DNA from: Ramlibacter algicola
GTDB taxonomy: Bacteria > Pseudomonadota > Gammaproteobacteria > Burkholderiales > Burkholderiaceae_C
Assembly (NCBI RefSeq): GCF_016641735.1
Contig: NZ_JAEDAO010000001.1
Span: forward strand, 1,054,001 to 1,118,000
Reading direction: 5' to 3'
DNA: 64,000 bases
Shown here: positions 1-64,000 of the stretch, piece after piece
How positions within the stretch are numbered: the first letter of the stretch is position 1
Layout of the letters: the number at the start of each line of letters is the position of its first letter
The notes under the pieces: model-generated
Databases searched by the model: none
Told to the model about the DNA's origin: nothing
The model's input: the letters and a program-made list of their open reading frames with translations, nothing else
Made by a program: the position numbers and the translations under genes

Positions 1-1920
1 CTCGACACTGCCGGCCGCTGGAATGCGGCTGTGGGCATCACCGACGTCGGCGGCTCGGTCACCTACTTCCGCAGCTACTACGGCGTCCTCACGTACGACA
101 CCGGTCCGTTCCAGGCCAGCGGCGGCTTGGCGAAGCGCAGCGGGCGAGGGATCAATGGATCGGCGTCGCCCCTGTCCGGTGCATTCGCTTCGCTCGCTTG
201 GCAGCCGATGCCCTTGCTGCGGGCGCACGTGGAATACAGCGATGGCAAGGCGTGGGCAGGAGCCCGCGTGTTCGCGCCTCAAGCCTGGCTGCCCGAGGGC
301 TGGGGGGTGTCTGCGGGTGTCAATGCATCACTGAACCGGTCGCCGCTCACGCAGCGCACGTGGTGGAACGCCGCGCTCACGGTTCCGCTGTACAAGGTGC
401 CGGCGATGCCTGGGCGAGACAAGGCTCCTTTGCTGCCGCTGCAGGAAGGACAGAGGCGGGAGCCAAGCTATGAGGCCCGAGCGGGCTTGTCGAGTCCGGG
501 TACGGAATCGAAGAAGGCAGAAGCGCTGGACCCCCGCGTTCAGGGGGATGACAAGAAGGAAGCGGTGCGTTCCCGCCTCCGCGGGAACGACGGGGCTGCG
601 CCGGGCGGCGCCGCGGCGTCACCGTCTGATGCGCAGTTGCAGGCGCTCGCCAACGCACTGCAAGCGAAGGGGCTGCAGGACATCTGGGTGGGGCGTACCG
701 CCGATGGCATGGTGGCGGTCCGTGTCGAGAACGGCAGCTGGCAGTGGAATTCGGCCGATGCACTCGGCGTAGCGCTAGGCGTGGTCGCGCGCAACTTGAG
801 CGAGTCCAGGTCGGGTTACCGGTTGGTGCTGACGGTGCGGCAGGTGCCGTTGGTGGCGGTGACCGGCCAGGCCGACTGCCTGCGCGAATGGATCGAGCAG
901 CCGTCCAACACCTGTACCGCGGGGCAGCTGTCGACGCCCGGCTCGCAGCCTTTGCGCGACATTCACGACGGTGCCGTGTGGCTGGTGCAGCGGCAGAACC
1001 CGGGCTGGCAGACGCTGCGGGTGTCCATCAGTCCCGTGGTGCGCACCAATTCGGGCACCGAGTTCGGTGCGTTCGATGCCTCCGTGGGCGCGAACATCAA
1101 GGCGCAGCTCCCACTGTGGGCCGGTGCGAGCGTCGAAGGCGCTGTCGACGTGCCGATCGACCAGTCGCGGAACTACGAACCCGAAGGCGTCTTCGGCGAG
1201 CAGCGCGTGCGCTCTGGCATCGAGCGCCTGGCGTTCACGCAGACGACCCGCGTGCCCGTGGAGCGATGGCTAACGGGTGCGCAGGACCAACGTTGGAGTC
1301 CTGGGGCGGTCACGGCGCAAGTCACGGCGGGGCGGGTTGGCCGTTTCTATGACGGCGCACTCGCCGAGCTACGGTGGGAGCCGGGTGAAGGCCGACATCG
1401 CCTGTCTGCGATGGCCGGTGCCCTCCGCAACAACGAGTACATGGGCGGCCTGGGTCCCCTGGGCGGCGTCCGGCGTGCCATGCCCGTGATTGGTAGCTAT
1501 CGGTACAGCGTCATGGCGACGCGCACCGACCTCGAGGCGACTGCCGGCCAATTCATGAACAACGACCGTGGCCTCCGCGTCGGGCTGCGCCAATGGTTTG
1601 CGGACACGGCGGTGAGCGTCTTCTACAAGCGCACGACCACGGACGGCAATCCGGCGCGTCAGCTTGTCGGATTGGAGTTGTCGATTCCGATCGGCCCACG
1701 TCGTGATTGGCAGCCTTTGCCTCACCTGCAGGTTGGTGGCACATCTCGCTTTGCGATCGGGAGGGAAACCACCGTGAGAGAGAGCGGCAGCAATCCGATC
1801 CGCCGGGGCCGCGCCGAGTTGCCGCCAACGCCTGACCTGAACGCCGTCTTCAACTCGGACCGGTCCGGCTTGGCGTACTTCGAGGACAACCTCCGCCGCA
1901 TTCGCGACGCCGCCCGCTAA
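1..1920 (+). CDS. YjbH-like exopolysaccharide outer-membrane protein (5' partial)
   Basis: The frame is open from the first base of the window to TAA at 1918-1920, so the N-terminus lies outside; an internal GTG at 31 is not necessarily the start. The visible part (about 640 residues) has alternating amphipathic segments rich in Gly, Tyr and Trp, as in an outer-membrane beta-barrel, and resembles the YjbH family of exopolysaccharide-linked barrel proteins. It precedes a Wza-like lipoprotein and a Wzc-like kinase, which supports a role in polysaccharide export. Near bases 515-595 the frame runs through a copy of the dispersed repeat, producing a charged linker (SRLRGNDG and neighbours) between the two halves. 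The family call rests on context plus general sequence character. Confidence 0.7.
   Translation, partial: LDTAGRWNAAVGITDVGGSVTYFRSYYGVLTYDTGPFQASGGLAKRSGRGINGSASPLSGAFASLAWQPMPLLRAHVEYSDGKAWAGARVFAPQAWLPEGWGVSAGVNASLNRSPLTQRTWWNAALTVPLYKVPAMPGRDKAPLLPLQEGQRREPSYEARAGLSSPGTESKKAEALDPRVQGDDKKEAVRSRLRGNDGAAPGGAAASPSDAQLQALANALQAKGLQDIWVGRTADGMVAVRVENGSWQWNSADALGVALGVVARNLSESRSGYRLVLTVRQVPLVAVTGQADCLREWIEQPSNTCTAGQLSTPGSQPLRDIHDGAVWLVQRQNPGWQTLRVSISPVVRTNSGTEFGAFDASVGANIKAQLPLWAGASVEGAVDVPIDQSRNYEPEGVFGEQRVRSGIERLAFTQTTRVPVERWLTGAQDQRWSPGAVTAQVTAGRVGRFYDGALAELRWEPGEGRHRLSAMAGALRNNEYMGGLGPLGGVRRAMPVIGSYRYSVMATRTDLEATAGQFMNNDRGLRVGLRQWFADTAVSVFYKRTTTDGNPARQLVGLELSIPIGPRRDWQPLPHLQVGGTSRFAIGRETTVRESGSNPIRRGRAELPPTPDLNAVFNSDRSGLAYFEDNLRRIRDAAR
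515..595. repeat. Dispersed palindromic repeat inside a coding frame
   Basis: Two short inverted repeats (CCCCGCGTTCAGGGG at 532-546 and TTCCCGCCTCCGCGGGAA at 570-587) separated by an AAGCGGTG-type spacer match the intergenic repeat family seen elsewhere in this window. Here the copy is translated in frame with no stop, giving a polar linker in the YjbH-like protein. Confidence 0.8.
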
Positions 1921-1931
1921 TGGACTCGTAA

Positions 1932-1954
1932 GCAGTGGCACTCCACGCCACTGC
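1932..1954. other. Intergenic hairpin after the YjbH-like gene
   Basis: GCAGTGGC (1932-1939) and GCCACTGC (1947-1954) form a perfect 8-bp stem with a 7-base loop, 11 bases after the stop codon. No T-run follows, so it is not a standard intrinsic terminator; it may be an mRNA 3' end structure or an operator. The rest of the gap (1955-2082) shows no convincing promoter. Confidence 0.4.
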
Positions 1955-2082
1955 CATGAACTTGTGCGCACATTGCCGCAGAGTGCCGCGCAAGTGAGTC
2001 CCTGCTCTAGGGAAACCCCGATGAGTAGGCTAAAGTTCGGCTGGCTTCAATTTGTAACAAGAACGATACCGAGGACTTGGGG

Positions 2083-3246
2083 ATGCCCATTTCGCGTCTG
2101 AGCGCCACCTTCCGAGCAGGTGGCGCTGTGCTGTTGCTGTTGGTTCTGCAGGGTTGTGCCGTGGTCACCGCGCCTGGCTTCGACTATGCCGATCCCAAGT
2201 CGCGCACGAGCATCACCCTGGGGCAGTACGTGCCGGGCGATGCGAACAATCCGCCGCAGGGCGTCGTCACTCCCATCACGCCTGCTCTCGTGCAAGCGCA
2301 GGTGCAGGCGAGGCCCAAGGAAGTGTCTGCCGATGTGCGTCGGCTGTTCGGTGCGCCGAAGCCCTACACGATCGGCCCCAGCGACATCATCGGCGTCATC
2401 GTCTATGACCACCCCGAATTGCTGCCGAATGCAGGCGCTGTCATCTCGCAGCAGGCCGACCCGACCGGGATCACCAGCGCTCCTGGCTTCATCGTCGGCG
2501 CGGATGGACAGATTTCCTTCCCCTTCATCGGTCGCGTGAAGGTTGCGGGCCTGACGGAAAACGAAGCCACGGACCAGATTCGAGGCAGGCTCGCCAAGTA
2601 CATCAAAGACCCGCAGGTGACGGTGCGGATCACCTCGTTCCGCAGCAGACGCGCGTACGTGGACGGCGAAGTCAAGAACCCGGGGGCGCAGATCTTCACG
2701 GACGTCCCGATGACGTTGCCGGAAGCAATCAATCGCGCTGGCGGCATCACGCCGGCCGGCGACCGGTCTTCGGTGACGCTGACCCGTGGCAACCAGACGA
2801 CCCCGATCGACCTGCTGCAGTTGCAGGACCTCGGATTCAACGCGAACGACATCATTCTCGAGAGCGGCGACTTGGTGACGGTTCGCAGCCGAGAGGACAG
2901 CAAGGTGTTCGTCATGGGCGAAGTCACCAAGCAATCTGCCGTCGTGATGCGCAACGGACGTCTCACCCTGAATGAAGCTCTGGGTGAAGTGGGCGGCGCA
3001 AACCTCACGACCGCCAATACCCGCCAGATCTACGTGATCCGGAACACGGCACAAGGCAATTCGCCGGCAGTCTTTCATCTCGATGCGGCATCGCCGACGG
3101 CACTTGCATTGGCCGAGACCTTCGCTCTTCGCCCGCGCGACGTGGTCTACATCGACCCGGTGCCGCTGGTGAACTGGAACCGCATCGTGAGCCTCATCCT
3201 GCCGAGTGCGTCGGCCTTGAACCAGGGCGCCAGCGCCCTTCGCTGA
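2083..3246 (+). CDS. Polysaccharide export outer-membrane lipoprotein (Wza-like)
   Basis: A 387-residue protein of the Poly_export/SLBB family, which forms the outer-membrane channel for capsular or exopolysaccharide. A signal peptide ends in a lipobox L-Q-G-C with acylated Cys25. The export domain begins near residue 93 (PYTIGPSDIIGV), followed by two SLBB-like segments near residues 190 (YVDGEVKNPG) and 273 (VFVMGEVTKQ). I chose ATG 2083, preceded by GAGGA at 2071-2075, over an in-frame TTG at 2077. The stop overlaps the next start (TGATG), so it is translationally coupled to the tyrosine phosphatase gene. Family and role are well supported; the exported polymer is unknown. Confidence 0.93.
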   Translation: MPISRLSATFRAGGAVLLLLVLQGCAVVTAPGFDYADPKSRTSITLGQYVPGDANNPPQGVVTPITPALVQAQVQARPKEVSADVRRLFGAPKPYTIGPSDIIGVIVYDHPELLPNAGAVISQQADPTGITSAPGFIVGADGQISFPFIGRVKVAGLTENEATDQIRGRLAKYIKDPQVTVRITSFRSRRAYVDGEVKNPGAQIFTDVPMTLPEAINRAGGITPAGDRSSVTLTRGNQTTPIDLLQLQDLGFNANDIILESGDLVTVRSREDSKVFVMGEVTKQSAVVMRNGRLTLNEALGEVGGANLTTANTRQIYVIRNTAQGNSPAVFHLDAASPTALALAETFALRPRDVVYIDPVPLVNWNRIVSLILPSASALNQGASALR

Positions 3247-3680
3247 TGAACAGCATCGTCGTTCTCTGCGAAGGCAACATCTGCCGCAGCCCCATGGCCG
3301 AGGCGTTGCTGGCCAAGGCGCTGCCGGAAGTGCAGGTCCGCAGTGCAGGCCTGGGCGCCCTGATCGGTCGCCCCGCAGACGACACGGCCGTGAAGCTGAT
3401 GCAGGAAGAGGGGATCGACATTCGTTCCCATCGTGCTGTCCAGGTCACTCGTGACCTGTGCATGGCTGCGGACGTGGTGTTCGTCATGGACGACGAGCAG
3501 CGCGCGCGCGTCGAGGGGTTCTATCCGCAAGTACGTGGCCGGGTGTTTCGCATCGGCCGCTTCATCAACCAGGACGTGCCGGACCCGTACCGGCAACCGG
3601 AAGCTGCATTCCGCTCCTCGCTCGCCGTGCTGAAGGCCGGGATCGCGGAATGGCTTCCCCGCATCCGACAAATTCAATGA
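3246..3680 (+). CDS. Low-molecular-weight protein tyrosine phosphatase (Wzb-like)
   Basis: A 144-residue cytoplasmic phosphatase. The P-loop C-x5-R-S is seen at the N-terminus as CEGNICRS, with nucleophile Cys8 and Arg14; the general acid is the Asp of DVPDPY near residue 115. In exopolysaccharide loci these enzymes dephosphorylate the tyrosine-rich tail of the Wzc-type kinase, which is encoded 11 bp downstream, and so control polymerisation and export. The start overlaps the stop of the Wza-like gene by one base. Length and motifs are typical of the family. Confidence 0.95.
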   Translation: MNSIVVLCEGNICRSPMAEALLAKALPEVQVRSAGLGALIGRPADDTAVKLMQEEGIDIRSHRAVQVTRDLCMAADVVFVMDDEQRARVEGFYPQVRGRVFRIGRFINQDVPDPYRQPEAAFRSSLAVLKAGIAEWLPRIRQIQ

Positions 3681-3691
3681 GGGAGGCAGCC

Positions 3692-5950
3692 ATGAATGCG
3701 CCACTCCAATTCCAGCCCAACCTGGTGATGCAGCAGCCCGCGCCGCAGCAGACCGCCGATGACGGCGATGAAGTCAATCTGCTCGAGTACTGGGACATCA
3801 TCGTCGACAGTCGCAAGCTAGTTGGCGCCATTTCGGCGCTCGCGCTTGCTGCAGGTCTGGCTTATGCGTACTTGGCCACGCCTGTCTACGAGTCGAACCT
3901 CCTGATCCAGGTCGAGGACTCGCAGACATCCGCCAAGAGCGTCCTGGGTGAGGCGGCGAGCCTGTTTGACGTCAAGACGCCAGCAACGGCGGAGATGGAG
4001 ATCATCCGATCGCGGATGATCGTCGGACGCGCTGTCGACAAGACGCTCATCCATATCTCGGCGCGGCCTAAGCGATTGCCGGTGGTCGGCAACTGGCTGT
4101 CGCGTCGGGCGACTGAGTTGTCGAATCCGATGATGTTCGGTTGGACGACCGGAACGGAACGGATCCAGGTCAGTGAATTCGAAGTGACCCCATCGCTGGA
4201 AGACACTCCCTTCACCCTGATTGTTCTGGGTGGCGGCAAGTACGAACTGCGGAATGAGGATCTCGCGAAGCCTCTGCAGGGTGTCGTTGGTGAATCCCTC
4301 AAGGCGCAGGTCTTTGGCGCACCTTTCGCCTTGACCGTGGCGGAACTCGAGGGGAAACCGGGCGCTGTCTTCGAGCTTCAACGTTCATCGAGACAAGAAA
4401 CCGTGGAGCGCTTGCAGGACAGGCTCAAGCTCTCGGAAAAAGGCCGCCAGTCGGGTGTGATAGACGTTTCCCTGCAGGACAACAACCAGGCGCGACTCGC
4501 CTTGGTCTTGAACACCATTGGCGAGGAGTACGTTCGACAAAACGTGGACCGCAAGTCCGCTGAGGCGGAGAAGACGCTCGCATTCCTCGACATCCAGCTT
4601 CCCCAGTTCAAGAAGCAATTGGAGCAGGCGGAGGAGACGTACAACAAGTACCGCAACAAGCAGGGCACGGTGGCGCTGGACGAAGAAGCGAAGCTTGCGC
4701 TGGGCCAGACCGTCGATCTGCAAAGCAAGCTGCTGGAGGCGCAGCAGAAGCGTCGCGAGCTGATTTCTCGCTTCACGCCTGAGCATCCGACTGTTAAGAC
4801 GTTGGACGCGCAGATCGGCGGTTTCAACGCACAAATCGCTGCCCTGAATTCTCGCGTGAAGAACCTTCCGCTCGTGCAGCAAGACGCTTTCCGCCTTGAG
4901 CGCGACGTGAAGGTCAACAACGAGCTCTATCAGCAGTTGCGTAATAGCGCCCTGCAGCTTCAGCTGGTGCGTGAAGGGAAGGTCGGCAACGTGCGCCTGA
5001 TCGATGCGGCGGTCGTTGCGGAGGTTCCGGTCCGCCCCAAAAAGTCTGTCGTGGTGGCGATGGCTCTCGCCATCGGCGTTTTGGGCGGCATTCTGATTGC
5101 GCTCGCCAGGGCAGCTTTCTTCCGGGGCGTGCGGAGTCCGCAGGAGATCGAGGCCCAAACTGGGCTGAGTGTGTACAGCACGATTCCGTTGAGCTCTGCG
5201 CAGGAAAGCATGGCCGCGCTCGTGGCCCAGAAAGCTCCCGGGCGCCACATTCTTGCCGAGACGGCACCGCGCGACGTCGCAATCGAAGCGCTTCGCAGCC
5301 TTCGGACTGCGCTTCAGTTCGCGATGCTGGAGTCCACCAACAATCGCGTGCTCATTACGGGTGGTACGCCCGGCGTGGGCAAGAGCTTCGTCTCCGCCAA
5401 CTTCGCAGCGGTCATGGCCAGCGCTGGGAAGCGCGTCCTGCTGATCGACGCCGACATTCGCAAGGGTCACTTGAACCAGTACTTCGGCATCGCGCGCGAA
5501 GGCGGGCTGTCCGAGCTGATCACGGGCGGTGTGACGAAGGAACAGGCAATCCGCCGCGCTGTCCTGCCAAACCTGGACGTCATCCCGACGGGCACGCTGC
5601 CCCCCAACCCAGCGGAATTGCTCGTGAGCTCCGCGTTCGGCTCGCTGATCGAATCCCTCTCGGCTGATTACGACTTGGTCATCATCGACAGCGCTCCCGT
5701 TCTGGTCGCCGCGGACACGCTCTCGATCGCCAACATGGCCGGCGCGCTGTTCCTGGTCGCCCGCGCGGGTCAAACGTATGTCGGCGATCTGCACGAGAGC
5801 GCACGGCGGCTGCTCCATGCTGGCAAGGCGCCCACTGGCGTGCTGTTCAACGCGCTGGATCTCTCGCAGCGCCACTACGGCAAGTACGGCTACAAGTACG
5901 GCACGTACAACTACGCCAATTACAACTACAAGTACGGTTCGACCAACTGA
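3692..5950 (+). CDS. Wzc-like polysaccharide co-polymerase / tyrosine autokinase
   Basis: A 752-residue inner-membrane protein of the Wzz-BY-kinase type. It has a Wzz domain with a first membrane segment near residues 46-63, a long coiled-coil periplasmic region, a GNVR motif near residue 440 (KVGNVRLID) and a second membrane segment near 451-473. The cytoplasmic kinase has Walker A (GGTPGVGKS, about 556), Walker A' (LLIDADIRKG, about 583) and Walker B (VIIDSAPVL, about 664). The last 26 residues hold nine tyrosines in a Y-x/Y-x-x pattern, the expected autophosphorylation cluster. Start ATG 3692 follows GGGAGG. It regulates chain length and export together with the neighbouring channel and phosphatase. 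Confidence 0.95.
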   Translation: MNAPLQFQPNLVMQQPAPQQTADDGDEVNLLEYWDIIVDSRKLVGAISALALAAGLAYAYLATPVYESNLLIQVEDSQTSAKSVLGEAASLFDVKTPATAEMEIIRSRMIVGRAVDKTLIHISARPKRLPVVGNWLSRRATELSNPMMFGWTTGTERIQVSEFEVTPSLEDTPFTLIVLGGGKYELRNEDLAKPLQGVVGESLKAQVFGAPFALTVAELEGKPGAVFELQRSSRQETVERLQDRLKLSEKGRQSGVIDVSLQDNNQARLALVLNTIGEEYVRQNVDRKSAEAEKTLAFLDIQLPQFKKQLEQAEETYNKYRNKQGTVALDEEAKLALGQTVDLQSKLLEAQQKRRELISRFTPEHPTVKTLDAQIGGFNAQIAALNSRVKNLPLVQQDAFRLERDVKVNNELYQQLRNSALQLQLVREGKVGNVRLIDAAVVAEVPVRPKKSVVVAMALAIGVLGGILIALARAAFFRGVRSPQEIEAQTGLSVYSTIPLSSAQESMAALVAQKAPGRHILAETAPRDVAIEALRSLRTALQFAMLESTNNRVLITGGTPGVGKSFVSANFAAVMASAGKRVLLIDADIRKGHLNQYFGIAREGGLSELITGGVTKEQAIRRAVLPNLDVIPTGTLPPNPAELLVSSAFGSLIESLSADYDLVIIDSAPVLVAADTLSIANMAGALFLVARAGQTYVGDLHESARRLLHAGKAPTGVLFNALDLSQRHYGKYGYKYGTYNYANYNYKYGSTN

Positions 5951-5971
5951 CTCCAACAGTCGGGAGCAGCC

Positions 5972-6529
5972 GTGCAGCAGTCGTACAAGTTTTGCCCCAG
6001 CTGCGCGACGGCGCTGCAGGCGATCACGCAGGCCGAGGACGGTGGTCCCAAGGAACGCCTTCGCTGCCCTGCCTGCGGCTGGACCCACTGGAACAATCCG
6101 ACGCCTGTCCTGGCGGCAGTGGTCGAGTACCAGGGCAAGGTCCTGCTCGCGCGTAATGCCGCCTGGCAAGGGAAGATGTTCGCGTTGATCACCGGCTTCA
6201 TGGAAGCTGGTGAGGCTCCCGAGCAGGGCGCCGTGCGCGAGGTCAAGGAAGAGACGAACCTCGACGTGCTCGAGACATCGCTGCTCGGTGTCTGGGACTT
6301 CCAGCGCATGAACCAAGTGATCATCGCGTACGGCGTGAAAGCGACGGGCGACGTTCGCTTGTCTCCCGAATTGGCGGAGTACCGGTTGTACGAGCCGGCC
6401 GATGTGCGGTGCTGGCCTGCAGGCACGGGATACGCAATGGCGGAGTGGCTGCGCAGGCGCGGGCACGAACCGCAGTTCATGGACTGGCCGCGAAGCAGTC
6501 CGGCAAGTTCAGACAAGAAAGTTGATTGA
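5972..6529 (+). CDS. NUDIX hydrolase with N-terminal zinc ribbon
   Basis: A 185-residue protein with an N-terminal zinc ribbon (CPSC near residue 8, CPAC near residue 33) and a NUDIX box, G-x5-E-x7-RE-x2-EE, in the middle (GFMEAGE ... REVKEET). The usual Gly near the end of the box is Asn. NUDIX enzymes hydrolyse nucleoside diphosphate derivatives; the zinc ribbon recalls NADH pyrophosphatase (NudC) but the protein is shorter. The start is GTG 5972 with GGGAG about 7 bases upstream. It sits 21 bp after the kinase gene and 2 bp before the glycosyltransferase gene, so it appears part of the operon, perhaps acting on a nucleotide-sugar or its by-product (inference). Confidence 0.88.
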   Translation: MQQSYKFCPSCATALQAITQAEDGGPKERLRCPACGWTHWNNPTPVLAAVVEYQGKVLLARNAAWQGKMFALITGFMEAGEAPEQGAVREVKEETNLDVLETSLLGVWDFQRMNQVIIAYGVKATGDVRLSPELAEYRLYEPADVRCWPAGTGYAMAEWLRRRGHEPQFMDWPRSSPASSDKKVD

Positions 6530-6531
6530 GA

Positions 6532-7329
6532 ATGCTCGCAAACAGCGCCCGTGTAGCAGTCCTGGACACACCCATCGCTGTCGGTTCGTTCGACGCCGCG
6601 CTGGAACAGATCTCGGCTTGGGCTGAAGGGCGTGAGTCGCGCTCGGTCTTCTTCTGCAACGTTCACGTCGTCACGACGGCCCGCATGGAGCCTGAGTTCG
6701 CTACGTGCTTGCGCAAGGCAGATCTGTGCCTGCCGGATGGTTCACCCGTGGCGCGCCTCGTTCGGCAAGCTGGGTATCCGAACCAGACGCGCGTCAGCGG
6801 ACCGGACGTGATGGAGAGCTACCTGCGGCTTGCGAACGGACGCCGCGAGTCGGTGTTTCTCTATGGCAGCACGCCGGAAACGCTGGACAAGCTGACCGCG
6901 AAGCTGAAGGCGGAGCACCCCGACCTCACCGTGCACACCTACTCGCCGCCGTTTCGCGAACTCACCGCGGAAGAAGATGCCGGGATCGTCGACATGATCA
7001 ACAAGTCGGGCGCCGGGACGGTGTGGGTCGCGCTGGGCTGCCCGAAGCAGGAGCGCTTCATCATCGAGCACCAGGGCCGCATCAAGGCGGTGATGCTCGG
7101 CGTCGGTGCCGCATTTGCTTTCCATGCCGGCGTGATCAGCCGTGCGCCGGAGTGGATGCAACGTAGCGGGCTCGAGTGGCTACATCGCCTGGTCACCGAC
7201 CCGAAGCGCCTTTGGAAGCGCTATCTGGTGACGAACACCGCGTTCCTGTACTACGTGGCGATGGGCAAGTTGACTGGGTCGCGCAAGTCGACCGCGGTGG
7301 ACATCGAGCAAGAGCAGCGCGCTAACTGA
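6532..7329 (+). CDS. WecG/TagA/CpsF family glycosyltransferase
   Basis: A 265-residue protein of the GT26 family, which transfers a sugar (for example N-acetylmannosaminuronate or N-acetylmannosamine) from a UDP donor to an undecaprenyl-linked intermediate. Diagnostic segments are the N-terminal DTPIAVGSFDAAL, the central RVSGPDVM and the conserved GCPKQERFI near residue 170. ATG 6532 is chosen; a TTG at 6526 overlapping the previous stop is also possible. It is the last gene of the polysaccharide block and is followed by dispersed repeats and a convergent gene. The specific sugar cannot be told from sequence. Confidence 0.92.
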   Translation: MLANSARVAVLDTPIAVGSFDAALEQISAWAEGRESRSVFFCNVHVVTTARMEPEFATCLRKADLCLPDGSPVARLVRQAGYPNQTRVSGPDVMESYLRLANGRRESVFLYGSTPETLDKLTAKLKAEHPDLTVHTYSPPFRELTAEEDAGIVDMINKSGAGTVWVALGCPKQERFIIEHQGRIKAVMLGVGAAFAFHAGVISRAPEWMQRSGLEWLHRLVTDPKRLWKRYLVTNTAFLYYVAMGKLTGSRKSTAVDIEQEQRAN

Positions 7330-7447
7330 GCATGGATTCCGGCCTTCGCCGGAATGACAAGTCGGGGGCGGCGTTGTCATTGCGGGCTTGACCCGAAATC
7401 CATGGGTGATCGAGCATGGATTCCGGCTTTCGCCGGAAAGACAAGGC
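7330..7447. repeat. Dispersed palindromic repeats between convergent genes
   Basis: Two inverted-repeat units with the form ATTCCGGC-TTCGCC-GGAATGAC (7336-7360 and 7418-7443) flank a GTCATTGCGGGCTTGACCCG-type element (7376-7395). They lie exactly between the 3' ends of the glycosyltransferase and H-NS-like genes, where they could act as a bidirectional terminator or RNA-stability element. Confidence 0.85.
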
Positions 7448-7452
7448 TGGGG

Positions 7453-7827
7453 TTAGACCCGGTACTGCTCCAGATCCTTCCCCTGCGCCAGCAGGGCCTG
7501 CACCCAACCCGGCTTGCGCCCACGCCCGCCGCCCCAGGTCTCGCCATTCGGGCCGCGGTACTTCACGACTTTCTGCGCTTGCGCGGCCTTGCTGCGGCTC
7601 TGGCGGCCTTTGGCGGATGACACGCCGCCGCCGCCGCCGCTGCCGCCCATGCCCAATTCCTTGGCCGTGTAGCCGTATTCCTTGATCAGCGAGCGCGCCA
7701 GCTCCAGGTTGTCCTGGCGTTCCTTGACGCGGATCGATTCGGCTTCGCCCAGGAGTTGCTGGGCGCGCTGCTGCGCGTCGGCCAAAAGCTTTTCGGCTTG
7801 TTCTTGCAATTCGCGGTAAGTGGTCAT
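7453..7827 (-). CDS. H-NS-like nucleoid-associated protein
   Basis: A 124-residue DNA-binding protein. Residues 1-55 are a charged helical coiled coil for oligomerisation; a Gly/Ser-rich linker with basic residues follows. The C-terminus carries the H-NS family minor-groove motif (YRGPNGETWGGGRGRKPGW). H-NS proteins silence AT-rich, often horizontally acquired genes. The gene sits next to a lower-GC polysaccharide locus, a plausible target (inference). The glycine-rich linker (GGSGGGGG) is unusually long. Start ATG 7827 is preceded on the minus strand by GGAGGGCCTC. Confidence 0.93.
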   Translation of the reverse strand: MTTYRELQEQAEKLLADAQQRAQQLLGEAESIRVKERQDNLELARSLIKEYGYTAKELGMGGSGGGGGVSSAKGRQSRSKAAQAQKVVKYRGPNGETWGGGRGRKPGWVQALLAQGKDLEQYRV

Positions 7828-7907
7828 GAGGCCCTCCGGATAGATAGTGAATTATGGGGGAGCCATTCCGTCGGCAATTGATCTATCGGTCTGCCGCGAG
7901 GAACCAC

Positions 7908-7973
7908 CGGAAAGCGGTGGGTCCCCGCCTTCGCGGGGACGACGGGGCAGCCCCCTCATTCGCGGGGGTGGAT
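7908..7973. repeat. Dispersed palindromic repeat
   Basis: CACCGGAAAGCGGTGGG is followed by GTCCCCGCCTTCGCGGGGAC (7921-7940) and a degenerate CCCCC..GGGGG hairpin. The unit lies in the 228-bp gap between the divergently transcribed H-NS-like gene and the outer-membrane protein gene. The rest of the gap shows no gene. Confidence 0.8.
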
Positions 7974-8055
7974 GCATCTTTCAGCCAATCCGCCTTCCGG
8001 ATGAATTGACCCGCCTCGCGTGTGCATGCCACCATGCCGAGAGGACGGAGGGGTC

Positions 8056-9417
8056 ATGGTGATTACATGCTGGTGGAAGCGCATTGCTTCCGTGTCGGTG
8101 CTTTGCCTGCCGCTTGCCACGCAAGCGGCATCTGCGGACGACGTCAAGTCGCTCACCGAAGCGGGGAAGGCCGCCGAGGCCTACGCGCTGGGCAAGAAGC
8201 ATCCGGAGTTGCTGGGCCAGCCCGGCTTCGACCTGTTCTTCGGCGCCGCGGCCATCCAGGCCGGGCACGTCGCCGAAGGCGTGCTGGCCCTCGAGCGCTA
8301 CCTGCTCGCCGCCCCCAACGACGGCACGGCGCGCCTGCTGCTCGCGCGAGGCTACTTCCTGCTGGGGGAGGACGCCCGAGCGCGCACCGAGTTCGACGAC
8401 ATCGCCAAGAGCTCGCCGCCGCCCGAGGTGGCCGTCGCCGTCGACCGCTACCTGGACGCCATCCGCACCCGCGCGTCGCGCAACACGCCCACCACCAGCG
8501 CGTTCGTCGAACTGGGCGTCGGGCGTGACAGCAACGTCAATGCCGGTCCCGCGCAGGCCAACGTCTTCATCCCCGGCTTCGGCGTGCAGCCCCTGGCCGA
8601 AAGCAGCATGAGGACCGCGTCCGGCTTCGCGTCGGCCGCTGCCGGCGTCGCCTACAACCACCCGATCGCCCCCGGCGTGCTGCTGTTCGTGCAGGGCCAG
8701 GGCGAGCGCCGGTTCCACAACGACGGCGACACCCACCAGTTCGAAGTCGGCAACTACAACATCGCCGGTGGCGTGTCCCTGCTGCACGACCAGGGCGTGC
8801 TGCGCGCCGGCCTGGGCTACGGGCTGGTCACCGTCGGCTCGCGCAACTTCCGGCGCGCCAACAGCGTGTCGGTCGAATGGCAGCAGCGCATCGACGACAC
8901 GCAGTCGCTGACCCTCGGCGGGCAGTACGCGCGCTTCAACTACGGCACCACGGAAAGCATCGCCGACGGCATCAGCACGCTGGTGGACAACAGCGCGCGC
9001 GACGCCGACTTCACCGGCATCAGCGCCGTCTACAAGCGCACGTGGGCCACGGCATGGAGCCCGCTGCTCACGCTGGCCCTGAACATGGGCGACCAGCGCT
9101 CGCGCACCGGCCACGATGAACTGGTGCCGCGCACGCTGGGCGCCAGCGCGTCGCTCAACCTGTCGCCGCTGCCCAAGTGGGGCGTGCTGGTGGGCTACTC
9201 GTACCAGCAGAGCAAGTACCACGGCGAGGACTTCTTCACCTCGCCCGACAGCCGCCGCGACCGCTTCCACGCCATCGACCTGGGCCTCACGTACCTGTGG
9301 TCGCGCCACCTGTCGTTCCGCGCCGAGGCGCAGCTGTCCAGGAACCGGTCCAACGCCGACGTCTACGCGTTCCCGCGCAACGTGTTCGCGCTCAAGGCGC
9401 GCTACGAGTTCAAGTAG
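8056..9417 (+). CDS. TPR-containing outer-membrane beta-barrel protein (Slam-like)
   Basis: A 453-residue protein with a signal peptide ending near QAASAD, an N-terminal helical region of tetratricopeptide type (about residues 30-150: ALGKKHPELL, LERYLLAAPND, LLLARGYFLLGEDARARTEF), and a C-terminal half of alternating strands ending in an aromatic-rich strand (FALKARYEFK). This TPR plus about 14-strand barrel layout is that of Slam/DUF560 proteins, outer-membrane translocators of type XI secretion. Start ATG 8056 was preferred over GTG 8020 because the signal peptide starts there; GAGGA lies 10 bases upstream. The next gene begins 9 bp later and may encode its cargo. The Slam assignment is by architecture and context, not by search. 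Confidence 0.65.
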   Translation: MVITCWWKRIASVSVLCLPLATQAASADDVKSLTEAGKAAEAYALGKKHPELLGQPGFDLFFGAAAIQAGHVAEGVLALERYLLAAPNDGTARLLLARGYFLLGEDARARTEFDDIAKSSPPPEVAVAVDRYLDAIRTRASRNTPTTSAFVELGVGRDSNVNAGPAQANVFIPGFGVQPLAESSMRTASGFASAAAGVAYNHPIAPGVLLFVQGQGERRFHNDGDTHQFEVGNYNIAGGVSLLHDQGVLRAGLGYGLVTVGSRNFRRANSVSVEWQQRIDDTQSLTLGGQYARFNYGTTESIADGISTLVDNSARDADFTGISAVYKRTWATAWSPLLTLALNMGDQRSRTGHDELVPRTLGASASLNLSPLPKWGVLVGYSYQQSKYHGEDFFTSPDSRRDRFHAIDLGLTYLWSRHLSFRAEAQLSRNRSNADVYAFPRNVFALKARYEFK

Positions 9418-9426
9418 GAGTTCCCC

Positions 9427-11493
9427 ATGCGGTCCCTCATCACGCTGCTCCTGGCGCTCGCCACCTTCGTGCCCGGGCTGGCTTCGGCCCAGGAAGCCGC
9501 CGGGCGCGTCATCGCCGCCAACGGCGCGGTCACCATCGAACGCAACCTCGTCACCGTGCCGGCCAACGTCGGCGATCCCATCCAGTCCGGCGACGTGCTG
9601 AACGTGGGCACCGGCGGCACCGCGCAGTTGCGCTTCACCGACGACTCCATCGTCGCCCTCGGGCCGGACTCGCGGTTCCAGGTGGCCGAGTACGCGTACG
9701 ACGGGGTGGCCGCCACCGCGCAGCGCGTGGCGATGTCGCTGCTCAAGGGCGGCTTGCGCACGGTCACGGGCCAGATCGGCAAGATCAACAACAGCGGCTA
9801 CAAGCTCACCACCGCGACGGCCACCATCGGCATCCGCGGCACCGGCTTCACGGTCTGCCAGGACTGCACCACGCTGCAGGGCGAGTTCCTGCCCGGCACC
9901 AGCGTCGCGTTCAGCGAAGGCGCGGGCGTGCTCACCACGCAAGCGGGCGAACTGCCCCTGGTCGCCGGCCAGTCCGCGTACGCGCGCGATGCCGCCTTGC
10001 CGCCGGTGCGCACCACCACCTTCCCGCAACTGCGCCAGCAGGCCAGCGCCAGGCCGTCGACCACGACGCGCACGGCCAGTGCCGGCAGCGACACGGGGGC
10101 CGCGCTGTCGACGGCCGTCGCGGCGGGCTCGGGTGACAGCAGCACCGGCAGCGCGAGCACGGCAACCGGCACCACCGCGAGCGCTGCGAGCGCCGCCACC
10201 GGCGACAGCGCCGCCATCGTCGTCGCCAGCGCACCGGTGACCACCTTCGCCACGTCCGCTGCGCCGGCCTTCCAGGTCACGAGCACGCCCGTCGTCGACA
10301 CGCTGCTGGCGCCGACGGCCGGCACGGCGTACTACCGCCTTGCGGGCCCGATGAACTTCCAGGTGTCCTGCTCGCCGGGTCCGTGCCCGACGGTCATCGA
10401 AGGCGACCTGACGATCGGCGTCAACTACACCGTCAAGCGCGCGACGGCGCAGGCCGTCTTCAAGCTGTCGGACGGCGGCGTCTTCAACGTCGCCATCCCC
10501 ATCCAGCTGAGCGGCGCGCCGGTTTCGATCGTCGGCAACCAGGTCACCTTCAGCGGCACCTACAACCTGTCCGACTTCCCGCAGAACGCCGGCTCGTTCG
10601 CGTGCAACGACTGCAGCCCGTCGGGCACGCCGGGCTTCGTCAACCAGCTGTCGTTGTCCGGCACCATCTCGGGGTCGCAGGCCACGCTCTCCGTCAGCCT
10701 GGCGACGCCCGACGGCGGCAGCGGCAGCTTCACGGCGCCGCTCACGCAGCAGGACCCGCCGAACAACACGGCGGCCGCCCTCATCGTGCCCACGCTGGGC
10801 GGCGGCGCCAGTGCGCGGTCGTCCTCCTACTGGGGCGCCAAGGCCGATGCGTCCGGGCGTCTCACCGAATTCGGCCTCGAGCTGGGTGCGGTGCGGGGCT
10901 CGGCCGGCGGTGCCACCAACACCATCGTCGGCTCGGCACCGGAAGCCGGCAACCTGGTGTGGGGACGTTGGACCAACGGCACGACGGCGGCAACCAAGGC
11001 GACCTTCACCGACTCGCAATACAACACGTTCCAGCCGGGCAACAACTCGCAGCAGCCGTGGATCACCGGCGATGCGTCGCCGTTCCTGCCGGCGTCGCTC
11101 GGCGTGTTGAACTTCAACCTGGCCGGGTCCGTGCTGACGCCTAATGCCGTCCTCAACAGCGCCACGCTGCAGGCCGACATGGTCAACCGCACGCTGTCGC
11201 TGAACATGAACGTCTCGGCGTCGCCCAGCCCGAGCGGTACCAACGTGTACCAGATGAGTGGCTCCACCGGCTTCAGCCCGACCTCGAACCGCTTCTCCGC
11301 CGGCTTCAACTCGGTGACGTGCTCGGGGCCGTGCAACCTGGGCGTCGGCACGCCGAACGGCTCGTACGGCGGCTTCTTCGCCGGCCCGAATGCCGAAGGC
11401 GCGGGCGTCGCGTTCACGGCCGGCTTCGGCCCGAGCGCCGGCGCCAATGGCGTGGGCAACGGGGTCTCGGGCGTGGCGGGGTTCAAGCGCTAA
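9427..11493 (+). CDS. FecR-domain secreted protein with TbpB-like C-terminus
   Basis: A 688-residue exported protein. A classical signal peptide (no lipobox Cys) ends near ASAQ. Residues about 24-145 form a FecR-type domain (NGAVTIERN, GDVLNVGTGGTAQLRF, TATIGIRGTGF) with a C-x2-C pair just after it. A Ser/Thr/Ala-rich linker spans about residues 210-275. The remainder is strand-rich and ends with YGGFFAGPNAEGAGVAFTAGF, which resembles the last strands of the TbpB-type eight-stranded barrel. It follows the Slam-like barrel gene by 9 bp. FecR domains here probably act as a periplasmic or surface binding module rather than an iron-sensing regulator. Function is otherwise unknown. Confidence 0.7.
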   Translation: MRSLITLLLALATFVPGLASAQEAAGRVIAANGAVTIERNLVTVPANVGDPIQSGDVLNVGTGGTAQLRFTDDSIVALGPDSRFQVAEYAYDGVAATAQRVAMSLLKGGLRTVTGQIGKINNSGYKLTTATATIGIRGTGFTVCQDCTTLQGEFLPGTSVAFSEGAGVLTTQAGELPLVAGQSAYARDAALPPVRTTTFPQLRQQASARPSTTTRTASAGSDTGAALSTAVAAGSGDSSTGSASTATGTTASAASAATGDSAAIVVASAPVTTFATSAAPAFQVTSTPVVDTLLAPTAGTAYYRLAGPMNFQVSCSPGPCPTVIEGDLTIGVNYTVKRATAQAVFKLSDGGVFNVAIPIQLSGAPVSIVGNQVTFSGTYNLSDFPQNAGSFACNDCSPSGTPGFVNQLSLSGTISGSQATLSVSLATPDGGSGSFTAPLTQQDPPNNTAAALIVPTLGGGASARSSSYWGAKADASGRLTEFGLELGAVRGSAGGATNTIVGSAPEAGNLVWGRWTNGTTAATKATFTDSQYNTFQPGNNSQQPWITGDASPFLPASLGVLNFNLAGSVLTPNAVLNSATLQADMVNRTLSLNMNVSASPSPSGTNVYQMSGSTGFSPTSNRFSAGFNSVTCSGPCNLGVGTPNGSYGGFFAGPNAEGAGVAFTAGFGPSAGANGVGNGVSGVAGFKR

Positions 11494-11495
11494 TC

Positions 11496-11874
11496 CCGTC
11501 ATTCCCGCGCGCCCTCCCGTCATTCCCGCGAAGGCGGGAATCCACCGCTTCCCTCTTCCTCCACAGCCGAGTGAAAGCGATGGGTCCCCGCCTCCGCGGG
11601 ACGACGGAGGAGGGCCCGTCATCCGCACCGTCCCGTCATTCCCGCGAAGGCGGGAATCCACCGCCTCCCTCTTTCTCCACAGCCGAGTGAAAGCGGTGGG
11701 TCCCCGCCTTCGCGGGGACCACGGAGGAGGGCCCGTCGTCCGCACCGTCCCGTCATTCCCGCGAAGGCGGGAATCCATCGCTTCCGTCTTCCTTCACTGC
11801 CGAGTGAAATGGTCCCCGCCTTCGCGGGGGCGACGAAGTGGGCTTGTCATTGCGGGCTTGACCCGCAGTCCACA
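11496..11874. repeat. Tandem array of three dispersed-repeat units
   Basis: Three copies of a unit starting GTCATTCCCGCGAAGGCGGG begin at 11519, 11635 and 11752, a period of 116-117 bp. Each holds two hairpins (GTCATTCCCGC..GCGGGAAT and GTCCCCGCC..GGCGGGGAC types) joined by a spacer with CCGAGTGAAAGCG. A fragment precedes the array (11498-11510) and a GTCATTGCGGGCTTGACCCG element follows (11846-11865). The remainder of the 561-bp gap, to 12054, shows no gene; a clear promoter for livK is not visible. Confidence 0.92.
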
Positions 11875-12054
11875 CAAAGGCGCGCAGCGCCGCACGGGAA
11901 TTCTCCGCAGCACAGCAATGCGCCATACGGGGTGTTAGCAAGCTAAAAGCATTCCGATTGCTTTCCGCCAACGGGTTTTCACCGACCGCCAATGGCTACA
12001 CGCCTTGGCACCAGCCCGCTAAATTCGCCCGGTGACCAACGAGGACTGACCACC

Positions 12055-13269
12055 ATGGACATCCGGACCCTGCGCACGCTCATCGCCATCGGCACCGCAC
12101 TGGCGACGTTCCCGGCCTTAGCCGCCGATCCCCCCATCCTCATCGGCGCGAGCATCACGCAATCGCCGCCCGGGTCCGTCGTGCAGGGCACGCAGGTCAA
12201 GGACGGGATGGAAATCCTCAAGGACATGGTCAACGCCAAGGGCGGCATCCTCGGGCGGCAGGTCAAGGTCCTGTACGAGGACAACCAGGGCATCCCGGAG
12301 AAGGGCCGCGCGGCCACCGAGAAGCTGATCACCAACGACAAGGTCGTCGCGCTCGCCGGCGGCCACCAGAGCTCGGTGTGCCTGGCCGAGATCGAGGTCG
12401 CGCACCGCTACAAGGTGCCGTACGTCAACACCAACTGCTGGTCCGACGACGTGCGCAAGCGCGGCTACCCCGAGGTGTTCAACACCTCGCCGTACAACAC
12501 GCTGGTGTCGTCGTCGATGGCGACCACGCTGGCCGCGATGGGCGTGAAGAAGGTCGTCGCCTTCGCCGAGAACACCGACTACGGCATCGGCCAGGCCAAG
12601 CTCACGGGCGAGCTGCTCAAGCAGAAGGCGCCCAACATCGACTACAAGTACGAGACGCTGGACCGCTCCAGCAAGGACTTCACCGCGGTGATGCTCCCGC
12701 TGCGCGCCAACCCGCCCGACGTCATCGTCATGTCGATGCTGCCGCCCGCAGCCTACATCGTGATGAACCAGGCGTACGAGCAGGGCGTCGCACCCTCGGC
12801 CAAGACGCTGCTGTACGACGGTGGCGGCCTGGTCGACTACCCGGACTTCTGGCAGAACGTGAAGGAAGGCGGCAAGCACCTGCTGTCCTTCGCGCTGTAC
12901 CACCCCGCCATGCCGCAGACGCAGCTGGCCAAGGACATCGCGGCCGAATACAAGAAGCGCACCGGCGCCGACATCAACCGCCTGGTGCTGCAGGCCGCCG
13001 ACTCGCTGCACCTGGTGCTCGAAGGCATCAAGAGCGCCAAGAGCACCGAGCCGGACAAGCTGGCGCAGGCGATGCGCACGATGAAGTTCGACAGCCTGCG
13101 CGGCGTGAGCAACTTCTCGACCAAGGAAGGCTTCGGCTACCAGCAGTGGCTGGACATCCCGTACGTCAACTACGAGGTCACGGAGATCAAGCAGCCGGTC
13201 GGCCAGACCGTGATGCTGCAGGCGCCCGGCCAGAAGTTCGACACGAGCAAGATCGTCCGTCCCAAGTGA
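12055..13269 (+). CDS. livK: Branched-chain amino acid-type ABC transporter, periplasmic binding protein
   Basis: A 404-residue Leu/Ile/Val-binding-type protein with a signal peptide cleaved near ALAAD. The mature protein starts with the family pattern ILIGASITQSPPGSVV, followed by GMEILKDMVNAKGGILGRQV and the VVALAGGHQSS ligand-loop region, typical of periplasmic binding fold type I. It delivers its ligand to the membrane complex encoded by the next four genes. The family binds many substrates (amino acids, amides, urea, aromatic acids), so the ligand is uncertain. ATG 12055 follows GAGGA at about 10 bases. Confidence 0.93.
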   Translation: MDIRTLRTLIAIGTALATFPALAADPPILIGASITQSPPGSVVQGTQVKDGMEILKDMVNAKGGILGRQVKVLYEDNQGIPEKGRAATEKLITNDKVVALAGGHQSSVCLAEIEVAHRYKVPYVNTNCWSDDVRKRGYPEVFNTSPYNTLVSSSMATTLAAMGVKKVVAFAENTDYGIGQAKLTGELLKQKAPNIDYKYETLDRSSKDFTAVMLPLRANPPDVIVMSMLPPAAYIVMNQAYEQGVAPSAKTLLYDGGGLVDYPDFWQNVKEGGKHLLSFALYHPAMPQTQLAKDIAAEYKKRTGADINRLVLQAADSLHLVLEGIKSAKSTEPDKLAQAMRTMKFDSLRGVSNFSTKEGFGYQQWLDIPYVNYEVTEIKQPVGQTVMLQAPGQKFDTSKIVRPK

Positions 13270-13281
13270 TCGCCGCGTAGT

Positions 13282-14178
13282 TTGCTGCTTCTCTCGCTCG
13301 ACCTGCTCGCCAACGGGCTGATCTACGGCTGCTTCTATGCGCTGATGGCCGTGGGCCTGGCCATGATCTTCGGCGTGCTGAAGATCGTGAACTTCGCCCA
13401 CGGCGAGTTCTTCATGGTCGGCGCGTACACGTACGTGCTGGTCGCCCTGAAGTTCGAAGTCTCCCCTTGGATCGCGCTGCCCTGCGCGGCGCTGGCCGGC
13501 GCCGCGCTCGGCTGGATCGTCGAACGCCTGCTGATGCGCCCGCTGTACCGGGGCTATGCCAGCTGGGGCTTCATGAAGGACGAGTACGCGGTCGTCGTCA
13601 CCTTCGGGCTGTCGCTGCTGCTGATCAACCTGGTCGACAAGATCGTCGGGCCGTACTCGTACAAGGGGCCCTCGCTCATCGAGACCAGCCGCTTCGCGCT
13701 CGGTCCCGTGATGCTCACGGGCCAGAAGGCAATCGCCGCAGTCGTCGCGCTGTTGATCATGGGCGGGCTGGCCGTGTTCCTGAAGCGGTCGGTCTGGGGC
13801 AAGCAGATCCAGGCGGTGGCGCAGAACCGCCTGGGCGCGTCGCTCGCGGGCATCGACGCCACGCGCACGACGGCGCTGATCTTCGCCATCTCCGGCATGC
13901 TGGCCGCGCTGTCGGGCGCGCTGCTGGCGCCGATGGTCAACCCGTCGCCCGACGTCGGCGCGTTCCCGGCGATCAAGTCGTACGTGATCGTGGTGCTCGG
14001 CGGCATGGGCTCGGTGTGGGGCGCGATGCTGGCCGCGATGATCCTGGGCGTCAGCGAGGCGTTCTTCTCGGTCTACGGCTCGTACGACTACCGTGATGCG
14101 TTCGGCCTCGCCATCCTCGTGCTGGTGCTGCTGCTGCGCCCGCAAGGCCTGTTCGGCGAGAAAGGGCGCGAGCTGTGA
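13282..14178 (+). CDS. livH: LivH-type ABC transporter permease
   Basis: A 298-residue integral membrane permease with about eight hydrophobic segments and family signatures LLANGLIYGCFYALMAVGLAMIFGVLKIVNFAHGEF and the C-terminal GGMGSVWGAM. The frame is the same as livK and is closed by the livK stop, so the first usable start is TTG 13282; there is no in-frame ATG or GTG before the first transmembrane segment. It forms the transmembrane channel with LivM. The GTGA overlap with livM shows coupling. Confidence 0.93.
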   Translation: MLLLSLDLLANGLIYGCFYALMAVGLAMIFGVLKIVNFAHGEFFMVGAYTYVLVALKFEVSPWIALPCAALAGAALGWIVERLLMRPLYRGYASWGFMKDEYAVVVTFGLSLLLINLVDKIVGPYSYKGPSLIETSRFALGPVMLTGQKAIAAVVALLIMGGLAVFLKRSVWGKQIQAVAQNRLGASLAGIDATRTTALIFAISGMLAALSGALLAPMVNPSPDVGAFPAIKSYVIVVLGGMGSVWGAMLAAMILGVSEAFFSVYGSYDYRDAFGLAILVLVLLLRPQGLFGEKGREL

Positions 14179-15122
14179 TCGGTCCCGGACCGCTGTGGCG
14201 CGACCGGCTCGCGTTCGACATGCGCATCGCCGTGCTCGTGTGCGTGGTGCTCGCCGTGCTGCCGCTGGTGGTGCAGGGGCCGTACGCGCAGGGCATCATC
14301 CTGGTGAGTGTTTATTTCGCGATCCTGTCGCTGGCGTGGAATGCGCTCGCCGGCTACACCGGCCAGTTCTCGCTGGCGCCCGCCGCATTCGCGATGCTGG
14401 GCGGCTACACGACGGCGCTGCTGGACTTCTACCTGAAGGTGCCGCTGTTCATCGGCATCCCGGCCGCGATCATTTCCACCGCGTTGTTCGGCCTGGTCCT
14501 GGGCAAGCTGGTGCTCAGGTTGAGTGGCCCGTACCTGTCGCTGACGACGCTGGCCTTCGCCGAGATCGCGCGCGTGGTCGTCGGCAACTCGCACGAATTC
14601 ACGCGTGGCGACCAGGGCATGCACGTCGCGACGCTGACGGACAGCCGCCTCGGCTACTACTACATCTTCCTCGCCGCGCTGGTGGTGGTGCTGGTGCTGC
14701 TGTACGCGATGCTGCGCAGCAAGCTGGGCCGCTTCATGACCGCGGTGCGTGACGACCCGGTGGGCGCCGAAAGCCGCGGCATCAACGTCGTGCGCGTGAA
14801 GATGATCGTCTTCTGCATCTCGTGCGCGCTGTGCGGGTTGGCGGGGTCGCTGTACGGCACCTTCAGCCAGCTGGTGAGCCCGGAACTGGGGTTGCTGCAG
14901 CAGACCGGCCTGGTGCTGTCGATGGTGGTGATCGGCGGCATGGCCTCGCTCACCGGCTCCATCGTCGGCGCGCTGCTGGTGTACCTGGGCTCCGAGTGGT
15001 TGCGCAGCTTCGGCAACTGGCAGGTGATCGTGTTCGCGCTGCTGGTGATCCTGTTCGCGCGCTACGTGCCGGGCGGGCTGTGGGGCCTGATGCTGGACCG
15101 GCTGAAGGGCAAGCGCGCATGA
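14175..15122 (+). CDS. livM: LivM-type ABC transporter permease
   Basis: A 315-residue permease, second subunit of the transport channel. Hydrophobic segments start near residue 20 (VCVVLAVLPLVV), and the family pattern LAWNALAGYTGQFSLAPAAF follows; the C-terminal GGMASLTGSIVGA matches the equivalent loop of LivH. GTG 14175 overlaps the livH stop by four bases (GTGA); an ATG at 14220 would remove the first 15 residues and is less likely. It ends with ATGA overlap into livG. Confidence 0.94.
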   Translation: MIGPGPLWRDRLAFDMRIAVLVCVVLAVLPLVVQGPYAQGIILVSVYFAILSLAWNALAGYTGQFSLAPAAFAMLGGYTTALLDFYLKVPLFIGIPAAIISTALFGLVLGKLVLRLSGPYLSLTTLAFAEIARVVVGNSHEFTRGDQGMHVATLTDSRLGYYYIFLAALVVVLVLLYAMLRSKLGRFMTAVRDDPVGAESRGINVVRVKMIVFCISCALCGLAGSLYGTFSQLVSPELGLLQQTGLVLSMVVIGGMASLTGSIVGALLVYLGSEWLRSFGNWQVIVFALLVILFARYVPGGLWGLMLDRLKGKRA

Positions 15123-15871
15123 GCCTGCTCACCATCCGCAATCTGTCGAAGGCATTCGGCGGCGTCGCCGCCGTCAACGACGTGAGCTTCGAGGTGCGCC
15201 AGGGCGAGATCCTCGGCCTGATCGGCCCCAACGGCTCCGGCAAGACCACGGTCCTGAACATGCTCTCGGGCTTCCTGCCCGCCGACGCCGGCCAGGTGAC
15301 GATGCAGGACCGCGACATCACGTCGATGCGTCCGGACAAGCTGGCGCAGCAGGGCGTGCTGCGCATGTTCCAGATGACGCGCGTGTTCACGCGCACCAGC
15401 GCGTTGGACAACCTGCTCACCGCCGGCATGGCGCGCGGCCTCGCGGAAGCCGAAGCCATGAAGCGCGCGCAGTCGTTGATCGAGGAGCTCACGCTCGGCC
15501 CGGTGCAGCACCTGGACGCGGGCCAGTTGTCGGGCGGCCAGCGCAAGCTGCTCGAGTTCGGCATGTGCTTCATCGAGCCGCCGGTCATCGCGATGCTGGA
15601 CGAGCCGTTCGCGGCCGTGCACCCGGTGATGCGCGAGGTGATGGCCAAGTTCATCCGCGCCCGCCATGAGCAGGGTGCGACGTTCCTGCTGGTGAGCCAC
15701 GACATGCCGGTGGTGGTCGATTTGTGCGACCGCGCCGTGTGCATGAACGCCGGCAAGGTCATCGCGTCCGGCGCCACGCGCGACGTGCTGAGCAACCACG
15801 ACGTGATCGAGGCGTACCTGGGCGAGACGCATGCGGGCGACGAGTCGCTCGCGTACGGGGACCACGCATGA
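15119..15871 (+). CDS. livG: LivG-type ABC transporter ATP-binding protein
   Basis: A 250-residue ATPase with Walker A GPNGSGKTT, signature LSGGQRKLLEFG, Walker B VIAMLDEP and H-loop VSHDMP. It powers import through LivHM together with LivF. The D-loop region reads FAAVHP where most LivG proteins have SAGLNP, a minor deviation. ATG 15119 overlaps the livM stop by four bases, and its own stop overlaps livF in the same way. Confidence 0.95.
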   Translation: MSLLTIRNLSKAFGGVAAVNDVSFEVRQGEILGLIGPNGSGKTTVLNMLSGFLPADAGQVTMQDRDITSMRPDKLAQQGVLRMFQMTRVFTRTSALDNLLTAGMARGLAEAEAMKRAQSLIEELTLGPVQHLDAGQLSGGQRKLLEFGMCFIEPPVIAMLDEPFAAVHPVMREVMAKFIRARHEQGATFLLVSHDMPVVVDLCDRAVCMNAGKVIASGATRDVLSNHDVIEAYLGETHAGDESLAYGDHA

Positions 15872-16602
15872 GCGGGCCCTTGCTCGAGATGCGCGGCGTC
15901 ACCGCCGGCTACGCGCAGGACATCGATGTGCTGCGCGAGATTTCGCTGCGCGTCGACGCCGGGCAGGTCACCGGGCTGATCGGCCTGAACGGCGCCGGCA
16001 AGTCGACCCTGGTGAAGACGATCTGCGGCTTCCTCGCGCCGAAGTCCGGCAGTGTCACCTTCGAAGGCAACGACGTCTCCGGCGTCGCGCCGCACAAGCT
16101 GATCGACCTGGGCATCTGCTGCATCCCGCAGGAGTCGAGCCTGTTCCCGTATCTGTCCGTCGAGGACAACCTCACGCTGCCCCTGCTGGGCCGCCGCGCG
16201 AAGTTCGGCAGCGTGCTGAAGCAGCGCCTGGACGACGTGTACGCGCAGTTCCCGGCGCTGCACGAGAAGCGCTCGCAGGCGGCCGGCAGTTTGTCGGGCG
16301 GCCAGCAGAAGCAGCTGGAGTTCGGCAAGGCCTGGCTGCAGCAGCCCAAGCTGTGCCTGGTCGACGAACCCAGCATCGGTTTATCGCCGCGCATCTCGGA
16401 GGAAGTGTTCACCTGGATCGAGAAGTTCGCGTCGTCCGGCATGGGCATCCTCTTGATCGACCACAACGTGCGACGCGTGGTGCGCATGTCCGATCGCGTG
16501 TGCGTGCTGAGCTTGGGGCGAATCACCGCCGAAGGTGCGTCGTCCGAGTTCCAGGGGGATCTGCACCGGCAGGTGCAGGAGTGGCTGGGGCTGGATTTTT
16601 GA
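15868..16602 (+). CDS. livF: LivF-type ABC transporter ATP-binding protein
   Basis: A 244-residue ATPase with Walker A GLNGAGKST, signature LSGGQQKQLEFG, Walker B LCLVDEPSIGLSP and H-loop LIDHNV. It completes the five-gene livKHMGF operon, all on one strand with 4-bp overlaps after livH. A dispersed repeat directly after the stop may mark the transcript end. Confidence 0.95.
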   Translation: MSGPLLEMRGVTAGYAQDIDVLREISLRVDAGQVTGLIGLNGAGKSTLVKTICGFLAPKSGSVTFEGNDVSGVAPHKLIDLGICCIPQESSLFPYLSVEDNLTLPLLGRRAKFGSVLKQRLDDVYAQFPALHEKRSQAAGSLSGGQQKQLEFGKAWLQQPKLCLVDEPSIGLSPRISEEVFTWIEKFASSGMGILLIDHNVRRVVRMSDRVCVLSLGRITAEGASSEFQGDLHRQVQEWLGLDF

Positions 16603-16697
16603 CGTCGTCCCCGCGAAGCCGGGGACCCATCGCTTCCATCTGCGGACCTCGATGAAGGCGGAAGCGGTGGATTCCGGCCTCCGCGGGAATGACGGGA
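16603..16697. repeat. Dispersed palindromic repeat
   Basis: GTCGTCCCCGCGAAGCCGGGGAC followed by a GGAAGCGGTGGATTCC-type spacer and the CGGCCTCCGCGGGAATGACGGG hairpin. The two-hairpin unit lies between livF and the GAF-protein gene, starting immediately at the livF stop. Confidence 0.85.
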
Positions 16698-16739
16698 ACC
16701 GCCCCACCTCAACAGCCTCCCTCGCTAAGATGGTTCGCC

Positions 16740-17270
16740 ATGTCCCGCCCCGACACCCCCACCACCGCCCCCGACGAACTGGATCGGCAAGTGGCGCAGC
16801 TGCTCGGCGCACCGGGTGATCCGCTGAAGGATCCGGACGCGATCAAGGCGCTGGGCTTGCTGCGCGACCGCATCGGCCAGGATGTGATCTTCGTGTCGCG
16901 CTTCGACGGCGGCCACCGCATCATCGAGCTGGTCGAGGAAGCGCCCGGCCACACGGTGCTCCGCAACGGCGACGAGGCGCCGCTGGAAGAGACCTGGTGC
17001 TACAGCGTCGCCACCGGCCGCATGCCCGAGTTCGTGCTCGACGCGCGCGAGTGGATCGAGTCCGGCGCCGTGCCGCAGGTCGACATCCAGATCGGCACGC
17101 ACATCAGCACGCCGATCACGCTGGCCAATGGCGCGGTCTACGGGATGCTGTGCGCGTTCAGCGAAGAAGTGCAGTCCAGCGCCACTCCGAACGACCTCGC
17201 GCGGCTGCGGCTCGCGGCGCAGTGGCTGGGCGAGCGCCTGTCGCAAGCGCCGGCGGGCACCGAGAACTGA
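16740..17270 (+). CDS. GAF-domain protein
   Basis: A 176-residue soluble protein, a single GAF-like domain: VIFVSRFDGGHRIIELVEE, then LEETWCYSVATGRMPEFVLDAREW, then IQIGTHISTPITLANGAVYGMLCAF. GAF modules bind small ligands or chromophores. The C-x13-D arrangement (CYSVATGRMPEFVLDAR) is the usual position for a ligand pocket and is also where bilin-binding GAFs have their Cys, but no chromophore claim is made. No output domain is fused. ATG 16740 has a weak ribosome site. It ends 2 bp before the ureidoglycolate lyase gene, so the two are probably co-transcribed. Confidence 0.8.
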   Translation: MSRPDTPTTAPDELDRQVAQLLGAPGDPLKDPDAIKALGLLRDRIGQDVIFVSRFDGGHRIIELVEEAPGHTVLRNGDEAPLEETWCYSVATGRMPEFVLDAREWIESGAVPQVDIQIGTHISTPITLANGAVYGMLCAFSEEVQSSATPNDLARLRLAAQWLGERLSQAPAGTEN

Positions 17271-17272
17271 CG

Positions 17273-17776
17273 GTGGGTCAGCACTGGCTCACGGTGGAAC
17301 CGCTGGAGGCGCGAGCGTTCGCGCCCTTCGGCGACGTCATCGAAGCCGGCCGCGGCGCCGCGCCCCGCACGATCAACGAAGGATTCGCGCAGCGTTTCGA
17401 CGCGCTGGCTCGCCTCGATGTGGGCCGCGACGGCGGACAGGCGATGCTGAGCCTGTTTCGCGCCAAGCCGAGGCCGATGCCGTTCCAGCTGCGGCTGGTC
17501 GAACGGCACCTGCGCGGCAGCCAAGCGTTCATCCCATATCCGCCGCAGCGGTTCCTGGTGGTCATCGCGCCTCCCGGGCCCGCGCCCACGCGGGAGCAGT
17601 TGCGCTGCTTCATGGCGAGTGAAGGGCAGGGCGTGAACTACGCCGCCGGCACCTGGCACCACCCCCTGATCGCGCTCGATGACGGCGGCGATTTCCTCGT
17701 GATCGACCGGCACGCGGACGATGACGATTGCGAGGAGCACTCGCTGCTCGAAGCGGGTGTTTGGGTGAAGGCGTAG
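17273..17776 (+). CDS. allA: Ureidoglycolate lyase
   Basis: A 167-residue cupin-fold enzyme of the AllA family, which splits ureidoglycolate into glyoxylate and urea in purine (allantoin) breakdown. Conserved segments are the N-terminal VEPLEARAFAPFGDVIEAG, the central VERHLRGSQAFIPY and the active-site region GVNYAAGTWHHPLIAL. The start is GTG 17273, two bases after the previous stop. It lies near a liv-type transporter, which could import a nitrogenous substrate (inference), but no other allantoin genes are present here. Confidence 0.9.
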   Translation: MGQHWLTVEPLEARAFAPFGDVIEAGRGAAPRTINEGFAQRFDALARLDVGRDGGQAMLSLFRAKPRPMPFQLRLVERHLRGSQAFIPYPPQRFLVVIAPPGPAPTREQLRCFMASEGQGVNYAAGTWHHPLIALDDGGDFLVIDRHADDDDCEEHSLLEAGVWVKA

Positions 17777-17779
17777 CTT

Positions 17780-17893
17780 CGTGAAAGCGATGGGTCCCCG
17801 CCTCCGCGGGGACGACGGGGCCTTCGTCATTCCCGCGAGACCAGGCTCTGCCCCCGCGAAGGCGGGAGCGGGACTCCATCGCTTCCGTCTTCT
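17780..17893. repeat. Dispersed palindromic repeat
   Basis: GTGAAAGCGATGGGTCCCCG with the CGCCTCCGCGGGGACGACGG hairpin, followed by GTCATTCCCGCGAG and CCCCCGCGAAGGCGGGAGCGGG halves, so one unit and a rearranged second one. It fills the gap after the ureidoglycolate lyase gene; nothing else is seen to 17976 except the ribosome site of the next gene. Confidence 0.85.
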
Positions 17894-17976
17894 CCGCCTT
17901 GTCGATTTCGCCCCCACTCATTCGTCATAGGGACAGGACCGCAGCCGCGGCCCCGACCCAACCCGAGGATGAGCCC

Positions 17977-18384
17977 ATGACCAAGACGATCTTCATCAGC
18001 CTGCCGGTGCGCGACCTGCAGGCGTCCGTCGCCTTCTACAAGGCGCTGGGGTTCGAGCCGAATCCCAAGCTCAGCGACGGCACCGGCGCCGCGATGAGCT
18101 GGAGCGAGGCGATCCAGGTGATGCTGGTCTCGCTGCCGCGCTGGCGCACGTTCACCGACAAGCCGCTGCCGCCGGCGGGCACGGCGGGGCACATGCTGTC
18201 GCTGGCGATCGACAGCCGCGAGGCGGTCGATGCGATGCAGGCCGCCGCCGCGGCGCATGGCGGGCGCGCCGATGCCAACCCGGCCGAGGACCACGGCTTC
18301 ATGTATTCGCGCGACCTGGCCGACCCGGACGGCCACCTGTGGGCGACGGTGTGGATGGATCCGGCGGGTTCACAGCAGGCGTAG
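17977..18384 (+). CDS. VOC-family (glyoxalase-like) protein
   Basis: A 135-residue vicinal-oxygen-chelate fold protein: FISLPVRDLQASVAFYKALGFEPNP at the N-terminus and DPDGHLWATVWMD at the C-terminus are the paired beta-alpha-beta-beta-beta motifs. The first metal-ligand position is not an obvious His/Gln, and related PhnB/YdhR-like proteins are often called lactoylglutathione lyase-like without known activity. ATG 17977 follows GAGGATGAG. Substrate unknown. Confidence 0.88.
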   Translation: MTKTIFISLPVRDLQASVAFYKALGFEPNPKLSDGTGAAMSWSEAIQVMLVSLPRWRTFTDKPLPPAGTAGHMLSLAIDSREAVDAMQAAAAAHGGRADANPAEDHGFMYSRDLADPDGHLWATVWMDPAGSQQA

Positions 18385-18386
18385 CC

Positions 18387-18478
18387 GTCATTCCCGCGAA
18401 GGCGGGAATCCACCGCTTCCGCCTTCATCACAGCGCATCATGGAAGCGATGGGTCCCCGCCTCCGCGGGGACGACGAG
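18387..18478. repeat. Dispersed palindromic repeat between convergent genes
   Basis: One full unit: GTCATTCCCGCGAAGGCGGG (18387), spacer with AAGCGATGG, and GTCCCCGCCTCCGCGGGGAC (18453-18472). It separates the 3' ends of the VOC gene and the cytochrome c gene. Confidence 0.88.
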
Positions 18479-18492
18479 GCAGGTCAGCTTGG

Positions 18493-19164
18493 TCACTTGG
18501 CTGGCGCAGCGGGTGTGAACCGCGACGCGTAGTACGCCAGCGTGTCCAGGTCCTCCACCGGCACCTGGCTCACCGCGGAAACCATCGCCTGCGTGTACGC
18601 GGGCCGGGTGCCGTCCTTGAAGCCGCGCAGGCTGGCGCGCAGGTAGTCCTCCTTCTGGCCGCCGATGCGCGGCACCTGCTGGCCGCCGTCGAGCGCGGCG
18701 CCGTGGCAGAAGACGCACTTGTGCTGCTCGGCCAGCGCCTTGCCCTTGGCCATGCGGGCCGCATCGACGTCGGCCGCCGGCGGCGGAGGCACCGGAGGCA
18801 GAGTGCCGATGTGGTCGGCGAAGCCACGCATGTCGTCGTCGGTGAGCGTCTTGCCGACGGCCGTCATCGCTTCGTTGTTGCGCCGGCCTTCGCGAAACAG
18901 GAACAGCTGCGTGATCGCGTACAGCGACGGCTGGCCGGCGAGCACCGGCACGCCGGCCATGTCGCTGCGCCCGTTGGCGCCGTGGCAGGCCGCGCACTGC
19001 GCCGCGAAGCGCTGCGCGTAGTCCACCTTCGCCGGCGCGGCCTTCGCCGCCGGCGCGCTGGCCTTCTTCGCGGCGGGCTTCGACTGCGCACCGGCCGATG
19101 GCGGCAGAGACGCCACCGCCAGCGCCGCGAGGCAAGCCGCAATGGCCGCGGCCCAGATGCGCAT
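18493..19164 (-). CDS. Diheme cytochrome c (c4-like)
   Basis: A 223-residue periplasmic cytochrome with a signal peptide (cleavage near AGAQ), an Ala/Lys/Pro-rich linker and two heme-attachment sites, CAACH near residue 56 and CVFCH near residue 150, in two similar domains. Axial Met candidates are in the segments following each site. This two-domain form matches c4-type electron carriers. Its start lies 2 bp after the stop of the sorbosone-dehydrogenase-like gene, so it is the likely electron acceptor for that enzyme (inference). Confidence 0.92.
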   Translation of the reverse strand: MRIWAAAIAACLAALAVASLPPSAGAQSKPAAKKASAPAAKAAPAKVDYAQRFAAQCAACHGANGRSDMAGVPVLAGQPSLYAITQLFLFREGRRNNEAMTAVGKTLTDDDMRGFADHIGTLPPVPPPPAADVDAARMAKGKALAEQHKCVFCHGAALDGGQQVPRIGGQKEDYLRASLRGFKDGTRPAYTQAMVSAVSQVPVEDLDTLAYYASRFTPAAPAK

Positions 19165-19166
19165 CG

Positions 19167-20429
19167 TCACTTTCCGGTGTAGCTGATGCGGTAGATGGCG
19201 CCGGCGTGGTCGTCGCTGACCAGCAGCGAGCCGTCCTTCATCACCAGGAAGTCGACCGGCCGCCCGAGGTAGCTGTTGTTCTCGACGAAGCCCGTCATGA
19301 ACGTCTCCAGCTTCGCACCGCCCTTGCCGTCGGGGATGGCGACCTGGATGTCGGCGTACTTCTTGGTGCGGTTCCACGGGCCGTGGCGCGCGATGAACAT
19401 CGCGCCGCGGTACTTCGCCGGGAACATCTTGCCCTGGTAGAAGGTCAGGCCCAGCGAGCCGGCATGCGGGCCCAGCAGCGCGGCGGGCTTGGCGTAATCG
19501 GCGCACGACTTGCCCCAGCCGAACTCGGGGTCGGGGATGCTGCCCTGGTGGCAGAACGGGTAGCCGAAGTGGAGCTTCCCGAACTGGGCCTTGGGCACGC
19601 GATTGAGTTCGTCGTTCGGCAGCTCCTCGCTCAACCAGTCGCGCCCGTTGTCGGTGAACCAGAGGTCGCCCGTCTTCGGGTCGAAGTCGAAGCCCACCGT
19701 GTTGCGCACGCCGGAGGCGATGGTCTCGACGTTGCTGCCATCGAGGTTCATGCGGTAGATCTTCGCGTACTCGCCCGGGTCGCAGATGTTGCATGGCGCG
19801 CCGATGTTGAAGTACAGCTTGTCGTCCTTGATGCGGAAGTACTTCCAGCTGTGGTCGGTGCCGCCGGGCAGCTTGTCGTACAGCACCTTGGGCTCGCCCA
19901 GCTTGTCCAGGTTGTCCTCGACGTTGTCGTAGCGCATGAGCTTGGTGTTGGTGCCCACGTACAGGCTGCCCTTGTGGAACGCGATGCCCGTGGCCAGCGG
20001 CATGTTGTCGATGATCACCTTGGGCTTGCGCTCACCCTGCTCGGCAATTGCATAGACCTTGTTCGCCACGAACAGCGAGCTGACGAAGATGTTGCCCTTG
20101 GCGCCCTGGCGCAGCTCGCGCGCGTCGAGCACGCCCGAGGCCCAGGTCTCGGCCTTGAAGCCCGGTGGCAGCTTGAACTTGCTGGTGGGCAGCTTGTCGG
20201 GCGCGGTGGGAATCGGGAACGCGGGGACGGGCGCCATCTTCTGCGCCTCGTCGCTCTTCGGCCGGCCCTTGGCCCAGCCGGGTTCCTCGGTGCTCGCGGT
20301 GGCGCCGGGCGGGGTGCCGGACGCCGGGACGGCCGGCGTGCCGGCGGGCAGCGGTTGCGCGGGGGCGGGCGAGCCCACGCACGCCAGCACCGCGAACGCG
20401 ATGCCGGCCTGGATCTTCTTCATCGCCAT
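19167..20429 (-). CDS. Glucose/sorbosone dehydrogenase-like periplasmic protein
   Basis: A 420-residue exported beta-propeller protein. A signal peptide ends near APAQ, followed by a Pro/Ala-rich spacer; the body has repeated propeller strands such as GSLYVGTNTKLMRYDN, VRNTVGFDFDPKTGDLWFTDNGRD and FIARHGPWNRTKK, the last being a hallmark of the PQQ-dependent sorbosone/aldose dehydrogenase family. A C-x2-C pair (CNIC) is near the middle. ATG 20429 follows AAGGAGA. Together with the downstream cytochrome c it forms a two-gene periplasmic oxidation module. The actual substrate is unknown. Confidence 0.88.
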   Translation of the reverse strand: MAMKKIQAGIAFAVLACVGSPAPAQPLPAGTPAVPASGTPPGATASTEEPGWAKGRPKSDEAQKMAPVPAFPIPTAPDKLPTSKFKLPPGFKAETWASGVLDARELRQGAKGNIFVSSLFVANKVYAIAEQGERKPKVIIDNMPLATGIAFHKGSLYVGTNTKLMRYDNVEDNLDKLGEPKVLYDKLPGGTDHSWKYFRIKDDKLYFNIGAPCNICDPGEYAKIYRMNLDGSNVETIASGVRNTVGFDFDPKTGDLWFTDNGRDWLSEELPNDELNRVPKAQFGKLHFGYPFCHQGSIPDPEFGWGKSCADYAKPAALLGPHAGSLGLTFYQGKMFPAKYRGAMFIARHGPWNRTKKYADIQVAIPDGKGGAKLETFMTGFVENNSYLGRPVDFLVMKDGSLLVSDDHAGAIYRISYTGK

Positions 20430-20530
20430 GTCTGTCTCCTTTGCCCCGGAGGGGCGAACCATTGTGGTCAGGTGGAATGAAGCTGCGCAACTGTCAGGAT
20501 TTGCGCCGCACGGTAGAGCTCCCTGTCGCT

Positions 20531-21763
20531 TCAGAAAGCCCAGAACGGCCCGTTGCCCGCCGGTGTCGGCGCATCCTTGATCGCCACGAACACGGTGCGG
20601 CCGAAGAAGAACGGCAGGCCCCACAGCGTCTCGTTCTCCCACGGCGCGGCGATCGTCGCCGCTGCGGCGCCCCACGTGGGCGCGCTCTCGACCGTGAAAC
20701 TCATCGCCTGCTCCACGCCCGCTGGTGATCGCAGCCGCACGTCGAGCGCAGTCGGCTGCGCGGGGCAGAACAGCTCGCCGCACTTGGGCAGCTCGGTGTC
20801 GGGGAACAGCAGCGCGTTGCTGCCGCTGTCGATGTACGCGGGCAGGCTGCGGCCCTTCAGCGTCACGCTGACCTGGCCGCTGCGATCGGGCGCCAGCAGG
20901 CGTGCGCTGCCCAGCTGGTTGTTGGCATCGGTGCCGATGCCCAGCACCAGCGCACCGCCGACGGTCGCCGCGCCGCCCTGCGGCACCTGCTGCAACATCA
21001 GCGCGACGCCGTTGTTGTGCGCGGCCAGCAGCGTCACCGGGTTCGTCACCTGCGACGCGAGCGGGACCGTCGCCGGCGCGCAGCCCGACGCACCGCAGCC
21101 GTAGTACATCGCCGGCGCGGCGCTGGTGACGCAGGACGAGCCGCAGTCCTGGCGCGACATGCCCACGCCCAGGATGCCTTTGGCGTCGAGGCGATTCGCG
21201 AGATTAGCGCCGGCGCTCGAGCAACCGGAAGGGATCGTGGCGAAGCGCGCATCGGTGTCGGCCATCACGTGCACCGGCATGGAGGCGATGCGTTGCCCCG
21301 CCAACTGCACGTCGGCGCGCCGCACCGATCCCCAGGTGAAGCCGCCGAGGAACTTCATGCACTGCGCCGCAGCGCTGCCATCGGTGGTCGCGGCTTCCGG
21401 CAACGCCAGTGTCGCAGGCAAGGCGCTCGCATTCAGGCGCAGGCCTGCCGACGCGGTGTCGACGATCACGTGGTCGATGTCCGCGCAGGTACCGCCCGGC
21501 ACGCAGACGGTGACCGTCACGAACGGCGCGTTGAAGGCGGTGCCGCGGATGCCGCGATCGACCACCACCGGCAGCACGTTGGCCGCGGCGGTGGGCGTCG
21601 GGCCGAAGCCCGTGGGTGCATTGGTCGGGGCCGACAACGGTGCGACGCCCGCAAAGACGGGTTCCACTGTCTTCGTTGCGGACCCGCCGCCACCGCCGCC
21701 GCCGCACGCGGCGAGCACGAGTGCGCAGGCGATCGACACGCCGACGCGTAGCAGGCGCTTCAT
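20531..21763 (-). CDS. DUF3443-family lipoprotein
   Basis: A 410-residue lipoprotein with lipobox L-A-A-C at Cys20 followed by a run of seven glycines. The body has an aspartic-protease-like pattern: VIVDTASAGLRL near the N-terminal third and AYIDSGSNALLF further on, each resembling the D-T/S-G loop of pepsin-like proteases, plus several Cys pairs. This matches the DUF3443 family common in Burkholderiales. Its start overlaps the stop of the DUF2844 gene by four bases. Function not established; the protease resemblance is my own reading. Confidence 0.85.
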   Translation of the reverse strand: MKRLLRVGVSIACALVLAACGGGGGGGSATKTVEPVFAGVAPLSAPTNAPTGFGPTPTAAANVLPVVVDRGIRGTAFNAPFVTVTVCVPGGTCADIDHVIVDTASAGLRLNASALPATLALPEAATTDGSAAAQCMKFLGGFTWGSVRRADVQLAGQRIASMPVHVMADTDARFATIPSGCSSAGANLANRLDAKGILGVGMSRQDCGSSCVTSAAPAMYYGCGASGCAPATVPLASQVTNPVTLLAAHNNGVALMLQQVPQGGAATVGGALVLGIGTDANNQLGSARLLAPDRSGQVSVTLKGRSLPAYIDSGSNALLFPDTELPKCGELFCPAQPTALDVRLRSPAGVEQAMSFTVESAPTWGAAAATIAAPWENETLWGLPFFFGRTVFVAIKDAPTPAGNGPFWAF

Positions 21764-22170
21764 GGCAGGTCCCTCGGGTCGAACGAGGCGGGCAGCCGTC
21801 CCGGCAGCCAGGCGCGGCCCGTGAAGGCGCCGGCCCCGCCACCGGAGGCGATCACCACGTCGCGCGTGCGCACGACGATCGGCGCGTGCAGGCTGCTGCG
21901 TGACTGGGCATCGACCAGCGCCAGGTAGTGCTGGCCCAGCATCGCCTGCAGCTCCGGCAGGTAGGGGCCGGACCACGCGACCGCGAACACGATGCCGCGG
22001 CGGTCGATGTAGTGCACCACGCGCGTGCCCGACGGCAGCACCTGCACCGCCTGCGTGTACGGTGCCCGCGACTTCGCGCCCAGCGTGGGTGGCCGCTGCT
22101 CCTGCACCGAACCCCACGCGGGCGCGGCGAGCAGCGTGAGGCAGACGAACAGCGTGCACCTTGTCGGCAT
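21760..22170 (-). CDS. DUF2844-family secreted protein
   Basis: A 136-residue protein with a signal peptide (MPTRCTLFVCLTLLAAPAWG) and conserved DUF2844-type text: VQVLPSGTRVVHYIDRRGIVFAVAWSGPYLPEL. It lies directly upstream of, and overlaps, the DUF3443 gene; the two families are regularly paired in Burkholderiales. The pair probably acts in the envelope. No function is known to me. Confidence 0.85.
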   Translation of the reverse strand: MPTRCTLFVCLTLLAAPAWGSVQEQRPPTLGAKSRAPYTQAVQVLPSGTRVVHYIDRRGIVFAVAWSGPYLPELQAMLGQHYLALVDAQSRSSLHAPIVVRTRDVVIASGGGAGAFTGRAWLPGRLPASFDPRDLP

Positions 22171-22309
22171 AGGAGCCTCCCTGCCGGCGCGTCGTGCAGG
22201 ACCGCGCCGTTTGCAGGGATGGTGCGCCGGGCCGCGCTGGCTCAGCAGGGACAGATGTCCTGCTGGGCGGCAGCAGGTGTCATGGGATCTGTGCGGCGGC
22301 GCACTTTTC

Positions 22310-22418
22310 GTCATTCCCGCGAAGGCGGGAATCCACCGCTCCCGCGTGCAGTGCCGCTTCCGCTTTCATCGGGTGTTGAAGGGAAGCGATGGGTCCCCGC
22401 CTCCGCGGGGACGACGGA
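22310..22418. repeat. Dispersed palindromic repeat
   Basis: A full unit: GTCATTCCCGCGAAGGCGGG at 22310, spacer with GGGAAGCGATGG, and GTCCCCGCCTCCGCGGGGAC at 22392-22411. It lies between the M20 peptidase stop and the DUF2844 start. The flanking gap (22171-22309) shows nothing recognisable. Confidence 0.88.
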
Positions 22419-22430
22419 GTGAGCGCTCGT

Positions 22431-23723
22431 TCAGCGCTTCAACACACCCTTGCCGATATCCATGACCAGCCGCGTCACCAGGTACAGCCGCGGCTCGATC
22501 GAATCGATCAGCACGTACTCGGCATCGTTCGAATGCGCGCCGAAGCCTTGCAGGCCGAAGCGCTCGACGACACCGGCCTTGCCCGGAATGCCCGCGAACG
22601 CGGCGTCGGTCCCACCACCGGAAACCTGGTCGTCGGCCGCCAGCTTGCGACCCAGCTCCCCGTAGACGGCCTGCGCGTGCTTGGCCAGTGCCAGCGAGCC
22701 GGGGTTGGCTTCCAGCGGCGGGCGGCGACGCTCGAACTGGATCTCCACCTTGGCATCGGGCACCAGCTGCTTCTTCACGCGCTCCTGCACCGTCTTCTCG
22801 ATGCGGTCGAAGTCGGCGATCTTGATCACGCGGACGTCGGCGGTCGCGGTGGCGTCGGCCGGGATCACGTTGCGGTTGGTGCCGGACTGCGAGATGGTCC
22901 AGTTCATCTTGAGGCCGGTGCTCGGGTCCGACAGGTCGCGCAGCTGCAGCACCTGGTGCGACAGCTCGTACAGCGCGTTGATGCCCTGCTCGGGCGCGGC
23001 GCCGGCGTGCGAGGCCTTGCCCTTGACGCGCAGGTTGAACGAGCCGATGCCGGCGGTGGCCAGCGACAGCTTGTCTTCCTTGATGCTGGTGCCCTCGTGC
23101 GACAGCACGAAGTCGTGCTCGGCGGCCAGCTTCTGGAACATGGCGCGCGAGCCGGGCGAGCTGATCTCCTCGTCGCCGTTGACCAGCACCGTGACGGTGT
23201 CGTAGTCCTTGAAGCCCAGGTCCTTGAGCATCGTCATCACGTGCAGGATGACCGCGACGCCCTGCTTGTCGTCGGCGATGCCCAGGCCGTACGCCTTGTC
23301 GCCCTCGATGCGGAACGGCTGCTTGGCCAGCATGCCCTTGAGGTACACGGTGTCCATGTGGGCGATCAGCATGACCTTGCCCTTGCCGGTGCCCTTGAAG
23401 GTGGCGCGCACCATGCGCCCCAGCTTGTCGGGCGTGTCGCCCATCTTGTAGACGTCGGGGCTGGCGGGGCTGCCCGGCTCGATCAACTCCACCTGCGCGC
23501 CCAGCGCGCGGAACTTGCCGGCGATCAGGTCCGACAGCTTGTCCAGGCCTTCGCGGTCGCGGCTGCCCGACTCGATGTTGACGAAGTCGCGCAGGTCGTC
23601 GAGGAAGGGCTGCTTGTGCTGCGTGGCGAGCGCGGCGATGCGGTCGTCGCGCTGGGCGGCCGTGGCGGGCGCGCTGGCGAGGAAGGACGCGGCGAGGAGC
23701 AGGGCGAGGGGAGTGAGGCGCAT
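22431..23723 (-). CDS. M20-family metallopeptidase (glutamate carboxypeptidase-like)
   Basis: A 430-residue exported zinc peptidase similar to carboxypeptidase G2. A signal peptide ends near ATAAQ. Metal and catalytic positions are visible: the His/Asp of LIAHMDTVY, the Asp of IADDKQGVA, the Glu pair of NGDEEISSPG, an Asp in VRVIKIAD and the C-terminal His of GAHSNDAEYV. It likely removes C-terminal glutamate from peptides or folate-type compounds. A second M20 enzyme is at 37314-38564. It is divergent from the bacteriocin-type locus, with 189 bp between. Confidence 0.92.
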   Translation of the reverse strand: MRLTPLALLLAASFLASAPATAAQRDDRIAALATQHKQPFLDDLRDFVNIESGSRDREGLDKLSDLIAGKFRALGAQVELIEPGSPASPDVYKMGDTPDKLGRMVRATFKGTGKGKVMLIAHMDTVYLKGMLAKQPFRIEGDKAYGLGIADDKQGVAVILHVMTMLKDLGFKDYDTVTVLVNGDEEISSPGSRAMFQKLAAEHDFVLSHEGTSIKEDKLSLATAGIGSFNLRVKGKASHAGAAPEQGINALYELSHQVLQLRDLSDPSTGLKMNWTISQSGTNRNVIPADATATADVRVIKIADFDRIEKTVQERVKKQLVPDAKVEIQFERRRPPLEANPGSLALAKHAQAVYGELGRKLAADDQVSGGGTDAAFAGIPGKAGVVERFGLQGFGAHSNDAEYVLIDSIEPRLYLVTRLVMDIGKGVLKR

Positions 23724-23797
23724 GTCTGGTCTGCGTTGGGATGGAGCGGGGATCGTAGCGCGGGCGATGGTTGCGCGGCGCCGGTTCTGAAGGAGTT

Positions 23798-23833
23798 GTC
23801 ATTCCGGCGGAAGCCGGAATCCATCGACTGGAG
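23798..23833. repeat. Dispersed palindromic half-repeat
   Basis: GTCATTCCGGCGGAAGCCGGAATCCATCGACTGG, a single hairpin of the same family, in the gap between the M20 gene and the first precursor peptide. No clear promoter is visible in the remaining bases. Confidence 0.75.
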
Positions 23834-23912
23834 GGCGCTGGCCACTTAGTTGGCGGATGCCGTTCGCTGCCGGCGTCAATACGCTGCCCACTCCCTCACC
23901 GCGGAGCCCTCC

Positions 23913-24017
23913 ATGCATGACCTCACCCCCGCCGAACTCGACGCCGTCTCCGGCGGCACCAGCTGCTGGTCGCCCCCGCCCGGCCCCTCCGGCGAACCGA
24001 AACCCGACCTGCTCTGA
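23913..24017 (+). CDS. Double-glycine-leader peptide 1 (candidate microcin precursor)
   Basis: A 34-residue peptide. The first 15 residues, MHDLTPAELDAVSGG, match the double-glycine leader of class II microcins (microcin V: MRTLTLNELDSVSGG), including conserved Leu, Glu-Leu and Val-Ser-Gly-Gly positions. The predicted 19-residue product is TSCWSPPPGPSGEPKPDLL: proline-rich, with one Cys and no obvious helix. It lies 5 bp before the HlyD-type adaptor gene, so it is in the export operon. Start ATG 23913 has GCGGAG about 9 bases upstream. It could be a bacteriocin, a signalling peptide or a small exported peptide; the leader is well supported, activity is not. Confidence 0.75.
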   Translation: MHDLTPAELDAVSGGTSCWSPPPGPSGEPKPDLL

Positions 24018-24022
24018 CCCCC

Positions 24023-25276
24023 ATGCGCCCGCTGTTCCGCGCCGACGCCGTCGCGTACGCCGGCCAGGCCGCACCGGGGCAGGTGCTGCTCACGCGCTCG
24101 AAGGCGCAGGCGGTGGTCGTGGCGACGACGTGCCTCGTTGCGCTGGCCATCGTCGCCTTCGTCGTGCTGGCCAGCTACACGCGCAAGGCGCAGGTCACGG
24201 GCGTGCTGCTGCCATCGGACGGGCTGGTGCGGCTGGTCGCACCGTCGACGGGCGTGATCGTCCGCCGCGCGGTCGAGGAAGGGCAGGCCGTCCGTGCGGG
24301 CGAGCTGCTGTTCGTGATCTCCAACGAGCGCGAGGACAGCGCCAGCGGCAGTGCCGAGCGGCACGTCAGCGAGCTTCTGCGCAAGCGCCAGGACAGCGTC
24401 GCCGCCGAACGCGCGGAGCAGGTGCGTCAAAGTGCGCAGAGGATGCAGGCGCTCGAGGCGCGCGCGCAGGCGCTTGCCGCCGATCTGGATCGGCTCGTCG
24501 CCCAGCACGGCTTGCAGCAGCGCCGCGCGGATCTCGCGCTGCAGGCACTGCAGCGCTACGAGCGACTGGCCGCAGCGGACTTCGTCTCCGGTGCGCAGGT
24601 GCACGACAAGCAGGCGGACCTGCTGGACCAGCAGCAGCGGCTGGCCGATCTGCAGCGAGCGCGGGGCAGCATGCAGCGCGACTTGCTGGCCGTGCAGGCC
24701 GAGTTGCGCGACGTGCAGGCGCAATCGCGCCGCGACGAGCAGGCGACGCTGCGGGCCCTGGCCGCACTGCAGCAGGACCTGGTGGAGAACGAAGCGCGGC
24801 GCGAACTCGCCGTGCGCGCACCAGCCGACGGCACCATCGCGGCCGTGACGGCACAGCCGGGCCAGTCGATCGCGGCGCACCAGGTGCTCGCTTCGCTGCT
24901 GCCCGCCGGCTCGCAGCTGGAGGCGGAGCTCTACGCGCCGTCACGCGCGGCGGGGTTCATCCGCACCGGCATGCCGGTGCTGCTGCGCTACCAGGCCTTC
25001 GCGTACCAGAAGTTCGGGCAGGCGCGCGGCACGGTGCGCGAAGTGGCGCGCAGCGCGCTGAAGGCCGACGAGGTCGCGCTGGCCGGTGTGCTGCCACCGG
25101 GGGCGGAACCGGTCTACCGCGTCCGCGTGCGCCTGGAGCGGCAAGTGGTCGATGTGTACGGCGCGCCGCAACCGCTGCGTCCCGGTGCGTTGCTGGACGC
25201 CAGCGTGTTGCTGGAGGAGCGGCGGCTCCTCGAGTGGCTGCTCGATCCGCTGTACGCCGTCACGGGGCGGGTGTGA
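24023..25276 (+). CDS. HlyD/CvaA-like membrane-fusion protein
   Basis: A 417-residue periplasmic adaptor of a type I peptide exporter. It has one N-terminal membrane segment (about residues 32-53), a biotinyl-lipoyl half (VTGVLLPSDGLVRLVAPSTGVIV), a long coiled-coil hairpin rich in Gln/Arg/Ala (about 100-260), and a second lipoyl half (LAVRAPADGTIAAVTAQPGQSI). It bridges the ABC transporter encoded next and an outer-membrane channel. No TolC-type gene is in the window, so a TolC elsewhere is presumably used. Stop and next start overlap (TGATG). Confidence 0.93.
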   Translation: MRPLFRADAVAYAGQAAPGQVLLTRSKAQAVVVATTCLVALAIVAFVVLASYTRKAQVTGVLLPSDGLVRLVAPSTGVIVRRAVEEGQAVRAGELLFVISNEREDSASGSAERHVSELLRKRQDSVAAERAEQVRQSAQRMQALEARAQALAADLDRLVAQHGLQQRRADLALQALQRYERLAAADFVSGAQVHDKQADLLDQQQRLADLQRARGSMQRDLLAVQAELRDVQAQSRRDEQATLRALAALQQDLVENEARRELAVRAPADGTIAAVTAQPGQSIAAHQVLASLLPAGSQLEAELYAPSRAAGFIRTGMPVLLRYQAFAYQKFGQARGTVREVARSALKADEVALAGVLPPGAEPVYRVRVRLERQVVDVYGAPQPLRPGALLDASVLLEERRLLEWLLDPLYAVTGRV

Positions 25277-27411
25277 TGCAAGGCGTGGGCGTGCTGGGGC
25301 TGCGCTTCTTCGACAGCCGGCGGTTGCCCGTCCTGCGCCAGTCCGAAGCGGCGGAGTGCGGCCTGGTGTGCCTGGCGATGGTCGCCAGCTACTGGGGGCA
25401 CCGGCTGGACGTCGGTGCGATGCGGCAGCGGTTCGCCGTCTCGCTCAAAGGCACCACGTTGCGCACGCTGCTGTCGATGGCCGAGCGCCTGCACCTGCAG
25501 GCGCGGCCGCTGAAGCTGGACATCGACCACCTCGGCCAGTTGCGGCTTCCCTGCGTGCTGCATTGGGACATGCAGCACTTCGTCGTGCTGAAGTCGGTGA
25601 AGGCGGGCACGGTGGTGATCCACGATCCTGCAGTGGGCGAACGAACGATCCCGATGCAGGAGGTGTCGCGCCGCTTCACGGGCGTCGCCGTCGAATTGGT
25701 GCCGGCGGCCGGATTCGAGCAGCGCGACGAGCGCCAGCGCGTTCGCCTGCGCAGCCTGGTGGGCCGCGTCGTCGGCCTGCGGCGCGGGTTGCTGCAGGTG
25801 CTGGCACTTGCGGCCGCGCTGCAGCTGTGCGCGCTGCTCGGGCCGTTCTACCTGCAGTGGGTGATCGACGAGGCGCTGGTCAGCGCCGATCGCGACCTGG
25901 TCACGGTGCTGGGCACCGGGTTCATCCTGCTGGTGCTGCTGCAGGCCGGCGTCGGCGCGGTTCGCTCGTGGCTGGCCACCGTGCTGACCACGAGCTTCAA
26001 CTTCCAGTGGCTGGGCAACGCGTTCGCGCACCTGCTGCAACTGCCGCTGTCGTGGTTCGAGAAGCGGCACGTGGGCGACGTGGTGTCGCGCTTCGGCTCG
26101 CTGCAGACCGTGCAGCGCACGCTGACCACCCAGAGCGTGGAGGCGGTGCTCGATGGCCTGCTGGTCACCACCACCTTGCTGCTGATGCTGCAGTACAGCG
26201 TCCCCCTCACCATGGTGTCGATCGGCGTCGTCGCCGTGTACGCCGCCTTGCGCTCGCTGCTGTTCACCGCGCTTCGCGGTGCGACCGCCGACCAGATCGT
26301 TGCTTCCGCCAAGCAGCAGACCCACTTCCTCGAATCCGTGCGTGGCGCGCAGGCGGTCCGCCTGTTCAACCGCGCCGACAGCCGCCGCACCGGCTGGATG
26401 AACATGCTGGCCGAGCAGTTCAACGCCGACCTGCGCATCGCCCGCCTCACCATCACGCACCAGGGCGCGCAGGCATTGCTGTTCGGCGGCGAGCGCATCG
26501 CCGTCATCTGGCTCGCCGCGCTGGCGGTGCTGGACGCGCGGTTCACCGTCGGCATGCTGTTCGCGTACACCGGGTTCAAGGACCAGTTCACCCAGCGCGT
26601 GACTGCGCTCGTCGACCGCATCTTCGAGTTCCGCATGCTGCGCCTGCATGCGGAACGCCTGGCCGATGTGCTGCTGGAACCGCCGGAGCCGGCGCACGGC
26701 CCGGACGAAGCCGTGCAGGACGATCGGCCGCCCAGCATCGAGTTGCGCGACGTGGGCTTCCGCTACGCCGACGGCGAGCCGCCGGTGCTGCAAGGCGTGT
26801 CGCTGCGCATCGAACCGGGCGATTGCCTCGCGATCGCGGGCGCGTCCGGATGCGGCAAGACGACGCTCGTGAAAGTGCTGCTCGGGCTGATCGAGCCCAC
26901 CGAAGGCCAGGTGCTCGTCGACGGCCGGCCGCTGCGCCGCTACGGGCTGGTGCGTCACCGTGATCGCGTCGGCACCGTCATGCAGGACGACCAGCTGTTC
27001 ACCGGCACCATCGCCGACAACATCGCTTTCTTCGATCCGTCACCCGAGCTGCAGCGCATCCACGCCTGCGCGCAACTCGCCGCGCTGCACGCCGATATCA
27101 GCGCGATGCCGATGGCGTACTCCACGCTAGTGGGCGACGGCGGCGCCGGGTTGTCGGGCGGGCAGCGCCAGCGCATCCTGCTGGCGCGGGCCTTGTACAA
27201 GCAGCCGCAGGTGCTGGTGCTCGATGAAGCCACCAGCCACCTGGACGTCGCCAACGAGCAGCTCGTGAACGCCGCCATCAAGCAGATCGCCCTGACCCGC
27301 ATCATCGTCGCCCACCGCCCCGACACCATCGCGATGGCGCAGCGTGTCGTCGTCCTGCAGCAGGGCAGGGTGGTGCGTGACTTCCAGCAGCACGTGGCCG
27401 CGGCGGCTTGA
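25276..27411 (+). CDS. Peptidase-containing ABC transporter (CvaB-like, C39)
   Basis: A 711-residue inner-membrane transporter with three parts. Residues 1-140 are a C39 cysteine protease domain with the complete triad: Gln22 and Cys28 in RQSEAAECGLVCLAMVASYW, His101 in QHFVVL and Asp117 in VIHDPAVG. Residues about 165-440 are the transmembrane domain. Residues about 480-711 are the ATPase, with Walker A GASGCGKTT (about 522), signature LSGGQRQR and Walker B VLVLDEATSHLD. Such proteins cut after Gly-Gly of the leader and export the product in one step. All three nearby leader peptides fit this specificity. Confidence 0.96.
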   Translation: MQGVGVLGLRFFDSRRLPVLRQSEAAECGLVCLAMVASYWGHRLDVGAMRQRFAVSLKGTTLRTLLSMAERLHLQARPLKLDIDHLGQLRLPCVLHWDMQHFVVLKSVKAGTVVIHDPAVGERTIPMQEVSRRFTGVAVELVPAAGFEQRDERQRVRLRSLVGRVVGLRRGLLQVLALAAALQLCALLGPFYLQWVIDEALVSADRDLVTVLGTGFILLVLLQAGVGAVRSWLATVLTTSFNFQWLGNAFAHLLQLPLSWFEKRHVGDVVSRFGSLQTVQRTLTTQSVEAVLDGLLVTTTLLLMLQYSVPLTMVSIGVVAVYAALRSLLFTALRGATADQIVASAKQQTHFLESVRGAQAVRLFNRADSRRTGWMNMLAEQFNADLRIARLTITHQGAQALLFGGERIAVIWLAALAVLDARFTVGMLFAYTGFKDQFTQRVTALVDRIFEFRMLRLHAERLADVLLEPPEPAHGPDEAVQDDRPPSIELRDVGFRYADGEPPVLQGVSLRIEPGDCLAIAGASGCGKTTLVKVLLGLIEPTEGQVLVDGRPLRRYGLVRHRDRVGTVMQDDQLFTGTIADNIAFFDPSPELQRIHACAQLAALHADISAMPMAYSTLVGDGGAGLSGGQRQRILLARALYKQPQVLVLDEATSHLDVANEQLVNAAIKQIALTRIIVAHRPDTIAMAQRVVVLQQGRVVRDFQQHVAAAA

Positions 27412-27421
27412 GGGCTCGAGG

Positions 27422-27552
27422 CCGTCATTCCGCACCTCCTCCGTCATCCCCGCGAAGGCGGGGATCCATCGCTTCCGTCTCCCCCTCTTTGGGCACCTCA
27501 TCGTCCGCCTCGTGGATGCCAGGCTGCACACCGTCGCCACACAGTGAAAGCG
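27422..27552. repeat. Dispersed palindromic repeat (partial unit)
   Basis: GTCATTCCGCAC and GTCATCCCCGCGAAGGCGGGGATCC (27443-27467) followed by CATCGCTTCCGTCTCC and later AGTGAAAGCG. This is a first hairpin and degraded spacer of the common unit, placed between the transporter gene and peptide 2. Confidence 0.75.
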
Positions 27553-27591
27553 AACACTGCGTCGGTGTTCGAACCAACCAAGGAGATTGCA

Positions 27592-27759
27592 ATGCAAGAA
27601 CTGGATTGCGCCGAAGTGGAGCAGGTCGCCGGTGGCCTGGCGTTCTATTACTACACGCCGCCTGCTCCCTACAACGCCAACGTCCTCAGTGACATCCAGG
27701 CGGGCTCGCGCGCGGCCGGCGAGTACGACAACCCGAACCCGCTGGACTGGGCGGTCTAG
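27592..27759 (+). CDS. Double-glycine-leader peptide 2 (candidate microcin precursor)
   Basis: A 55-residue peptide with a 15-residue leader MQELDCAEVEQVAGG and a 40-residue predicted product. The product is aromatic and proline-rich at its start (LAFYYYTPPAPYNANV) and acidic toward its end, terminating in PLDWAV, with no Cys. The start ATG 27592 has a strong AAGGAG site 7 bases upstream. The leader is nearly the same as that of peptide 3, and both peptides are exactly 55 residues, which suggests duplication of the leader with divergent products. No known family is recognised in the mature part. Confidence 0.8.
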   Translation: MQELDCAEVEQVAGGLAFYYYTPPAPYNANVLSDIQAGSRAAGEYDNPNPLDWAV

Positions 27760-27933
27760 CCGGATCGGCAGCCTCTCCTGTTGGATGAGGCCTCGCAGCC
27801 GCTTCCTCCAGGGAACGGATGCCGTCCGCGCAACAGCTTCCGAAGATGGCTTTGTCTGCGGCTGGACTGCGGACTACCATGGCGAGCATCTTCCTTCGGT
27901 GCTCGTCTTCTCTCAACCTTCTAGGAGATAGCG

Positions 27934-28101
27934 ATGCAAGAACTGAACATGCAAGAAGTCGAGCAAGTCAGTGGTGGTAGGACGCTCACGGAGTGGGGAC
28001 AGGACCTCATCGGCCTGCTCGGAATGGTCGGCGACATCCAGAATGCGCTGATCGATGCGATCGTCGACGTCGCATGTACGGCGACCACCGAGTGCCGGTG
28101 A
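27934..28101 (+). CDS. Double-glycine-leader peptide 3 (candidate microcin precursor)
   Basis: A 55-residue peptide with leader MQELNMQEVEQVSGG and a 40-residue product. The product contains a hydrophobic, helix-prone stretch with small residues (DLIGLLGMVGDIQNALIDAI) and a C-terminal C-x5-C pair (CTATTEC) that could form a disulfide. This is the layout of a pore-forming class II microcin or bacteriocin. AGGAG lies 7 bases before ATG 27934. An intrinsic terminator follows 5 bp after the stop. The gap 27760-27933 contains no other convincing precursor. Confidence 0.82.
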   Translation: MQELNMQEVEQVSGGRTLTEWGQDLIGLLGMVGDIQNALIDAIVDVACTATTECR

Positions 28102-28106
28102 TCCAA

Positions 28107-28128
28107 GGGGGCAAAAGCCCCCTTTTTT
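28107..28128 (+). terminator. Rho-independent terminator after peptide 3
   Basis: GGGGGC (28107-28112), loop AAAA, GCCCCC (28117-28122) and a run of six T (28123-28128). A perfect 6-bp GC stem with T-tract, typical intrinsic terminator. It would end the peptide transcript before the CPBP gene, whose start is only 10 bp further on, so that gene is expressed by partial read-through or its own promoter. Confidence 0.92.
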
Positions 28129-28138
28129 CTCTCTGAGC

Positions 28139-28909
28139 ATGGCCCAGCCAATCGGTCCCATCAAAGCCGTCCTTGCGACGACGTTGTGTTTCCTCTTCGC
28201 CAGCTTTGGGGCTGGAGCAGCGAAGCAATTCGGTGCTCCGGCGGAAGTCGCGACGCTGCTGCTCCCAATGCTGCTTTTGCTGATTGGTGTCGGGATGCTC
28301 TTCTCGGCAGGCCTGCGGGCATTTCCCAAGTCCCCTCCAGCGCCAAGCGCGATTGCCAAGTGTCTGATTCTCGGCTTTGCGACTGCGGCCTTGAACGTCA
28401 GCGTCATCCTCAGCGCCCATAGTGGTTCGCCCGTTGAAGAAAGCGCGAGGCCGGGACTCCAATACTTGCTCGCAGCCGGGGTTCTTGGTCCTTTGTCGGA
28501 AGAGATCCTCTTCGTGGGATTTCTGTTCTCGTCGCTTCGAACTAAGTTGAAGCTGCCTCTGGCGACTGCCGTTGTCGCGATATTGTTTTCGATTGCTCAC
28601 GCGCCCAGCAATGCACTCAGCTTAGAAGCGCGGTTGATCTACATGGTCAATTCTTGCCTCCTGTTTGAGTATTCCATGAACCTCTCGTTGAACGTGATCG
28701 CCCATATGTTGGGCAATGGCTTGACCGTTCTTAGCTACTCAGAGATTCCGTGGCTCGAAGCAGCCTCGAGAGGGCACTCTAGTGAGTTGATGCTTCTCCC
28801 CGTGTTCTTCCTTGGAGTTCTCGTCGCGCTGGCTTGGACGACGTTCGCAGGTGTGCGAGTTCGCGACCGAAGTACTCGAATTTCGGAATCCGGTCCGGCC
28901 CCGGGCTGA
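28139..28909 (+). CDS. CPBP-family intramembrane protein (candidate immunity)
   Basis: A 256-residue multi-pass membrane protein with about seven hydrophobic segments and CPBP (CAAX protease and bacteriocin-processing) motifs: Glu121-Glu122 in GPLSEEILFVGFLF, F150-x3-H154 in FSIAH and H189-x3-N193 in HMLGN. The Arg normally closing the first motif (EExxxR) is Val126 here, so activity may be altered. CPBP proteins are known self-immunity factors in several class II bacteriocin loci, and the position next to leader peptides fits that. Base composition is clearly lower in GC than flanking genes, a sign of transfer. ATG 28139 is chosen; no strong ribosome site is visible. Confidence 0.85.
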   Translation: MAQPIGPIKAVLATTLCFLFASFGAGAAKQFGAPAEVATLLLPMLLLLIGVGMLFSAGLRAFPKSPPAPSAIAKCLILGFATAALNVSVILSAHSGSPVEESARPGLQYLLAAGVLGPLSEEILFVGFLFSSLRTKLKLPLATAVVAILFSIAHAPSNALSLEARLIYMVNSCLLFEYSMNLSLNVIAHMLGNGLTVLSYSEIPWLEAASRGHSSELMLLPVFFLGVLVALAWTTFAGVRVRDRSTRISESGPAPG

Positions 28910-29003
28910 TTTCAACGCTGCGCAGCCAGATGCGCTCGAGCGCGTCTGGACGCCAGCCGCCCCGCCTCGCATACGATCTCCCCTCCCACAACAAGGAGAC
29001 GTG

Positions 29004-29981
29004 ATGCTTACCCGCCGCCACCTGACCTCTGCGCTCGCTTTCGCGGCCCTCGCCGCCGCCACCGGCACCGCCTTCTCCCAGCCCGCCACCTACCCGTCCA
29101 AGCCGATCCGCTGGCTCGTGCCGTATCCGGCGGGCGGTGGCTCGGACTTCCTGGCGCGCACCATCGGGCAGCAGCTGTCCACGCTGGTCGGCCAGCCCGT
29201 GCTTGTGGACAACAAGCCGGGGGGCAACACCGCGATCGCGGCGTCGGAAGTGGCGCGCGCGCCGGCCGACGGCTACACGATCTTGTCGGCGGACAACGGC
29301 ACGATGGTGTTCAACACCGCGCTGTACTCCAAGCTCACCTACAACCCGCAGACCGAGCTGGTGCCGGTCACGCTCATGGGCAAGTTCCCGATGATCCTGG
29401 TCGCCGGTCCCGGCACGGACGCCAAGGACGCGAAGGACTTCATCGCCAAGGCCAAGGGCCGCACCACCAACTACGGCTCCGCTGGCGCGGGCAGCCCGCA
29501 CCACCTGGCGATGGAGCTGCTGAAGGTGAGCGCCGGCCTCAACATGGTCCACGTGCCGTACCGCGGCGCGGCGCCGGCACTGACGGACCTGGCCGGCGGC
29601 CAGATCCCGGTGATGATGGTCGATCTGGCCGCCGGCGCCGGCTTCATCAAGGGCGGCAAAGTCCGCGCGCTGGCGGTGGCCAACCCCACGCGCCTGCCGC
29701 AGCTGCCCGACGTGCCGACGTTCGCCGAGCTCGGGTTCAAGAACGTCGAAGCCGCCGCGCAGGTCGGCCTGGTCGCGCCCGCGGGCACGCCGGCCGACGT
29801 GGTCAACACGCTGCAGAAGCAGGTGGCCGCGGCGATCAACACGCCGGCCATCCGCCAGAAGCTGGTGGACTTCGGCATCGAGCCGGTGGCCAGCACGCCG
29901 CAGGCGTACGCGGACCTGATCAAGGACGAGGTCACGCGCTGGCACAAGCTGATTCGCGACCAGAAGATCTCGCTCGACTGA
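29004..29981 (+). CDS. Bug-family (TctC) periplasmic binding protein
   Basis: A 325-residue solute receptor. A Tat/Sec-like signal (RRHLTSALAFAALAAATG) precedes the mature start YPSKPIRWLVPYPAGGGSDFLAR, the classic Bug motif; further conserved text is GQPVLVDNKPGGN and HVPYRGAAPALTDLAGGQI. Bug proteins bind carboxylates, amino acids or aromatic acids, and most are orphan receptors expanded in Burkholderiales. No TctAB genes are adjacent. ATG 29004 follows AAGGAGA. Ligand unknown. Confidence 0.94.
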   Translation: MLTRRHLTSALAFAALAAATGTAFSQPATYPSKPIRWLVPYPAGGGSDFLARTIGQQLSTLVGQPVLVDNKPGGNTAIAASEVARAPADGYTILSADNGTMVFNTALYSKLTYNPQTELVPVTLMGKFPMILVAGPGTDAKDAKDFIAKAKGRTTNYGSAGAGSPHHLAMELLKVSAGLNMVHVPYRGAAPALTDLAGGQIPVMMVDLAAGAGFIKGGKVRALAVANPTRLPQLPDVPTFAELGFKNVEAAAQVGLVAPAGTPADVVNTLQKQVAAAINTPAIRQKLVDFGIEPVASTPQAYADLIKDEVTRWHKLIRDQKISLD

Positions 29982-30124
29982 GCGCCGTGGCAGCGCGCGG
30001 CCCGTGCCGCGCGCTGTCACGCTGCTGCCTCGACGGTGCGCAGCTCGCGCATCGTGTGGCGCGGAAAACGATGGGCTGGACCCAGTCGGGTAGCCGTCAG
30101 CATGCGCTCCCAGAATGCGCGGCG

Positions 30125-30406
30125 ATGACACTCGACACCTTGCTCACCATCTGGCGGTCGGCCGACGATCGCGCGCGCTACTGGGAGCATGAATTGCGCA
30201 TCCTGCTCGAGGAGCAGCCCGACGGCGCGGGGCCGGACCTGCTGCACGTCGCGCGCGTGTTGCAGATGCGGCAGGATGAGCAGCAAGCGCTGCACCTGGT
30301 GGTCGGCATGATCGGACGCTACCTGCCGCGCGGTTGGCGCCGCGCCCTGGATGCGGTGCACCACCGCGCATCCGAGCCCACGCAGCCACTGCCGCAGGAC
30401 GCGTGA
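30125..30406 (+). CDS. Small hypothetical protein
   Basis: A 93-residue soluble, helix-rich protein (TIWRSADDRARYWEHELRIL, LHVARVLQMRQDEQQALHLVV) with no membrane segment or known motif that I recognise. It lies in the gap between the Bug receptor and the convergent GAF/Fis regulator. Codon use looks coding (strong G/C at third positions). The ribosome site is weak, so the start is uncertain. Confidence 0.5.
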   Translation: MTLDTLLTIWRSADDRARYWEHELRILLEEQPDGAGPDLLHVARVLQMRQDEQQALHLVVGMIGRYLPRGWRRALDAVHHRASEPTQPLPQDA

Positions 30407-30418
30407 CGGCGCGGTAGG

Positions 30419-31525
30419 TCAGCGCGTGTTGCGCTGGCCCAGCTTGCGGTACACCGTCGCGCGGCTGATGCCCAGCTGCTGCGCGGCCTTGGCGACGTTG
30501 CCCTTGGCGTCGCGCACCGCCTGCCTGATCAACTCCGTCTCCAGGTCCTTCAGCGGCAGCTTCTGGCCCACGGCCGCGGGGGCTGCGCGCAGTTCGGCGC
30601 CCGCGCCCTGCGCCAGCACCTGCACCGTCAGGCCCGACCACAGCGGCACTTCGATCGCGCGTTCTTGGTCCGCGGCATCGAACAACGATTCCCACGCGCA
30701 CGCCAGCACCTCGCTGCAATGCACGCGCGGCTGCAGCGCGGGCGCCGCCAGCATCTCGCGCGCGGCACCGTTGCTACCGACGATCCAGCCGTCGCGGTCC
30801 ACCGCCACCAGTCCCTGGTGGTCCGAGCCGAAGTCGCAGCCCGGCCAGTTGAGGCGCAGCAGCAGCGCATGCGGGCGCGCGAGCAGCAGCGCGTCCTCGA
30901 TGCCGTGCGCCGCCTGCTGCACGAGGTGCTTGAGCTCGGGCCGCTCGGCGGCGTCGATGCCGGTCAGGTCCAGCATGCCAACGCTGCCGCCTTCGGGCCC
31001 GAACAGCGGCGCGCCCGCGCAGCTGTAGCAACTGGTGTCGTCGAAGAAGTGTTCGCCGCGATGCAGCCACACGGGGTGTCGCTCGGCGAGCGCGGCGCCG
31101 ATGGCGGTCGTGCCCACCGCGCGCTCGGACAGGTCCACGCCGACGCGCGTGATGAGGCTGGCGCGCCGGTCGCTGCGGTCGATGAGGCCGTCGACGCCGA
31201 CGACCGTGCCGTGCGCGTCGGTGAGGATGGCGAAGTAGCGCGTGCCCGCGATCGCGCGGGCCAGCCGCGACATCACAGGGCGGGCGGCCTGCAGCAGTGC
31301 ATGGTTGGCGTCTTCTGTGCGGCGGCGCGCCTGCTCGGGCAGCACGTCGAAGGCGACGCGCTGGGCGGGCCGCTGGCCCATGGCCAGGCAGCGGCGCCAC
31401 GATTGCTCGATCCAGCGCGGGCCCGTCCCTGCGGCGACCATCCCATCCGTGGGCGAGCGTTGCTCGGCCAGCACCGCTTGCCGGGCGCGCTGGATGGACT
31501 GCAGCCGGGCCGCTTCGTGCAGCAT
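30419..31525 (-). CDS. GAF/Fis-type transcriptional regulator lacking the AAA+ domain
   Basis: A 368-residue regulator resembling AcoR-type sigma-54 activators at both ends. An N-terminal region with WRRCLAMGQRP, a GAF-like sensory domain (GTTAIGAALAERHPVWLHRGEHFF, then DTSCYSCAGAPLFGPEG), and a C-terminal Fis-type helix-turn-helix (VAKAAQQLGISRATVYRKLG). The central AAA+ domain (GESGTGKE-type Walker A, GAFTGA loop) is absent, so it cannot remodel sigma-54 polymerase by itself. It is divergent from the TonB receptor gene with 90 bp between, which makes that gene a probable target (inference). ATG 31525 follows AAGGAG. Confidence 0.88.
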   Translation of the reverse strand: MLHEAARLQSIQRARQAVLAEQRSPTDGMVAAGTGPRWIEQSWRRCLAMGQRPAQRVAFDVLPEQARRRTEDANHALLQAARPVMSRLARAIAGTRYFAILTDAHGTVVGVDGLIDRSDRRASLITRVGVDLSERAVGTTAIGAALAERHPVWLHRGEHFFDDTSCYSCAGAPLFGPEGGSVGMLDLTGIDAAERPELKHLVQQAAHGIEDALLLARPHALLLRLNWPGCDFGSDHQGLVAVDRDGWIVGSNGAAREMLAAPALQPRVHCSEVLACAWESLFDAADQERAIEVPLWSGLTVQVLAQGAGAELRAAPAAVGQKLPLKDLETELIRQAVRDAKGNVAKAAQQLGISRATVYRKLGQRNTR

Positions 31526-31615
31526 GTCGTCTCCTTGGCTGGTTGGGCTGGCGCGCGCAGAATCGCCTGCACGGCACCCGCGCCCACTGTGGCACGGACA
31601 CAATACCCGAGCAAC

Positions 31616-33766
31616 ATGCCCCAGCCATCCTTCGCCCGTGCACCGTCGCTCGCCGCCACCCTGCTCGCACTGGCGCCGTGCTTGCATGCACAAGAAGCGA
31701 CTGAAGCCGCCGATGCGGTCGTGCTGCGGCCAGTCACGGTGACGGTCACGCCGGGCGTGCCGCAGCTGGCATTCGACACGCCGGCATCGATCGACGTGAT
31801 CGGCGGCGCGGCGCTGCGCGATGGCCAACTCGGCGTCAACGTGTCCGAGTCGCTCGTGCGCGCGCCGGGCGTGACGGCGCTGAATCGGCAGAACTACGCG
31901 CAGGACCTGCAGGTGTCGATCCGCGGCTATGGCGCGCGGTCCACGTTCGGCGTGCGGGGGCTGCGGCTGTACACCGACGGCATTCCCGCGACGGCGCCCG
32001 ACGGCCAGGGGCAGGTGTCGCACTTCGACCTGCTGACGGCGGATCGGCTGGAGGTGCTGCGCGGGCCGTTCTCGGCGCTGTACGGCAATGCGTCCGGCGG
32101 CGTGATCAATCTCATCACTGCCGATGGCGGGCCGGACACCGTGCTCGAAGCGGGCGGCGCGGTCGGTGCCGACGGCGTGCAGCGCACGACGCTGCGCGCG
32201 TCGGGCCAGCAGGGCGCGCTGCAATACAACGTGGGCGCCAGCCGCTTCGACACCGACGGTGCAAGGCCGCACAGTGCGGCGCGCCGCGACGCGCTCAACG
32301 CCAAGCTGAAGTGGACGCTCAACGAGGACACGCGCCTGAGCGTCGTGGCCAACCACGTGCACATCCCGGATGCGCAGGACCCGTTGGGGCTCACGCGTGC
32401 CGAGCTGCAGGCGAACCCGCGGCAGGCCACCGCGGCAGCCACGCAGTTCGACACGCGCAAGACGGTGGGGCAGTCGCAGGTCGGTGCGATCTTCGAACAG
32501 CGCTTGTCGTCCGCGCAGTCGCTCAAGGTCACCGGCTGGACCGGCACACGGTCCACCGTGCAGTTCCAGTCGATCCCGGTCGGCACGCAGGCGGCGCCGA
32601 CCAGCCCGGGCGGCGTCATCGACCTGGACCGCAGTTTCAGCGGCCTCGATGCGCAGTGGACCCTTCGCACGCGCGCGCTCGACGTGCCGTTGGCGCTGAC
32701 CGTCGGCTTGACGGGCGAGCAGCTGCGCGAGAACCGGCAAGGCTTCCAGAACTTCATCGGCAGCGGCGCGGCGCAGGTACTGGGCGTGCGTGGCGCGCTG
32801 CGCCGTGACGAGCGCAACACGGCGCGCACCTTCGACCAGTATGCACAGGGCGTCTGGAACTTCGAGCGCTGGTCGCTCACCGCGGGCCTGCGGCATTCGT
32901 CGATCCGTTTCGAATCGGGCGACCGCTACCTGGCCAACGGCGACGACAGCGGCGCGGTGCGCTTCGGTGCGACCACGCCGGTGCTGGGCGTCGTGTGGCG
33001 CGCGAGCCCGACGACCAATCTGTACGCGTCGGCGGGGCGCGGCTTCGAGACGCCGACGCTGAATGAGCTGTCGTACCGCCAGGGCGGCGCCGGCCTCAAC
33101 TTCGCCTTGCAGCCTGCGCGCAGCCGGCAGGTGGAGGCTGGCGTGAAGACGGAGTTCGGCGAAGCGGGGCGGCTGAACTTCGCGCTGTTCGAAGCGCGCA
33201 CCAGCGACGAGATCGCCGTGCTGTCCAACACCGGCGGGCGCAGCACCTTCCGCAACGCGGGGCGCACGTTGCGGCAAGGCGTGGAGTTGTCGCATGCGGC
33301 GCAGTGGCGCGGCGGCTGGTCGACGCTGCTGTCGGCCACGCAGCTGCGCGCCGTGTACCAGGATGCGTTCCTCACCTGCGGCCCCGCGCCCTGTGCGGTG
33401 CCGGCGCTTCCCGTCGCCGCGGGCAACCGCCTCCCGGGCATTCCGCGAGCGTCGCTGTACGGCGAACTCGCGTGGGCGCACAAGCCGTGGGGTCTGGGCG
33501 TGGCGGCCGAAGTGCGTCACCAGGGGCGCATGGCGGTCGACGATCGCAACACGGATGAAGTGGGTGCATCGACGCAACTCGCCTTGCGCGCGACGCTGGA
33601 GCAGAAGAGCGGGCGCTGGACGTTGCGCGAGTTCGTGCGCGTGGACAACGCCACCGACCGGCAGTTCGTCGGCTCGGCGATCGTCAACGAGGGGAACGGC
33701 CGCTACTTCGAGCCGGGGCCGGGGCGGACGTGGCTGCTGGGGGTGACTGCGTCGTTGAAGCTGTGA
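31616..33766 (+). CDS. TonB-dependent outer-membrane receptor
   Basis: A 716-residue siderophore/vitamin-type receptor. A signal peptide ends near CLHAQ. The plug domain follows (SIDVIGGAALRDGQLG, VSIRGYGARSTFGVRGLRLY, DRLEVLRGPFSALYGNASGGVINLI), then a 22-strand barrel with a terminal strand WLLGVTASLKL. This resembles PupA/FecA-like receptors for ferric complexes, but the ligand cannot be told. The upstream divergent GAF/Fis protein may control it. ATG 31616 lacks a strong ribosome site. Confidence 0.94.
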   Translation: MPQPSFARAPSLAATLLALAPCLHAQEATEAADAVVLRPVTVTVTPGVPQLAFDTPASIDVIGGAALRDGQLGVNVSESLVRAPGVTALNRQNYAQDLQVSIRGYGARSTFGVRGLRLYTDGIPATAPDGQGQVSHFDLLTADRLEVLRGPFSALYGNASGGVINLITADGGPDTVLEAGGAVGADGVQRTTLRASGQQGALQYNVGASRFDTDGARPHSAARRDALNAKLKWTLNEDTRLSVVANHVHIPDAQDPLGLTRAELQANPRQATAAATQFDTRKTVGQSQVGAIFEQRLSSAQSLKVTGWTGTRSTVQFQSIPVGTQAAPTSPGGVIDLDRSFSGLDAQWTLRTRALDVPLALTVGLTGEQLRENRQGFQNFIGSGAAQVLGVRGALRRDERNTARTFDQYAQGVWNFERWSLTAGLRHSSIRFESGDRYLANGDDSGAVRFGATTPVLGVVWRASPTTNLYASAGRGFETPTLNELSYRQGGAGLNFALQPARSRQVEAGVKTEFGEAGRLNFALFEARTSDEIAVLSNTGGRSTFRNAGRTLRQGVELSHAAQWRGGWSTLLSATQLRAVYQDAFLTCGPAPCAVPALPVAAGNRLPGIPRASLYGELAWAHKPWGLGVAAEVRHQGRMAVDDRNTDEVGASTQLALRATLEQKSGRWTLREFVRVDNATDRQFVGSAIVNEGNGRYFEPGPGRTWLLGVTASLKL

Positions 33767-33780
33767 GCGGCGGGCGGCCC

Positions 33781-34122
33781 TCACCGCCCCACCCGCACCT
33801 CCGTGTACGACACCTCCGTGTACGTCGTGCGCGCCGGCGTGTGGGCGCGCTGCTGCTGGAGTTGGTCCTGCAGCTCGTGGACGCGGCGGATGTAGCCGGC
33901 CAGCAGGCCGGTGGCGAACAGGTCGAGGTCGAAATCCGCGCGCAGCCGCGTCGCCTCGCGCACCGCCAGCGCCCACGAGAGGTCCAGCTGGTCGGGCCGC
34001 AGGAGCTGGTACTCCTCCAGTTCGTGCAGTTCGCCTTCGCTCAGCCCCGCCGTGTCGGCGAATTCCTGCGGCGACAGCTTGCGCCCGTCCGCCGGCACCA
34101 GGTGCTCCGTCGCGCCCCTCAT
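33781..34122 (-). CDS. cbpM: Chaperone modulator CbpM
   Basis: A 113-residue MerR-like small protein that binds the J-domain of CbpA and inhibits it. The family pattern is seen in FADTAGLSEGELHELEEYQLL and LSWALAVREATRLRADFDLDLFATGLL. Its start overlaps the cbpA stop by four bases, the usual cbpA-cbpM arrangement. The C-terminus has a short TYTEVSYTEV repeat. Confidence 0.9.
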   Translation of the reverse strand: MRGATEHLVPADGRKLSPQEFADTAGLSEGELHELEEYQLLRPDQLDLSWALAVREATRLRADFDLDLFATGLLAGYIRRVHELQDQLQQQRAHTPARTTYTEVSYTEVRVGR

Positions 34123-35039
34123 GGCTGCGCCTCCTTGCTCGGTCGTGGGTGGAAGCGGCTTTCCTTCGCGAGCGCCTCGAACAGCTCGCGCTCGCGCGCC
34201 GTCAGCGTGCGCGGCACGTCGATGTGCACCACGGCGTACAGGTCGCCGCGCGCCGTGGCGGCGCCAAGGCCGCGTCCACGCAGCCGCAGCTTCTGCGCCG
34301 AGTGCGCGCCCGCCGGCACCTTCAGCACCACGTCGCCGTCCAGCGTGGGCACGTGGACCTCCGCGCCGAGCGCGGCTTCCCAGGGCGACAGCGCCAGGTC
34401 GAAGTACAGGTCCTTGCCTGCGACGCGGTAATGCGGGTCCGGCTGCAGCCGCAGGTGCACGTAGATGTCGCCGGCCTCGCCGCCGTTGCGGCCCTTGCCG
34501 CCCTGGCCGCGCAGGCGCAGCTTCTGGCCGTCGGTGACGCCCGGCGGCACCGTGACCTCCAGCGTCTGCGGACCCTCGGGCCGCTGCAGCGCCAGGTGCA
34601 AGGTCGTGCCGCGGTGCGCGTCGCGCAGCGGCAGGTCGGCCACGATGTCGTGGTCCTGGCCGCGCCGGGGCACCGCTTGCCGCGGGCCGCCGCGCGCGTG
34701 GCGCCCACGGCCGAGCGCATCGAGCAGGTCGGCGAGGTCGATGTCCTCGAACCTGCCGCCGCCCGGGTCGCCGAAGTCGAAGTGGTCGCGCCAGTCACCC
34801 GGGGCCGTGAACTCCTCGCCGGCGCGGCGCTGGCCGAGCGCGTCGTACGCGGCGCGCTTCTCCGGGTCCTTGAGCGTCTCGTACGCCTCGGCGATGTCCT
34901 TGAAGCGTGCTTCGGCCTCGGACTCCTTCGAGACGTCCGGGTGGTACTTGCGGGCAAGCCGCCGGTAGGCCTTCCTGATCGCGTCCGCGTCGGCGTCGCG
35001 CGGGACTTCCAGCGCCGCGTAGTAGTCCTTGTATTTCAC
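34119..35039 (-). CDS. cbpA: DnaJ-class co-chaperone CbpA
   Basis: A 306-residue J-protein. Residues 1-70 are the J-domain with HPD (KYHPDVSKES) after AIRKAYRRLARK. A Gly-rich region follows, then two DnaJ C-terminal substrate-binding domains (GTTLHLALQRPEGPQTLEVTVPPG, HVPTLDGDVVLKVPAG). There is no zinc-finger Cys cluster, which separates it from DnaJ. It stimulates Hsp70 (DnaK) and is modulated by CbpM, encoded next. Confidence 0.94.
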   Translation of the reverse strand: MKYKDYYAALEVPRDADADAIRKAYRRLARKYHPDVSKESEAEARFKDIAEAYETLKDPEKRAAYDALGQRRAGEEFTAPGDWRDHFDFGDPGGGRFEDIDLADLLDALGRGRHARGGPRQAVPRRGQDHDIVADLPLRDAHRGTTLHLALQRPEGPQTLEVTVPPGVTDGQKLRLRGQGGKGRNGGEAGDIYVHLRLQPDPHYRVAGKDLYFDLALSPWEAALGAEVHVPTLDGDVVLKVPAGAHSAQKLRLRGRGLGAATARGDLYAVVHIDVPRTLTARERELFEALAKESRFHPRPSKEAQP

Positions 35040-35078
35040 GTTGACCGACTCTAGGCACCAGCGGTCACGCCGGCAAGC

Positions 35079-36008
35079 TCAGCGGATCACCACCCCCCAA
35101 GGGCCTTCGCCCACCGGGACGTCCTTCACCTTCTTCAGCGCCTTGGTGTCGATCACGGACACGGTATTCGATCGCCCGTTCGCGACGTACAGTTTCCCGC
35201 CATCGGGCGTGAGCGCCATGTTCCACGGACGCTGGCCGACGGCGATGGTGGCCAGCGGCTCCATCGTCTTCGTCTCGAACGCGGTCACGCTGCCGCCGCG
35301 CCCGCTCGAGACGTACACCCGGCTGCCGTCCTGGCTGACGACGACGCCATTGGAGAACTCACCCGCTTTCACCGACTGCAGCACGCGCCGCTGCGGCACG
35401 TCGATCACGTACAGCATCGAATCGAGCTCGCAGGCGACGTACGCGCGGTGCCCGTCCGGGCTGAAGGCGATGCCCCGCGGCCGGCGGCCGACGGCGATGC
35501 TGCCGTCCACCTTGGCTGTCGCCACGTCGACCACGTCGACCTGCGCGCCGTCCTCGGCGCCGACGAACACCCAGCGGCCGTCGGGCGAGAACACGGCGTG
35601 CTCCGGGTTCTTGCCGACGGTGCGCACGCGCGTCACCTGCCGCGAGCCGGCATCGACCAGCGCGACGGTGTTCGCTTCCTCCAGCGCGATCGCGATGCGG
35701 CTGCCCTCCGCGGCCACGTAGACGCCTTCCGGCGAATCGCCCAGGCGCACCTCGGCGACGCGCTGGCGCGTAGCGATGTCGATGACCTGCAGCGCGCCCG
35801 TGGCCTGGTCGCTCACGTACAGCTTGCTGCCGTCGGGCGCCGCGCCGATGCCGCGCGGCTTGCCGCCGACGGCGATCGTCTGCGCGACCTGGTCGGTCTC
35901 GGTGTCGATGATGCTGATGCTGCCCGAGCGCTCGTTGGGCACGTAGGCGAATGGCGCCGCCTGCGCGCACGCCGCGACCAGCGCGACCACTGCGACCCAC
36001 CACTTCAT
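35079..36008 (-). CDS. YVTN-family beta-propeller protein
   Basis: A 309-residue exported propeller. A signal peptide (cleavage near AQAA) is followed by seven similar blades of about 40 residues with the pattern PDG-x-x-x-YV (APDGSKLYVSD, SPDGRWVFVG, SPDGHRAYVA, SQDGSRVYVSS, TPDGGKLYVAN). Such proteins often accompany c-type cytochromes or PQQ enzymes. Its start overlaps the stop of the cytochrome b561 gene by four bases. Function unknown. Confidence 0.9.
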   Translation of the reverse strand: MKWWVAVVALVAACAQAAPFAYVPNERSGSISIIDTETDQVAQTIAVGGKPRGIGAAPDGSKLYVSDQATGALQVIDIATRQRVAEVRLGDSPEGVYVAAEGSRIAIALEEANTVALVDAGSRQVTRVRTVGKNPEHAVFSPDGRWVFVGAEDGAQVDVVDVATAKVDGSIAVGRRPRGIAFSPDGHRAYVACELDSMLYVIDVPQRRVLQSVKAGEFSNGVVVSQDGSRVYVSSGRGGSVTAFETKTMEPLATIAVGQRPWNMALTPDGGKLYVANGRSNTVSVIDTKALKKVKDVPVGEGPWGVVIR

Positions 36009-36556
36009 GCGGCGTGCTCCTTCCTGTGCCACAGCATCCGTTGCGCGATGCCGTCGCGGCGCACCAGGTGCCACACCGCCGCCGCGACGTGCAGCGCGAC
36101 CAGCGCCATCAGCAGCCACGCCGACGCGAGATGCAGCGCAGCCATCGCTTCCTTGCCGGCGGCCCACTCGTGGTTCCAAGCCGGCAGCGTCATGCCGAAG
36201 TACTTGATCGGGTAGCGCGTGAACAGCGAGCCGAACAGGCCCGACAGCGGCTGCACCAGCAGGCACATGTAGAGCAACGCATGCACGGTGCGCGAGGCGT
36301 GGCGCTGCCAGGGTGCGACGCCGGCCAGCGCCGGCGCGGGATGGCGCGCGCGCCAGGCAAGCCGCGCGAGCACCAGCAGCCCGAGCGTCAGGCCGATCGA
36401 CTTGTGCAGGTTGAACCAGCCGGCGCGCAGCCCCGGCGGCTCCTTGGGGATGTCGAGCATCCACCAGCCGAGCGCGACTTGCGCGAGCACGCCCAGCGCG
36501 ACCAGCCAATGCAGGGCAATGGCGGTGCGTGTGTACCGATCGGGCGTGGCGTGCAT
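36005..36556 (-). CDS. Cytochrome b561
   Basis: A 183-residue inner-membrane diheme cytochrome b of the prokaryotic b561 family. Four membrane segments carry the His ligands: IALHWLVALGVL, FNLHKSIGLTLGLL, TVHALLYMCLLVQPLSGLF and LVALHVAAAVWHLV. I chose ATG 36556; an upstream GTG at 36613 would add 19 residues without a clear ribosome site. Its operon partner is the YVTN propeller. It probably moves electrons between quinone and a periplasmic partner (inference). Confidence 0.92.
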   Translation of the reverse strand: MHATPDRYTRTAIALHWLVALGVLAQVALGWWMLDIPKEPPGLRAGWFNLHKSIGLTLGLLVLARLAWRARHPAPALAGVAPWQRHASRTVHALLYMCLLVQPLSGLFGSLFTRYPIKYFGMTLPAWNHEWAAGKEAMAALHLASAWLLMALVALHVAAAVWHLVRRDGIAQRMLWHRKEHAA

Positions 36557-36684
36557 GGGCGCATCGTAGGTGCGCTCGCGCTTGCCGTGGGGCGCCGCAA
36601 CGCGACAGTGCACCCACCTCGCTGCTCAGTCCTACGCATTGCGTCGGCCCCCATGTGTAGCTTGCGCCAAAGGGAGCCCGATCC

Positions 36685-37239
36685 ATGGACGATCGCAAGC
36701 GCAAGACATCGGAACAGCAGTCATCGCGCGGGATGCATGCCGTCATCCTCGTCTTCGCCACCCTGCAGGGCGCGATGGCGGTGCTGTTCGCGCTGGCCGG
36801 CGTCATCCTGCTCGCGTGCGCCGCGGTCACGGGCTGGCAGGCGGTGCAGGAAGGCCTCGATGCCGAAGCGGCGCAAACCGTCATCGAAGCCGTCGGCCTG
36901 CTGGCCGCCGCCGTCGTCGCACTGCAGATCGCGCAGACCATCGCCGAGGAGGAAGTGATCCGCGACGTGCACGTGAGCGCCCCGACGCGCGTGCGGCGCT
37001 TCCTGTCGCGTTTCCTCGTCGTCGTGGTGGTCGCGTTGGCGATCGAAGGCGTCGTCGCCACCTTCAAGGCCGTGCACGAGGGGCTGGAGAAGCTGCTCTA
37101 TGCCGGCGCGCTGCTCGCCGGCACCGCGCTCGTGCTCGCCGCGTGGGGCTGGTTCGTGCGGCTCAACGTGCCGGCGGAGCGGCTGGAGCCGGAGGCGATG
37201 CGGCAGGCGAAGGAGGAGGACAAGAAGCTGGAGCAGTGA
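36685..37239 (+). CDS. Hypothetical four-helix membrane protein
   Basis: A 184-residue inner-membrane protein with four hydrophobic segments (about residues 20-48, 63-80, 108-125 and 135-155) and charged ends: the N-terminus is DDRKRKTSEQQ and the C-terminus KEEDKKLEQ. No domain recognised. ATG 36685 has AGGGAG 9 bases upstream. Flanked by a divergent b561 operon and a convergent M20 gene, so it stands alone. Confidence 0.75.
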   Translation: MDDRKRKTSEQQSSRGMHAVILVFATLQGAMAVLFALAGVILLACAAVTGWQAVQEGLDAEAAQTVIEAVGLLAAAVVALQIAQTIAEEEVIRDVHVSAPTRVRRFLSRFLVVVVVALAIEGVVATFKAVHEGLEKLLYAGALLAGTALVLAAWGWFVRLNVPAERLEPEAMRQAKEEDKKLEQ

Positions 37240-37254
37240 GTCGACCAGGAAGGC

Positions 37255-37309
37255 TGTCAGTCCGGCGAACGCCGGAAACGTCGATTGCGGGTCAAGCCCG
37301 CAATGACAA
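37255..37309. repeat. Dispersed palindromic repeat between convergent genes
   Basis: GTCAGTCCGGCGAACGCCGGAAACG followed by GATTGCGGGTCAAGCCCGCAATGACA, two short hairpins of the same family, exactly between the membrane-protein and M20 gene ends. Confidence 0.75.
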
Positions 37310-37313
37310 ACGC

Positions 37314-38564
37314 CTAGCTCCCCTGCCCGATGCGCATCAGCATGCGACACGCCAGGTACACCCGCCGCGGAATCGAATCCAGCTCGATGTATTCATCCCG
37401 CGCGTGGTACCCCGCCCCCGGCAGGCCCAGGCTCTCCAGCACCGCCGCATTGCCGGGTTGCTGCGCATAGCCGGCATCGGTGGCACCACCGGTGCCGGGG
37501 TACACGCGCAGCGGCTTGTCGCCGAGTTCCGCATACACCTCCTGCGCCACCTTGCCGAGCGCGTCGGTGCGCTCGTTGCGTTCGAACGGCGGGCGGCCGA
37601 CGGTGAGCGTGATCGTGGACTGCGTGTCGGCGATGTGCTTGCCGGCGGCGACCTTCTGCTCGAGCGCGACGCGCAGCTTCTCGGCCGCGTCCTTGCGCGT
37701 CAGGCGCACATCGGCGGTCGCGCGTGCCGACTCGGGAATCTGGTTCGGGATCGTGCCGGTGACCAGCTGCGTCCAATTGAGTTGCGCGCCGGGAATGTCC
37801 CTGGCGAGCGTCTCCGTCTGCAGCATCTGCCACGCCGCTTCCGTGAGCGCGTTGCGTCCCGCGTCCGGTGCGGCGCCGGCGTGCGAAGCCTTGCCCTTGA
37901 CGTCCAGCACGGCCGCGCCCGCGCCGGCGGCGGACAGCAGCACGCCTTCGCCGCCGCCCGGCACGTTGGCCGCGGTCGGTTCGAACGACAGCACCACGTC
38001 GTGTTGCCCCGCCAGTTCGACGATCGCCGCGGACGAGCCGAGCGACCCCGACTCCTCGTCGCCATTGAACAGAACTGTGAGCGTCGCGTAGTCCTTCCAG
38101 CCGCGCTTGTGCAGGATGTCGACGCTGTGAAGGATGACGGCGATCCCGCCCTTGTCGTCGGCGATGCCGGGGCCGTAGAGACGGTTGCCGTCCTGCTTGA
38201 GCGGCTGCGTTTGCAGGATGCCGGTGGGGTACACGGTGTCCATGTGCGCCATCAGCAGGATGCGGCGCTTGCCGGTGCCGGTCCATTGGCCGACGACGAC
38301 GTCGCTGCCGTTGCCACCCGTCGTGGCGCGACGGTCGACCTTCGCGCCGAGGCCGTCCAGCCGCTTCTGCAGCACGTCGGCGACCTTCGCGATGCCGGCC
38401 GGGTCGCGCGTGCCCGATTCGAGGAGCACCAGCTCCTTCACCGTGTCGACGAGCGCGGGTTGCGCGGCCGAGGCGGCGGCGAACAGCGCGTCGTCGCGCG
38501 CGGCGACGGCGGCCGTCGAGGCGAATGCAAAGGAGAGGGCGAGGAGAAGCGGGCGAGGCGTCAT
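37314..38564 (-). CDS. M20-family metallopeptidase (second copy type)
   Basis: A 416-residue exported zinc peptidase, paralogous to the one at 22431-23723. Signal peptide ending near AVAARDD; metal and catalytic positions in LLMAHMDTVYPTG, GIADDKGGIAVIL, FNGDEESGSLGS, DVRLTRKDAAE and the C-terminal GYHARDEYIEL. Both copies end with the same ELDSIPRRVYLACRMLM / LIDSIEPRLYLVTRLVM type segment. The start ATG 38564 has a weak ribosome site; a longer N-terminus to 38684 exists but would bury the signal peptide. Confidence 0.92.
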   Translation of the reverse strand: MTPRPLLLALSFAFASTAAVAARDDALFAAASAAQPALVDTVKELVLLESGTRDPAGIAKVADVLQKRLDGLGAKVDRRATTGGNGSDVVVGQWTGTGKRRILLMAHMDTVYPTGILQTQPLKQDGNRLYGPGIADDKGGIAVILHSVDILHKRGWKDYATLTVLFNGDEESGSLGSSAAIVELAGQHDVVLSFEPTAANVPGGGEGVLLSAAGAGAAVLDVKGKASHAGAAPDAGRNALTEAAWQMLQTETLARDIPGAQLNWTQLVTGTIPNQIPESARATADVRLTRKDAAEKLRVALEQKVAAGKHIADTQSTITLTVGRPPFERNERTDALGKVAQEVYAELGDKPLRVYPGTGGATDAGYAQQPGNAAVLESLGLPGAGYHARDEYIELDSIPRRVYLACRMLMRIGQGS

Positions 38565-38659
38565 GCGGGTCAGGCGGGGATCAGGAAGGGCGCCAATCAT
38601 AGGCCTGCGCTTTACAACTCTTGACAGGCACGACACCCACGCACCACGCGGCCCGTCTA

Positions 38660-38746
38660 GAGTGGCCAGCGAACGTCCCAACATTCAGACCGTTGACGTT
38701 CACTTCGGGGCTCCCGGCATGTGCCTGCCGGGAGCCTTTCTTTTTT
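38660..38746 (+). ncRNA. Candidate small RNA ending in an orphan terminator
   Basis: About 85 bases of intergenic sequence lead into a strong plus-strand terminator, with an imperfect AACGT..ACGTT pairing (about 38671-38701) upstream of it. This is the layout of a small RNA with a 3' Rho-independent terminator. A promoter is not certain: TAGAGT at 38658-38663 could be a -10 element but no matching -35 is at the right distance. The 5' end is a guess. Confidence 0.35.
38709..38746 (+). terminator. Orphan rho-independent terminator
   Basis: GGCTCCCGGCA (38709-38719) and TGCCGGGAGCC (38726-38736) form a perfect 11-bp stem with a 6-base loop, followed by TTTCTTTTTTC on the plus strand. No plus-strand gene ends nearby: the nearest stop is 1.5 kb upstream. 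Both flanking genes are on the minus strand, where the T-tract would be on the wrong side. Confidence 0.9.
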
Positions 38747-38758
38747 CTTTCGGTGCGC

Positions 38759-39280
38759 TCAACGCCCCTGCAAGGCCGGCGTGTCGGGCGCTTCGACCTG
38801 CCAGCGGCTGCGCAACGCGACGTACGCCGCCGCCGTGATGGCACCGAACGCGGCATGGTCCAGCACGGTCGTCACGCCCCGCGCGCCGTCGAACCAGGGA
38901 AACGCGAGCGGTGCGACCAGCCAGTAGTCGAGTCCGTACAGCGCCAGGCCCAACAGGACGCCAGCTCCCAGCGCGAACGGCAAGGCGCCGCCGCGCACCA
39001 CGACGTCCACGATGCGGCCGAAGACCATGGAGAACGCGAAGTGGATCAGCAGCGCGAAGCCCGCGATGGTGAGGTTCACGTCGCCGGTGACCGGCAGGAA
39101 CTGTTCGCCCAGCAGCATGGCGGAGATGCGTTCCAGCGGCTCCCAGCCGGTGCCGCCGAGCACCGTGGCGGCAAAGGCGAGTTGCGCCAGCAGGTAGGCG
39201 CAGCCGCCGACGAGGCCCGCCAGCACGCCGGCGATGGGATGGGTGCGGCGCGCGGGCGCGGCCGGGGTGTCTGTGTGCAC
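38759..39280 (-). CDS. Hypothetical inner-membrane protein
   Basis: A 173-residue protein with about four membrane segments (AGVLAGLVGGCAYLLAQLAF, LTIAGFALLIHFAFSMVFG, LPFALGAGVLLGLALYGLDYW, HAAFGAITAAAYVAL). GTG 39280 is preferred because GAGGCGAG lies 6 bases upstream; an ATG at 39337 has no site. It resembles uncharacterised membrane proteins but no family is recognised with confidence. The 186-bp gap to the TorD-like gene has a short CCCCTCGAGGGG palindrome and no gene. Confidence 0.7.
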   Translation of the reverse strand: MHTDTPAAPARRTHPIAGVLAGLVGGCAYLLAQLAFAATVLGGTGWEPLERISAMLLGEQFLPVTGDVNLTIAGFALLIHFAFSMVFGRIVDVVVRGGALPFALGAGVLLGLALYGLDYWLVAPLAFPWFDGARGVTTVLDHAAFGAITAAAYVALRSRWQVEAPDTPALQGR

Positions 39281-39466
39281 GGGTTCTCGCCTCGAATGAA
39301 TGGGGACAAATGGAAATCGGTGGAAGTCCGAGCCCATCTCTGCCGCACTGGTTCCCCTCGAGGGGCGGTGGCGCGGGAAAACCCTGCGTGCGTCGGGCGT
39401 GCCTCGTGCGGAAAAAACTGGCCTGCAGAGCCCCACGCCCTCGCGCGTGCTGTCTATGCTGGTTCG

Positions 39467-40072
39467 ATGCTTGCCGACCCCGGGCTGCAGGACACCAGCG
39501 ACGAGGATGCGGCGCGCTCGTCGATCTATGGCTTGCTCGCGCGCCTGCTCCTGCGGCCGCAGCAGGTTCCGCTGGGATGGCTTGCATCCGTCGACGTCGG
39601 TGGCGACGCGCACGACCCGCTGTCGCTGACGTGGTCGGGCCTGGTGGCTGCCAGCCGCGCCGGTCCGCAGGCGCTGCACGACGCGCACGCCGCCCTGTTC
39701 ATCGCGCCGGGCACGCCGGCGATCAATCCCTACGCTTCCTGGTACCGCGACGGGGCGCTGATGAACACTTCGCTCGCCGACTTGCGTAGCGACCTGCGCG
39801 AGCTCGGCCTGCAACGCGCGAAGGACGCGCGCGAAACGGAAGACCACCTGGGCGCGCTGTGCGAGACCATGCAGCAGCTGATCCTGCGCGGCGAGCCCGT
39901 CGAAACCCAGGCGCAGTTCCTGCGGGCACATGTCTTGCCATGGGCAAGCAGGTGCCTCGCCGACATCGCCGAGCATCCGCGCGCGGGCCTGTACGCGGCC
40001 GCGGCGGCCTTCGCGACGGCGTTCCTCGCGTCCGAGGACGAGGCACTGGTGCAAGGAGAAACGACCGCATGA
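39467..40072 (+). CDS. TorD/DmsD-family redox enzyme chaperone
   Basis: A 201-residue, all-helical cytoplasmic chaperone that inserts molybdenum cofactor and proofreads Tat export of molybdoenzymes. Family features are RSSIYGLLARLLLRPQ, LHDAHAALFIAPGTPAINPYASWYRDG and ETEDHLGALCETM. It begins the formate dehydrogenase operon, and its stop overlaps the next start by four bases (ATGA). It is likely dedicated to the formate dehydrogenase alpha subunit. Confidence 0.9.
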   Translation: MLADPGLQDTSDEDAARSSIYGLLARLLLRPQQVPLGWLASVDVGGDAHDPLSLTWSGLVAASRAGPQALHDAHAALFIAPGTPAINPYASWYRDGALMNTSLADLRSDLRELGLQRAKDARETEDHLGALCETMQQLILRGEPVETQAQFLRAHVLPWASRCLADIAEHPRAGLYAAAAAFATAFLASEDEALVQGETTA

Positions 40073-40278
40073 CTGCACCGTCCCGTCCCACGTCCCGCCG
40101 CCAGGTGCTCGGCCGCGTCGCGGGCACCACCGCCGCAGCGGCTGCCGTCTCGGCGCTGCCTGCTGCGGCAGTCCAGCGCGACTCGACGCCCAGGCTCGGC
40201 GAGGGCGACGGCCAGCGCCAGCGCGGCTACACCGAGAGCGAGCACGTGCGCCGCTACTACCGCCTCGCGCGGTTCTGA
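40069..40278 (+). CDS. Small Tat-signal protein of formate dehydrogenase operon (FdhX-like)
   Basis: A 69-residue protein with a twin-arginine signal (SRRQVLGRVAGTTAAAAAVSAL) followed by a short charged tail ending in YTESEHVRRYYRLARF. Proteins of this kind are found at the start of cysteine/selenocysteine formate dehydrogenase operons. It sits between the TorD-like chaperone and the alpha subunit. Function not established; probably assists maturation or export of the enzyme. Confidence 0.85.
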   Translation: MTAPSRPTSRRQVLGRVAGTTAAAAAVSALPAAAVQRDSTPRLGEGDGQRQRGYTESEHVRRYYRLARF

Positions 40279-40285
40279 GGGTTCC

Positions 40286-43174
40286 GTGCCCGTGCTCACG
40301 AAGCGGCGCGCGGAGTCTGCCGCGGCGCCGCGGCCGCAGTTCCTGCGCTCGCTGAAAGTGCCCCCGCTGCCAAGCCGGCGCGCGTTCCTGCGCAACGCTG
40401 GCCTGGCCGGGGCGGCCGCCGTGCTCGCGCCCGGCAAGGACTCGGTGGTGCAGGCTGCCGACCAGACACAGGCGCCGGCCAAGGTCGTGCGCGAGGTCAA
40501 GCACACTGTGTGCAGCCACTGCTCGGTCGGCTGCTCGGTGGAGGCGGTGGTCGAGAACGGCGTGTGGGTGCGCCAGGACACCGCGTTCGATTCGCCGATC
40601 AACATGGGCGCGCACTGCGCCAAGGGCGCGTCGGTGCGCGAGCACGGCCACGGCGAGCACCGGCTGCGCTACCCGATGAAGCTGGTCAACGGCGAGTACC
40701 AGCGCATCACCTGGGGCCAGGCGATCGAGGAAGTCGGCGGCAGGTTGCTGCAGATGCGCGAGCAGGCGGGCCCGGACTCGATTTTCTGGATCGGGTCGAG
40801 CAAGCACAACAACGAGCAGTCGTACCTGCTGCGCAAGTTCGTGTCCATGTTCGGCTCGAACAACACCGACCACCAGGCGCGCATCTGCCACTCCACCACG
40901 GTCGCCGGCGTCGCTCAGACCTTCGGCTATGGCGCGATGACCAATTCGTTCAACGACCTGCACTTCAGCAAGGCCGTGCTGTTCATCGGCTCCAACCCGG
41001 CCGAGGCGCACCCGATCTCCATGCTGCACTTCCTGCACGCCAAGGAACTGGGCGCCAAGATGATCGTGGTCGACCCGCGGTTCACGCGCACCGCCCGCTT
41101 CGCGCACCACTACGTGCGCATCCGTCCCGGCACCGACATCGCCTTCACCTGGGGCGTTCTCTGGCACATCTTCGCCAACGGCTGGGAGGACAGGAAGTAC
41201 ATCGAGGATCGAACCTACGGCATGGACGATGTGCGCAAGGAAGTGGCCAAGTGGACCCCCGACGTCGTGAGCAACGTCACTGGCGTGCCGGAGGAGACGG
41301 TCTACAAGGCGGCCGAGATGCTGGCGAAGAACCGGCCGTCGTCGGTGGTCTGGTGCATGGGCATCACGCAGCACCACGTCGGTACGGCCAACGTGCGGGC
41401 GCTGTGCATCCTGCAGCTGGCGCTGGGCAACATCGGCATCCAGGGCGGCGGTGCCAACATCTACCGCGGCCACGACAACGTGCAGGGCGCCACCGACGTC
41501 GGCCCCAACCCGGATTCGCTGCCCGGCTACTACGGCATCGCCGAGGGCGCGTGGAAGCACTTCTGCACGGCCTGGGGCGTGGACTACGACTGGCTGCTCA
41601 AGCGCTTCGGCTCCAAGGAGCTGATGGAGAAGCCCGGAACCACGGTGTCGCGCTGGTTCGACGCGGTACTGGAGCGCAACGAGGACATCGACCAGCCCAG
41701 CAACGTGCGCGCCGTCGTGTACTGGGGCCACGCGCCCAACAGCCAGACGCGCCTGCCCGACATGCGGCTGGCGATGCAGAAGCTGGACCTGCTGGTGGTG
41801 ATCGACCCGTACCCGACGATGACGGCGGCGATGCACGGGCGCAAGGACGGCGTGTACCTGCTGCCGGCGGCGACGCAGTTCGAGACGCAAGGCAGCGTGA
41901 CGGCGTCCAACCGCTCGATCCAGTGGCGCGAGCGCGTGATCCAGCCGATCTTCGAGTCGAAGACCGACCAGGAGATCATGTACCGCTTCGCCCGCAAGTT
42001 CGGCTTCCACGAGGAGCTGTGCAGGAACATCAAGGTGGTGCAGGACGAGCCGGTCATCGAGGACATCCTGCGCGAGATCAACCGCACCTGCTGGACCATC
42101 GGCTACACCGGTTGCTCGCCCGAGCGGCTGAAGCTGCACATGGAGCACAAGGGCGACTTCAACCCGACCACGCTGCGCGCCGAGGCGGGTCCGTGCAAGG
42201 GCGATTTCTACGGCCTGCCGTGGCCGTGCTGGGGCACGCCGGAGATCAAGCATCCCGGCACGCCGATCCTGTACGACCTGCACAAGACGGTGGCCGACGG
42301 CGGCCTGCCGTTCCGCGCCAACTGGGGCGTGGAGCACGACGGCGTGCCGCTGCTCGCGCCGGACGGCAGCACGAACAAGGGTAGCGAGATCGACACCGGC
42401 TACCCGGAGTTCGACTACGTCCTGCTGAAGAAGCTGGGCTGGTGGGGCGACCTCACGCCGGAGGAGCAGGCGCAGGCCGAAGGCAAGAACTGGAAGACCG
42501 ATGCGTCGGGCGGGATCATCCGCGTGAGCATCGCGCACGGCTGCGCGCCGTTCGGCAATGCGCGGTCACGCGCTTCGGTGTGGAACTTCCCCGACCCGGT
42601 GCCGGTGCACCGCGAGCCGCTGATGTCGCCGCGCCGTGACCTGGTGGCGCGCTTCCCGACCTACGACGACCGCCGGACGCTCTGGCGCCTGCCGACGCTG
42701 TTCAAGTCGCTGCAGGCCGTGGACTTCAGCCGGCAGTTCCCGCTGATCATGACCTCGGGCCGGCTGGTCGAGTACGAAGGCGGTGGTGACGAGACGCGGT
42801 CCAACCCGTGGCTGGCCGAGCTGCAGCAGGCGATGTTCGTGGAGATCAATCCGCTCGACGCCGCGCAGCTGCCGGTGAAGACCAGGGACTTCGTCTGGGT
42901 GGAAACGCCTTCCGGCGCCCGGCTGAAGATCCAGGCCTACGTCACGCCGCGCGTGCCGCAGGGGCTGGTGTGGATGCCCTACCACTTCGGTGGCTGGTGG
43001 ATGGGCGAGGACCAGCGCAAGAACTACCCCAAGGGCGCCGCCCCGATCGTGCTGGGCGAAGCGGCCAACACCGGCTGGACCTACGGCTACGACGTGGTGA
43101 CCATGATGCAGGAGACCAAGGTGTCGCTCTGCCGGCTGGCACCGTTCCATGGCGGATTGGGCAAGGGGGCGTGA
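40286..43174 (+). CDS. Formate dehydrogenase alpha subunit (molybdopterin, Cys type)
   Basis: A 962-residue periplasmic molybdoenzyme. A Tat signal (SRRAFLRNAGLAGAAAVLAP) lies near residues 30-50, preceded by an extended N-terminus. The [4Fe-4S] site is CSHCSVGC with the fourth Cys in GAHCAKG. The molybdenum ligand is Cys in HQARICHSTTVAGVAQTFG, where selenocysteine forms have U; the adjacent His is conserved. Later motifs are IGSNPAEAHP, VVDPRFTRTARFAHHYVRI and the C-terminal MPYHFGGWWMG. It oxidises formate to CO2 and passes electrons to the beta subunit. The start is GTG 40286, since the in-frame region upstream holds no ATG. Confidence 0.96.
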   Translation: MPVLTKRRAESAAAPRPQFLRSLKVPPLPSRRAFLRNAGLAGAAAVLAPGKDSVVQAADQTQAPAKVVREVKHTVCSHCSVGCSVEAVVENGVWVRQDTAFDSPINMGAHCAKGASVREHGHGEHRLRYPMKLVNGEYQRITWGQAIEEVGGRLLQMREQAGPDSIFWIGSSKHNNEQSYLLRKFVSMFGSNNTDHQARICHSTTVAGVAQTFGYGAMTNSFNDLHFSKAVLFIGSNPAEAHPISMLHFLHAKELGAKMIVVDPRFTRTARFAHHYVRIRPGTDIAFTWGVLWHIFANGWEDRKYIEDRTYGMDDVRKEVAKWTPDVVSNVTGVPEETVYKAAEMLAKNRPSSVVWCMGITQHHVGTANVRALCILQLALGNIGIQGGGANIYRGHDNVQGATDVGPNPDSLPGYYGIAEGAWKHFCTAWGVDYDWLLKRFGSKELMEKPGTTVSRWFDAVLERNEDIDQPSNVRAVVYWGHAPNSQTRLPDMRLAMQKLDLLVVIDPYPTMTAAMHGRKDGVYLLPAATQFETQGSVTASNRSIQWRERVIQPIFESKTDQEIMYRFARKFGFHEELCRNIKVVQDEPVIEDILREINRTCWTIGYTGCSPERLKLHMEHKGDFNPTTLRAEAGPCKGDFYGLPWPCWGTPEIKHPGTPILYDLHKTVADGGLPFRANWGVEHDGVPLLAPDGSTNKGSEIDTGYPEFDYVLLKKLGWWGDLTPEEQAQAEGKNWKTDASGGIIRVSIAHGCAPFGNARSRASVWNFPDPVPVHREPLMSPRRDLVARFPTYDDRRTLWRLPTLFKSLQAVDFSRQFPLIMTSGRLVEYEGGGDETRSNPWLAELQQAMFVEINPLDAAQLPVKTRDFVWVETPSGARLKIQAYVTPRVPQGLVWMPYHFGGWWMGEDQRKNYPKGAAPIVLGEAANTGWTYGYDVVTMMQETKVSLCRLAPFHGGLGKGA

Positions 43175-43175
43175 C

Positions 43176-43856
43176 ATGGCCGCACGCATGAAGTTCATCT
43201 GCGACACGGAGCGCTGCATCGACTGCATGGGCTGCGTGACGTCGTGCAAGAACGAGAACGAGACGCCCTGGGGCGTCAACCGGCGCCGCGTGGTGACCAT
43301 CGGCGACGGCGAGCCGGGCGAGAAATCGATCTCGGTCGCCTGCATGCACTGCACCGACGCGCCGTGCATGGCGGTGTGCCCGGTCGATTGCTTCTATCAC
43401 ACGGAAGACGGCGTGGTGCTGCACGACAAGGACATGTGCATCGGCTGCGGCTACTGCTACTACGCGTGCCCGTTCGGCGCGCCGCAGTTCCCGCAGACCG
43501 GCGCGTTCAACCACCGCGGCAAGATGGACAAGTGCACCTTCTGCGCCGGCGGGCCGGAGCCGGACACGTCGGCCGACGAGTTCCGCAAGTACGGGCGCAA
43601 CCGGCTGGCCGAAGGCAAGCTGCCCGTGTGCGCCGAGCAGTGCGGCACCAAGGCGCTGCTGGGCGGCGACGCGAACGTGATCGCCGAGATCTACAAGCAC
43701 CGGGTCGAGACGCGCGGCTACGGGCCCGAGCTGTGGGGCTGGGACCTGGCCTACAACCCCGGCAAGCGCGGCAGCATCACCAACAAGGGCGACGGCCCGC
43801 GCGAGAACCAGGTCCCGAACGACACGCAGAACAAGCCGGGGAAGCTGCCGACATGA
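43176..43856 (+). CDS. Formate dehydrogenase beta subunit (four [4Fe-4S])
   Basis: A 226-residue ferredoxin-type subunit with four Cys clusters: CIDCMGCVTSC, CMHCTDAPCMAVC, CIGCGYCYYAC and CTFC/CAEQC. It relays electrons from the alpha subunit to the cytochrome b subunit. No signal peptide; it is presumably exported with the alpha subunit by the Tat pathway. Starts 1 bp after the alpha stop; its own stop overlaps the next gene. Confidence 0.96.
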   Translation: MAARMKFICDTERCIDCMGCVTSCKNENETPWGVNRRRVVTIGDGEPGEKSISVACMHCTDAPCMAVCPVDCFYHTEDGVVLHDKDMCIGCGYCYYACPFGAPQFPQTGAFNHRGKMDKCTFCAGGPEPDTSADEFRKYGRNRLAEGKLPVCAEQCGTKALLGGDANVIAEIYKHRVETRGYGPELWGWDLAYNPGKRGSITNKGDGPRENQVPNDTQNKPGKLPT

Positions 43857-44086
43857 CCGCCGCGCGCATCGCCCTGCTGCTGGCCGCCGCGTCGCTGCTG
43901 GCCGGCTGCCTGGAAGTGGAGCAGCACGAGCCGTGGCGGCACGGCGCGTTCGATGGCAAGCCCGACGACCTGCGCCCGCACGCGCTGTTCGGCAACGACC
44001 GGCTCGCGTGGTACGCGGCCATCAACAACCGCAACCAGCGCCAGAACGAATACAACCGCACGCCCGAGAAGGGAGGCGCGCCATGA
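43853..44086 (+). CDS. Small lipoprotein within formate dehydrogenase operon
   Basis: A 77-residue predicted lipoprotein: lipobox L-L-A-G-C near residue 19, then a charged tail with HALFGNDRLAWYAAINNRNQ. It is wedged between beta and gamma subunit genes with 4-bp overlaps on both sides, so it is co-translated with them. No family recognised; a structural or assembly role is likely. Confidence 0.8.
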   Translation: MTAARIALLLAAASLLAGCLEVEQHEPWRHGAFDGKPDDLRPHALFGNDRLAWYAAINNRNQRQNEYNRTPEKGGAP

Positions 44087-45069
44087 AACGCCTTCTGGCG
44101 TCGCTCCTGCTGCTGGTCATGTGCGCGGTGACGACGGCGGCGGTTCCCGACAAGGACGCCGTTCCCGCTTATGCCGAGGAGCAGACCATCCTGCAGCAGG
44201 AGCAGGGCTACCCCGAACCCGGCCTGCAGGACTTCGCGTCCGGCCGGCAGCACATGGACCGGCACTGGATCGTTCCGATCGGGCGCGACCCGGAGTCCAA
44301 CGTCATCCTGCAACGCGGCGGCAACACGTGGCGCACCATCCGCAACGGCCCGCTGGCACTGGCGGCCGGCACGATCCTGCTGCTGGCATCGCTGGCGGTG
44401 CTGGGCTTGTGGGGCCTGGGCGTGAAGGCGGAGGAGCCGCCGCAGACGGGTCGGCGCCTGGTGCGCTTCTCGCGCTGGCAGCGCTGGGTGCACTGGACGA
44501 CGGCGATCAGCTTCATCGTGCTGGCGGTGACCGGGCTGCTGATCCTGTTCGGCAAGAAGCTGCTGATCCCCTTGATCGGCCACGACGCGTTCTCGTGGAT
44601 CGCGGTCATCTCGAAGTACGTGCACAACGTCGCCGGGCCGTTCTTCGTGCTGTGCACCCTGGTGATGTTCGCGACCTTCGTGCACCACAACTTCTTCGAG
44701 CGCGCCGACTGGCACTGGGTCCGCACCGCGGGCGGGCTGCTGTCGCGCGAGCGGCATCCGCCGGCGCCGTATTTCAACGCCGGCGAGAAGGCGTGGTTCT
44801 GGGGCGGCGTGGTGCTGCTGGGGCTGGTGATGTCCGTCACCGGACTGGTGCTGGACTTCGTGATTGCCGACCAGACGCGCTACCTGCTGCAGATCGCCAA
44901 CTACCTGCACCTCGGCGCCGGCGCGCTGTACATGGCGGCCGCCCTGGGGCACATCTACATCGGCACCGTGGGCACGCCGGGCGCGTACGACGCGATGCGC
45001 GAAGGCACGGTCGACGAAGGCTGGGCGCGCGAGCACCACGCGCTGTGGCTGGAAAGGACGCAGCGATGA
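44083..45069 (+). CDS. Formate dehydrogenase gamma subunit (cytochrome b)
   Basis: A 328-residue membrane subunit. A signal peptide or first segment is followed by a periplasmic stretch and about four to five helices carrying heme His ligands (WVHWTTAISFIVLAVTGLL, ISKYVHNVAGPFF, FATFVHHNFFERADW, YLHLGAGALYMAAALGHIY). It passes electrons from the beta subunit to quinone. The extra N-terminal region (about 120 residues) with one additional hydrophobic segment is typical of this operon type. Confidence 0.94.
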   Translation: MKRLLASLLLLVMCAVTTAAVPDKDAVPAYAEEQTILQQEQGYPEPGLQDFASGRQHMDRHWIVPIGRDPESNVILQRGGNTWRTIRNGPLALAAGTILLLASLAVLGLWGLGVKAEEPPQTGRRLVRFSRWQRWVHWTTAISFIVLAVTGLLILFGKKLLIPLIGHDAFSWIAVISKYVHNVAGPFFVLCTLVMFATFVHHNFFERADWHWVRTAGGLLSRERHPPAPYFNAGEKAWFWGGVVLLGLVMSVTGLVLDFVIADQTRYLLQIANYLHLGAGALYMAAALGHIYIGTVGTPGAYDAMREGTVDEGWAREHHALWLERTQR

Positions 45070-45461
45070 GGCCGGTCGTGTTGCTGGCCGTGCTGCTGCT
45101 CGCCGCATGCGATCGCGGCGGCGCGAAGGTGGACGGTGTCGTGCAGACGAAAGCGCCGGGCCACATCGCCGCGGGCGGCAAGACCAGCGGCGAGGTGATC
45201 GCCGCCAGCCCGGAAGACGAGAAGGCGGGCACCAGCGGGCCGGCCGGCACGCCGGGCATTCCGCAGGGGTCGGGTGGCAACACTGGAGGCACGGCACTTG
45301 GCGGCGCACTGGGCCAGCAGCCGACGGCGAACGTGCCTCCGCCGCCAGTGCGCAGCGAGAAGGCGGGCACCGCGCCTGCCAGCGAGGACGTCAAGACCGG
45401 CGTGCAGCCCCAGCCGCCCGGCGTGCGCTCGGATGCGCCGGACAAGGCGGGGCAGAAGTAA
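45066..45461 (+). CDS. Small Pro/Gly-rich lipoprotein
   Basis: A 131-residue predicted lipoprotein with lipobox L-A-A-C near residue 15, then a low-complexity Gly/Pro/Ser/Ala-rich body (PAGTPGIPQGSGGNTGGTAL). Overlaps the gamma subunit stop by four bases, so it is the last gene of the operon. Function unknown; it could be a spacer or anchor in the envelope. Confidence 0.75.
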   Translation: MRPVVLLAVLLLAACDRGGAKVDGVVQTKAPGHIAAGGKTSGEVIAASPEDEKAGTSGPAGTPGIPQGSGGNTGGTALGGALGQQPTANVPPPPVRSEKAGTAPASEDVKTGVQPQPPGVRSDAPDKAGQK

Positions 45462-45467
45462 TCTCCC

Positions 45468-45558
45468 GTCGTCCCCGCGGAGGCGGGGACCCATCGCTTC
45501 CATGTTCACGTCCGAGCAAGGCGAACGCGATGATTCCCGCCTTCGCGGGAATGACGAC
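45468..45558. repeat. Dispersed palindromic repeat between convergent genes
   Basis: GTCGTCCCCGCGGAGGCGGGGAC (45468-45490), CCATCGCTTCCATG spacer, AACGCGATGATTCCCGCCTTCGCGGGAATGAC (to 45555). It lies between the ends of the formate dehydrogenase operon and the aminopeptidase gene. Confidence 0.88.
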
Positions 45559-45580
45559 ATCGAGCCCCGACGACGTACCG

Positions 45581-48286
45581 TCAGTGCGCGCCCCGCGCCC
45601 GCAGGCACACGTCGATCTCCTCCAGCGCGAGCGCCAGCCGGCGGGGGCGGCCGGGCACCGTCGGCGATCCGGGGCCGTACAGCCTGGCGACCTCGGCCCG
45701 CTCTTGCGGCGTGCAGACGTTCGCATGCAGGCTCGGGAAGCGGCCCTGCATTTCGTCCGGGACGCGCTGTGCCAACTCGGCCTGGTGGGCGGCGAAGAAG
45801 CGCAGCACGGCAGGCGCCGCCTGCGGCTGCCAGGCCGCTTCGGAAAACAGCTCCATCGACTCGCGCAAGTCGACGCCAGGCGCCAGCGCGGCATCGAACG
45901 CACGTGCGAGCAGGCGGTCGTCGGGCAGGTAGGCGAGCGTGCCCCACAGGTCCTCGCGGACCTTGAGTTCGCGTGTGTCACGCAGGACACCCAGCACCTG
46001 GTCGACGAACGCATCGTCGCCGGCGCGCGCAGCAGCGTGCAGCGGCTCGCGCCATTGGCCGCGCAGCGCCTTGCGGTCGCCGCCGAGCCAGGCTCGCGCG
46101 AGCTGGCGCGCTTGCCCCGACAACTCGGGGTCCTGTCCCTCGAGCGTCACCAGCGGCAGCAGGGCGAGGCGCAGCTTGCGATCGGCGTCGGTGTCGCTGT
46201 CGCGTGGCAGCCAGCCGATGTGTCGCGCCGCGGCACCGAAGTGCTCGCGCACCCAGGCCGGCCACTGCGCGCGTTGCGGCGGCGTGAAGAGGGCGGGGTG
46301 CAGGGAGTGCGCCGCCTCGGCGACAGCCGCCAGCACTTGCGCGCGCGGGTCACGGGCCAGGGCCGCCAGCAGGGGCAGCAACTCGTCGAGCGGCACGGCG
46401 CCGGACGCGGCCAGGTAGGTCTGCTCGCGTACGAGCGCGACGGCTTCGAGCGGTTGCAGCGGAGCGGCGGCGAGCTTGGCGAGTGCACCGGGCTGCAGCC
46501 GCGTGAGGTAGTAGCCGGTGCCGGCGGGATTGGGCAGCACCCACGCCGGGCAGTTCGACAGGCGGCCGGGCGGGGCCATCGTGCCGCGCTGTTCCTTCAG
46601 CAGCGTGCAACTCTCGCCGGCGTCGGTGCGCACGCACACGGGCAATTCCCAGGCCTGCGGCGTCGTCTCGCGCAGGCCCGGCAGGAAGCGCTGCTGCCGC
46701 AGCCGCAGCAGTGGCACGTGCGCATCGCAATCGAGCTGCACGTCCACGAGCGGCAGCCCCGGCTGGTGCACGAAGCCGCTGAAGCTGCGTGCCACGGCCG
46801 GGTCGGTCGCGCCGATCGCGGCGAAGAAGTCCTCCGCGGTGGCGTTGCCGTACGCGTGCTGCGCGAGGTAGCGCCGCACGCCGTCGCGAAAGGCCACCTC
46901 GCCCACGCGTTGCTCGTACATGCGCAGCAACGCGCCGCCCTTGCTGTAGGTGATGCGGTCGAAGGCGGTGGCCAGGTCGTCGCGCGTGCGCACGGGCTGG
47001 CGTACCTGGCGCGTGCTGGGCAGGCGGTCGGCCTCGAACGCCTCCTGGCGGCTCGCTTCGCGGCGCAGCCCGCTCTCCCACGCCGGATCGAAGCTGCTGC
47101 GGATCTTGTCGGCCATCCAGGTGGCGAACGATTCGTTCAGCCAGATGTCGTCCCACCAGCGCATGGTCACCAGGTCGCCGAACCACTGGTGCGCCATCTC
47201 GTGCGCGCCGATGCTGGCGTACGTCTGCCGGAAGCGATCGTCCTCGCGCTCGGCCGGTGCGATGAGGAAGTTCGCGCGGTACGTGATCAGCCCCGGGTTC
47301 TCCATCGCCCCGAAGCTCAGGGTGATGGGGATGGCCATGCTGTCCAGCTTCTCGAACGGGTACGCGATGCCGAAATAGTCCTCCAGCATCGCCAGCAGGC
47401 GCGGCGTGGCTTCGCGCGCGAAGCCCACCTCGCCCGCACGGCCCTTGGGCACCACGTAGCGCAGCGGCGTCTGCTGCCGGCCCGCGCGGCCGCCGTCGAC
47501 GATCTCGAACGGGCCGACGCCGAGCGCGACCAGGTAGCTGGGCAGCGGCCTGGTGGTCGCGAACCGCACGGCGTCCCACTGCGCATCGACGGTCGTGCGC
47601 GCCGCTTCCGGCGTGTTGGACACGGCCTTGTCGCCCCGGGGCACTTCCAGCGTCAAGGTCCATGGCGTCTTCCAATGCGGCTCGTCGAAGGACGGGAAGG
47701 CGCGGCGTGCGTTGGTCGCTTCGAACTGGCTGAACGCGTACCACTCGCCGAGGTCTTGCTGCCGGAACAGCCCGCGCGACGCCGTCGACGACAGGCGACC
47801 GTTGAACTCCATGCGCAGCACTGCAAGTCCCGCGGGCGCCTGGCGCTGCAACTGCACGCCGATGAAGTCCTCGCCCGCCGCCGACGCCGTGGCAGCAATC
47901 TCGCCGGCGGAGGTCTCGAGCACCGCACGCGTGACGGCCAGGCGCGTGCCGTGCACCCAGAAGAAGTCGAGCGGACGCGCCAGGTCGACGTCGATCGCGA
48001 CGCGGCCGGTGAACGGCTCGGTGCGCGGGTCGATGCGCAGCGTGAGTGCGTACGCGGTCGGCTTCACGTCATCGCCGAGCCGCATCTCGGGCGGTGTGCG
48101 GTCGGCCGCTGTCGCTGGCAGCGCCGCGGCCAGCAGGACGATGGCGATGAAGGAGCGGAGGAGTCGAAGCGGCGCGGCGAGGCGCGCCTGCGTGGCGTGG
48201 ACGGCGTGGTGCAAGGGTGGTGCCCGGGAGTGACGTCGGAGGTGCGCCGCGCTCGTGGCGCGGGCGGCGCGATCATGCAAGAGCAC
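45581..48286 (-). CDS. M1-family zinc aminopeptidase
   Basis: An about 900-residue exported aminopeptidase. The exopeptidase motif GAMENPGLITY and zinc site HEMAHQWFGD with the distal Glu in NESFATWM are intact, so it should remove N-terminal residues from peptides. A C-terminal ERAP1-like helical region follows. The N-terminus is uncertain: the signal peptide (LRLLRSFIAIVLLAAALPATAA) begins near residue 40; the frame could start at GTG 48286 or TTG 48214, neither with a strong ribosome site. It follows the unknown 344-residue gene by 48 bp on the same strand. Confidence 0.9.
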   Translation of the reverse strand: MLLHDRAARATSAAHLRRHSRAPPLHHAVHATQARLAAPLRLLRSFIAIVLLAAALPATAADRTPPEMRLGDDVKPTAYALTLRIDPRTEPFTGRVAIDVDLARPLDFFWVHGTRLAVTRAVLETSAGEIAATASAAGEDFIGVQLQRQAPAGLAVLRMEFNGRLSSTASRGLFRQQDLGEWYAFSQFEATNARRAFPSFDEPHWKTPWTLTLEVPRGDKAVSNTPEAARTTVDAQWDAVRFATTRPLPSYLVALGVGPFEIVDGGRAGRQQTPLRYVVPKGRAGEVGFAREATPRLLAMLEDYFGIAYPFEKLDSMAIPITLSFGAMENPGLITYRANFLIAPAEREDDRFRQTYASIGAHEMAHQWFGDLVTMRWWDDIWLNESFATWMADKIRSSFDPAWESGLRREASRQEAFEADRLPSTRQVRQPVRTRDDLATAFDRITYSKGGALLRMYEQRVGEVAFRDGVRRYLAQHAYGNATAEDFFAAIGATDPAVARSFSGFVHQPGLPLVDVQLDCDAHVPLLRLRQQRFLPGLRETTPQAWELPVCVRTDAGESCTLLKEQRGTMAPPGRLSNCPAWVLPNPAGTGYYLTRLQPGALAKLAAAPLQPLEAVALVREQTYLAASGAVPLDELLPLLAALARDPRAQVLAAVAEAAHSLHPALFTPPQRAQWPAWVREHFGAAARHIGWLPRDSDTDADRKLRLALLPLVTLEGQDPELSGQARQLARAWLGGDRKALRGQWREPLHAAARAGDDAFVDQVLGVLRDTRELKVREDLWGTLAYLPDDRLLARAFDAALAPGVDLRESMELFSEAAWQPQAAPAVLRFFAAHQAELAQRVPDEMQGRFPSLHANVCTPQERAEVARLYGPGSPTVPGRPRRLALALEEIDVCLRARGAH

Positions 48287-48334
48287 GCGCGGCGCACGGC
48301 TCAGGGCATTCCCGTGGGCAGCAAGCCCGGTTCG

Positions 48335-49369
48335 CTACTGGTCGAGTTGCAGTGGCGCGGGGGCCGTGCGGTCGCTGCGGCTGCCGCGCTGGCGCAGGAT
48401 GGGCGGCAGGTGCGAATCGTCGTGGCGCGAGGCCGGCATGACGCTGTGCGTGGACGATCCGATCTCCTCCTCCGAGGGCAGGCTGGCGATGGGCGCGGCC
48501 CGCTTCGGGTTGGAGGTGATGGCGCCCACCAGGTACAGGGCCCCCAGGTCGGCGGCGATGCGGCTGGCCTCGATGCCGGTGCGGTCCTGCAGCTCGGGCA
48601 TCGTGCCCGGCGCGGTCGCCAGCTCGCGCAGCAGCAGCAGGTGCGAGTCCTGCAGCAGGCGCTGCGGCAGGCGCGGCGGGCGGCGGAAGTACAGCATGTC
48701 GCTGCGGTAGCGGCGCGGCAGCACGTCGCGCGTGGTGCGCAGCGCGTACTCCCACATCAGGCGCGACAGGCTGCAGCGGAAGAAGTGGGCCGGGATCTGG
48801 TCGGGCGTGCGCTGCGCGAGCGCGGTCCACATCGCATTGTCGAAGTCGACGGCGGAGGCGCTGGTGAACACGCCGACGTCGCCGCGCAGGTCGACCACCG
48901 CGATCAGCGCGCCGTCACGCGGCCGCTCGACGCGGTACACGCCCGAGCCGAGCGCCGATTCCTGTTCGAGGATCTGCGAAGCCAGGCAGAACTGCGCGAT
49001 CTGCGGCCGCAGCAGCTGCTCGAACTTGCGCAGCACGCCGGCCACGCTGCCGGGATCGAGGTTGAACACGATGTCCGGCTGGAACGCGCGCGGCAGCGGC
49101 GCGGCATAGGCCGCCGGCCGGTTCAGGCTGGACGGGTCCAGCTGGGTCGAGCGGCCCGAGGGGATGCCGGAGGCCACGCGCAACAGGCCTTCGGGCAGCA
49201 ACTGGGTGCGGGCGCCGTTGATCCACAGCGCGTCCGCTTCCTGCGCGGGCGCGAACTCCCACGCCTGCCGCGTGGCGGTGTCCTCGTTCAGCGATTCGTG
49301 CAGCGCGTCCTGCTGCTGCTGCGAAAAGCCGATCAGGCCGATGCGAAGGGACGGGATTTCCAGGGCCAT
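48335..49369 (-). CDS. Uncharacterised cytoplasmic protein, possible receiver-like/winged-helix architecture
   Basis: A 344-residue soluble protein. Its first 100 residues have an alternating hydrophobic pattern starting with LRIGLIGFSQQQQDALHESL and ALWINGAR, reminiscent of a receiver fold but without the acidic phosphorylation site I would expect. The middle (VDLRGDVGVF, MWTALAQRTPD) is unclear; residues about 240-290 (HLLLLRELATAPGTMPELQD, IAADLGALYLVGAI) look like a winged helix. The tail is basic and low-complexity. I do not recognise a family. ATG 49369. Confidence 0.6.
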   Translation of the reverse strand: MALEIPSLRIGLIGFSQQQQDALHESLNEDTATRQAWEFAPAQEADALWINGARTQLLPEGLLRVASGIPSGRSTQLDPSSLNRPAAYAAPLPRAFQPDIVFNLDPGSVAGVLRKFEQLLRPQIAQFCLASQILEQESALGSGVYRVERPRDGALIAVVDLRGDVGVFTSASAVDFDNAMWTALAQRTPDQIPAHFFRCSLSRLMWEYALRTTRDVLPRRYRSDMLYFRRPPRLPQRLLQDSHLLLLRELATAPGTMPELQDRTGIEASRIAADLGALYLVGAITSNPKRAAPIASLPSEEEIGSSTHSVMPASRHDDSHLPPILRQRGSRSDRTAPAPLQLDQ

Positions 49370-49468
49370 GGGGTTCGGGCGGCCGTCGCACGGAACTGCA
49401 TGCGCGACAGCCGACCGGCCACTCTAGCGAAGCCCAACCATGACGTAAAGAAATGTTGCATCACCCTT

Positions 49469-50596
49469 TCAGGTGGCGCGGCGCGCGTGGACGGCACGCG
49501 ACAGCACCTCCAGCAGTTCCGTGGAATCGGACCACCCCAGGCAGGCGTCAGTAATGCTCTTGCCGTACTCCAGGCGGGTCGGGTCGTCTTTTCCGGGGGT
49601 GAATTTCTGGGCGCCGGCTTGCAAATGGCTTTCGACCATCACGCCGAACACGCTGCGCGACCCGCCGGCGATCTGCCCGGCGATGTCGCGCGCGACGTCC
49701 AGCTGCTTGTCATGCTGCTTGCTGCTGTTGGCATGGCTGCAGTCGACCATCAGGCGCGGGTTCAGCTTGCTGGCTTCCAGTTCGCGGCAGGCCGTGGCGA
49801 CGCTGGCAGCGTCGTAGTTGGGCGCCTTGCCGCCGCGCAGGATCACGTGGCAGTCGCGGTTGCCGTTGGTCTGCACGATGGCGACCTGGCCGTTCTTGTG
49901 CACCGACAGGAAGTGGTGGCCGCGCGCCGCGGCCTGGATGGCATCGGTGGCGATGCGGATGTTGCCGTCGGTGCCGTTCTTGAAGCCGATGGGCGCCGAC
50001 AGGCCCGACGCGAGTTCGCGGTGCACCTGGCTTTCCGTCGTGCGCGCGCCGATCGCGCCCCACGCGATCAGGTCGCCGATGTACTGCGGCGAGATCACGT
50101 CGAGGAACTCGCTGCCCGCCGGCAGGCCCAGGCGGTTGATCTCGATCAGCAGCTGGCGCGCGATGCGCAGGCCTTCGTCGATGCGGTAGCTCTCGTCCAG
50201 GTAAGGGTCGTTGATCAGGCCCTTCCAGCCGACCGTGGTGCGCGGCTTCTCGAAATAGACACGCATCACGATCTCCAGCGAGTCCGCGTACTTCGCACGC
50301 AGCTCCTTCAGCTTGCGCGCGTAGTCGAGCGCGGCGCCGGGGTCGTGGATGGAGCAGGGGCCGATGACGACCAGCAGCCGGTCGTCCTCGCCCGCCATGA
50401 TGTTGTGGATGCGCCGCCGCGTCTGCTGGATCAGCGATTCGACCGCGGTGCCGCGGATCGGGAAGAAGCGGATCAGGTGTTCGGGGGGCGGCAACACGGT
50501 GATGTCCTTGATGCGTTCGTCGTCGGTCTCGCTGGTCTTGTCAAAGGGCGGACGCGCATACCAGGCCTCGGTGGCGGTGGTGGACGGGACGGTCAT
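49469..50596 (-). CDS. aroG: DAHP synthase (3-deoxy-7-phosphoheptulonate synthase, class I)
   Basis: A 375-residue enzyme for the first step of aromatic amino acid biosynthesis, condensing phosphoenolpyruvate and erythrose 4-phosphate. Family signatures are LVVIGPCSIHDP, MRVYFEKPRTTVGWKGLINDP, GFKNGTDGN and VDCSHANSSK. ATG 50596 follows GGAG. Upstream is a leader peptide and a terminator that form an aromatic attenuator, so expression is expected to fall when charged tRNA-Phe is abundant. The isozyme type (Phe, Tyr or Trp sensitive) cannot be settled; the leader favours Phe. Confidence 0.96.
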   Translation of the reverse strand: MTVPSTTATEAWYARPPFDKTSETDDERIKDITVLPPPEHLIRFFPIRGTAVESLIQQTRRRIHNIMAGEDDRLLVVIGPCSIHDPGAALDYARKLKELRAKYADSLEIVMRVYFEKPRTTVGWKGLINDPYLDESYRIDEGLRIARQLLIEINRLGLPAGSEFLDVISPQYIGDLIAWGAIGARTTESQVHRELASGLSAPIGFKNGTDGNIRIATDAIQAAARGHHFLSVHKNGQVAIVQTNGNRDCHVILRGGKAPNYDAASVATACRELEASKLNPRLMVDCSHANSSKQHDKQLDVARDIAGQIAGGSRSVFGVMVESHLQAGAQKFTPGKDDPTRLEYGKSITDACLGWSDSTELLEVLSRAVHARRAT

Positions 50597-50629
50597 CGTG
50601 GATCTCCGGTGGACAGGATTCGAAGGGCG

Positions 50630-50662
50630 AAAAAAAAACCGCCGGGGGGTGCCCGGCGGTTT
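50630..50662 (-). terminator. Attenuator terminator upstream of aroG
   Basis: On the minus strand CCGCCGGG (complement of 50652-50659), loop CACCC, CCCGGCGG (complement of 50639-50646) is followed by nine T (50638-50630). Flanking A/T bases extend the stem to 11 bp. It lies 33 bp upstream of aroG and downstream of the leader peptide. Confidence 0.95.
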
Positions 50663-50693
50663 GGGAGTCTCTGTGCGTGTTCTTCGCGTGCGC

Positions 50694-50762
50694 CTAGAGC
50701 TCTCGACCGCCGGGGCCGGAGAACCAGTAGAAGCCAAAGAAGAACACGGACTGCTTGCGCAT
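50694..50762 (-). CDS. Aromatic-rich attenuator leader peptide of aroG
   Basis: A 22-residue open frame from ATG 50762 to TAG 50694-50696. Residues 7-14 are FFFGFYWF: five Phe, one Tyr and one Trp in eight. The next codons encode SGPGGREL and contain CCCCGGCGG, an exact complement of the terminator's 5' arm. An in-frame ATG at 50786 would add 8 residues; neither start has a classical ribosome site, and TAGCAT just upstream of 50762 could be a -10 element, which would make the message nearly leaderless. Confidence 0.9.
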   Translation of the reverse strand: MRKQSVFFFGFYWFSGPGGREL

Positions 50763-50865
50763 GGTTGGGATGCTAGCACACGCCATCCACTGCCGAATGA
50801 GACCCCGGCAGGCACCGCCTGCGGCACTCGCCGGCTCGCGCGAGCAGCACTCGGGGTCGAACGAG

Positions 50866-50900
50866 GATGGATTCCGGCTTTCGCCAGAATGACAAAGGGG
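50866..50900. repeat. Dispersed palindromic half-repeat
   Basis: GGATGGATTCCGGCTTTCGCCAGAATGACA, a single hairpin of the family with one mismatch, just after the tldD stop and before the aroG leader region. The 307-bp gap 50597-50903 is otherwise filled by the attenuator. Confidence 0.75.
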
Positions 50901-50903
50901 GAA

Positions 50904-52364
50904 CTACGCTGTTCCGCCGACCGTCAGGCCGTCGATGCGCAGCGTGGGTTGGCCGACGCCGACCGGGACGCTCTGGCCTTCCTTGCCGCAGGTGCCGACG
51001 CCGGTGTCCAGCTGCATGTCGTCGCCGATCATGGTCACGCGGGTCAGGGCGTCGGGGCCGTTGCCGACCAGGGTGGCGCCCTTGACGGGGTACTGGATCT
51101 TGCCGTTCTCGACCCAGTAGGCCTCGCTCGCGGAAAACACGAACTTGCCGGACGTGATGTCGACCTGGCCGCCGCCGAAGTTGGTGGCGTACAGGCCCTT
51201 CCTGATGCTGGCCACGATCTCCTCGGGGGCCTTGTCGCCGCCGAGCATGTACGTGTTGGTCATGCGCGGCATCGGGATGTGCGCATAGCTCTCGCGGCGG
51301 CCGTTGCCGGTGGGCTTGACGCCCATCAGGCGCGCATTGAGCGAGTCCTGGATGTAGCCGCGCAGGATGCCGTCCTCGATCAGCACGGTGCGCTGGCTCG
51401 GGTTGCCTTCGTCGTCGACGTTGAGCGAGCCGCGGCGATCGGCGATGGTGCCGTCGTCGAGCACCGTCACGCCGGGCGCGGCGACGCGCTGGCCGACGCG
51501 GCCGGAGAACGCGCTCGAGCCCTTGCGGTTGAAGTCGCCTTCCAGGCCGTGGCCGATCGCCTCGTGCAGCAGGATGCCGGGCCAGCCGGGGCCGAGCACG
51601 ACGACCATCTCGCCGGCGGGAGCGGGACGCGCTTCGAGGTTCGTCAGCGCCGCCTTCACCGCGTCGTCCACGTAGTCCTGCAGGCGCGCGTCGTCGAAGT
51701 AGGCCAGGCCGAAGCGGCCGCCACCGCCGCTGCTGCCGACTTCGCGGCGGCCCTTGTGCTCGGCGATCACGGTGACCGACAGGCGCACCAGCGGACGCAC
51801 GTCGGCAGCCAGCGTGCCATCGGCGCGCGCGACCATCACGACGTCCCACTCGGCGGCGAGGCCGGCCATCACCTGGCGGATCTTGCTGTCCTTCTTGCGC
51901 GCCATCTGCTCGACGCGCTCGAGCAGCTTGACCTTGGCCGTGCTGTCGAGCGTGGCGATCGGATCGAGCGCGGGGTACAGCGAGCGGCTCGAGGCCACGT
52001 TGCGCGAGGGCACCTTCACGCGGCCGCCGCGCGACGCGGCGCCGATGGCACGCACAGTGCGCGCGGCGTCGAGCAGCGACGCTTCGGAGATGTCGTCGGA
52101 ATAGGCGAAGGCGGTCTTCTCGCCGCTGACCGCACGCACGCCGACACCCTGGTCGATGCTGAAGCTGCCGGTCTTGACGATGCCTTCCTCGAGGCTCCAG
52201 CCCTCGCTGCGCGTGTACTGGAAGTAGAGGTCCGCGTCGTCGACCTGGTGCGCCTGGATCTCGGCCAGCGCGCGCGAAAGGTGGGTTTCGTCGAGGCCGA
52301 ACGGCTCGAGCAACAGCTGCTGGGCGGTGGCCAGCCGCTCGATGGTGGGTTCGCGGGAGATCAT
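50904..52364 (-). CDS. tldD: TldD metalloprotease
   Basis: A 486-residue zinc protease of the TldD/PmbA family, which with TldE processes small peptides (microcin B17, and PQQ-type precursors) and the CcdA antitoxin. The metal motif HEAIGHGLEGD near residue 260 is intact (HExxxH). C-terminal landmarks such as GVGTCGKEGQSVPVGVGQPTLRI are typical. The TldE partner is not in the window. The neighbouring microcin-type locus is about 22 kb away, so a functional link is not implied. Confidence 0.94.
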   Translation of the reverse strand: MISREPTIERLATAQQLLLEPFGLDETHLSRALAEIQAHQVDDADLYFQYTRSEGWSLEEGIVKTGSFSIDQGVGVRAVSGEKTAFAYSDDISEASLLDAARTVRAIGAASRGGRVKVPSRNVASSRSLYPALDPIATLDSTAKVKLLERVEQMARKKDSKIRQVMAGLAAEWDVVMVARADGTLAADVRPLVRLSVTVIAEHKGRREVGSSGGGGRFGLAYFDDARLQDYVDDAVKAALTNLEARPAPAGEMVVVLGPGWPGILLHEAIGHGLEGDFNRKGSSAFSGRVGQRVAAPGVTVLDDGTIADRRGSLNVDDEGNPSQRTVLIEDGILRGYIQDSLNARLMGVKPTGNGRRESYAHIPMPRMTNTYMLGGDKAPEEIVASIRKGLYATNFGGGQVDITSGKFVFSASEAYWVENGKIQYPVKGATLVGNGPDALTRVTMIGDDMQLDTGVGTCGKEGQSVPVGVGQPTLRIDGLTVGGTA

Positions 52365-52401
52365 CGACGGATTCTAGGGGGCCGCCCGGTGGCCCCCAGC
52401 T

Positions 52402-54468
52402 CTACTGGAGCTTGGGCTGCAACGTGCGCAAGAGCTGGCGCTGGCCCAGTTCCGCCAGCACGACGGCCGCGCTGGAGAACCGCTCGGCCGGGTCCTTGGC
52501 CATCAGGTGGTCCAGCACCGGCTGGAACACGGCGTGCTCGGGAGGCAGCTTCGGCACGGGTGCGTTGAGGTGCAGCGCGAGCAACTGCTCGAGCGCATCG
52601 GCGCGATAGGGGCGCTCGCCCGTGAGCATCTCGTAGAGCATCACCCCCAGGGTGTACAGGTCCGACGCCGGCGTGATCGCGTGGCCGCCGGCTTGCTCCG
52701 GGCTCAGGTAGTACGGCGTGCCGAGGATGTCGCCGTGCTGCGTGGTGGTGAGCGCGAAGTTCTCGCCGCCCAGCATCGACTTGGCGATGCCGAAGTCCGC
52801 CAGCGCGACGCTGCCGTCGGCGCGGCGCATCACGTTCTCGGGTTTCAAATCGCGGTGCACGATGCCGTGCGCGTGGATCGCCTGCAGCGCTTGGGCCAGC
52901 TGCTCCAGCACGTCGAGCACGCGGTCCTGCGACATGCCTCCCGAGAGCTCGGTGCGCAGGTCGCCGGCCGGGAAGTACTCCATCGCGATGTAGGCGTGGT
53001 CGTCGGTGAAGCCCTGGTCGTGGATGCGCACGACGTGCGGGTGCTGCACCTGCGACAGCAGCGCGTACTCCTGGATGAAGCGCGTGAGGTGCTCGGCGGC
53101 GTTCTTGCCGCTCGCGTCGAGCACCTTGAGCACGACGTGCAACCCGTCGTCGTCGCGCTCGGCGAGATAGACATCGGTCATGCCGCCAGAGCCGATCTTG
53201 CGCGTGAGGCGATAGCCGCGCAGGCGCAACGGCTCTTCGCCGGGCGCGAAGCGGTGCGTCTTCAGCGTGGCCAGCCGCGACTGCAACGCGCCCTTGACGG
53301 CGCGAGCGGTGATCTCGGAATTCACCTGCAGTGCAGCGGCGAGCTCCTCGCTGCGTTGCGCTTCGCCGGTCGCTCCGGACACGTCGGCCGCGATGCCGGT
53401 GATCTCGGCGGCGTCGACGAAGGTGGCCTTGCGCACTTCGAGCGAAGTCATCGCCCGCGTCGCCACGCCTTCGCCGGCCAGCTGCAGCACGTCGACTGTG
53501 GCGGCGACGGTCCAGCCGAGTTCCTTGCTCGCGGCCTCGACGCGGGCCGCGATGTTGACGGTTTCGCCGACGGCGGTCGATTCGTTGCTGGACGCCTCGC
53601 GGTACAGCGTCACCGGCCCCGTGTGCAGGCCGATGCCGATGGCGAACGGCGGCAGCGCGCGCTGCGGGAACCGGTGCTCGACCCACCCGCGGAAGTCGTG
53701 CGCCGCCAGCGCCATGTCCAGCGCCGCCGCGATCGCGCGGCGGGCGCCGCTGCTCGAGGCCGGTGCGCCCGGTGCGTCGGGGAACAGCGCCACCAGGCTG
53801 TCGCCCAGGAACTTCAGGTGCGCGCCGCCGTGGCGCAGGCCCTGCACGGTGATGCGCTCGAACCAGCCGGTGAGCAATTCCGTCACTTCCGGCGCGCCCA
53901 GCCGTTCGGCCAGGCTGGTGAAGTTGCGGATGTCGGCCACCAGCACGGTGGCGTGCAGCGTGGCTTCGGCGACGGCGCCCTGCGGCGTTTCCAGCCCGAA
54001 GCGATCGGCGGGCTTGCGGCCCGCGAGGCTCTCCGCGAACGCCTGCCGCAGGCCCGATTCGTGCGCGCTGACCGCCTGCTCGATGCTCTGCTCCAGCCGC
54101 ACCTTCTTCTTCAGCAGGCCGGTGAGTCCTTCCAGCAACTCGATGCGCGTGAACGGCTTGGCCAGGTAGTCATCGGCGCCGGCCGTCATGCCGCGCCGCA
54201 TGCTGGCGCGGTCGTCCAGCGCGGTGAGCAGCATGACGGGCGTGGAGGCGATCGTGGCGTCGGCACGGATCGCTTCCAGCAGCGCGAAGCCATCCATCTG
54301 CGGCATGCTGATGTCGGAGATGACGACGTCCGGCCGCACCTCGCGCACCTTCTCCAGCGCGGCGACGCCGTCGATGGCCGGCACCACGTCGTAGCCCTCG
54401 AGCTTGAGCAGGCGCGCGATGTTGTTGCGGATAGCGTCGTCGTCCTCGACGACCAGCACGGTGGTCAT
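52402..54468 (-). CDS. Fused receiver - class III nucleotide cyclase - Ser/Thr protein kinase
   Basis: A 688-residue signalling protein with three catalytic or sensory modules. Residues 1-120 are a receiver with acidic pocket Glu8/Asp9/Asp10 and phosphoacceptor Asp52 in VVISDISMPQ; the conserved Lys is in LAKPF. Residues about 165-360 are an adenylate/guanylate cyclase catalytic domain with metal Asp in VLVADIRNFTSL and GDSLVALF. Residues about 415-680 are a Hanks-type kinase: Gly loop IGSGGMTDVYLA, Lys in HVVLKVLD, catalytic HRDLKPEN and DFGIAKS. All active-site residues I can check are present. Its start overlaps the upstream dehydrogenase gene's stop by one base. Confidence 0.93.
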   Translation of the reverse strand: MTTVLVVEDDDAIRNNIARLLKLEGYDVVPAIDGVAALEKVREVRPDVVISDISMPQMDGFALLEAIRADATIASTPVMLLTALDDRASMRRGMTAGADDYLAKPFTRIELLEGLTGLLKKKVRLEQSIEQAVSAHESGLRQAFAESLAGRKPADRFGLETPQGAVAEATLHATVLVADIRNFTSLAERLGAPEVTELLTGWFERITVQGLRHGGAHLKFLGDSLVALFPDAPGAPASSSGARRAIAAALDMALAAHDFRGWVEHRFPQRALPPFAIGIGLHTGPVTLYREASSNESTAVGETVNIAARVEAASKELGWTVAATVDVLQLAGEGVATRAMTSLEVRKATFVDAAEITGIAADVSGATGEAQRSEELAAALQVNSEITARAVKGALQSRLATLKTHRFAPGEEPLRLRGYRLTRKIGSGGMTDVYLAERDDDGLHVVLKVLDASGKNAAEHLTRFIQEYALLSQVQHPHVVRIHDQGFTDDHAYIAMEYFPAGDLRTELSGGMSQDRVLDVLEQLAQALQAIHAHGIVHRDLKPENVMRRADGSVALADFGIAKSMLGGENFALTTTQHGDILGTPYYLSPEQAGGHAITPASDLYTLGVMLYEMLTGERPYRADALEQLLALHLNAPVPKLPPEHAVFQPVLDHLMAKDPAERFSSAAVVLAELGQRQLLRTLQPKLQ

Positions 54469-55424
54469 CACGCGGCCCGGATCACTTGCAGCACCGCCGC
54501 GTCGTCCTGCTGCGCCAGGCCGGCGTCGGCAGCTTGCGCGAACACGTCGCGTGCAGCGCTGCCCAAAGGGCCCTGGAAGCCGGCTCGGGTGGCGGCTTCG
54601 ACCGCCAGGCGCGTGTCCTTCTGCAGCAGCGTGACGTGGGCTCGCGGTTCGTAATCGCCCTCGAGCGCGCGACGCATGCGGTCCGAGCCGATCCAGCTCT
54701 GGCCGCTGGACTGCTCGATCACGTCCAGCGTCCGGCGTGCGTCCAGGCCCAGCCGCTCGGCCATTGCGATGGCTTCGGCCGCGCCGACCAGGTTGATGCC
54801 GGCCAGCAGGTTGTTCACCAGCTTGGTCCGTGCACCATCGCCGCAGCGCGTGCCGACCCGGAACACCTTGCTGCTCAGCGCCTGGAGCAAGGGCCCGGCG
54901 CGATCGGCGGCCGCGTCGCTGCACGCGACCATCAGGCTCATGCTGCCCTCGAGCGCGCGTTGCGGCCCGCCGGACATCGGGGAGTCGATCGGCAGCAGGC
55001 CCAGGGCGTCGAGCCGCGCGGCGAGGCGCTCGGTGTCCTCAGGGGCGATGGTGGGGCAGAGGAGAACCGGCGTGCCGGCCTGCAGCGTGCCCGCCGCACC
55101 TTGGGCGCCGAACAGCACATCGTCGGCTTGGGACGCATCGACGACGCAAACGATCAGGGCGGTGGCGCCTTGCGCTGCCGCCGCGGGACTGGCCGCAGCT
55201 TGCGCACCCGCGGCGACCAGCGCCTGCACCTTCGCTTCGACCAGGTCGCAGGCCTGCACCGCCCAGCCGAGGGACAACAGGCGGCCGGCCATGCCGCCGC
55301 CCATGTTCCCGACGCCGACGATGCCCACGGTGTCGCACTGTGAGCCCCCACGCTCCCCCACTGCCTGTGGCTCGCTGCCCCCCGAGGGGGCGTTCGCATC
55401 CAGGGGCGGCCCGTCGATGCTCAT
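54468..55424 (-). CDS. 3-hydroxyisobutyrate dehydrogenase-family oxidoreductase
   Basis: A 318-residue NAD(P)-dependent beta-hydroxyacid dehydrogenase: Rossmann motif VGIVGVGNMGGGMAG, substrate-binding PIDSPMSGGPQRALEGSMSLM, and catalytic Lys in GARTKLVNNLLAG. The fold and motifs are intact. The first 30 residues are unusual: they are encoded by a GC-rich dispersed repeat (55340-55412). The true start may be GTG 55328 just before the Rossmann motif; ATG 55424 overlaps the rodA stop by one base. Substrate is unknown (related enzymes act on L-threonate or hydroxyisobutyrate). Confidence 0.9.
   Translation of the reverse strand: MSIDGPPLDANAPSGGSEPQAVGERGGSQCDTVGIVGVGNMGGGMAGRLLSLGWAVQACDLVEAKVQALVAAGAQAAASPAAAAQGATALIVCVVDASQADDVLFGAQGAAGTLQAGTPVLLCPTIAPEDTERLAARLDALGLLPIDSPMSGGPQRALEGSMSLMVACSDAAADRAGPLLQALSSKVFRVGTRCGDGARTKLVNNLLAGINLVGAAEAIAMAERLGLDARRTLDVIEQSSGQSWIGSDRMRRALEGDYEPRAHVTLLQKDTRLAVEAATRAGFQGPLGSAARDVFAQAADAGLAQQDDAAVLQVIRAA
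55340..55412. repeat. GC-rich dispersed repeat in the dehydrogenase N-terminus
   Basis: Contains CACGCTCCCCCACTGCC and GCTCGCTGCCCCCCGAGGGGGCG, a form that I associate with an intergenic repeat in Comamonadaceae (recalled, not searched). Here it overlaps the 5' end of the dehydrogenase frame, so it either became coding or the annotated start is too early. Confidence 0.55.
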
Positions 55425-56578
55425 CAACTCTGCACGAGCCGCTTGGCCTTGGCGATCGACATCAGGATGCCCAGGCTCAGGCCCAGGGTCACCATGGCCG
55501 TGCCGCCGTAGCTGACGAAGGGCAGGGGCACGCCCACCACCGGCAGGATGCCGCTGACCATGCCCATGTTGACGAACGCGTAGACGAAGAAACTCATGGT
55601 GATGGCGCCCGCCATCAGCCGCGAGAACAGGGTCGACGCCTCCAGCGCGATGGCCAGCCCGCGCAGGATCAGGAAGCTGAAGCCGGCGATCAGCAGCAGG
55701 TTGCCGGCCAGGCCGAACTCCTCGGAATAGGCGGCGAAGATGAAGTCGGTGGTGCGCTCGGGGATGAACTCCAGGTGCGTCTGGGTCCCCTGCATGAACC
55801 CCTTGCCGAGGAAGCCGCCCGAGCCGATGGCGATCATCCCCTGGATGATGTGGAAGCCCTTGCCCAGCGGGTCCTTGCTGGGGTCCAGCAGGGTGCAGAT
55901 GCGCTGCTGCTGGTAGTCGTGCAGCACCGGCCAGCGGTTGCCCTCCGCGCACAGCTGCGGCTCGAAAGCGATGACCAGGACCAGCCCGATCAGCCCGATG
56001 ACGACCGGGGGGACGATCAGCTTCCAGGACAGGCCGGCGAAGAAGATGACGGCCAGGCCCGCGGCCAGCACCAGCATCGAGGTGCCCAGGTCCGGCTGCT
56101 TCATGATCAGGCCCACCGGCACCAGCAGCAGCAGCCCGGCGACGGCGTAGTCCAGCGGCCGCAACTGGCCTTCGCGCTTCTGGAACCACCAGGCCAGCAT
56201 CAGCGGCATGGCGATCTTCAGGATCTCGCTCGGCTGGATGACCACCCCGACGTTGATCCAGCGCCTGGCGCCCTTCTTGGTGATGCCGAAGATGGCCACC
56301 GCGATCAGCAGCGCCACCCCGAGCGTGTACAGCGGCACGGCGAGGCTCATGAGGCGCTGCGGCGGCACCTGGGCCACCACGAACATGATCATGCCGGCCA
56401 GCAGCATGTTGCGCGCGTGGTCGGTGAAGCGGCCGCTGAAGTCGAAGCCCACCGAATACATCGCGGTCAGCCCGGTGCAGGCGAGCAGGAAGATGGCGAA
56501 GGCGAGCGGGCCGTCGAAGCCCTGGAACATGGGCGCAGCGCGCTGCCAGAGCGGCGGCTTCTCGAAGACGGCGGACAT
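55424..56578 (-). CDS. rodA: Rod-shape-determining protein RodA
   Basis: A 384-residue SEDS peptidoglycan glycosyltransferase with about ten membrane segments. Family text includes GARRWINVGVVIQPSEILKI, KQPDLGTSMLVLAAGL, and the C-terminal GVPLPFVSYGGTAM. It polymerises glycan strands for side-wall growth with PBP2. No mrdA (PBP2) gene is adjacent on this side, which would have to lie elsewhere. Divergent from the NarL-type regulator gene with 135 bp between. Confidence 0.96.
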   Translation of the reverse strand: MSAVFEKPPLWQRAAPMFQGFDGPLAFAIFLLACTGLTAMYSVGFDFSGRFTDHARNMLLAGMIMFVVAQVPPQRLMSLAVPLYTLGVALLIAVAIFGITKKGARRWINVGVVIQPSEILKIAMPLMLAWWFQKREGQLRPLDYAVAGLLLLVPVGLIMKQPDLGTSMLVLAAGLAVIFFAGLSWKLIVPPVVIGLIGLVLVIAFEPQLCAEGNRWPVLHDYQQQRICTLLDPSKDPLGKGFHIIQGMIAIGSGGFLGKGFMQGTQTHLEFIPERTTDFIFAAYSEEFGLAGNLLLIAGFSFLILRGLAIALEASTLFSRLMAGAITMSFFVYAFVNMGMVSGILPVVGVPLPFVSYGGTAMVTLGLSLGILMSIAKAKRLVQS

Positions 56579-56713
56579 AGGCGGCCATTATCCCGCCGCG
56601 GCGAGCCACGCCCCTGTGCATTCCGTCCGGAATGGCGGGTCCGCCAAAGGACGGACTCGTGTCCGCGGGGGCTCCGCTTAAGATGCCCCGACCCAGCCTT
56701 CCAGGGAAGCCCC

Positions 56714-57400
56714 ATGCCGATGAAGATCCTCGTGGTCGACGACCACCCCCTGTACCGCAGCGGCATCGTGCACACGCTGCACGATGCGGGCCAGGACCTG
56801 GAAGTCAGCGAGTGCGGCAGCGTGGGCGCTGCGCTGGAGAAGCTGGACGCCGGGCTGGCGGCCGAATTGATCATCCTGGACCTGAACATGCCCGGCTCGC
56901 AGGGCGTCGAGGCCCTGCGCACCATGCGCACCCGCCGCCCGGACATCCCGGTGCTGGTGCTGTCGGCCAACGAGGACCCGCGCACCGTGCGCGAATGCGT
57001 GGATTTGGGCGCCTACGGCTTCGTGCCGAAGTCGGCGCCCATCGACATGCTGCCGTCGGCGCTGCAACTGGTGCTGGCCGGCGGCGTTTTCCTGCCGCCC
57101 AGCAGCCTGAGCGTCGACGTGCCGGCCAATCCCGCGCAGCACGACGCCTGGGCCAAGCTGGGCGCACGGCTGACCGAGCGCCAGCGCCAGGTGCTGCTGG
57201 GCATCGTGCAGGGCAAGCCGAACAAGGTGATCGCGCGCGACCTGAACCTGTCCGATGCCACGGTGAAGACGCACGTGTCGCACATCTTCGACGCGCTGGT
57301 CGTGTCCAGCCGCACCGAAGCCGTCTACGCGCTCGCGCGCGCCGGCATCGGCATCCGCGACCTGGAAGTCGGCGCGACGCCGGTGCCGCTCAGGGCGTAG
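56714..57400 (+). CDS. NarL/FixJ-family response regulator
   Basis: A 228-residue two-component regulator. The receiver has Asp11/Asp12 in VVDDHPLYRSG, phosphoacceptor Asp in LIILDLNMPGSQG near residue 57 and Lys in FVPKSA. The C-terminal LuxR-type helix-turn-helix is LTERQRQVLLGIVQGKPNKVIARDLNLSDATVKTHVSHI. Its partner kinase is not adjacent. The C-terminal end overlaps by 11 bp the convergent giant fusion gene. Confidence 0.94.
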   Translation: MPMKILVVDDHPLYRSGIVHTLHDAGQDLEVSECGSVGAALEKLDAGLAAELIILDLNMPGSQGVEALRTMRTRRPDIPVLVLSANEDPRTVRECVDLGAYGFVPKSAPIDMLPSALQLVLAGGVFLPPSSLSVDVPANPAQHDAWAKLGARLTERQRQVLLGIVQGKPNKVIARDLNLSDATVKTHVSHIFDALVVSSRTEAVYALARAGIGIRDLEVGATPVPLRA

Positions 57401-60400
57401 CCGGCGCCAGCGGCGCGGCCGGCCGAGTGGCTGCGACGAGGGCGTGGACCTCGGTGGCCGGTCCGTCGGTGTCGTGCTCGACCGACCGGCCTTCCTCCCA
57501 CACCCACAGCTTGCGGTGGTAGCGCACGGCGGCGAGCAGCGCCGGCGCGTGGCCGGGCTCGAGCGTGAGCAGGCCGACGCCGGATCCGCGGGCGAACTCG
57601 CCGCCGGGGCGCACCCGCATGCGCAGTTCACCCGACGGCAGGGTGACCTGCTCCTCCACGTAGACCGTGTCCGGCGCGCTGTTGGCATACACCAGCGGGG
57701 CGTACAGCGGCGGCGAGACGACGGCGCAGCCGACGTGCTCATCCCCGCGCAGCAGGTCCACCATCCCGCTCACGTGGTAGTCGCCGGACAGCAGCACGAA
57801 GCGGCCGCGCGCGTGTTGCACCAGCAGGTCCAGCAGCGCGGCGCGCTGGTCCGGCGCATATTGCCAGGTGTCGGGGGGGCCGACGTCGGCCGGGTCCGCG
57901 TTGGGGCGCAGGCCCGGCAGCACGACGGAGCCGCTGGCGATCACCACCAGGCCCCTGGACTGCGCCGGATCCAGCAGCCAGCGCTGCAGCGCGTCCAGGT
58001 CCGGAACGATCCTGGAATCGTTGCGCGAGCGGCGGGAGCGCGAGTCCAGCACGTAGAAGCTCGCGCAGCCGTGCTCGAAGTGGTAGTCGCCGAGGAAGGG
58101 CGTCGCGTCTCTCCTGGAATCACCGCCCAGCACTTGGGGTGCCGTGCCGAAGTCCCAAGGCGCTTGCAGGCGCTGGAAATCCCGCACGGCACGGGCAGCC
58201 GCCTCGAAGGCGCTCTCGTCGGTGTCGCCGAAGCGGTCATCGCCCGACGCCTCCCTCCACCGGGGCCAGGGCCGCTTCGTCAGCGGCGCGGCCGACGGGT
58301 AGTTGTCGCCCCATTCGTGGTCGTCGGCCGCCATGTAGACCGGCATGCGCGCGGCCAGCGCGCCCAGTGCGCCGCGCGCGAAGGCATCCTTGTGCCGCTC
58401 GAAGTAGCGCTCGAGCGGGCTGAGCGGGTCGACGAGGCCCGCGGTGGCGTCGGCGTAGATCTGGTCGCCGAGCAGCATCGCGAAGGCGGCCTCCTCGACG
58501 CGGGGGTCGGCGAGGAAGTCCTGCAGCGGGCGGTCGGCCCGGTCCGCATCCAGGCCGAGGCCGGGATAGCGGCAGCTGGCGACGGCCAGCGTGACGGCGT
58601 TGTCGTGGCCGAGGGTGTTCCAGCACGTCTGGGGCAAGGTGAAAAACGACCGGTCGTAGTCCCACGCCGTGGTGAACAGCGGCGGGATGACGGGTTCGTC
58701 CGGTTCGTGCGTGACGGTGGCGAGGAACGTCGCGATCGCGGAGTCCGGCAGCCGGGGGGGCTCGGGGCCTGTGAGGTCCAGCGCCTCGACGCCGGCCACC
58801 CGGTCGGCGCCGCGCGTCCTGCCGACCAGCAGCAGTTGCCAATCTTCCGTCCTGGGGTCCTGGTCGAACGTGGCATCGATGACGACGAAGCGGTACGGGT
58901 CGTTGACGTCCACCGGCCGCACCCGCACGTCGTTCGCGGTCTCGTAGACGGCGCCGCGCTTGCAACGCAGGTAGATGTTCTGCGCCTTGCAATCCCAGGT
59001 GCGCCGGCCCTCGTCGACGGCGAAGCTGATTCGCACGACCAGCTTGCCCTTCGCGTCGCGCCGGGTCCAGCCGATGAAGGGGCCGAGCAGCGGCGGCCGC
59101 ACGACGTAGCCGTCGGCAGGCTTCGGGACGGCCACGATGTCGGGCGTCGCATGGACGCGCTGCAGGAAATCGACGACCGCCGGGAACACGTGCTGGTGCG
59201 CGTGGCGGCCGATCAGCACGTCCAGGTGCCCGTAGCGCGGGATGCGCAGGAAGCCGATGCCTTTCCCGTCGAGCGACCTGGAGAACGTCTGCTGCAGGTC
59301 CCGATACAGCTCACCGACCTTCTCGAAGGTCAGCTGGGCGCCGGCGACGTCGAACAGCTCGTTGTCCTCACCGTGCAGCAGTTGGATCGGCAGCCCCAGG
59401 TGGCACTCCATGTTGTAGGGCGTCACGTACTGGTTGACGCCGTTCTCGTTCACCAGCCGCTCGTGGTCGATGAAGCGGCGCGCGTGCCCGAACAGGCGCA
59501 GGTTGGCGTCGCCGAACAGGCGGTTCATCGCCGAGCGCGTGCGGTCGTCGAGGTGGTCCTGCCGGTACAGCTGCGCGTCGATGTAGCGGATGCGGCGCAT
59601 GGTCGCCACCGCGTCGTCGTGGCCTTCGAGGCTGGCGCGCTCGGCTGCGGGCGAAGGCATGCTGGCGAAGAAGCGATCCACCAGTTGCGCCACCAGGCCG
59701 TCCTGGCGGCCACGGACCGCGAACGGGATGGTGTCGAGACCGAGCTTGGACAGCATCGCCGGCAGCCAGGTCTTGGACTGCGGCACCCGCCCGCCGACCA
59801 CCCACGGATGCAGCTGGCTGAAGACCACGTGCGACAACTTGGGCAACTGCGGCGAGCACTGCCCGGGCGACTTGTCCCCATGCGTCAGCTTGCCGGCCAG
59901 CACCGACATCCACAGCGCGGCCGAGCCGATGCAGTGCGCGAAAGCGGCGATCTGCAACGGGCCGGTCTTCTTCTCCTCCGGCAGGTCGCTCGCGAGGCAG
60001 TGCAGGATCTTCTCGACCGCCGCGGGAATGTCGTGCAGCGCGAGCTGGTCGACGGTGGACGGCTCGCGATTCGCGCGCGCGCGGGTCGACATGCGGCTGT
60101 CCAGCACCCACACCTCGTAGCCGGCGTCGTACAGCGTCTCGGCCAGGTTGCGGCTTTCGCCCTGGAAGGTGAAGGTGAAGCTCGACTGCCCGAACGCGTG
60201 CAGCAGCAGGATGGACTTCGCGCGTGCGACCGGCCGGCCGTTCCACTTGCCGGCGACGACTTCCGGGATGCCCTCCGGACGCTTGTAGCGAAGCAGCGGC
60301 AGCTCCACATCCGCCGTGGACTCCAGCCCCGTGTCGCTCGACGAGTTGCCGCGCTTGGCTTTCACCCAGAGCACGTCCGGCACCACGCCCTGGCGTAGCG

Positions 60401-63400
60401 CGTTCTGCTGCGCGTCGAGCGTCTCGCTGACGGGCAGGTTGGAATAGGCCGGCAGGCGGAAGTCGAACAGGCGCGTCTTCAGGCCGAAGCGCAGGAACAG
60501 CAGGGGATAGCTGGCTGCCGCGAGCAGGCCGGTGGTGGTGTCGCCGGCCGGCCCGAGCGTCAGCGCCGGGGGCACGGTGCCCTTGCGGGTGCCAGCCGCC
60601 AGGAGGTTCTCCATGCCCATCCGGAACACGGCGCGGGCCATGGTGCGGCCGCCGGCGACCAGCCGCACCTGCGCGTCCATCGCCTGTTCCCAGAACGTCG
60701 GCCGGATCGGCACGGTCTCGGGACTGCCGTCGATGGCGGTGTGTTCGCGCTTGCACATCCACGCAAGCACCTGCCGCAGGCTGGCGCGGTAGGTGACACG
60801 CTTGTGCGCGTGCATCGTGAGTTCGCGCGGCCACTGCGGGTGCGTCGCGGGATCGTCGAGCAGCAGGTGCACGCGGTAGCGCATCACGCGCTTCTCGCTC
60901 GCGTGCGTCATCTGGCGCAGCATGCTGGCGACCCAATGCCAGAACTGGCCCTTGACGTTCGACATGCCGCCCTCGGCAAGGTCACGCTCGCCGCGCAGCA
61001 CCCACCAGGTGAGCAGGCTGCGCATGAGGGGCAGCGGCAGCAGGTAGAAGCCGACAAAGGCCATCGTCCGTGGCCCGGGGCGCACACGCACCAGGTAGGC
61101 CAGCGCCAGGGCCCCCACGTAGATGGCCACGGGGACGGCTTGGAAGAACGTCGATATCGCCGGCCACCAGCCGCTGCTCGCGTGTCCCGCCGGCAGGAAG
61201 TGGAAGGACGAGCGCTCCGGATGGATGGTGTACGTGACCGGCGGTTTCTCCGGATCGGCGAGCTCAGGACCGAGCAGCAGGCGGCCCTCGACCGGGAAGC
61301 CGTGCTGCGCGCGCGTCATGCTGCGCAGCAGGTCGTCGGACGGGAAGGCGGCCTCGAAGCGAGCCGCCAATCTCACGTGCCCGAATGTCTGCGCGAGCCC
61401 GGGTGGCAACTGCAGTCCGCGCGCCAGCAGCGTTTCGCGCAGGCTGGCGGCGATCGCGACGTCGGTCACGGCGGGCGGCGTGACCGGGCGCTCGGCCGAT
61501 CGCTGCGCATCGACAGCGTGGCGGGGCTTCACGTTCTTCCCCAGGTCCGCGAGGGCGCGTTCCGCGAGCGCCGTGATGGTCAGCAGCGGATTGCAGCCGA
61601 GCGCCGTGGGAACGATCGAGCCGTCGAGAACGTAGAGGCCGTTGTAGTAGTGCGGACGTGCGCGCAGCCGATGCTGTTCGCGTTCCTTCGCCCGCGCCGC
61701 TTCGGCCTCGTCTTTCCCGTGGATCTCGGGCATGACCGAGGCGGTGACCACCGATGGTGCCAACAGCGCTGGACATCCCGGGTCGCGCACCCGGACGCGT
61801 CCGCAGTCGTCGACGACGCCGGTCTCCACCGAGTCGCCCATCACGCATCCGCCAAGCGGGTGCACGGTGGTCACGGACGCGGGCACGTCGGCGCCGCTCA
61901 TGAGTTCGGTTGCGGATCGGGGCAGCGGCTCCCAGACCGGGTTCTGCACGTACCGCGTGCCAAGCCGCCCGAACGCCTTCTTCTGCGCGTCATAGCCGTC
62001 GAGGTCCTTGGCGTCGAGCAGGTACGGTGCCGTGCGATCCGTGTCTTCCAGCCACACGAGTCGCCCCGGCGAGCCGTCGTGGCCCATCGTGAGAAGCACC
62101 TGTCCATGCTGTGCGCGGACCGCGCTGGCCGCCAGCGGGTCTTCCAGTTCCGCACCCCGGTACACCGGCTTGCGGAACGACCAGTCGTCCAGCTGGCGCA
62201 GCGTGTGCGCGGTCGCCAGCAGTTCGCGGGCGAGTTGCGCGATGGCGCGCGGGATCGCGCCGTCCTCGACCACCAGCCGTTCGTGCAATGGCGGCGGGTT
62301 GATCCTGGACGGGGCCGTGTCACCGCCACGCACCCGCAGCGCCGCCGTGATGGTCGGGCCGACGAGCAGGTCGACGTCGTAGGGCCGCCCCTGCCTGGCC
62401 TTCGCCATTTCCTCCGCCGGCCGGGCCGTGCCGCGGCCGTGGCTCGAGACCAGCGATGGTTCGTCGACCGCCCAGCCGAGGCTGTCGCCGTTGCCGGACA
62501 AGCGCTGGCCGAGCATCGACGAGAACTGCAGCTTGTTGCCGGAGCGCGCCTGTGAACGTTGCAGCAGCTGCGTGCTGCCGATGGTGCCGGCGCACACGAA
62601 CAGCTTCGGCGCATGGACCGTGCGATGCGTCGCGGAGGGCGACTTGTCCTGCACGACTTCGCGCGTCGCCACGAAGTGCTGCTGCGCCTCGGTGGCGAAG
62701 GCGTGGACTTCCCAGTGGAAGCCGGCCCAGCCGTGCGAAGGCTGGAAGTCGTAGACCTCGGCCTGGGTGACGATCGTGAGCAGGCCGCTCTTCATCGCCT
62801 GGGCCAGGTACGTGGCCGCGAGCGTCTTCTTGGCGCCCGGCACGTTGCAGCCCGACGCGCAGTCGCCGCAGCGGATGCAGCGCTGCGGATCGATCGTGAC
62901 GTCGACCGCCTCCACGCGGCCGCCGAGGGGAGCGGCAAGCCGTTCGAGCGCCTCCGTCTTGCGCAACCTGCGGCCATCGGGCAGGTCGGGCCAGCGTTCG
63001 GCGCCCAGCGCCTCGTGCGCCTTGTCGAGCCACGGCTGCATCGATTCCGCCTCGTTGCGGATCGCCGCGGGCCACTGGGGCTGCTGGAAGACATCGGTGT
63101 CCGGCCGCATCGCGACACCCGCGTTGATGAGGCTGCCGCCCCCGAGCCCGTTGCCGCCCAGGGCGACGAAGCCTTGCCCCACATGCACTTCGACCAGGCC
63201 CGCGGCGCGGCCGACCGGCTGCTCGCGCAGCGGGATGTTCACGCGCAGCGACTTGGGCAGCTGCGAGAAGTCGTTCGGGAATTCGCCGGCCAGGAATTCG
63301 CTGCCGCGTTCCAGCAGCAGCGTGCGGTACCCCTTCTCCACCAGCCGCAGCGCCGCGACGCTGCCGCCATAGCCCGAACCGATGATGATGGCGTCGATCG

Positions 63401-63497
63401 GCTCGCCGGTGTAGTCCTTGCCGTTCCAGTCGCTGCTGCGCAGCCAGTCGCGCCACGGGATCGACAGGGGTTGCTGCATCCCGGGACGCGGGTCCAT
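57390..63497 (-). CDS. Giant fusion: GMC oxidoreductase - alpha/beta hydrolase - PhoD-like metallophosphatase
   Basis: One 2035-residue frame. Residues about 30-655 are a GMC flavoenzyme resembling cholesterol oxidase: FAD motif IIIGSGYGGSVAALRL, GGNGLGGGSLINAG and HPLGGCVMGD, with a Cys cluster (CIRCGDCASGC) near 210. Two membrane segments lie near 776-832. Residues about 1090-1445 are an alpha/beta hydrolase with LLLHAFGQSS and nucleophile elbow AHCIGS, where Cys replaces Ser. Residues about 1630-1960 resemble PhoD: ASCRYPG, LLGDQIYAD, AADDHEWGDN and SGDYHVSGM. Its stop overlaps the NarL gene. Substrate unknown; lipid or sterol processing is a guess. Confidence 0.9.
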   Translation of the reverse strand: MDPRPGMQQPLSIPWRDWLRSSDWNGKDYTGEPIDAIIIGSGYGGSVAALRLVEKGYRTLLLERGSEFLAGEFPNDFSQLPKSLRVNIPLREQPVGRAAGLVEVHVGQGFVALGGNGLGGGSLINAGVAMRPDTDVFQQPQWPAAIRNEAESMQPWLDKAHEALGAERWPDLPDGRRLRKTEALERLAAPLGGRVEAVDVTIDPQRCIRCGDCASGCNVPGAKKTLAATYLAQAMKSGLLTIVTQAEVYDFQPSHGWAGFHWEVHAFATEAQQHFVATREVVQDKSPSATHRTVHAPKLFVCAGTIGSTQLLQRSQARSGNKLQFSSMLGQRLSGNGDSLGWAVDEPSLVSSHGRGTARPAEEMAKARQGRPYDVDLLVGPTITAALRVRGGDTAPSRINPPPLHERLVVEDGAIPRAIAQLARELLATAHTLRQLDDWSFRKPVYRGAELEDPLAASAVRAQHGQVLLTMGHDGSPGRLVWLEDTDRTAPYLLDAKDLDGYDAQKKAFGRLGTRYVQNPVWEPLPRSATELMSGADVPASVTTVHPLGGCVMGDSVETGVVDDCGRVRVRDPGCPALLAPSVVTASVMPEIHGKDEAEAARAKEREQHRLRARPHYYNGLYVLDGSIVPTALGCNPLLTITALAERALADLGKNVKPRHAVDAQRSAERPVTPPAVTDVAIAASLRETLLARGLQLPPGLAQTFGHVRLAARFEAAFPSDDLLRSMTRAQHGFPVEGRLLLGPELADPEKPPVTYTIHPERSSFHFLPAGHASSGWWPAISTFFQAVPVAIYVGALALAYLVRVRPGPRTMAFVGFYLLPLPLMRSLLTWWVLRGERDLAEGGMSNVKGQFWHWVASMLRQMTHASEKRVMRYRVHLLLDDPATHPQWPRELTMHAHKRVTYRASLRQVLAWMCKREHTAIDGSPETVPIRPTFWEQAMDAQVRLVAGGRTMARAVFRMGMENLLAAGTRKGTVPPALTLGPAGDTTTGLLAAASYPLLFLRFGLKTRLFDFRLPAYSNLPVSETLDAQQNALRQGVVPDVLWVKAKRGNSSSDTGLESTADVELPLLRYKRPEGIPEVVAGKWNGRPVARAKSILLLHAFGQSSFTFTFQGESRNLAETLYDAGYEVWVLDSRMSTRARANREPSTVDQLALHDIPAAVEKILHCLASDLPEEKKTGPLQIAAFAHCIGSAALWMSVLAGKLTHGDKSPGQCSPQLPKLSHVVFSQLHPWVVGGRVPQSKTWLPAMLSKLGLDTIPFAVRGRQDGLVAQLVDRFFASMPSPAAERASLEGHDDAVATMRRIRYIDAQLYRQDHLDDRTRSAMNRLFGDANLRLFGHARRFIDHERLVNENGVNQYVTPYNMECHLGLPIQLLHGEDNELFDVAGAQLTFEKVGELYRDLQQTFSRSLDGKGIGFLRIPRYGHLDVLIGRHAHQHVFPAVVDFLQRVHATPDIVAVPKPADGYVVRPPLLGPFIGWTRRDAKGKLVVRISFAVDEGRRTWDCKAQNIYLRCKRGAVYETANDVRVRPVDVNDPYRFVVIDATFDQDPRTEDWQLLLVGRTRGADRVAGVEALDLTGPEPPRLPDSAIATFLATVTHEPDEPVIPPLFTTAWDYDRSFFTLPQTCWNTLGHDNAVTLAVASCRYPGLGLDADRADRPLQDFLADPRVEEAAFAMLLGDQIYADATAGLVDPLSPLERYFERHKDAFARGALGALAARMPVYMAADDHEWGDNYPSAAPLTKRPWPRWREASGDDRFGDTDESAFEAAARAVRDFQRLQAPWDFGTAPQVLGGDSRRDATPFLGDYHFEHGCASFYVLDSRSRRSRNDSRIVPDLDALQRWLLDPAQSRGLVVIASGSVVLPGLRPNADPADVGPPDTWQYAPDQRAALLDLLVQHARGRFVLLSGDYHVSGMVDLLRGDEHVGCAVVSPPLYAPLVYANSAPDTVYVEEQVTLPSGELRMRVRPGGEFARGSGVGLLTLEPGHAPALLAAVRYHRKLWVWEEGRSVEHDTDGPATEVHALVAATRPAAPLAPATP

Positions 63498-64000
63498 TCA
63501 GGCCTCCACGGTGGCTGGCGCGCCGGGCAGGATGCGCCGCAGGTGTTCGAGCAGCTTGTCGGGCGCCACCGGCTTCTGGAGGCAGGGCACCTCCAGCGCC
63601 AGGTCGTGCAGGTTGGGCTCGCCCGAGACGACCAGGGCCGGCACCGGGCCGTGCTGCGCGCGCAGTGCCCGGATCACGTCCATGCCGTTGCCATTCGTGA
63701 GCCGGTAGTCGGCGATCACGCAGTGCAGCGCTCCGCCGACTTGCCGCAGCGCCTGCTGCACGCCGGCGAGGTCGCTGCCGCTGGCGACGATGGCGCCGGC
63801 TTCGCGCAGCCACGCGGACAGCGCCTCGCGCGCTAGCCGGTCGTTCTCGACGAGTGCGATGACGCGGCCCTGCAGCGCCAGCTGCTGCTGCGAGCGACCG
63901 GGACCCGGCGACGCGCTGTCGTTCCGCAGCAGGGGCAGGCGCAGCGTCACGCGCGTGCCCTGGCCAGGCCGGGAAGCCAGTTGCAACTCGGTGCCCATCA
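63498..64000 (-). CDS. Histidine kinase C-terminal part with receiver domain (5' partial)
   Basis: The frame runs off the right end of the window. The visible 166 residues begin within the end of a HATPase domain (SRPGQGTRVTLRLPL) and continue with a receiver: ALVENDRLAREALSAWL, phosphoacceptor Asp in CVIADYRLTNGNGMD and Lys in CLQKPVAP. It is a hybrid sensor kinase ending in a receiver. The stop lies immediately before the giant fusion start, so they may be in one operon, possibly with the kinase controlling it. Confidence 0.85.
   Translation of the reverse strand, partial: MGTELQLASRPGQGTRVTLRLPLLRNDSASPGPGRSQQQLALQGRVIALVENDRLAREALSAWLREAGAIVASGSDLAGVQQALRQVGGALHCVIADYRLTNGNGMDVIRALRAQHGPVPALVVSGEPNLHDLALEVPCLQKPVAPDKLLEHLRRILPGAPATVEA

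Follow-up and report, generated by a model that had tools for sequence, protein, structure and literature searches.

A putative microcin-type export locus with three double-glycine peptide precursors in Ramlibacter algicola

We analyzed a 64-kb stretch of Ramlibacter algicola DNA (64,000 nucleotides, hereafter the window), in which an earlier note had described three small genes with 15-residue double-glycine (GG) leaders flanking a HlyD-type adaptor and a C39-type exporter. All of these open reading frames (ORFs) were found as described, and the locus comprises the following features.

23913..24017, + strand: pep1, a 34-aa precursor with a 15-aa GG leader and a 19-aa Pro-rich core containing one Cys (ORF and Shine-Dalgarno motif)
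24023..25276, + strand: hlyD, a HlyD-type periplasmic adaptor of 417 aa (PF13437, E=7.4e-20)
25276..27411, + strand: C39 peptidase-ABC exporter of 711 aa (PF03412, E=9.5e-34; PF00664; PF00005; motifs intact)
27592..27759, + strand: pep2, a 55-aa precursor with a 15-aa leader and a 40-aa Tyr/Pro-rich anionic core (leader score, independent profile)
27934..28101, + strand: pep3, a 55-aa precursor with a 15-aa leader and a 40-aa hydrophobic anionic core ending in a C-terminal Cys pair (leader score, independent profile, relatives)
28105..28124, + strand: terminator-like hairpin followed by a T-run (pattern scan; 8-bp stem in the fold)
28139..28909, + strand: CPBP (Rce1-like) membrane protein of 256 aa, immunity candidate (PF02517, E=7.5e-12; motif-1 Arg replaced by Val)

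All reading frames of the locus are intact, and strong Shine-Dalgarno (SD)-like motifs lie upstream of pep1, pep2, and pep3. The hlyD gene, which by eye has no clear SD motif of its own, starts 5 nt after pep1, suggesting translational coupling of the two genes. The hairpin (z-score -0.97 over a 51-nt stretch) lies 3' of the pep3 stop codon and probably terminates the transcript; expression of the CPBP gene would then depend on read-through or on a separate start. A CPBP start codon at 28055 was rejected because it would overlap pep3, the ATG at 28139 being likelier. A scan for sigma-70-like promoters found none, an Rfam scan of positions 20000-32000 gave nothing at gathering scores, and no modification enzymes were present among the neighbor genes scanned. 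The GC content was 69-73% for the exporter and adaptor genes, 58.9% for pep3, and 57.1% for the CPBP gene, compared with 68.8% for the whole window; given this drop over 27934-28909, the pep3-CPBP end may be of separate origin. The flanks look ordinary by Pfam, with an M20 peptidase upstream on the minus strand and a TctC-type receptor downstream. A TonB-dependent receptor (PF00593, PF07715) is encoded at 30665-33766 (+), a few kb downstream of the locus. REP-like palindromes of the GTCATTCCCGCGAAGGCGGGAATCCA type were also observed (e.g., 11519-11777, 22310-22415, 23798-23823, and 27443-27468), one of them between the exporter gene and pep2; they have 21 matches in the window (≤3 mismatches, versus 0 in 100 shuffles) and were rejected as a component of the peptide system.

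The Pfam domains and intact motifs of the exporter support its prediction as C39-type processing and export machinery. The C39 domain keeps Gln22, Cys28, His101, and Asp117 exactly where the earlier note had placed them, and the Walker A, LSGGQ, and LVLDEA motifs of the ATPase are intact. Four elements of a class II microcin system are present, namely a GG-leader precursor (pep1 being borderline), a C39-ABC transporter, a HlyD protein beside the exporter, and a TolC-type channel in the genome, where the TolC-family PF02321 gave 17 domain matches away from the locus. Assignment of the exporter to the NHLP-type family TIGR03796 was rejected, with a score of 474 bits versus a curated cut-off of 853.

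The leaders of the three precursors (MHDLTPAELDAVSGG, MQELDCAEVEQVAGG, and MQELNMQEVEQVSGG) share V at -4, L or V at -7, E at -8, L at -12, and M at -15. None of 1000 shuffles reached the alignment score of any leader pair, and a leader regular expression gave three matches in the window, all at this locus. In a whole-genome search with a leader profile, pep1, pep2, and pep3 were the only matches with E<0.1 (next E=0.156; pep1 had E=4.1e-6 when its own leader was included in the profile), and the sole C39 match of the genome was the exporter adjoining them; leaders and exporter are thus exclusively paired in this genome. Because the profile contained the leaders of the window itself, the search was repeated with 22 leaders from other loci. 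This independent profile recovered pep3 (E=2.7e-7) and pep2 (E=5.1e-5), and pep1 was absent at E≤0.01. On a scoring matrix built without the window leaders, pep3, pep2, and pep1 reached 49.3, 30.4, and 14.5 bits, and the two highest maxima among 30 simulated 64-kb windows were 18.3 and 11.3 bits, which places the pep2 and pep3 leaders far beyond chance. The pep1 leader alone is borderline, since one simulation scored higher and 14.3 bits were also reached elsewhere in the window, at a site that does not coincide with the start of an ORF. The case for pep1 therefore comes partly from its place 5 nt before hlyD, which argues for it together with its exact 15-residue leader and its SD motif.

That leaders of this type are kept at related loci was borne out by the independent profile, by a search of 399 same-family genomes, and by a scan of 103 loci. 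A Burkholderiales origin is supported as well, G064, a genome of this family, matching Methylibium sp. NZG without a difference over 5097 bases. The independent profile gave 15 matches in 10 of the 399 genomes, 14 of them ≤2.5 kb from a C39 exporter among those listed (distances by eye) and a single one, on contig 25 of G260, away from any listed exporter. Without the five matches from the two genomes that had fed the profile (G328 and G173), 9 of 10 were near an exporter, two of these nine being those of the window. An exporter match at E≤1e-150 was found in 130 of the 399 genomes, among the matches listed, and the best 80 of 414 candidates from the exporter search were kept as named loci. 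One of these, L042, lies on a contig titled Bacillus subtilis SK7B5 and carries a proteobacterial-type exporter locus, which looks like contamination.

The leader scan of 103 loci (L032-L111, L143, L145, L146, L149-L159, L178, and L187-L194, with duplicates and short loci dropped) gave 54 ORFs, versus 0 in reversed sequences; this count is partly circular, as the 22 leaders of the matrix came from these loci and L187-L194 were fetched for a leader, and it includes two ORFs of L187 that L194 repeats. Excluding L187-L194, at least one leader ORF was found in 35 of 95 loci, some of them weak and distant from the exporter (L035 and L040). A clear precursor was nearby in five (L032, L033, L069, L143, and L178) of the 13 loci with the closest exporters (≥60% identity, rounded, among the matches listed: L032-L040, L069, L143, L145, and L178). 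In the other eight, the scan detected no trustworthy precursor near the exporter; their precursors are elsewhere or their leaders are different. A precursor just ahead of hlyD, as in the window, also occurs in L032, L054, L066, L067, and L073. When neighbor ORFs of ≥90 aa were clustered, only adaptor and exporter clusters (or overlapping frames) among the 25 largest were tied to the close loci, a crude procedure that also missed divergent CPBP genes.

The three cores show no resemblance to each other, as had been claimed, with 233, 327, and 372 of 1000 shuffles reaching the observed pairwise alignment scores. The 19-aa core of pep1 contains 6 Pro and has a charge of about -1.6; in the 40-aa core of pep2 (about -3.2), 7 residues are aromatic and 5 are Pro; and only the 40-aa core of pep3, with two Cys (about -4.3), has a mean hydropathy above zero. 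The calculated masses of mature pep2 and pep3 are about 4.41 and 4.28 kDa, the latter being 2 Da lower if the Cys pair is oxidized. Three database relatives of pep3 were found, at 89, 76, and 76% identity. All four sequences end in the same 12 residues, among them both Cys, and this speaks for translation and selection of the peptide. One database relative of pep2 was found, 98% identical. Among 60 genomes of the genus, pep3 was present in this genome only, with no convincing homolog in the other 59; two matches at E 0.005-0.009 were discounted, as they fall within much longer frames (368 and 1064 aa). The AlphaFold model of pep3 contains two helices, which are only indicative at a mean pLDDT of 58.6. 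The cores were also said to be unlike known microcins, and in agreement with this, no precursor exceeded a curated cut-off for Pfam PF10439 or the NCBIfam bacteriocin families: pep3 scored 13.9 versus 27.1 bits for PF10439 and 13.7 versus 21.5 bits for TIGR03949, and pep1 and pep2 matched none of these families. By reading, GxxxGxxxG is absent from all three precursors. Judged from its hydrophobic sequence and conserved C-terminal Cys pair, pep3 is the likeliest toxin among the three.

The CPBP gene lies on the same strand as pep3, 37 nt downstream. CPBP/Rce1-like proteins are characterized by the motifs EExxxR, FxxxH, and HxxxN; the window protein, which scores 49.2 bits and thus above the cut-off for PF02517, has EExxxV, FSIAH, and HMLGN. 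In four other loci, a PF02517 gene over the cut-off lies immediately 3' of, and in the same orientation as, a GG precursor gene. In L032, two precursors are followed by a CPBP gene and then by a second CPBP-like gene that is invisible to Pfam; L103 has the order precursor, CPBP, hlyD, ABC, which is that of microcin S; L157, from the genus of the window, has the order exporter, precursor, CPBP (51 nt apart); and L158 contains three precursor-like ORFs, a CPBP gene with EExxxR, hlyD, and ABC. In addition, L069 has two more distant PF02517 genes on the strand of the precursor, of which one exceeds the cut-off and the other falls short of it, and L037 has a CPBP-like gene before hlyD, detected only by a custom CPBP profile. 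As that profile was seeded with six of these proteins, only L037, L103, and L157 are independent finds there. With the window CPBP as the query, tblastn found two matches in 102 loci (E 0.018 and 0.043). In L143, a rhomboid-family gene (4696-5709, -; PF01694, E=3.1e-13) follows the precursor in the place of CPBP.

Among 25 genomes chosen for close exporters (32 exporters), three PF02517 matches were ≤5 kb away from an exporter (G000, G328, and G091); without the window, this amounts to two versus 0.12 expected (P about 0.006). PF02517 was not enriched in 80 further genomes (93 exporters), where one match (G204) was near versus 0.34 expected, and pooling both sets without the window gave three versus 0.46 (P about 0.011). 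These tests, with near cases and exporter numbers taken by eye, covered 102 of the 130 exporter-bearing genomes. The enrichment is confined to the set chosen for close exporters, and this mixed outcome, together with the varied neighbors, makes CPBP look like one of several interchangeable partners rather than a fixed part. The immunity protein against a Vibrio cholerae microcin is reportedly a protease.

The locus was compared with several systems described in the literature. In the microcin S operon mcsS-mcsI-mcsA-mcsB of E. coli G3/10, the CAAX-family protein McsI conferred immunity in experiment (PMC3316575). The locus resembles this operon in its GG-leader precursor, CAAX/CPBP-family neighbor, HlyD adaptor, C39-ABC transporter, and Cys pair in the peptide; however, microcin S has one 120-aa glycine-rich precursor, whereas here there are three mutually dissimilar ones (34, 55, and 55 aa) in a different gene order, and the immunity function was tested for McsI but is inferred for the CPBP protein (PMC3316575). 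Class II microcin systems likewise consist of a precursor, a PCAT, an MFP, an adjacent membrane protein, and a TolC encoded elsewhere, but the system predicted here differs from class II microcins generally in having three cargos, one of just 19 residues (PMC9746304). Only ten class II microcins are counted as validated, mostly from E. coli (PMC9746304), and 79 genomes had been screened in about 2003 for GG-leader peptides near C39 exporters in Gram-negative bacteria (cited in PMC9746304). The Cdz system of Caulobacter also combines a type I exporter with small GG-leader proteins, and Cdz-like systems, 5% of which have up to three candidate toxins, are reported from Burkholderia cepacia (PMC5380434). 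Cdz-like proteins are contact-acting, 60-151 aa long, and have glycine zippers (PMC5380434), whereas the window precursors are 34-55 aa without an extended zipper, and membership in this contact-dependent class was rejected. Another betaproteobacterial system, the Nap island of Neisseria, encodes three GG peptides with a C39 peptidase; these peptides have no detectable antimicrobial activity and promote autolysis (PMC11798529). The term CAAX did not occur in the available portions of PMC11494933, PMC13174018, PMC13101503, and PMC9746304, nor did any word beginning with Burkholderi- in those of the first two, and no title describing such a Burkholderiales system was found among the open-licence papers searched.

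Judged from its genes, the locus more likely than not encodes a class II microcin-type or bacteriocin-type multi-peptide export system, a reading to which we give a probability of about 0.55. This reading is favored by the genome-wide pairing of the leaders with the C39 exporter, the leader matches near exporters in the family genomes, the intact C39 domain, the PF02321 matches, the conservation of pep3, the likeness to microcin S, and the precursor-CPBP adjacency at four other loci. The anionic cores, the lack of a microcin family match, precursors at 5 of the 13 closest loci, the terminator before CPBP, the lack of CPBP enrichment in the 80 genomes, and the inactive Nap peptides speak against it. 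We infer that the C39 domain would bind the 15-residue leaders and cut after Gly-Gly, and that the mature peptides, 19, 40, and 40 residues long, would then leave the cell by way of the exporter, HlyD, and a TolC-type channel whose gene lies outside the locus. The hydrophobic pep3, with a probable C-terminal disulfide loop, would likely be a membrane-active toxin against related bacteria, against which CPBP likely shields the producing cell, either by cleaving pep3 or by holding it within the membrane. The Pro/Tyr-rich, anionic pep1 and pep2 may be exported in the same way and serve as partners or as signals.

The same machinery could instead export pheromones or community signals without killing, which would suit pep1 and pep2, as both are short, anionic, Pro/Tyr-rich, and unlike membrane-active peptides, and has a parallel in the GG peptides with a role in Synechococcus biofilms (PMC4997328). 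Against this, no sensor kinase or response regulator was found among the immediate neighbors scanned, and an immunity candidate adjoins pep3, making signaling unlikely. A self-directed role, in which the peptides drive lysis of the producer or another stationary-phase process, has its model in the Nap island, but the Nap peptides are cationic and accompanied by a FapF-type channel, whereas the locus combines anionic cores with a C39-ABC transporter and HlyD (PMC11798529); we consider this role very unlikely. There is as little to expect from decay or silence of the locus: the absence of convincing pep3 homologs from the other 59 genomes of the genus and of a detectable promoter would fit peptides that are no longer made, but the intact frames and catalytic residues, the pep3 core kept in three relatives, and the strong SD motifs all point the other way.

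Of greater weight is the possibility that CPBP is an unrelated membrane protein that lies downstream by chance, with immunity encoded elsewhere or unneeded. The CaaX protease gene beside the Cdz cluster is dispensable and lies outside that system (PMC5380434), and the intervening terminator, the lost motif-1 Arg, and the absence of enrichment in the 80 further genomes are all consistent with such a bystander. On the other side stand the shared strand and 37-nt spacing, the similarly low GC content of pep3 and CPBP, the precursor-CPBP adjacency in L032, L103, L157, and L158, and the excess near the exporters of the 25 genomes. The immunity role proposed in the earlier note is thus partly supported, by the experimental precedent of McsI and the recurring adjacency, while the terminator and the Val in motif 1 count against it.

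Within the bacteriocin-type reading, the locus and its relatives would provide a small betaproteobacterial system in which one exporter handles three very short peptides that are unrelated to each other. Grouping by eye, after the data had been seen, gave a mixed composition that the window, despite its unrelated core sequences, shares with L032 (two peptides rich in Pro and two rich in Gly/Ala, plus two CPBP-like genes) and L158 (one helix-like and two Pro-containing peptides, plus one CPBP; the third ORF comes from a looser scan only). It is a tentative and rather doubtful proposal that these represent a recurrent set in which one C39 exporter serves one or more Pro-rich peptides of negative or nearly neutral charge and one or more helix-like peptides, a protein of an intramembrane-protease family being encoded alongside. 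If so, the helical toxin would have the Pro-rich peptides as obligate partners, acting as carriers, ligands, or signals, and CPBP would provide proteolytic immunity to the toxin. What seems new is this combination of Pro-rich and helix-like cargo on one exporter. Two questions can thereby be put to the test: does a single C39 exporter carry chemically distinct peptides that cooperate, and do membrane proteins of the CPBP family commonly provide immunity in Gram-negative bacteria?

Several further precursor types were observed at exporter loci. Three loci of the same genus encode a second type with a leader ending EELELVAGG and Asn/Gly-rich cores, beside exporters of 53-55% identity (L150, 4270-4461; L151, 4250-4471; L156, 9270-9479). 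The Nitrosomonas precursors just before hlyD (L066 and L067, 4468-4587; L073, 4509-4619) have cores of only 20-23 residues that are Trp-, Phe-, or Tyr-rich. Near the C39 exporters of L187 and L189, two or three GG precursors with Leu/Gly-rich repetitive cores are arranged in tandem, and the GG precursors of L111 (4263-4457) and L190 (1372-1551) contain a hydrophobic stretch followed by Cys/Pro-rich repeats.
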